This document shows, in pieces, positions 1 to 23,215 of a DNA stretch of 23,215 nucleotides (its first letter is position 1; every line of letters starts with the position of its first letter). The notes under the pieces are model-generated. The model searched no databases and was not told the origin of the DNA. It worked only from the letters and a program-made list of their open reading frames with translations. The translations under genes and the position numbers were made by a program. The DNA comes from an uncultured Rhodospirillales bacterium (lineage in GTDB: Bacteria; Pseudomonadota; Alphaproteobacteria; Acetobacterales; Acetobacteraceae). Where the stretch lies: the NCBI GenBank assembly GCA_903844785.1, contig CAIMVB010000449.1, positions 1-23,215 on the forward strand, written 5' to 3'.

Positions 1-280
1 AATACGTCGGGCCGCCGCCCCAGGTACGGAGGGCAGGAAATTTGAACACCCTCTGGAAAAAAGCCTTCAATGTCAGGAATGCGCGCGATATGGCGACTGA
101 CAAGGCCCACCCTGCAGCCTGAAGCAGGCATCCAATCAGCACCGCCCGGCCCGGGCGCGTCGGGCAAAGGCCTTGAATTCGGAGCACCCGCACCGCCCCG
201 CCGTCCTTCTGACGCTGGCGCGACCTCAAAATCAATGCTGCGGCCAATCAAGTCATTACCGACAGAAATGCCTAAAAACG

Positions 281-303
281 CGCCATTTCTGGACGAAATG
301 GCG
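281..303. repeat. Perfect 9-bp inverted repeat (hairpin)
   Basis: CGCCATTTC (281-289) is followed by a 5-base loop and then its exact complement GAAATGGCG (295-303). It lies about 27 bases before the terminator-like hairpin. It could be an RNA stem, a dimeric protein site or a mobile-element end; the sequence alone does not decide. Confidence 0.55.
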
Positions 304-329
304 GATCCCGAAGATGATCCATCAATGGT

Positions 330-350
330 AAACCCTTGCTTAGGGTTTTT
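330..350. terminator. Terminator-like hairpin with T-run
   Basis: AAACCCT (330-336) pairs with AGGGTTT (342-348) across a 5-base loop, and two more T follow (five T in a row, 346-350). The 7-bp stem plus T-tract fits a short Rho-independent terminator on the plus strand. No clear gene ends just upstream in this window, so the gene it would serve is unknown or lost. Confidence 0.4.
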
Positions 351-419
351 AGTTACCAGACCGCTATCCATTTTTTTGTAATACCGTAAATATTACTGGT
401 ACACAAGGGTTGACATCTA

Positions 420-860
420 TGAAAGGCGTGCCCCCCCTGAAGTTCTGCCAAGTTTCGGTAGGGCCTGTTCATCAAAGGGGCGAACGAAGGAAATGCAGTA
501 CTTTCAGCGATGCGCAGATCATCGGGATATTGAAGGAACAGGAAGCGGGTGCGGTCACCGCAGATCTTTGTCGCATCACGGGATCAGCGAGGCGACATTC
601 TACAAATGGAAGGCCAGGTTTGGTGCGCTGGAGGTGTGGTAGACCAAGCGGCTTCGCTCACTAGCGCAGTAGAAGGCAAAGCTGAAGAAACTGTCGGCCG
701 AAGCGATGCCGGACATTTCAGCCCTGAAAGACATCTTCTCAAAAAAGGCGATGGCCAGCGCGAAGCGGGATGCGGTAGCTCGCGCCCACTGCCGTTGCGG
801 ACCGAGCAAGCGCTAGGCGTGTCATCTGATCGGAACTGTCAGGCGAATTGCGCGGCATCG
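420..860 (+). mobile_element. Decayed left end of an IS3-family insertion sequence
   Basis: The sequence from about 420 (…GGCGTGCCCCCCC…) resembles the C-rich left terminus of IS3-family elements of the IS51/IS407 kind. It is followed by a short leader and the start of OrfA. Homology continues through OrfA and perhaps the first residues of OrfB, then stops near 860. No right end, no OrfB DDE domain and no target-site duplication are visible, so this is a truncated, immobile remnant. The exact terminal base is uncertain because only one end is present. Confidence 0.65.
494..835 (+). pseudogene. IS3-family transposase OrfA, frameshifted and interrupted
   Basis: The plus-strand reading FSDAQIIGILKEQEAGA…TADLCR (about 503-575) matches the helix-turn-helix N-terminus of IS3-family OrfA proteins. 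The frame then breaks near 575. Shifting frame recovers HGISEATFYKWKARFGALEV, the next part of the same family consensus. In that frame TAG stops follow at 640-642 and 670-672. Beyond them KLKKLSAEAMP…ALKDIFSKKA still resembles the C-terminal coiled coil of OrfA. At least one frameshift and two nonsense changes make it non-functional. In an intact element OrfA would bind the IS ends and be translated with OrfB by programmed -1 frameshifting. Confidence 0.8.
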
Positions 861-1362
861 GCCAAGCCGTCCGGACAATACTGACACATGGCGGGCCGCT
901 TGCGGTAGTCACATTGAAACGGGTCTTACATCGGCCTTGATCATATGTTGACCGTTCTCGTAACTGGTCGGCCTCACCGCCGCAAGGACCGTCGATCACG
1001 ATGGACCGCTGCATGCCCCGATCCACCTTGGCTTTGCCTCAGCCAGCAGCGTTCAAAGCAGAGGGATTTCCGTATGAGAGGATAGCTTCCGGAAGATTCA
1101 GCCATCCAGAAGCCCGAGTGATGAGCCATTGATTTCGGGAATGTGGGGGCATTATCGTTCGCTTCCCCCAAAGCCAGGTGCTTGGCGCGCTGGCCGTTCA
1201 GCCCACTGCCAAGGGCGCTATCAACAGCGTGCAAACCACACAAAATTCGCCCATCCCTTAACCTCGCAACGCGGTCTGACGCGGCACAAACCGTAAAGCG
1301 CAATTCGATATGCCTAAAACATGATCGCGCTTTAGTGAGAATCCCTTTTGTTACCCCCCGAC
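861..1362. other. About 500 bases without a convincing gene
   Basis: This lies between the IS3 remnant and the end of the DUF4214 gene. A 133-codon minus-strand frame covers 974-1375, but it overlaps the end of the DUF4214 gene by 13 bases and lacks a recognisable domain or clear ribosome-binding site. I treat it as chance or as decayed sequence. No tRNA-like or strong hairpin structure stood out. Confidence 0.5.
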
Positions 1363-3390
1363 CTATATGAACCAAATACCAGCGGCCATTGAATCCTGAA
1401 GATTCGTTTGATTTTCGAAACTTTCTGAGAAGGACGCCACAACTCTCTCACGTTCCACACCGGCCGCAAGTTGTCTCATCCAGTATTGTAGGCCATCCGC
1501 ATCAGGATCACGTTCAAAGGCGATATCGTAAAGCAGATCAAGGAAAGATAAGTTACTCATTGCTGCAGCTTGGCCATAGGTTTCGGTAAATTCGCCCGAA
1601 TACAGAAAATTGCGCGCTAGCCACACGATATCACCTGCCCCGGCGTCTAATTCATCGATCCAGTGGCCCAAGCCCGCTGTATCCGGTGCGCGTCCTAGGG
1701 CTGCCTGATACATGCTAAAGGCCTGACCGGCGTGACCATTGATATCGAAAGCAAGCGTACCGTTCGTGAATGCAAGTCGGTCAATAATATATAGGCTGTC
1801 TTCGGAATCGCGCAGGGGAACTAAATCTATAATTGTTGAAGCCTCAAGATTGCCCGTGATTTGATACTGCGCACGCGCTCCTGTAAAAGATACTGTGTTT
1901 AGCTGTGAGGATCCGTAGATCTGATCGTTTGTTGCACGAGAATGGGTAGTAGGCACCGCATCGCTGAGATGAATTTCATAGACTGGGCTAACAGCGAATG
2001 AACTATAGAAAACCTTCCCGTCCGGATCGATGAACTGATAGATATCGTGGAGGGTGTTCGTATCATGAACAGCAAGACCCATCATGGCGCCTATTGGCTG
2101 CCCTGTTAGGCTATTTTTTACAACCGCTCCATCAACTTCAATATATGAAACGAAGGATGGGCTCAGAAAGTCTTTACTGATTTGCACCGTTTGATCGGAA
2201 CTAGGCGCCGTGAAACGTATAGGCGGATTATTGGACGGATCATTGCCCGGCCCGCCGGGATTATATACGGGGGAATAGCCATCTCCAGAAGGCATGCGGA
2301 TAGACTGCAGACGGGCGATAGCTGTTTGATCACCGCTTAGAATAATATCATATTGATTATCGTGATCTTCCACATAAGAAAGATCATAAGATTCTTGAGC
2401 TAACCCTGTATCAGCAATGCCCACTATGCGTATGCTGCCGAACTCACCAAGAGAGTAATCCACGCCAGATTCAAGGAGCCACACGTCTTGGTCCTCTTGA
2501 TCAAGAGCGAGCAGTTGAAAAAACTTCGAGAAATCATTCGGCGAAATACTAGCAATTCCGTCGGGCGAAAATCCCGCACTGGTATAAATTCGGAGACGAT
2601 ACATCGCCTGCTCACCAAAGAGATCTGCGCCGCTATTGGAGACAGAACTGGTCAGCCAGGCCGGACTTCCCTCCCCAAGGTCTGAATAAGCGTCTAGTTT
2701 TGCGGCCAAAATTTGGGGGCCATTCCCATCAACATATGGGTTTTTGCTTTGTACTGTTAGTCCTACTGCGGATACCAGACCGTCCTCTGTCACCAGCCGC
2801 AAAGGCGTTCCATCATCCACAATAGTGACACTAACAGGGTAGCGGGCGCCATCTTCTCCCGGCAGAATACGGTTGCCCCAATCACCAGATAGTACGACAG
2901 TTTGCCGCTCGTTAAATTCGACATTTGGCAAAAAACTCGCTGTAAGCGGCGTGACGATTTCCCCGGTGTTAAGCAACACCTCGAAATCCTCCGGTTTGAC
3001 AGTATCACCCAGTACAGGGTGGCTGAAGACGACTGGAATTGTGTCCAATAGTGAGGCCGCGACCCCGTATATTAACTGAAAACCGGCGTCACCCGCAGCG
3101 GAATAATAAGCGCGCGCAGCGGCACCCAATGCCGGATCAATTAACTGCCAAGCGACGCCGTATTGGTAAGCTACGGATTGTGCAGCTGCGTCAGTACCTG
3201 CTAATCCCGGAACAGCCATGTAGCCGTCGAACCCATAATTTGCCGTAATAATCTTGGGCTGATCGACAAAAAAATCGGCGGATAGTGTCAAGTTAACATT
3301 CAGACTATCAGAAGTTGGCATGATGCCAGCCTCTATAACATTCACATATTCTATCAACGGCAGAGAAAGCGGCGTATAGATAACGGACAT
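1363..3390 (-). CDS. Large protein with C-terminal DUF4214 domain
   Basis: This 675-residue protein has a C-terminal third (about residues 550-665) with two DUF4214-type repeats: QAFSMYQAALGRAPDTAGL…W and LLYDIAFERDPDADGLQYW. DUF4214 is common in bacterial surface or secreted proteins, often beside RTX repeats. Here only one RTX-like nonapeptide (GGPGNDPSN, about residue 375) is visible. The N-terminal two-thirds looks beta-rich with Asp/Gly loops and has no recognisable enzyme motif. There is no Sec signal peptide, so if exported it more likely uses type I secretion; that is inference. The start is backed by AAAGGAG 11 bases upstream of ATG. The gene is more AT-rich than the rest of the window and sits alone between an IS remnant and a repeat cluster, which suggests acquisition. 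Function unknown. Confidence 0.8.
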   Translation of the reverse strand: MSVIYTPLSLPLIEYVNVIEAGIMPTSDSLNVNLTLSADFFVDQPKIITANYGFDGYMAVPGLAGTDAAAQSVAYQYGVAWQLIDPALGAAARAYYSAAGDAGFQLIYGVAASLLDTIPVVFSHPVLGDTVKPEDFEVLLNTGEIVTPLTASFLPNVEFNERQTVVLSGDWGNRILPGEDGARYPVSVTIVDDGTPLRLVTEDGLVSAVGLTVQSKNPYVDGNGPQILAAKLDAYSDLGEGSPAWLTSSVSNSGADLFGEQAMYRLRIYTSAGFSPDGIASISPNDFSKFFQLLALDQEDQDVWLLESGVDYSLGEFGSIRIVGIADTGLAQESYDLSYVEDHDNQYDIILSGDQTAIARLQSIRMPSGDGYSPVYNPGGPGNDPSNNPPIRFTAPSSDQTVQISKDFLSPSFVSYIEVDGAVVKNSLTGQPIGAMMGLAVHDTNTLHDIYQFIDPDGKVFYSSFAVSPVYEIHLSDAVPTTHSRATNDQIYGSSQLNTVSFTGARAQYQITGNLEASTIIDLVPLRDSEDSLYIIDRLAFTNGTLAFDINGHAGQAFSMYQAALGRAPDTAGLGHWIDELDAGAGDIVWLARNFLYSGEFTETYGQAAAMSNLSFLDLLYDIAFERDPDADGLQYWMRQLAAGVERERVVASFSESFENQTNLQDSMAAGIWFI

Positions 3391-3502
3391 TTAATTAATT
3401 GCTCCTTTGAATGCATGCACTCAGAAAATAACTCTGCGGCTTGCTATTATGAAGGTTGATGTTGTTGCAATTGGGTTCGATGCATACCTCTATTTCTCAT
3501 AT
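3391..3502. promoter_or_regulatory. Upstream region of the DUF4214 gene (minus strand)
   Basis: Read on the minus strand, this AT-rich stretch ends in AAAGGAGCAATTAATTAA just before the ATG, a good Shine-Dalgarno sequence with slightly long spacing. A CATAAT box lies about 60 bases upstream, but I cannot pair it with a convincing -35 at normal spacing. The ribosome-binding site is supported; the promoter is only suggested. Confidence 0.4.
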
Positions 3503-3631
3503 ACTGTCCGTCGTCAAATCGTTTGAGACTGATTTGCGGCTTGGCTAACGGAGTATCTGGCCCATCTGCGGTTAAGGTTATGCTGCGTTTTGGTGATGCA
3601 TTAAGCGGTGGTGCTGGATAGTCCTGCGCTT
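3503..3631 (-). repeat. Repeat family copy 1 (minus orientation)
   Basis: The full-length copy of a repeat found three times in this window. Read on the minus strand it runs from AAGCGCAGGACTATCCAGCA to GATTTGACGACGGACAGT. It matches copy 3 along its whole length and copy 2 over about 105 bases, at roughly 85-90 percent by eye. Its translation in one frame (…ASPKR.ITLTADGPDTPL…SLKRFDDGQ) resembles that of the other two copies. Flanking sequences differ, so the unit is dispersed. No transposase is attached; the copies could be miniature elements or fragments of a larger one. Confidence 0.8.
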
Positions 3632-3731
3632 GATGTATCACCAACACGCGGCCTAACCTTAACCGCAGATGGGCCAGATACGCCGTTACACAGCACGCCA
3701 ATCAGTCTCAAATCATTTGACGACGGACAGT
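3623..3731 (+). repeat. Repeat family copy 2 (plus orientation)
   Basis: This copy faces copy 1 head to head, so 3503-3731 forms an imperfect palindrome of about 229 bp with matching outer ends (ACTGTCCGTCGTCAAAT and its complement). Copy 2 lacks the first 20 or so bases of the unit, which are shared with copy 1 at the centre. It ends in TCAAATCATTTGACGACGGA like copy 3 and is a direct repeat of that copy across the operon. Confidence 0.8.
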
Positions 3732-3875
3732 GGCTCACGCCATGTGCCGCAGCACGAGACGCCAACGCGCCGACGCGGCAGATAGCCAAAATTCCGCACC
3801 CTGCGGTTTACCGAAACAACTTGGGCCACAGCCGATATGGGAAGCTTTCGGCTAGCAGGTTCGAGTAATCCGTCC
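3732..3875. other. Short spacer before the operon control region
   Basis: No gene is supported here. Frames that cross it on both strands run into the repeat or into the thiolase-like gene and look like shadows. The sequence does not resemble the repeat copies. Confidence 0.4.
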
Positions 3876-3897
3876 TTAGCGTTGACAGTCACGCTAA
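3876..3897. promoter_or_regulatory. Perfect inverted repeat over the -35 box (candidate operator)
   Basis: TTAGCGT (3876-3882) and ACGCTAA (3891-3897) are exact complements separated by 8 bases. The repeat spans a consensus -35 hexamer at 3882-3887. Spacing and position suit a dimeric regulator that would block or recruit RNA polymerase. It is unlike the LacI-type palindrome downstream, so a different protein may bind it. Confidence 0.5.
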
Positions 3898-3909
3898 TTG
3901 TCCCATAGC
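3882..3909 (+). promoter_or_regulatory. Candidate sigma-70-type promoter of the metabolic operon
   Basis: A perfect TTGACA (3882-3887) is followed after 16 bases by CATAGC (3904-3909), a weak 3-of-6 match to the -10 consensus. Transcription would then begin at about 3916, right at the LacI-type palindrome. The -35 box is strong and the -10 poor, a pattern seen in controlled promoters. Confidence 0.45.
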
Positions 3910-3915
3910 CTCCTT

Positions 3916-3927
3916 GAAAGCGCTTTC
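3916..3927. promoter_or_regulatory. LacI-family operator palindrome
   Basis: GAAAGCGCTTTC is a perfect 12-bp palindrome with a central CpG, the hallmark of LacI/GalR-family operators, where a hinge leucine inserts at the central step. It lies just downstream of the candidate -10 box, an ideal place for repression. The same operon encodes a LacI-family protein at 11091-12182, so autoregulation is the natural inference. I found no second perfect copy in the window. Confidence 0.65.
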
Positions 3928-3974
3928 TTTTTGGCGCAAGCTCAAGCGACAGTGCACAAAGCACACGCCTGCTG

Positions 3975-3981
3975 AAGGAGG
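3975..3981 (+). promoter_or_regulatory. Strong Shine-Dalgarno serving an out-of-frame ATG
   Basis: AAGGAGG lies 8 bases before ATG 3990, ideal spacing. That ATG is not in the frame of the thiolase-like gene but opens a 23-codon leader frame. Neither in-frame start of the thiolase-like gene has a comparable site. Confidence 0.6.
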
Positions 3982-3989
3982 AAACAGGA

Positions 3990-4061
3990 ATGGGCGCACA
4001 GCCCCTAACCCTGCGCGGGGCCCTGCGGTCCGGCGCATGCGCGCGGAATTGCGGCTCGTGA
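3990..4061 (+). CDS. Possible 23-residue leader peptide
   Basis: Starting at ATG 3990 behind AAGGAGG, this frame encodes 23 residues (MGAQPLTLRGALRSGA…) and stops at TGA 4059-4061. The stop overlaps GTG 4058 as GTGA, and that GTG is in frame with the thiolase-like protein. The layout fits a translated leader that couples translation into the first enzyme gene. It could also be the true N-terminus of the thiolase-like protein, cut off by a single-base indel or sequencing error between 3990 and 4058. I do not recognise the peptide, and nothing suggests amino-acid attenuation codons. Confidence 0.4.
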   Translation: MGAQPLTLRGALRSGACARNCGS

Positions 4062-5188
4062 ACGCGCTGCACCGCCTCAAAGACCGCATCGCCATCGTTG
4101 GCGTCGGCAACACTGCCTACGGTAACTTCCCCGATATTGACGACTACGGCCTCGGCGCCCGCGCCTTCCGCAGCGCGATTGAGGATTGTGGCCTCGACAA
4201 GAATAAGATCGACGGCCTGCTCACCTGCCGCGTGCCATATTATGCGCGCATGGGTGAGATTCTTGGGCTCAATCCGCGCTGGACAATCCAACTGCCGCCG
4301 CACGGACGCATGTCCGGCATGGCAATCATTGAGGCTGCGGCGGCGCTAGATGCCGGGCTTTGCGATTATGCGGCCCTGATCTACGCGAATATCGGCCGCT
4401 CCCGCCGGGTGAATTACGGTGGCGACGAAAGCCCGGGCGTGTGGGACCCGTGGGGTTTCACCTCCCCAGGTGCTGCACATGCGCTGATGTTCCAGCGGCA
4501 CCGCGCGCTCTATGGCACAACGACGCGCCAATTGGCCGAGGTTTCTGTGGCGTTTCGCCATCACGCCTGCCTCAACCCTTCTGCCGTGATGAAGCAGCCC
4601 ATCACCATTGATGACCATGAAGCCGCCCGCTTCATCACCGAACCACTCCGCCTGCTCGATTACTGCCTGATCAATGACGGCGCCGTCTGCATCATCATGA
4701 CCACGAAAGAACGCGCGCGGGATCTCAAGAAGCGCCCTGTGATGATCTCCGGTATCGGCGCGCGGGAAGCCTATAGCACGGCCTCCATCTCCAACTTTGA
4801 TCTTAATTTCTGGTACGATGAGATGCGGGACGTCGCCGACCAAGCATATGGCATGGCGGGCGTCGGGCCTTCCGATGTTGATGCGCTGATGTGCTACGAC
4901 AATTTCAGCCCAACGGTATTGTTCAGCCTTGAAGGCCTTGGCTTCTGCAAGCAAGGCGAGGCGGGCTCCTTTGTCGAGGGTGGTGCGCTGAAGCTCGGTG
5001 GCCGACTGCCCACCAACACCGATGGCGGGCACCTATCGAATTCCTACATGCAGGGCTGGGCGCTCAACATCGAGGCGGTGCGCCAAATCCGCGGTGAATG
5101 CGGCGCGCGCCAGGTACAGGATGCACAGGTGGTACAGTATTGCGGCGCCACGCCGTGCTCACGCTCCATCATCTATACGCCGGGTTGA
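4037..5188 (+). CDS. Thiolase-fold protein (Ltp2/SCP2-thiolase type) without catalytic Cys
   Basis: A thiolase-superfamily subunit of about 383 residues, with N-terminal IAIVGVGNTAYG and the C-terminal GG-H-rich loop (NTDGGHLSNSYMQGW). Where degradative thiolases carry the nucleophile (C-A/G-S-G) this protein reads GRMSGMA, so the cysteine is absent. That is typical of the branch that pairs with a DUF35 protein, as in the bacterial Ltp2-ChsH2 steroid side-chain retro-aldolase, and a DUF35 gene follows 11 bases downstream. A cytosolic aldol or retro-aldol step on an acyl-CoA is the best inference. The start is uncertain: ATG 4037 and GTG 4058 both suit the family length but lack good ribosome-binding sites, while a strong one serves the leader frame. 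Frames further upstream (to TTG 3914) would overlap the operator and are unlikely. Confidence 0.85.
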   Translation: MRAELRLVNALHRLKDRIAIVGVGNTAYGNFPDIDDYGLGARAFRSAIEDCGLDKNKIDGLLTCRVPYYARMGEILGLNPRWTIQLPPHGRMSGMAIIEAAAALDAGLCDYAALIYANIGRSRRVNYGGDESPGVWDPWGFTSPGAAHALMFQRHRALYGTTTRQLAEVSVAFRHHACLNPSAVMKQPITIDDHEAARFITEPLRLLDYCLINDGAVCIIMTTKERARDLKKRPVMISGIGAREAYSTASISNFDLNFWYDEMRDVADQAYGMAGVGPSDVDALMCYDNFSPTVLFSLEGLGFCKQGEAGSFVEGGALKLGGRLPTNTDGGHLSNSYMQGWALNIEAVRQIRGECGARQVQDAQVVQYCGATPCSRSIIYTPG

Positions 5189-5199
5189 GGAAGGATTCC

Positions 5200-5616
5200 A
5201 TGCAGCCAGCAACCCCCGCCAAGCCCCGTCCGCGGATTGACACTGTCAGCCGCGGCTTCTGGGACAATGCCCGCGACGGCCGCCTTTCTGTGCAGCGCTG
5301 CGACGACTGCTCGGACATTCATTTCCCCGGATCGCCGGTCTGCCCGAAATGCCTTTCAGAGAAGCAATCCTGGCTCCCGGTCTCCGGCCGCGGGACCGTG
5401 CTCTCCTGGGTGCGTTTCCACCGCGCCTATTGGGACGGTTTTCGCGCGGACCTTCCCTATCTGGTCGCTCTCGTGGGCCTTGAGGAGGGGCCGATGTTGA
5501 TGAGCAGCATTATTGATGCCCCTGCCGAAGGGCCAGAGATCGGCGCATCCGTCACGGCTGTCTTCGAGCAAGTGGATGACCAGCTGACGCTGCCGAAGTT
5601 CCGGATCGGCGCATGA
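5200..5616 (+). CDS. DUF35 Zn-ribbon/OB-fold protein, partner of the thiolase-fold subunit
   Basis: A 138-residue protein. It begins with the family's amphipathic region (FWDNARDGRL), then a rubredoxin-like zinc ribbon with Cys34, Cys37, Cys48 and Cys51 (CDDC…CPKC), then an OB-fold that includes GRGTVLSWVRFHRAY. Members of this family (DUF35_N plus DUF35) bind acyl-CoA and form complexes with thiolase-like or HMG-CoA synthase partners; ChsH2 in steroid degradation is an example. The gene lies 11 bases after the thiolase-like gene. ATG 5200 is preceded by GAGGAAGGA. In-frame codons back to 5098 lie within the previous gene and are unlikely to be used. Cytosolic. Confidence 0.88.
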   Translation: MQPATPAKPRPRIDTVSRGFWDNARDGRLSVQRCDDCSDIHFPGSPVCPKCLSEKQSWLPVSGRGTVLSWVRFHRAYWDGFRADLPYLVALVGLEEGPMLMSSIIDAPAEGPEIGASVTAVFEQVDDQLTLPKFRIGA

Positions 5617-5622
5617 ACAAAA

Positions 5623-5640
5623 CCTCGGCCGGGACCGAGG
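5623..5640 (+). other. Intercistronic hairpin
   Basis: CCTCGG (5623-5628) and CCGAGG (5635-5640) pair across a 6-base loop between the DUF35 gene and the binding-protein gene. There is no T-run, so it is not a standard terminator. A stem here could stabilise the downstream mRNA, a known way to raise the level of a binding protein over its neighbours. That role is inference. Confidence 0.4.
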
Positions 5641-5663
5641 CTTTCCACGGAAGGAAAAACAAG

Positions 5664-7256
5664 ATGATGCGTATCTTGAGGGTAGCAACCTTGTCGCTGG
5701 CCATGATGGGACCGTTGGTCGCGTCAGCTCAGACGCAGCCGCCGGCGGCAACCCGCGCGAATACCTTGCGGGTGGTCGTGCATGCCAACCTGCAGATCCT
5801 CGACCCGGTTTGGACCACGGCCTTCATCTCCGGCCGTCACGGCTACCTGATTTACGATACGCTCTATGCGATGAACTCGCGTTTCGAACCCCTGCCGCAA
5901 ATGGCGCAGGGGCACGAGATTCTGGAAGGCGGCCTGCTCTATCGCATCCGGCTGCGCGAAGGCCTGCGTTTCCACGACGGCAGCGCTGTCCGGGCGCAGG
6001 ATGTTGTCGCATCGCTACGTCGTTGGATGAGCCGCGACGTCATGGGCCAGCAGATGGCCGCCGTGACCGACACAATTACTGCGGTGAATGACCAGACCTT
6101 CGAGATCCGCCTCAAAGAACGCTGGGGCATGGTGCTCGACGCGCTGGCGAAGCCGTCCAACCCGCCCTTCATTATGCCGGAACGCATCGCGCAGACGCCC
6201 GCCACCACGCAAGTGACCGAAACGATCGGTTCGGGCCCCTTTATCTTCGTGCGCGACGAATGGCGCCCGGGTAACCGCGTCGTCTATCGGCGCAACCCAG
6301 ACTATGCGCCACGCTCCGAACCGGCGGACTACCTCTCCGGTGGCAAGCGCGCCCTCGTTGAACGTGTCGAGTGGCTCTATATGCCGGATCACAATACGGC
6401 GCTCGCCGCGCTGAACGCGGGCGAGATTGACTATTTTGAGGCGCCGCCGCTGGACTTCATCAACGTCCTCGCGCGCAACCGCAATATCCGTATCGTCAAT
6501 ATTGACGCAATCGGAACGTCGGGCCTCATCCGTCCAAACCACCTCTACCCGCCCTTCAACGACCCCCGTGCACGCCAGGCACTCGCGCATCTCGTACGCC
6601 AGGAAGACTATATGCGCGTGGTGGTGGGTAACCCGCAGCTTTACAGGCCTTTCTGCGGCTCCTTCTTCATGTGTGGTTCTGCGAACGGGACCGAGGTCGG
6701 CAGCGAGCCCTTCCGGGAGCCCAACGTAGAACGTGCCCGCCAGCTGCTGCGCGAGGCGGGCTATAATGGCGAGCCTATCGTCGTGCTGCAGCCGACCGAT
6801 CGCGCCCAGTACAATGCGGCGACCATGGTACTGATCCAGGCGCTGCGCCGCGCGGGTGTCAACGTTGATGTGCAGTCGATGGACTGGAGCACGCTGCTGT
6901 CGCGCCGCGCCAACCGCAATGACCCATACCAGGGCGGCTACCATCTGTTCGTGACGACGCACGGGGGGCCCACCACGGCGCTGCCGCCTTCTAACACTTG
7001 GTTCAATACGCGTTGTGAGCGTGCCAATCCGGGCTGGGCCTGCGATGCGGAACTGGACCGGATGGTCGGCGAATGGGCGCGGGAAGCGAGCCCAGAGGCC
7101 CGCGCCCCGATCCTGGAGCGCATCCATCGCCGCGCCTGGGAAGTGATTCCGTATGTTCCTTATGGTCAGTACACACAGCCGGTGGCCGTTCGTTCGAATG
7201 TGCACGGCGTTCTGGAGGCCGGGATCCCGGTCTACTGGAACATCGAAAAGCGATGA
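5664..7256 (+). CDS. ABC transporter substrate-binding protein, family 5 (DppA/OppA type)
   Basis: About 530 residues, usual for the SBP_bac_5 family. The N-terminus MMRILRVATLSLAMMGPLVA is a classic Sec signal peptide, with probable cleavage after ASA at residues 20-22, so the protein is periplasmic. Family landmarks include LRVVVHANLQILDPVWTT at the mature N-terminus, GLRFHDGSAVRAQDVVASL, and the late domain with FNDPRARQAL. ATG 5664 (or 5667) follows GGAAGG, and a start at 5613 would put 17 unlikely residues before the signal peptide. Such proteins bind peptides, but also opines, glycosides, nickel or plant-derived acids, so the substrate cannot be read from sequence. The flanking CoA-dependent enzymes favour a carboxylate-bearing carbon source over nutritional peptides. 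Confidence 0.92.
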   Translation: MMRILRVATLSLAMMGPLVASAQTQPPAATRANTLRVVVHANLQILDPVWTTAFISGRHGYLIYDTLYAMNSRFEPLPQMAQGHEILEGGLLYRIRLREGLRFHDGSAVRAQDVVASLRRWMSRDVMGQQMAAVTDTITAVNDQTFEIRLKERWGMVLDALAKPSNPPFIMPERIAQTPATTQVTETIGSGPFIFVRDEWRPGNRVVYRRNPDYAPRSEPADYLSGGKRALVERVEWLYMPDHNTALAALNAGEIDYFEAPPLDFINVLARNRNIRIVNIDAIGTSGLIRPNHLYPPFNDPRARQALAHLVRQEDYMRVVVGNPQLYRPFCGSFFMCGSANGTEVGSEPFREPNVERARQLLREAGYNGEPIVVLQPTDRAQYNAATMVLIQALRRAGVNVDVQSMDWSTLLSRRANRNDPYQGGYHLFVTTHGGPTTALPPSNTWFNTRCERANPGWACDAELDRMVGEWAREASPEARAPILERIHRRAWEVIPYVPYGQYTQPVAVRSNVHGVLEAGIPVYWNIEKR

Positions 7257-7273
7257 CCTGACGGAAGCCGGTC

Positions 7274-8215
7274 ATGTGGTACTACGTCACCAAGCGGATC
7301 CTCGCGACCCTGCCCGTCATGGGCGTGGTCGCGGTCATTGTATTCCTGCTGCTCAGATTGAGCCCGGGCGACCCGGCGGCGATCATCGCCGGGGATGACG
7401 CAACAAGCGAAGACATTGCGAAAATCCGGGAACATCTCGGCCTGGACCGTCCTTTGCTGACGCAATTCGTGCGGTGGTTGGGGCAGCTCGCGACCGGTGA
7501 CTTCGGCAATTCCATCTATCTTGAACGGCCCGTGCTCGGCCTGATCATGGAGAGGGTGGAGCCGACCTTGGCCCTTTCCGTGACGACCATCATCTTCGCT
7601 GTCGTGCTGGCAGTGCCCATCGGCGTCCTGGCCGCTTGGCGCGCCGGCACCTGGATCGACCAGACCATCATGGCGCTGTCGGTCCTGGCCTTCTCCGTGC
7701 CGGTTTTCTTGATCGGCTATGGGCTGGTGATCGGCTTCTCCCTGACACTGGAATTGCTACCGGTGCAGGGCTTCGTGAGTCTCGCCGAGGACCCGGGCGC
7801 GTTCTTCCGCCACCTCGTGCTGCCGACCGTGGCGCTTGGCCTGGTCTATACCGCGCTCATTGCCCGCATCACGCGCGCCACCATGCTTGAGACCCTCAAC
7901 GAGGACTTCATCCGCACCGCCCGCGCCAAGGGCCTGGGCGAGCCGAGGGTGCTGATCCTGCACGCTCTGAAGAACGCCTCGGTGCCGATTGTCACCACCA
8001 TCGGCACCGGGCTTGCGCTGCTGATCGGCGGCGTCGTCGTCACGGAAAGCGTCTTCGCCGTGCCCGGCATCGGCCGCCTCACCATTGATGCCGTGATGCA
8101 GCGGGATTATCCGGTGATCCAGGGTGTGATCCTGGTCGTCGCCGGCGTTTACGTTCTTGTGAACCTTCTGATTGACCTGACCTATTCCTTGCTTGATCCG
8201 AGGATCCGCTACTGA
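7274..8215 (+). CDS. ABC transporter permease, DppB/OppB type
   Basis: A 313-residue inner-membrane permease. The first membrane helix is at about residues 9-30, followed by the periplasmic segment characteristic of DppB-type subunits (HLGLDRPLLTQFVRWLGQLATGDFG). Further helices and the cytoplasmic EAA-type loop (ARAKGLGEPRVLILHALKNA) that docks on the ATPases come next. It ends in the family-typical YSLLDPRIRY. The start lies 17 bases after the binding-protein stop, and the stop overlaps the next start by one base (TGATG). It forms the translocation pore with the DppC-type subunit. Confidence 0.93.
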   Translation: MWYYVTKRILATLPVMGVVAVIVFLLLRLSPGDPAAIIAGDDATSEDIAKIREHLGLDRPLLTQFVRWLGQLATGDFGNSIYLERPVLGLIMERVEPTLALSVTTIIFAVVLAVPIGVLAAWRAGTWIDQTIMALSVLAFSVPVFLIGYGLVIGFSLTLELLPVQGFVSLAEDPGAFFRHLVLPTVALGLVYTALIARITRATMLETLNEDFIRTARAKGLGEPRVLILHALKNASVPIVTTIGTGLALLIGGVVVTESVFAVPGIGRLTIDAVMQRDYPVIQGVILVVAGVYVLVNLLIDLTYSLLDPRIRY

Positions 8216-9102
8216 TGGCCAGCACCGACATCACTGCCGCAGCTGCCATCGTCCCGCGGTCGCGCAGCGCGACGGGACTGATGCGTCGTGCTGCCCGGCG
8301 CCCGCTACCTGTATTGGGCAGCGCCCTCCTGATTGTCCTGATACTCTCTGCGCTGCTGGCGCCGTGGCTCACGCCATATGACCCGTTCGAGATGAATGTG
8401 GTGGACCGGCTGCTGCCTCCGAATGAGACCTATTGGTTCGGCACGGACGCCTATGGCCGCGACATCTTCACCCGTACGCTCTACGGGGGGCGCGTATCGC
8501 TCGTGATCGGCGCGGCGGTCGCCGTTGCCTCCACCGTGGTCGGTCTCCTGATCGGCGTGATAGCGGGTTACTTCCGCACGGCCGACGCCATACTGATGCG
8601 GGTCATGGACGGTCTGATGGCCATTCCCGGCATTCTGCTCGCCATCGCGCTCATGTCACTCACGCGCGCCAGTGTCTGGATCGTCATCATGGCCATCACC
8701 ATTCCGGAGGTGCCGCGCGTCGCGCGCCTGGTACGCTCGGTGGTGCTCTCAGTGCGCGAGCAGGTCTATATCCAGGCAGCGAGTGCCGTGGGTACGCGGT
8801 TTCCGCGGCTCATGCTGCGCCACATACTGCCCAACACCTTTGCGCCGCTAATCGTACAAGCGACATACATCGCCGCCTCCGCCGTGCTGGTCGAGAGCTA
8901 CCTCAGCTTCCTGGGCGTCGGAACCCCGCCGGAGATTCCGTCCTGGGGCAACATCATTGCAGAAGGTCGGCTCTATGTGCAGATCGCCTTCTGGAACATC
9001 TTGTTCCCAAGCGTCTTCCTTGCGGTGATGGTGCTGTCCATCAACATTCTTGGCGACGGGCTACGCGACATGCTCGACCCCCGCCTGGCGCGGAGGATCT
9101 GA
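8215..9102 (+). CDS. ABC transporter permease, DppC/OppC type
   Basis: A 295-residue permease with the OppC-type N-terminal membrane helix (about 35-55). Next comes the family signature region LTPYDPFEMNVVDRLLPP…YWFGTDAYGRDIFTR (residues about 58-85). The EAA-type loop AASAVGTRFPRLMLRHILPN contacts the ATPases, and the C-terminus is GDGLRDMLDPRL. The start overlaps the DppB-type stop by one base, and its own stop overlaps the DppD-type start by one base, so these genes are almost certainly co-translated. Confidence 0.93.
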   Translation: MASTDITAAAAIVPRSRSATGLMRRAARRPLPVLGSALLIVLILSALLAPWLTPYDPFEMNVVDRLLPPNETYWFGTDAYGRDIFTRTLYGGRVSLVIGAAVAVASTVVGLLIGVIAGYFRTADAILMRVMDGLMAIPGILLAIALMSLTRASVWIVIMAITIPEVPRVARLVRSVVLSVREQVYIQAASAVGTRFPRLMLRHILPNTFAPLIVQATYIAASAVLVESYLSFLGVGTPPEIPSWGNIIAEGRLYVQIAFWNILFPSVFLAVMVLSINILGDGLRDMLDPRLARRI

Positions 9103-10094
9103 TGGCCTCCGATCCCGTCCTGCGCGTCGAGGGGCTGCGCACTGAATTCGCGACCGGCGACGGTCCACCGGCGGTCGCAGTCAACGACCTCTCCTTCGAG
9201 GTAAACCGCGGCGAGACGCTCTGCATCGTGGGCGAGTCCGGGTGCGGCAAAAGCCTGACGGCGCTGTCCGTCCTGCGCCTACTGCCGCGGCCTTATGGGC
9301 GGATCGGTGCTGGTCGCGTGTTGCTTGAAGGCAGGGACCTTGTGCAGGTGTCTGACCCCGAAATCCGCGAAGTCCGGGGCCGCGCTGTCTCGATGATTTT
9401 CCAGGAACCGATGACAAGCCTGAATCCAGTGCTGAACATCGGCCGCCAGATCGCGGAGACGGTGATGGTGCATGAGGGCCTGCCCTGGCAAGCCTGCACC
9501 GACCGCGCACTCGAAATGCTGCGCCAGGTGCGGATCCCTGAACCTGAACGTCGCCTGCACGAGTATCCGCATCAATTATCCGGCGGCATGCGCCAGCGCG
9601 TCATGATCGCCATGGCGCTGGCCTGCCGCCCACGCGTGCTGCTTGCCGACGAACCGACCACGGCGCTTGATGTCACTATCCAGGCGCAGATCCTCGATCT
9701 GATCCGCGATCTGCAGCGTGAGACAGGTACAGCCGTCCTGCTCATCACTCATGACCTGGGCGTAGTCGCGGAAATGGCCGACCGCGTGCTGGTGATGTAC
9801 GCGGGAAGCAAGGTGGAGGAAGGCACCGCAGCGGAAATCTTCGACGCACCCACCCACCCCTATACGCGCGGCCTGATGGGTGCGATGCCGCATCTAGGGG
9901 GTGCCCATGGCGGGCGACTGGCCGAAATTCCTGGCGTGGTGCCGGCACTGAATGCACGGCCTAAGGGTTGTAGTTTCGCTCCCCGCTGTAGCCTCGCGAC
10001 ATCGCGCTGCCACGTTGAAGCGCCGCCGCTGCGGAGTTTTGCAGGTAGCCACACCGTCGCCTGCTGGGAAGTTGGTCAAGGAGCTGCAGCATGA
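9102..10094 (+). CDS. ABC transporter ATPase, DppD/OppD type
   Basis: A 330-residue ATPase with Walker A GESGCGKS (44-51), Q-loop Gln101 in MIFQEPM, signature LSGGMRQR (159-166), Walker B VLLADEPT (179-186) and switch His217. The C-terminal oligopeptide-transporter extension carries GCSFAPRC…C motifs of the kind that bind an Fe-S cluster in some DppD proteins. The start is ATG 9102 in TGATG with the previous stop; the frame stays open upstream to 8433, but that part overlaps the permease gene and is not protein-like. It would pair with the DppF-type ATPase on the cytoplasmic face. Confidence 0.94.
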
Positions 10095-11074
10095 ACGCGC
10101 AGATCCCGGTTCTGGAGGTCCGCGACCTTGTCAAGCATTACAGCGTGGGTGGCGGCTTCTTTGGCCGCGGCCGCAAGCAGCTTCGCGCGGTGGATGGTGT
10201 TTCTTTCAGTATCGGGCAGGGGGAAACGCTTGGCCTGGTGGGGGAGAGCGGCTGCGGGAAGTCCACCGTCGGCAAGGCGGTACTGCGCCTGGTGGAACCG
10301 ACCTCTGGCCAAGTCACCTTGGAGGGTGAGGACATTACGAGTCTCGGCAGCGCCGCCCTGCTTGACCGGCGCAAGCGGATGCAGGTCATCTTCCAGGATC
10401 CCTATTCCTCGTTGAACCCCCGCATGACGGCGGGTGAAATCGTGCAAGAACCGCTGATCAACTTCGGCATCGGCTCGCGCGCTGAACAACGAGATCGCGT
10501 CGCCTTGCTTTTCGCCCGCGTGGGGTTGCGTCCGGACCAACGCGCCAATTATCCGCATGAATTCTCCGGCGGGCAGCGGCAAAGGCTGGGCATCGCGCGG
10601 GCGCTCGCGCTCGGCCCCAGCGTGATCATCGGGGATGAGCCGGTCTCTGCGCTCGATGTCTCGGTGCAGGCACAGGTCATCAACCTGATGATGGACCTGC
10701 AGCAGGAATTCGGGTTGAGCTACCTTTTCGTCGCGCATGATCTTGGCGTGGTCGAACACATCAGCCACCGCGTCGCAGTGATGTATCTTGGCAAGATCGT
10801 TGAGATCGCCGCGCGGGCGGCCTTGTTCGAAACGCCAAGGCACCCTTACACCGAAGCGCTACTGGCCGCCGTGCCGGTCTCCCACCCGCGCGCACGGCGA
10901 GCGCGCACCGTTCTGACGGGGGACGTGCCAAGCCCGATCAACCCACCCCCAGGGTGCCGCTTCCATACGCGATGCCCGATCGCGGTCGCGCGCTGCCGGC
11001 AGGAGGAACCGCCGCTGGTGGTGGACGCGTCAGGCCACGGCGTCGCCTGTCACCTTCGCGCCACAACCCTGTAG
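10091..11074 (+). CDS. ABC transporter ATPase, DppF/OppF type
   Basis: A 327-residue ATPase. Walker A is GESGCGKST (51-59), the Q-loop is [10 protein letters not shown] (101-110), the signature is FSGGQRQR (158-165), and Walker B is [12 protein letters not shown] (178-189). The C-terminal oligo_HPY region carries the [14 protein letters not shown] cysteine pattern. The start overlaps the DppD-type stop in ATGA, indicating coupling. With the preceding four genes it makes a complete five-part importer, and no subunit is missing. Confidence 0.94.
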
Positions 11075-11090
11075 GACCCTTGCCGAGCAC

Positions 11091-12182
11091 ATGACGAATA
11101 AGGCAAGCGCGCCTCCGCTGGGGGGCAAGAGACGCAGGAAAATCGGCGCCCCGAAGGTGCGGCTGGAAGAAGTGGCGCAGGAGGCAGGCGTCTCTGCCGC
11201 CACCGCGTCGCGCGTGCTGAACAACCCCTCGCTGGTCACGAAGGACCTGCGGGACAAGGTGCTAAAGGCGACGTCAAAGCTGGGTTACGTTGCGGATGGT
11301 GCTGCAAGGGCGCTCGCGTCACGCCGATCGCGCGTTTTGGGCGCGGTGGTGCCCAATCTTTCGAACACGATCTTTTCCGACATGATCGAGGGCTTTCAGC
11401 AGCGGCTAGAACCGCAGGGCTACACGATGCTGCTGGCCACCTTCAACTATGATGAGGCGGCGGAATGCCGCAGCGTCCGCACCATGATCGAACGCGGCGT
11501 GGATGGGCTGGTGCTGGTCGGCGTGACCCATAGCAAGGAACTGGAACTGCTGCTGAAGAGCTCCGGCATTCCCTTCGTCCAGACCTGGGCGCCGGCAAGG
11601 GCCAGCGGGCACCCAACCATTGGCTATGACAACGCGACCGCCGCGCGGCTGCTGGTGGATCATCTCGTCGGGCTAGGACATCGCGACATCGGGGTTGTGG
11701 CAGGGCTTACCCAGCACAATGACCGCGTGCGGGCGCGCATCGCTGGCCTGCGCGCGGCGATGCGCCGCCACCGCATTCCCCTACCGGCAGACCGCATCGT
11801 CCAGACCGAGTATCGCATCGCGAAGGTGCGCGAGGCTTTCCGTGTAGTGCAGCGAAAGGGCGAGTTACCGACAGCGCTGATCGCCAACAACGACATCGTA
11901 GCGCTCGGCCTGCTGCTGGAAGCGCAGGCGCAGGGTATCCGTGTGCCGGCGCAGCTTTCGATCGTGGGCGTCGGCGATCTTGAGATCGTGACCCACATGA
12001 AGCCGCCGCTGACGACCGTGCGTTCGCCGAAGCACACGATCGGCGCCATGGCAGCCGATTACCTGCTTGCCCGCATCAGCGGGCACGACTTCGCCATACC
12101 CGAAGAACTCCCACTTGAACTCGTGGTGCGGGGGTCCACCGCCCCGCCACGCATGACCCGCCGCAAGGACACTTCAGCATGA
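11091..12182 (+). CDS. LacI-family transcriptional regulator
   Basis: A 363-residue regulator with a basic N-terminal tail. The LacI helix-turn-helix follows (about residues 22-45, VRLEEVAQEAGVSAATASRV), then the hinge with ARALASRRS. The remainder is a periplasmic-binding-protein-like effector domain beginning RVLGAVVPNLSN. LacI members sense a small molecule from the pathway they control, so the ligand is probably the imported compound or an intermediate. It lies inside the operon, 16 bases after the ATPase gene and overlapping the CoA-transferase start as ATGA. The perfect GAAAGCGCTTTC palindrome at the operon promoter is the obvious target, implying autorepression. The ribosome-binding site is weak, which would keep levels low. 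Confidence 0.92.
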   Translation: MTNKASAPPLGGKRRRKIGAPKVRLEEVAQEAGVSAATASRVLNNPSLVTKDLRDKVLKATSKLGYVADGAARALASRRSRVLGAVVPNLSNTIFSDMIEGFQQRLEPQGYTMLLATFNYDEAAECRSVRTMIERGVDGLVLVGVTHSKELELLLKSSGIPFVQTWAPARASGHPTIGYDNATAARLLVDHLVGLGHRDIGVVAGLTQHNDRVRARIAGLRAAMRRHRIPLPADRIVQTEYRIAKVREAFRVVQRKGELPTALIANNDIVALGLLLEAQAQGIRVPAQLSIVGVGDLEIVTHMKPPLTTVRSPKHTIGAMAADYLLARISGHDFAIPEELPLELVVRGSTAPPRMTRRKDTSA

Positions 12183-14791
12183 CGACTGCGCCGAGCATCC
12201 TGCCCATCACGCGCGACAAGGCCGGGCACCTGCCGGGCATGCTGGAGGGGCTGCGTGTTGTGGAACTGGCTGACGAGACAGCCGAATATGTTGGCATGAC
12301 GCTCGCCGGCCTCGGCGCTGAGGTCATCAAGGTTGAACCCCCGCAGGGCGCTTCCACGCGCGCCATCGGACCCTTCCTGGATGATGAACCCGGCCCCGAG
12401 CGTTCGCTGCATTTCTGGGGCTATAATCGGGGCAAGCGGTCCGTCGTGCTCGACCTCGACACGTTGGAAGGCCAGGAGAAATTCCGACAGCTTCTTGCCT
12501 CCGCCGATATTTACCTCGATGCGAGCGAGGGTAAGGCGGCATCTGCGCTGGGTGTTGCCGCGCGTGACATCGCTGCGCAGTTCGCCGGCCTGATCGCCGC
12601 GCGCATGTCGCCCTTCGGCGACGAAGGGCCCTGGAAGGATCACAAGGCATCAGACCTGATCCACCTAGCGCTGGGCGGGATCATGATGAATTGCGGCTAC
12701 GACCCGGATCCGTCGAAGCATTACGACCTGCCACCGATCGCGCCGCAGCTTTGGCATGCCTACCACATCGCCGGCGACCAGATGGTTGTGGGCATCCTTG
12801 CCGCGTTGATCCATCGCCTGCACACGGGCGAAGGCCAGGACCTGTGCGTGGCGATCCACGAAGCAGTCTCGAAGAATACCGAACTTGATGTGATGTCCTG
12901 GGTAATGCGGCGCGCCCCGCTATTCCGCCAGACCTGCCGGCACGCAATCGAAAAGCCTACGCATGTGCCGAGCATCGGCCATACCAAGGATGGGCGCTGG
13001 TACATCGCCGCCGGTGTGTCGGTACGCGACCAGACAAGCCTTGTGCCCTTCCTATCCGGCTACAGCATGGCGGCGGACCTGCAGGCACCGGGCGGTGGTG
13101 CGGACACCAAGGCGCGCAACGTTCCTGGCTCGGGTGCGGACGACGAGACGAAGTCTCATGTGCTTGAGATCGTGCAGCGCTTCATCCGGTCGTTCCGCTA
13201 CGAAACAATGCCATGGCGGGAAGCACAGGCGGCAGGGCTGCTTTGGTCGCCGCTGCGCAAGCCGCACGAAAACGTACTCGATGCGCATTGGCAGGCGCGC
13301 GGCACCTTTGCCGAGGTGGAGCATCCAGAGCATGGGCGCGCCTACCATTATCCGGTCAGCCGATGGCTCTCCTCCGAAACAGTGTGGAAATCGGGTCGCC
13401 GCGCCCCGCTGTTGGGTGAGGATACAGCAGCCGTGCTTGGCGCGCTGGCGCCGCGAAAGCCGCTGACGCAGCCGGCAAGGCCGCGCAGTGATGCACCGCT
13501 GCGGCTTTCCCCGCACGAAAAGCCGTTTCCCTTGCAGGGCGTGCGGATCTTCGATTTCTCCTGGTTCCTTGCCTCGGCGGGCGGTACACGCTTCGCTGCT
13601 GCGCTGGGCGCGGATGTGATCAAGGTCGAATGGAAGGACAATCCCGACACGCGCCTTGCGGCCATGTCGCCCGTTGGCGGGCGTGCAGCGCGTGAGGCTG
13701 CGACCGCGCCGCTCAAGGGTGTCACTGATTCCGACATGGGCGGGCAGTTCAACAACAAGAATTCAGGCAAGAGCGGCATTTCGCTCAATATCCGCCATCC
13801 CAAGGGCATGGAGATTGCGCGCCGCCTGATTGCCATGTCGGATGTGGTGGCGGAGGGCTTCTCCCCCGGTGTACTGCAGCGGCTCGGCCTTGGCTATGAT
13901 GTGCTGCGCGCATTGCGATCCGACATCATCTATGTGCAGCAATCCGGCATGGGCGGCATCGGCACCTATGGGCGTTTCCGTACCATCGGCCCTGTCGCCG
14001 CAGCCTTCGCCGGCACTTCGGAGATGTCGGGGCTGCCCGAACCAGCCATGCCTGCGGGCTGGGGTTATTCCTTCCTTGACTGGATCGGCGCCTATAGCTT
14101 TGCGACAGCGATCATCGGTGCGCTTTATCATCGCGACCGCACCGGCCAGGGCCAGTGGATTGACAGTTCGCAGTGCGAATCAGGCATTTTCCTGAAGCCG
14201 GTGCCGATCCTTGATTGGTCCGCGAATGGGCGGAGCTGGAGCCGCATCGGCAACCGTTCCCCCTATAAGCCGGCTGCGCCGCATGGCGCCTACCGTTGCG
14301 CCGGCCAGGATCGCTGGATTGCCATCGCCGCCTTCGACGACGCCCAATGGCAGGCACTTATTCGCTTGGCGGATCGCCCAGCCTGGCGGGCTGACCCGCG
14401 CTTTGCGACGCTGGAGAGCCGCCTGCTGCATCAGGACGCGCTGGATGCTGCCGTGACAGAATGGACGCAGGACCAGAACGCTTATGCCTGCATGGCGGCG
14501 CTGCAGGCGGCCGGCGTGCCGGCGGGCGTCTGCCAGACGGCAGAGGACCGGTGCGACAATGACCCGCAACTCCCCACACTATCCTGGCTCACGGAAGTAA
14601 CCGGCACCAAGATTGGCCGCTGGCCGGTAACCGAAATTCCAACGAAGCTTTCTGCCACACCGCCCTATAGCGGCGGCATCATCGACCGCGGCGCGCCTGG
14701 CTATGGCGAGGATAATGCCCGCATCCTGGGTGAGCTGCTCGGTTATTCTTCCGCGCAAGTCGCGGCGCTGGCCGAAGAAGGGGTGATTTGA
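12179..14791 (+). CDS. Double-domain family III CoA-transferase (CaiB/BaiF)
   Basis: At 870 residues this is twice the usual CaiB/BaiF length and contains two copies of the fold. The first runs from about residue 20 (LEGLRVVELADETAEYVGM) to about 420, the second from about 450 (LQGVRIFDFSWFLASAGG) to the end. Each has its own Rossmann start, …GAEVIKVE or …GADVIKVE, and its own GQ…(I/E) active-site helix (GQDLCVAIHEAVS near 220, GQWIDSSQCES near 660). Family III enzymes move CoA between carboxylic acids through an active-site carboxylate; formyl-CoA transferase uses Asp where both halves here appear to read Glu. Single-domain members dimerise as interlocked rings, so the fusion may make that dimer within one chain. 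It probably activates the imported substrate. The start overlaps the regulator stop as ATGA. Confidence 0.9.
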   Translation: MTTAPSILPITRDKAGHLPGMLEGLRVVELADETAEYVGMTLAGLGAEVIKVEPPQGASTRAIGPFLDDEPGPERSLHFWGYNRGKRSVVLDLDTLEGQEKFRQLLASADIYLDASEGKAASALGVAARDIAAQFAGLIAARMSPFGDEGPWKDHKASDLIHLALGGIMMNCGYDPDPSKHYDLPPIAPQLWHAYHIAGDQMVVGILAALIHRLHTGEGQDLCVAIHEAVSKNTELDVMSWVMRRAPLFRQTCRHAIEKPTHVPSIGHTKDGRWYIAAGVSVRDQTSLVPFLSGYSMAADLQAPGGGADTKARNVPGSGADDETKSHVLEIVQRFIRSFRYETMPWREAQAAGLLWSPLRKPHENVLDAHWQARGTFAEVEHPEHGRAYHYPVSRWLSSETVWKSGRRAPLLGEDTAAVLGALAPRKPLTQPARPRSDAPLRLSPHEKPFPLQGVRIFDFSWFLASAGGTRFAAALGADVIKVEWKDNPDTRLAAMSPVGGRAAREAATAPLKGVTDSDMGGQFNNKNSGKSGISLNIRHPKGMEIARRLIAMSDVVAEGFSPGVLQRLGLGYDVLRALRSDIIYVQQSGMGGIGTYGRFRTIGPVAAAFAGTSEMSGLPEPAMPAGWGYSFLDWIGAYSFATAIIGALYHRDRTGQGQWIDSSQCESGIFLKPVPILDWSANGRSWSRIGNRSPYKPAAPHGAYRCAGQDRWIAIAAFDDAQWQALIRLADRPAWRADPRFATLESRLLHQDALDAAVTEWTQDQNAYACMAALQAAGVPAGVCQTAEDRCDNDPQLPTLSWLTEVTGTKIGRWPVTEIPTKLSATPPYSGGIIDRGAPGYGEDNARILGELLGYSSAQVAALAEEGVI

Positions 14792-14795
14792 GGCC

Positions 14796-15581
14796 GTGAT
14801 GCAGGGCCCTGCATGGGAACAGGATATCGTCTTCATCGGCGATATCCATCGTCAGTGGCGGCATGTCGCGCAGGGCCTTGCTAAGGCCAAGCGGCGGCCC
14901 CGCGTGGCGGTACTGCTCGGGGACATGGAGTGCGACCAACCGCTTGATATTGCCGCCGCGCCGCTGCTCGATGCCGGGATCGAGGTGCACTGGATCTGGG
15001 GTAACCATGATTATGATGGCGGGCCCGAAATGTGGACCAACCTGGTTGATGCGGGCCGCAATCCGCGTACCCGACAGGGAGAACTCAATGCGCGCGTCAC
15101 CGACATTGGCGGGCTTCGTATCGCGGGGCTGGGCGGCACCTTTCGTCGGCGCGTTTGGGAACCGCCGGGGGCCCCAAGGTTGCGCTCACGCGACGAGCTG
15201 CCGGCCGACATGGCCAGCCTTGGCCCTGACTGGAATGAGGAGCAACGCCGCTCGATGGCCGATGCGCTCGCCGCAATGGCGATCTGGCCCGAGGATGTTG
15301 AGGCGCTGTCCGCCCTGCGTGCCGACGTGCTGGTGACGCATGAGGCACCATCAAGCCATCCACAGGGTGTTTCGACGCTCGACGAGTTGGCGCGACGGAT
15401 GGACGCGCGCCTCGTCATCCATGGGCACCACCATGTCTGCTACCGCGCTTGTGCTGAAGACGGGCTGCAAGTGCAGGGCGTCGGCGCTGGCTGGGGCGTA
15501 GGGCTTGATGGCCGGCTTTGGTGGCCGGGTGAACCTGATCGCTGGCTGGGCCAAGCGCCCGCCGGCTGGTCGCATCTTTGA
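14796..15581 (+). CDS. Calcineurin-like metallophosphoesterase
   Basis: About 261 residues with the full set of metallophosphoesterase motifs: GDIH (15-18), GDME (42-45), GNHD (69-72), TH (181-182) and HGHHH (209-213). These ligand a two-metal centre that hydrolyses phosphomono- or phosphodiesters. No signal peptide or membrane segment is seen, so it is cytosolic. The start is either GTG 14796 or the adjacent ATG 14799, both only a few bases after the CoA-transferase stop. A phosphatase in a CoA-ester catabolic operon is unexpected; it might recycle a CoA- or nucleotide-type side product, or act on the substrate itself. The substrate cannot be read from the sequence. Confidence 0.87.
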   Translation: MMQGPAWEQDIVFIGDIHRQWRHVAQGLAKAKRRPRVAVLLGDMECDQPLDIAAAPLLDAGIEVHWIWGNHDYDGGPEMWTNLVDAGRNPRTRQGELNARVTDIGGLRIAGLGGTFRRRVWEPPGAPRLRSRDELPADMASLGPDWNEEQRRSMADALAAMAIWPEDVEALSALRADVLVTHEAPSSHPQGVSTLDELARRMDARLVIHGHHHVCYRACAEDGLQVQGVGAGWGVGLDGRLWWPGEPDRWLGQAPAGWSHL

Positions 15582-15592
15582 GGATATGTCCC

Positions 15593-16360
15593 ATGCGAAT
15601 CACCGACCTGGCCGGTAAGGCGGTTCTCATCACCGGTGCGTCCACCGGTATCGGGGCTGCGGTGGCCAAGGGCTTCGCCGCGCAGGGCGCGCGCGTCGCG
15701 GTGCATTACAATTCCAGCGAAGCCCCGGCGTTACAGGTTCTGGAGGAGATCCGCGCCGCCGGCGGTGACGCCATCGCGCTCAGGGCCGATGTCCGTTCCG
15801 TTGATGCTTGCCGAACCCTGGTAGCTGAGGCGCAACAGCGCCTCGGGGCGCTCGATGTGCTGGTGAACAATGCCGGTGGCGTAGTGAAGCGGCACCCGCT
15901 GCATGAGATTGATGACGCGCTCTACGACGATATCGTTAACCTGAATGCACGTTCAGTCTTCGCCTGTTCCCGCGCTGCGGTGCCGATCATGCAGGCGCAG
16001 GGCAGCGGCGCGATCATTTCCACCACATCGGTCGCGGCGCGTACCGGTGGGGGCAGCAAGTCCACGCTCTATGCCGCTTCAAAGGCATTCGTCTCGACCT
16101 TTACACGCGGATTGGCGAAGGAGGTTGCGCGCCACGGCATTCGCGTGAACGCTATTGCCCCCGGTGTGATCGGCAAGCCCGACAAGTCGAAGACGACGCC
16201 GAACCATCAGCTTGAGGCGTCGATCAAGCTCACGCCCATGCGGCGGATCGGTACCGTCGAAGAATGCGTTGGGGCCTATCTTTTCCTGGCATCCCCGGAG
16301 ATGGCCGGGTTCATCACCGGACAGGTGATCGAGGTGAACGGCGGACTTCACATGCCCTGA
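15593..16360 (+). CDS. Short-chain dehydrogenase/reductase (SDR, FabG-like)
   Basis: A 255-residue classical SDR with the cofactor motif TGASTGIG (14-21), NNAG (92-95), a catalytic serine in STTS (143-146), and YAASK with Tyr160 and Lys164. It ends GFITGQVIEVNGGLHMP, typical of 3-oxoacyl reductase or alcohol dehydrogenase relatives. HYNSS after the second strand lacks the acidic residue usual for NAD, which leans towards NADP(H); this is tentative. ATG 15593 follows GAGG at 9 bases; an in-frame TTG at 15578 overlaps the previous stop and is less likely. As last gene of the operon it probably interconverts a hydroxyl and keto group on the acyl-CoA intermediate. Confidence 0.9.
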   Translation: MRITDLAGKAVLITGASTGIGAAVAKGFAAQGARVAVHYNSSEAPALQVLEEIRAAGGDAIALRADVRSVDACRTLVAEAQQRLGALDVLVNNAGGVVKRHPLHEIDDALYDDIVNLNARSVFACSRAAVPIMQAQGSGAIISTTSVAARTGGGSKSTLYAASKAFVSTFTRGLAKEVARHGIRVNAIAPGVIGKPDKSKTTPNHQLEASIKLTPMRRIGTVEECVGAYLFLASPEMAGFITGQVIEVNGGLHMP

Positions 16361-16376
16361 CCGCGGCCAGTCGCGG
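16361..16376 (+). terminator. Short hairpin right after the operon
   Basis: CCGCG (16361-16365) and CGCGG (16372-16376) can pair across 6 bases immediately after the SDR stop. No T-run follows, so this is at best a weak or Rho-assisted end of transcription. Confidence 0.3.
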
Positions 16377-16408
16377 CTCGGCAATGTAAATTTGCAGATT
16401 GTGCGGTG

Positions 16409-16440
16409 TGACGTGCTCCCCTGAATGTATCCACTCAGAC
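16409..16440. mobile_element. Possible IS-end remnant
   Basis: TGACGTGCTCCCCTGAA (16409-16425) resembles the C-rich terminus seen at the left-hand IS3 remnant (…GGCGTGCCCCCCCTGAA, ending at 441). No transposase reading follows it, so only a short end, or a chance match, is left. Confidence 0.3.
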
Positions 16441-16726
16441 GAAGACTTCTCTTGTCCTTGCCCCTTCAAGTTGGTCCATGTTTTGATTCCGAAAGGCTGA
16501 CTTTCTGATGCGCCGATTTCGGAAGGCCTAGTCCGACCTCAATGCAGGCCGGGCCTATTTTCCAGCCCCCACCACCCCTCCCCCCTCCCTTTAGCTCCCG
16601 GAAAAGGCGCTACGGCGCTACGCTTTAGGCTTGGCTTTCAGGTTCGCCGCTGGGCTGGCATGGGCACGCTGAAGGGATCGAGAACCCATCCGTAGCGGCG
16701 TAGCGGCATTATCGGGAGAAGAAGGC
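16441..16726. other. Gene-free junction with a C-rich tract and paired 8-mers
   Basis: No gene is supported. The stretch holds a C-rich tract (16566-16589) that reads as a four-run G-quadruplex motif on the minus strand. It also holds two tandem 8-mers, GGCGCTAC twice at 16606-16621 and CGTAGCGG twice at 16691-16706. The two pairs are near-complementary and could fold together. Confidence 0.5.
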
Positions 16727-16894
16727 ATGCCCAACCAGCATGTGGCTGCCCCCCCCAAACCGCCCGGTGAGATTGCTGATGAGAAGGTGAAGAGGAACGC
16801 TCACTTCCTCAACTTGCCCCCTTCAGTAGCAGGCTTAGCGGGAGTCCGTGGTGTACGCGCACCAAGCGCAGGACCATCCAGCACCGCCGCCTGA
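16727..16894 (+). CDS. Small hypothetical ORF running into repeat copy 3
   Basis: A 55-codon frame from ATG 16727, with GGGAGAAGAAGG just upstream as ribosome-binding site. The first 37 or so residues (MPNQHVAAPPKPPGE…) look protein-like. The frame then enters repeat copy 3 and stops at 16892-16894 inside it. The likely history is a gene whose 5' end survives and whose body was replaced by the repeat. I do not recognise the product. Confidence 0.35.
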   Translation: MPNQHVAAPPKPPGEIADEKVKRNAHFLNLPPSVAGLAGVRGVRAPSAGPSSTAA

Positions 16895-16990
16895 TGCATC
16901 ACCAAAACGCGGCATAACCTATCCAGCAGATGCGCCAGATGCTTCGGTACACAGCACGCCAATCGGTCTCAAATCATTTGACGACGGACA
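16860..16990 (+). repeat. Repeat family copy 3 (plus orientation)
   Basis: A full-length copy from CACCAAGCGCAGGACCATCC to TTTGACGACGGACA. It is the same family as the two copies at 3503-3731 and is in direct orientation to copy 2. The match ends exactly where IS5-type transposase sequence begins (16991-16993), so the junction may mark insertion into, or recombination with, that IS. Confidence 0.8.
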
Positions 16991-16992
16991 CC

Positions 16993-17106
16993 TTCGGCCG
17001 CCTGAAGGACTGGCGACGCATCGCAACCCGATACGACCGCTGTGCCCACACCTGCTTCTCGGCCATCTGCATCGCGGCTACCGCCATCTTCTGGTTGGGA
17101 GAATGA
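16993..17106 (+). pseudogene. C-terminal remnant of an IS5-family transposase
   Basis: The frame reads FGRLKDWRRIATRYDRC…FSAICIAATAIFWLGE and then a stop. This is the C-terminal end of IS5-family DDE transposases, just past the catalytic glutamate (…ER-FGRLK…RRIATRYD). Everything upstream, including the two catalytic aspartates and the start, is missing and is replaced by repeat copy 3. It is therefore inactive. Similar elements are frequent in Acetobacteraceae, one reason for the lineage guess. Confidence 0.85.
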
Positions 17107-17284
17107 GTCCTGAACCTAGCGCGGGGGCCAGGTGAGATGGCACGGAGTCGTCATTGGGGTGAGGATTGCCCAGGGATTTGGCGTCAGGTTGAGCGCGCTG
17201 TGGTAAAAGAATCCGATATGGCCAAGACCTGCCAGCCGGTTCTGGTCCCACAGGTGCCGAGGCCGGAGCCGCGGCAGAAGAACC

Positions 17285-18082
17285 TCAAATTAGGCGTGCG
17301 CGTAATTTTGTGACTAGGATTTCTGCCAAGATAACGATGCCAAGGATAGCGAGCAAAATCGTTGCCACGCGATCCCATTGAAAAAAATTGATCGCATCAT
17401 CCAGCACCACGCCAATCCCGCCAGCCCCTACCAGCCCCAGAACCGCGCTTTCGCGGATATTGATATCCCATCGAAATAGCGCCACCCCCCAAAAGGCAGG
17501 CGATATTTGCGGCCACACACCTTTGAGAATGACATGACTGTCCGGCGCGCCGGTAGCGCGCAATGCCTCCTGTGGGCCGGGGGAGATTTCTTCCAGTGCT
17601 TCGGCCAGCAACTTGCCAACAAAACCAATACTACGAAAGGCAATGGCGAAAGTGCCAGCCGCCGCGCCAGGGCCAAAAATCGCCACAAAAATCAATGCCC
17701 AGACAAGAGAATTTACGGAACGGGACGTCACTAGAGCCAATTGCGCCAAAGTATTCAGCCACGCATAGGGGCAGATATTGCGCGCTGCCATCAGCGCAAG
17801 AGGCACGGCGAAGATGAAGGAAAAAAGCGTACCCAGGCTTGCGATATGCAGCGTCTCAACCAGCGCTTCATGCACGGCCGGGTGGTAATGGCCCAAATGA
17901 GGCGGCCACATGCGCGCTAGCAGATCCAGCATTTGTTCCGGCGCATCGGCCAGGAATTCCGGGATGATTTCAATGCCGCGCAGCGCCCAGATAAGGGCGA
18001 GTACAATGATGAAATAAGCGGCCCATCGGCCGATACGCTCGGCCGGCGTAAAGCGCTGCCATTCCCGCATCAACGCATTCAT
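17285..18082 (-). CDS. phnE: Phosphonate-type ABC permease PhnE (second copy)
   Basis: A 265-residue inner-membrane permease. The N-terminal membrane helix is at about residues 20-36, a long periplasmic stretch includes the family's ARMWPP motif, and about five further helices follow. The EAA-type ATPase-docking loop is EALEEISPGPQEALRATGAP, and the C-terminal part has the PhnE-typical ESAVLGLVGAGGIG. The start overlaps the stop of the upstream permease gene as ATGA. The two PhnE-like proteins are clearly different in sequence and would form a heterodimeric pore. It is the last gene of the block on this strand. Confidence 0.9.
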   Translation of the reverse strand: MNALMREWQRFTPAERIGRWAAYFIIVLALIWALRGIEIIPEFLADAPEQMLDLLARMWPPHLGHYHPAVHEALVETLHIASLGTLFSFIFAVPLALMAARNICPYAWLNTLAQLALVTSRSVNSLVWALIFVAIFGPGAAAGTFAIAFRSIGFVGKLLAEALEEISPGPQEALRATGAPDSHVILKGVWPQISPAFWGVALFRWDINIRESAVLGLVGAGGIGVVLDDAINFFQWDRVATILLAILGIVILAEILVTKLRARLI

Positions 18083-18864
18083 CTGAGCAGCGCCCGAATG
18101 CGGCTGGAAATGACTTCTGCCACAAAGATCAGCGCAATTATGGCAAGCAGAATGGCCGCGACGAAATCATAGTCAAAGCGCTTGAAGGCGGCGAAGAGTG
18201 TACCGCCAATGCCGCCCGCGCCGACAATGCCGACCAAGGTGGAATTGCGCAAATTGGAATCCAATTGATAGAGCGAAAACCCAACGAAGCGTGACGCCAC
18301 CTGCGGCAGCACGCCATAGATCAGAACCGCACCAAGCCCCGCCCCTGTGGCGCGGATGGCTTCCACCTGCTTCATCGAGATTTCTTCGATGGCTTCCGCG
18401 AATAATTTGGCAATGAAACCCATGGAAGCAATGGTAAGTGCGGCAACGCCAGCCAAAGCACCGAAACCGATAGCTTTCACAAAAAGGATCGCAACAATCA
18501 CATAATGCAGGCTGCGGCAAAAGGCGATGAAGCCGCGCGTGACAAGGGCAAGTGGCCAGGGCGCGAGATTACGCGCCGCCATCAGGCCCAGCGGCAGTGC
18601 CAGCAAAATGCCAAGCGCTGAGGCAATCACTGCGATTTGTAGGCTTTCCAGCAAACCTTCCAGCAGCAATTCCCACCGTGTGAAATTGGGCGGCCACATG
18701 CGGCCCAGAAACCGCCCGGCTTCGCCCATGCCAACCGCCAGCCGGCCCGCGGTGATATCAAGCTGCGCAAAGGCATAGGCGGCATAAACCGCGAGCGCCA
18801 CAAACGCGGTGCGCGCCCCCCAATTGGGCGGGAAGGCACGCAGGCGAAGGCCGCTTACCGTCAC
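18079..18864 (-). CDS. phnE: Phosphonate-type ABC permease PhnE (first copy)
   Basis: About 261 residues, with the RMWPPNF motif after the first helix and an EAA-type loop ([20 protein letters not shown]). The segment [20 protein letters not shown] corresponds to the PhnE C-terminal signature. I prefer GTG 18864, which overlaps the phnC stop as GTGA like the phnD-phnC junction; a TTG two codons upstream (18870) is also open. It pairs with the second PhnE to move a phosphonate, phosphite or similar oxyanion across the inner membrane. Confidence 0.9.
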
Positions 18865-19631
18865 AGCCAATCCTCACCGCCATAAATCTGGCGCAGATGG
18901 GAAGCTTCCAGATGTTCCGGCGGGCCATCAAACACGATCTCTCCACCCGCCATGCCGATGATGCGTTGCGCGAAGCGGCGCGCCAAATCCACATTATGGA
19001 TATTCACAATCAGCGGCACGCGGGCCGAGGTGGAAAGCCCCGTCATCAATTCCATGATCTCAATCGCCGTGCGCGGGTCAAGCGAGGAGGTAGGTTCATC
19101 GGCCAGCAGCAATTCAGGGCGCTGCATCAAGGCGCGCGCAATGCCCACACGCTGACGCTGGCCGCCGGAAAGCGCATCCGCGCGGCGTGTAGCTTGTTCG
19201 GGCAGGCCCACCGCTTCCAGCAATTCAAAGGCGCGGGCGATATCTTCTTCGGCATAACGGCGCAGCCAGGCGCGCCAGAAGGAAACATAACCAAGCCTGC
19301 CGGACAGCACATTTTCCATCACGGAAAGCCGTTCGACCAAATTATATTCTTGGAACACCATGCCAATGCGCCGCCGCGCCATGCGCAACGCATGGCCCTT
19401 CAGCGGGACCAGATCCTCACCATTCAGGCGGATTTCACCCTGCGTTGGTTCCACCAACCGATTAATGCAACGCAGCAGCGTGGATTTGCCCGTACCGGAA
19501 GGGCCGATCACGGCGGTGATGCCCTGGGCTTCAATGGTCAGTTTGATCCCGCGCAAGACAGGCTTGCCCGGGACATATTCCTTAACCAGATCACGAATGA
19601 CCAAGCCCTGCATCACCGCCCCATCGCTCAC
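18861..19631 (-). CDS. phnC: Phosphonate-type ABC ATPase PhnC
   Basis: A 256-residue ATPase with Walker [10 protein letters not shown] (43-51), Q-loop [17 protein letters not shown] (about 93-109), signature LSGGQRQR (154-161) and Walker [15 protein letters not shown] (173-186). The [10 protein letters not shown]…GRLG stretch is characteristic of PhnC-type ATPases. The frame opens at GTG 19631, overlapping the phnD stop as GTGA; ATG 19613 is an alternative six codons in. It would energise the two PhnE permeases. Confidence 0.93.
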
Positions 19632-20695
19632 TGCGGCCGCGCCGGCGCTTGTTGTTGTTGCTGCTGCTGGCGTTGCTGATTGCGGCGTTGTTCCGCTTCC
19701 AATTCACGTCGGCTTTCAGCGTCAAACGCTGCGCGGTTGTAAGGCGCGCTCACCGCATCTGCCACGGCGCGCACCGGCGCCCATTCCTGCGCATAAGTTG
19801 CGGGCCAGAAGCGATCATTGCCGCCCATATCGCGCTGTAGCGCTTCTGGGAAACGATAATCAAAGAAGCATTTGCGGATGCGTTCAGCCAATTCCGGCTT
19901 CAAATCATGCGCGAGCGCAAAGGAAGATGTCGGGAAAGGATCGGATTGCCAGATGATACGGAAATTATCCCGCCGCACCTGCCCGCGCGCCACCATGCGA
20001 TTAAACACATCGGAAGCGACCGGTGCAGCATCATAATCCCCGGCATTCACGCCCATAACGCTGCGATCATGCCCGCCGGAATAGACAACGCGGTAATCCG
20101 TATCGGGCGCCAAACCAAGCCCCGGGAAGAAGGCGCGCGGCGCCAGATTGCCGGAATTGGAGGTGGCGGAGGTATGCGCCACGCGCTTGCCCTTCAGATC
20201 AGCCAGTGTCTGGAACGGGCTATCGGCGCGCACCAATGTTAACACGCGATAGCTTTCAAAAGATTGCGGATTACCCTTGATGGCGAAAGGAACGGCGCCG
20301 GCCAAATTGACGGCGAAGGCGGTGGGCCCGGTTGAGAAACCGCCGATATGCAAACGGCCAGACCGCATGGCTTCAACCTGCGCGGCATTGCTCGTGACCT
20401 GGAAATACACCACGCGGCGACCAACGCATTGGCCGAGATAGTCCAATAGCGGGCGGAATTGTGTGGCGTAAAGCGCCGGGTCTTCAACCGGGGTATAGGC
20501 GAAAACCAGCGTGGAAGGATCGCGTTGTCGTGCGGTATCGGTTGGCACATCCGCCACCATATCGCGATTGGCATCGCAATAGGCATCATCCAACGAACCC
20601 CGAAACGAACAGGCGGCCTGGGATGAGGCCTCCGGCGCCGCGAAGGCAAGTAATGCCGCCATCATGCCGATGGCGCCGAGTTGTTTCCTGAACAT
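19628..20695 (-). CDS. phnD: Phosphonate/phosphite-type substrate-binding protein PhnD with Gln-rich tail
   Basis: A 355-residue periplasmic protein with a signal peptide ([20 protein letters not shown]…, cleavage probably near residue 27). The type 2 binding fold follows, with PhnD-family landmarks [58 protein letters not shown] and [13 protein letters not shown]. The family binds phosphonates, phosphite or related oxyanions. The last 20 or so residues are a glutamine-rich tail ([14 protein letters not shown]), unusual for the family. GGGAG precedes ATG 20695. The gene lies 78 bases after the iron-type ATPase gene on the same strand, so it may have its own promoter in that gap, though I see no clear one. 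Confidence 0.92.
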
Positions 20696-20773
20696 GATTG
20701 GCTCCCTTCTTTCTGATCACATGCTTTGCGTTGGCAGATGTGGCGTAGCAGGCCGCGCCATGCAAGCGCCAGC

Positions 20774-21838
20774 CTATGGCCTTACCAGCACCACCCCTTC
20801 CGGGTCGAAATTCACAAACACCGCGCTGCCCGGTTGGCGCCGCCGCAGGCGTTCCGGCAAAATCGCGAATAATTCGCCAAGCGGTGTCGCCAGCAGATAT
20901 TCGCTATGCGACCCCATATAGGTTGCGCGCATCACCTGGCCGGCAATGCCGGGGCCTGTATCGGCAAGCCGTATCGCTTCCGGGCGTATCACCATATCAG
21001 CGGGCCCTGGTGCCATGCCGCGATGTGTCAATTCCAGCAGCACGCCATCCAGCGCAACGCGCGCGTGATCGCCGCTGATGCTTTCAATGGCGCCGCGCAC
21101 GTGATTGGCCTCCCCCATGAAGGTCGCGACAAAGACATTCTCGGGGCTGGCGTAAAGCGCTTCCGGCGTGCCGCTTTGCGCGATTTCCGCATTGCGCATC
21201 ACAACAATCTTGTCGGAGACCGCGAGCGCTTCTGATTGGTCATGCGTCACATAAACCACCGTCAGGCCAAGGCGCTGTTGCAGGGCGCGAATTTCTTCCC
21301 GCATGCTACGCCTGAGCCGGGTATCCAGATTGGACAGCGGTTCATCAAACAGCAGCACCGCCGGTTCCAGCACCAGCGCACGCGCCACCGCGACACGCTG
21401 CTGCTGCCCGCCGGAGATTTCGGAAGGCAGCCGCGCACCAAAACCACTCAGGCCGACCATGGTCAGCGCTGCCTCGGCGCGCTCTGCCGCATCCTTCTTG
21501 CCCATGCCGGAGGAGACCAGCCCATAGGCGACATTCTCCCGCACGCTCATATGCGGGAAAAGCGCGTAGCTTTGGAACACCATGGACACATTGCGTTCGC
21601 CCGCGGAAAGCAGCGTCACATCGCGCCCGCCAATGCTGATGCGCCCCGCGCTTGGCTGTTCCAGCCCCGCAATCATGCGCAGCAAGGTAGTCTTGCCGCA
21701 GCCGGAAGGACCCAACAGCGTAACCAGCGAGCCGCCTTCAATGACAAGATCAAGCGGCTTCACTGCTTCTACCTTGCCGTAGCGCTTGGCGATGCCTTCC
21801 AGCCGCACTTCCGCGCCGGTGCCTAGGGTTTGGTTCAT
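20774..21838 (-). CDS. Fe(3+)/spermidine-type ABC ATPase (FbpC/PotA-like)
   Basis: A 354-residue ATPase with Walker A GPSGCGKTT (43-51), Q-loop FQSYALFPHMSVRENVAYGL (about 88-107), signature ISGGQQQR (141-148), Walker B VLLFDEPLSNLD (161-172), and a C-terminal TOBE domain (from about 270). ATG 21838 overlaps the stop of the permease gene as ATGA; an open frame extends upstream to 21961 but lies within that gene. Members transport ferric iron, polyamines, thiosulfate/sulfate or 2-aminoethylphosphonate. The fused permease beside it points to the ferric-iron or aminoethylphosphonate type, and no binding protein of that class is in the window. Confidence 0.88.
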   Translation of the reverse strand: MNQTLGTGAEVRLEGIAKRYGKVEAVKPLDLVIEGGSLVTLLGPSGCGKTTLLRMIAGLEQPSAGRISIGGRDVTLLSAGERNVSMVFQSYALFPHMSVRENVAYGLVSSGMGKKDAAERAEAALTMVGLSGFGARLPSEISGGQQQRVAVARALVLEPAVLLFDEPLSNLDTRLRRSMREEIRALQQRLGLTVVYVTHDQSEALAVSDKIVVMRNAEIAQSGTPEALYASPENVFVATFMGEANHVRGAIESISGDHARVALDGVLLELTHRGMAPGPADMVIRPEAIRLADTGPGIAGQVMRATYMGSHSEYLLATPLGELFAILPERLRRRQPGSAVFVNFDPEGVVLVRP

Positions 21839-23215
21839 GCGCGGCTTCCCATGGTTTCCGTGCCCGTGGGCGCGGCTTGTCTTCGGCCAAGGCGGCGCTG
21901 GCCAACCAGTAGATTGATCAATCCAATCGCCGCCATCATCAGCACAATCAGGGCGCTGCAATAGGCAATGGCCAGACCATAATCGCCATTGATGACGCGG
22001 TTAATGATAAACACCGTCGCCATTTCATATTGCGCGGAGACCAGAAAAATCACCGCGGAGACAGTCGTCATGGCGCGCACAAAGGCATAGACCAAGGCGG
22101 TGACAATGGCTGGCTTCAACAGCGGCAATACCACGGTGCGGAGGCTGCGGAAGGTGGAAGCGCGCAGTGTAATCGCGGCCTCATCCAGGGATTTATCCAA
22201 TTGGCTCATGGCCGCCACGCCGGAACGCACGCCAACCGGCAGGTTGCGAAAAACAAAGCAGGCAACAAGGATTATGGCGGTGCCGGTAATTTCAAGCGGC
22301 GGCACATTATAGGTAAGGATATAGGCAACACCGATTACCGTGCCCGGCACAGCGAAGGTCAGCATCAGCGCGAATTCCAAAGCGGTGCGCCCGACAAAAC
22401 GCTGCCGCGAAAGCACCCAGGCCGCCAAAAGCCCTAGCCCTGCCGTAATGGGCGCGGCGATGGCGGCAAGCTTGATGGTGGTGAATAGCGAATGCCAGGC
22501 GCCGCCGGAAAACATCAAGGCGCCACTGCTGGTCCATTCCAGCGCGAAGGCGCGCTTGAAATGGGAAAGCGTGGGCGTCCAATCCCGCCCCCAAACGCGC
22601 ACAAAACCGCCAGCCAAGGCCATGGAATAGACCGTAATGGTAAGGAAGGCCCAAGGCAGCGCCACCGCATAGGCGATGCGCTTGATCGGCGCTGGCAGCG
22701 GTGTGGGCAGGCCTACATCCCCCTTCCCTGTCATTGAGACATAGGATCGGCTGCCAATGACCACACGCTGGATGATGAAGGCGCAAAGCGCGATCAGCAG
22801 CATGATGGCGGCCAATACCGCGGCGCGGCCGAAATCCTGCTGCGCGCCCACCACAGCGAAAAAGATTTCGGTGGACAGCACCCCGAAGGAACCGCCCAGC
22901 ACGATGGGGTTGCCGAAATCCGCTAGGCTTTCAACAAAAACCACCAACCAGGCATTGGCGATGCCGGGCAGCATCAGCGGCAGGGAAACCGCGCGGAAGG
23001 TGCGCATGCGGCTGGCGCGCAGCGTTTGCGATGCTTCTTCCATGGCCGGCGAAATACCTTCCACCACACCGATCAGCACCAGAAAGGCTGTGGGCGTGAA
23101 GGAGAAAATCTGCGCGAGGGACACGCCGCCATAGCCATAAATCCAGCGCCCCAATTGCAGGCCAAACAAGCTATCGGCCAATTGGTTCACTACGCCGGAG
23201 CGGCCAAAAATCAGA
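21835..23215 (-). CDS. Fused two-domain ABC permease, Fe(3+)-type (FbpB-like), 5' end beyond the window
   Basis: The minus-strand frame is open through the window edge at 23215, so the start lies outside; a GTG at 23190 is only an internal codon. About 460 residues are visible. Two permease domains follow one another, each with its own EAA-type loop: EEASQTLRASRMRTFRAVSLPL and DEAAITLRASTFRSLRTVVLPL. The first contains ADFGNPIVLGG, common in iron-type permeases of the FbpB/AfuB group. Such fused proteins supply both halves of the pore. Neighbouring phn genes leave open an aminoethylphosphonate role (PhnU-like). The stop overlaps the ATPase start as ATGA. Confidence 0.85.
   Translation of the reverse strand, partial: LIFGRSGVVNQLADSLFGLQLGRWIYGYGGVSLAQIFSFTPTAFLVLIGVVEGISPAMEEASQTLRASRMRTFRAVSLPLMLPGIANAWLVVFVESLADFGNPIVLGGSFGVLSTEIFFAVVGAQQDFGRAAVLAAIMLLIALCAFIIQRVVIGSRSYVSMTGKGDVGLPTPLPAPIKRIAYAVALPWAFLTITVYSMALAGGFVRVWGRDWTPTLSHFKRAFALEWTSSGALMFSGGAWHSLFTTIKLAAIAAPITAGLGLLAAWVLSRQRFVGRTALEFALMLTFAVPGTVIGVAYILTYNVPPLEITGTAIILVACFVFRNLPVGVRSGVAAMSQLDKSLDEAAITLRASTFRSLRTVVLPLLKPAIVTALVYAFVRAMTTVSAVIFLVSAQYEMATVFIINRVINGDYGLAIAYCSALIVLMMAAIGLINLLVGQRRLGRRQAAPTGTETMGSRA

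What the first reader, a model, noticed from the sequence alone, without database searches (positions are those of the whole stretch)
3876..16360. Self-regulated import-and-CoA-catabolism operon with no recognised pathway
Eleven genes in tight order join a complete Dpp-type importer, a LacI regulator, a double CoA-transferase, an SDR, a metallophosphoesterase and a thiolase-fold/DUF35 pair. The set reads as uptake, CoA loading, oxidation or reduction, and C-C bond cleavage or formation. I do not know a named pathway with these members. No acyl-CoA dehydrogenase or enoyl hydratase is included, so the substrate may need only one hydroxyl/keto step before an aldol-type cleavage.
Basis: partly seen in the sequence, partly recalled or inferred. 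Interest (0 to 1): 0.7.

Follow-up and report, generated by a model that had tools for sequence, protein, structure and literature searches.

The report
Operon for unknown acid breakdown
A bacterium related to Roseomonas carries a conserved set of eleven genes that looks built to import an unidentified acid, tag it with coenzyme A and split it with an aldolase of a type known from steroid breakdown, so it may be an undescribed route for using a natural compound.

Summary
The eleven-gene operon is real: one strand, 4058-16360, junctions of -4 to +17 bases. The full order is kept in 9 of 80 related loci, two of them labelled as other genera. Three refinements. (1) The "thiolase" has Gly where a related thiolase has the Cys of its active-site motif. 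It keeps both catalytic tyrosines of the steroid aldolase Ltp2 in 50 of 50 orthologues, and Ltp2 and Sal are two of its three best fold matches. It is most likely a retro-aldolase working with its DUF35 partner. (2) The double CoA-transferase looks like a fusion of BbsE- and BbsF-type subunits, with an active Asp only in the first half. (3) "Self-regulated" is well supported: a LacI-type palindrome at 3915-3928, exact once in the genome, stands before the operon in relatives that have the LacI gene and not in those without. The core (CoA-transferase, aldolase, DUF35) recurs in alpha- and beta-proteobacteria with differing importers, so the substrate is probably a hydroxy-carboxylate. The substrate is not identified and nothing was tested at the bench.

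The parts
3882..3887 (+). TTGACA, possible -35 element; the promoter scan found no complete site here
   Evidence: position; TTGACA stands at this place in the same-genus loci L026-L030 and L032 printed; scan negative
3915..3928 (.). LacI-type operator TGAAAGCGCTTTCT
3990..4061 (+). short upstream ORF (23 codons, strong Shine-Dalgarno) whose TGA overlaps the GTG start of the aldolase gene
4058..5188 (+). A: thiolase-fold, Ltp2-like aldolase candidate, 376 aa; Tyr280 and Tyr330 (288 and 338 in the numbering from 4034)
5200..5616 (+). B: DUF35 zinc-ribbon/OB-fold partner with Cys4 ribbon
   Evidence: start from the sequence
5613..7256 (+). C: solute-binding protein, SBP family 5
7274..8215 (+). 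D: ABC permease, OppB/DppB type
8215..9102 (+). E: ABC permease, OppC/DppC type
9102..10094 (+). F: ABC ATPase, OppD/DppD type
10091..11074 (+). G: ABC ATPase, OppF/DppF type (over the NCBIfam cut-off of PRK11308)
11091..12182 (+). H: LacI-family regulator
12179..14791 (+). I: fused class III CoA-transferase, BbsE-like half (Asp159) then BbsF-like half (no Asp at that place)
14796..15581 (+). J: metallophosphoesterase (calcineurin-like), role unknown
15578..16360 (+). K: short-chain dehydrogenase/reductase (start TTG 15578 or ATG 15593)

Best explanation
This is a LacI-repressed catabolic operon for a small hydroxylated carboxylate. The acid is bound by C and imported by D-E-F-G. The fused transferase I moves CoA onto it from a donor such as succinyl-CoA. 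The A-B complex then deprotonates the beta-hydroxyl group with Tyr280 and breaks the C-C bond by retro-aldol chemistry, Tyr330 protonating the enolate, to give a shorter acyl-CoA and an aldehyde or ketone. K oxidises or reduces the substrate or the released carbonyl. H sits on TGAAAGCGCTTTCT and leaves it when the substrate or a product binds. Shown by computation: gene set, conserved order, co-occurrence, residue conservation, operator tracking. Inferred: reaction and its direction, CoA donor, substrate class, repression, roles of J and K.
Against: The best match by sequence and fold, 4u4e, is titled a putative thiolase of unknown function, and it has His where A has Tyr330. The Ltp2 YDHF motif reads YDNF here, so the oxyanion His is missing. 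No NCBIfam cut-off was reached for A (best 279 of 421 bits). 29 of the 80 loci show no A at 55% identity, among them loci with 22 kb in hand. Three loci without LacI still have a site at 3 mismatches, and the own genome has 12 other places at one mismatch. J has no explained role. The substrate is unknown, and I saw no biochemical data on these proteins.
Confidence: 0.6

Rival explanations
1. A-B is a true thiolase like BbsAB: K oxidises a hydroxyacyl-CoA to a 3-oxoacyl-CoA and A-B splits it with free CoA, as at the end of anaerobic toluene degradation.
For: CoA-transferase pair, SDR and thiolase/DUF35 are the same kinds of parts as BbsEF, BbsCD and BbsAB (pathway roles recalled); BbsA and BbsB models match weakly.
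Against: Gly83 where the thiolase 7yvy has the Cys of ACASGG, YDNF where 7yvy and BbsB have HDAF, Tyr330 where 7yvy has the His of GHP, all kept in 50 of 50 orthologues; BbsB model only 97.6 of 750 bits; BbsB ranks below Ltp2 and Sal by fold.
Confidence: 0.12
2. The operon removes the side chain of a steroid or terpenoid, like Ltp2 and Sal do.
For: The two best characterised matches of A act on steroids (PMC12329534); a distant version of the core lies among acyl-CoA dehydrogenase, enoyl-CoA hydratase, cyclase-family and FAD oxidoreductase genes on the Mycolicibacterium plasmid pJCM13574.
Against: No acyl-CoA dehydrogenase or hydratase in the operon; importers beside the core are of Dpp, Tct and TRAP types, which by established knowledge carry polar solutes; the regulator is LacI. 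I did not search the genome for steroid ring genes.
Confidence: 0.1
3. The enzymes run in the synthetic direction: A-B joins an acyl-CoA to an aldehyde or ketone and the importer serves another need.
For: Aldolases are reversible (established); thiolase-fold/DUF35 complexes include the acyltransferase PhlABC, which is in the fold list.
Confidence: 0.06
4. The substrate is a phosphodiester or phosphorylated acid (as agrocinopine is for AccA) and J opens it before CoA loading.
For: J is over the Pfam cut-off for metallophosphoesterases, lies within 1.8 kb of I in 27 of the 30 loci that have it and is in 9 of the 10 genomes that hold I among 59; AccA is in the fold list of C.
Confidence: 0.1

Closest known systems
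Ltp2-ChsH2(DUF35) steroid aldolase (PDB 6ok1)
   Same: Thiolase fold with a DUF35 partner and paired Tyr.
   Different: YDNF instead of YDHF; 33% identity in the fold alignment; beside a CoA-transferase and an importer, with no hydratase or acyl-CoA dehydrogenase in the operon.
Sal-Shy(DUF35) bile acid aldolase (PDB 9myr)
   Same: Same fold and DUF35 partner, Tyr in the YD motif.
   Different: Sal uses Cys304 and has Gln at the second Tyr position (PMC12329534); here Asn and Tyr.
Uncharacterised thiolase-fold protein 4u4e (Sphaerobacter)
   Different: His in place of Tyr330; function unknown.
BbsEF benzylsuccinate CoA-transferase (PDB 9fn0)
   Same: Best chain for the second half of I, tied best for the first; Asp in the E-like half, none in the F-like half.
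   Different: One fused chain of 870 aa instead of two subunits; different neighbours.
BbsAB benzoylsuccinyl-CoA thiolase (PDB 7pxp)
   Same: Thiolase-fold plus DUF35 pair that works with a CoA-transferase pair (recalled).
   Different: HDAF there, YDNF here; weak model scores.
Dpp/Opp-type ABC importers
   Same: SBP family 5, two permeases, two ATPases with the oligo_HPY end.

Membership tests
Ltp2-type steroid aldolase | Paired catalytic Tyr (Tyr294 and Tyr344 of T. curvata Ltp2) | tested here: met
   residue roles from PMC12329534
Ltp2-type steroid aldolase | YDHF motif with oxyanion His | tested here: not met
   YDNF in 50 of 50 orthologues; so it is not filed as Ltp2, only as working like it
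Ltp2-type steroid aldolase | NCBIfam lipid-transfer protein model PRK07855 over cut-off (that this model covers Ltp2 is recalled) | tested here: not met
   259.7 of 469 bits
Ltp2-type steroid aldolase | Cleaves steroid side-chain thioesters | not testable with these tools
   needs an enzyme assay
Sal-type aldolase | Tyr-Cys pair in YDC motif | tested here: not met
   Asn at the Cys position
SCP2-type thiolase | HDCF motif | tested here: not met
   YDNF; HDCF from PMC12329534
SCP2-type thiolase | Nucleophilic Cys | tested here: not met
   Gly83 aligned with the Cys of ACASGG in 7yvy, Gly in 50 of 50; aligned with 7yvy, not with an SCP2 thiolase
BbsAB thiolase | NCBIfam BbsB and BbsA models over cut-off | tested here: not met
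   97.6 of 750 and 30.4 of 250 bits
DUF35/ChsH2 partner | Zinc ribbon and OB-fold domains over Pfam cut-offs, Cys4 kept | tested here: met
   Cys in 59 to 61 of 61 sequences (paralogues included) at each of four positions
Class III CoA-transferase | Pfam CoA_transf_3 over cut-off with catalytic Asp | tested here: met
   464.6 bits, two stretches; Asp159 invariant in 23 sequences, the window and 22 chosen from 120 listed homologues, aligned with an Asp of the BbsE chain; the catalytic role of that Asp is recalled
BbsEF CoA-transferase | Two separate subunits | tested here: not met
   single fused chain; substrate not testable here
LacI-family regulator | LacI DNA-binding domain and periplasmic-binding-like domain over Pfam cut-offs | tested here: met
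LacI-family regulator | Palindromic operator at its own operon | tested here: met
   binding itself not tested
Dpp/Opp ABC importer | SBP_bac_5, BPD_transp_1 twice, ABC_tran with oligo_HPY twice | tested here: met

The most novel reading that the evidence does not exclude
Ltp2-like aldolases have a large, undescribed life outside steroid breakdown: a widespread module of fused CoA-transferase, aldolase and DUF35 that breaks down small tertiary or branched hydroxy-acids (for example 2-alkylmalates or branched sugar acids) by CoA loading and retro-aldol cleavage, here under its own LacI protein and joined to whichever importer fits.
Probability: 0.35. Interest if true: 0.65.

Novelty: new variant of a known kind. 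Interest (0 to 1): 0.47.

Why it matters
If right, it adds a CoA-dependent retro-aldol route for a natural acid to bacterial catabolism and gives a non-steroid role to an enzyme type whose two characterised relatives here act on steroids. The core is common (231 related stretches encode a relative of the CoA-transferase in one scan), and where I saw annotation it reads only 'CoA transferase', 'thiolase family protein' and 'OB-fold protein'; the paired-Tyr test would let such genes be re-annotated. One clear operator and a compact gene set make the substrate findable by RNA-seq or a deletion in a cultured carrier.

Tried and rejected
Substrate from the binding protein: the best match, 8vdx, is an uncharacterised Bordetella protein, so it gave no ligand. 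Substrate from neighbours: beyond the core I found lactonase-like genes (SMP-30, amidohydrolase 2, MBL fold), an alpha/beta hydrolase in 18 of 80 loci, Ldh_2 and GMC oxidoreductases, LeuC-, LeuD- and LeuB-like genes in 2 of 80 and a HpaI-type aldolase in one of these; suggestive of hydroxy-acids and lactones, not decisive. Plasmid records gave only distant contexts without known substrate. Papers: searches listed no described operon of this kind; two searches gave the aldolase and CoA-transferase literature; only PMC12329534 was opened (abstract and passages). The Rfam scan was empty. The promoter scan before A gave no site. An upstream ORF before A is well kept in the genus but varies elsewhere, and part of the ATGA/GTGA overlap follows from the second amino acid, so I do not build on it.

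Rows dropped and limits: the genome-collection scan kept the best 80 of 231 relatives. In one search, 5 of 80 loci had no scoreable upstream DNA (L031, L034, L038, L068, L086); L038 does have the site. Four loci with LacI score 5 to 6 mismatches there (L050, L054, L055, L064); their sites lie before tctC instead, and they are counted as misses in the 13 of 17. LacI means a hit of 44% identity or more. Whole-genome searches scored only some first-look candidates per genome: up to 16, 5, 2. One search listed only alignments over 80 bases, and the relatives' flanks in hand are short.

Full report
WHAT IS THERE. The window is contig C449 of a 3.39 Mb, 517-contig genome. Its nearest relatives in the named collection are mostly labelled Roseomonas or other Acetobacteraceae, so the host is probably in that family; the labels are those of draft genomes and one is clearly odd (Methylocystis, L031). 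Eleven genes lie on the + strand from 4058 to 16360 with junctions of -4 to +17 bases. Pfam and NCBIfam assign thiolase-fold, DUF35 zinc-ribbon/OB-fold, SBP family 5, two permeases, two Opp/Dpp ATPases, LacI, a double CoA-transferase III, a metallophosphoesterase and an SDR. The mechanical start of the first gene (3914) is wrong: relatives point to GTG 4058, which leaves room for a regulatory region. Inside the operon, terminator- and promoter-like patterns are no more common than in shuffled sequence.

CONSERVATION. Among 59 genomes (the own genome, 34 of its genus, 24 others of the class) the CoA-transferase is in 10 and the aldolase in the same 10; the phosphoesterase is in 9 of these. Of the nine relatives fetched, seven keep all eleven genes in order, one keeps ten and lacks LacI, and one has only CoA-transferase, aldolase and DUF35, the aldolase turned the other way. 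In the genome collection the best 80 of 231 related loci were read: all eleven genes stand in order in 9 (L026-L030, L032, L034, L035, L038). By my identity limits the aldolase is in 51 of 80 loci (55%), DUF35 in 53 (36%), phosphoesterase in 30 (50%), each permease in 24 (50%), the binding protein in 21 (45%), LacI in 20 (44%), SDR in 19 (60%), and the ATPases in 18 and 17 (45%). Short contigs lower these numbers, but some long loci really lack the aldolase. In samples of 385 genomes of the class the CoA-transferase was found in 3 and the aldolase in 4, three of them shared, the own genome included (limits 1e-130 for the aldolase and 1e-200 for the CoA-transferase). The pairing is far from chance.

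REGULATION. A perfect 12-base palindrome inside TGAAAGCGCTTTCT lies at 3915-3928, about 130 bases before the aldolase start. In 75 loci with readable upstream DNA, 13 of 17 with a LacI gene have a site within two mismatches before the first core gene, and 0 of 58 without LacI do; three of these 58 reach three mismatches. The other four loci with LacI carry a TctC/TctA importer, and their site (TGTAAGCGATTACA, TGTAAGCGTTTACA or TGAAAGCGCTTACA) lies before tctC or at its predicted start. The exact 13-base pattern occurs once in the own genome, with 12 further places at one mismatch, and in 7 of 8 relatives (twice in one); the relative without a site is the one without LacI. This is strong comparative support for a dedicated local regulator, though binding is untested.

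SUBSTRATE. The importer beside the core varies: Dpp type here, TctA with TctC in L050, L054, L064 and, by clustering, L055, and a TRAP type in L100 (DctP over its cut-off, DctM 267.3 of 268.45 bits). By established knowledge these carry polar solutes, often carboxylates. Lactonase-like genes, an alpha/beta hydrolase, hydroxy-acid dehydrogenases and, in two loci, isopropylmalate-type enzymes stand near the core. A CoA-transferase of the BbsEF kind suggests a dicarboxylate. Together this points to a hydroxy-carboxylate whose CoA thioester has a beta-hydroxyl group, perhaps tertiary. This is inference, and I give no single compound. K may act before or after cleavage; J is unexplained.

MOBILITY. 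DNA similarity to seven relatives (89 to 93%) starts at 3872-3910 (4023 in one, at its contig end) and stops at 16360-16406; apart from short ABC-gene matches near 21.2-21.4 kb the flanks in hand share nothing with them. Four relatives share an upstream flank among themselves (L026, L027, L029, L032), and two pairs share a downstream flank; that upstream flank has only short matches in the own genome. The operon has 63.8% G+C against 51.5% upstream and 59.4% downstream, while 13 other loci of the genome lie at 58 to 63%, so it is the upstream flank that stands out. An imperfect 229-base inverted repeat at 3503-3731 has partial copies on other contigs and one at 16860-16990. So here the operon behaves as a discrete cassette in a different place.

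VERDICT. It is a new variant built of known parts, with an unknown substrate: interesting, testable, and not categorically new.

Noticed in passing
window 3503-3731 and 16860-16990: A 229-base imperfect inverted repeat (105-base arms, 87%) like a MITE just before the operon, with partial copies on other contigs and one just after the operon.
   Followed up: partly
window 3990-4061: Short upstream ORF with a strong ribosome site whose stop overlaps the aldolase start; same length in six same-genus loci, other such ORFs in L038, L039, L041, L042 and L099.
   Followed up: partly
window 16955-17110: Reading by eye suggests the C-terminal remnant of an IS5-type transposase (recalled motif, not searched).
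   Followed up: no
window 17285-20695: A four-gene phosphonate/phosphite-type ABC importer on the - strand: PhnD-like binding protein, ATPase and two permeases, one over the PhnE cut-off.
   Followed up: partly
window 20774-23190: An ABC ATPase of ferric or polyamine type (below cut-offs) and a double permease on the - strand at the contig end.
   Followed up: no
window 1363-3390: A 675-aa protein on the - strand with DUF4214 and no other Pfam domain.
   Followed up: no
L083, L096, L098, L068 (also L051, L090): A second CoA-transferase set with its own aldolase and DUF35 (about 45% identity) stands next to the fused transferase, as if two CoA-loading and cleavage rounds were joined.
   Followed up: partly
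L100 3911-7208 and L057 3464-7434: LeuC-, LeuD- and LeuB-like genes: in L100 directly before the aldolase gene, in L057 followed by a HpaI-type aldolase about 2.5 kb before the CoA-transferase.
   Followed up: partly
L031 (contig labelled Methylocystis): Operon end with a 96% identical CoA-transferase in a contig labelled as a distant genus: mislabelled bin or transfer.
   Followed up: no
L118 (plasmid pJCM13574): Actinobacterial plasmid with a 53% identical fused CoA-transferase next to a thiolase-family and an OB-fold gene, among acyl-CoA dehydrogenase and oxidoreductase genes.
   Followed up: no
L026 463-1464: A divergent gene just upstream of the operon that reads like a TctC-type receptor (by eye; no NCBIfam match); the same flank is in L027, L029 and L032.
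   Followed up: no
G014:C51:23130-23142 (L159): A second exact operator-like site in one relative, next to what reads by eye like a cobalamin riboswitch (not searched).
   Followed up: no
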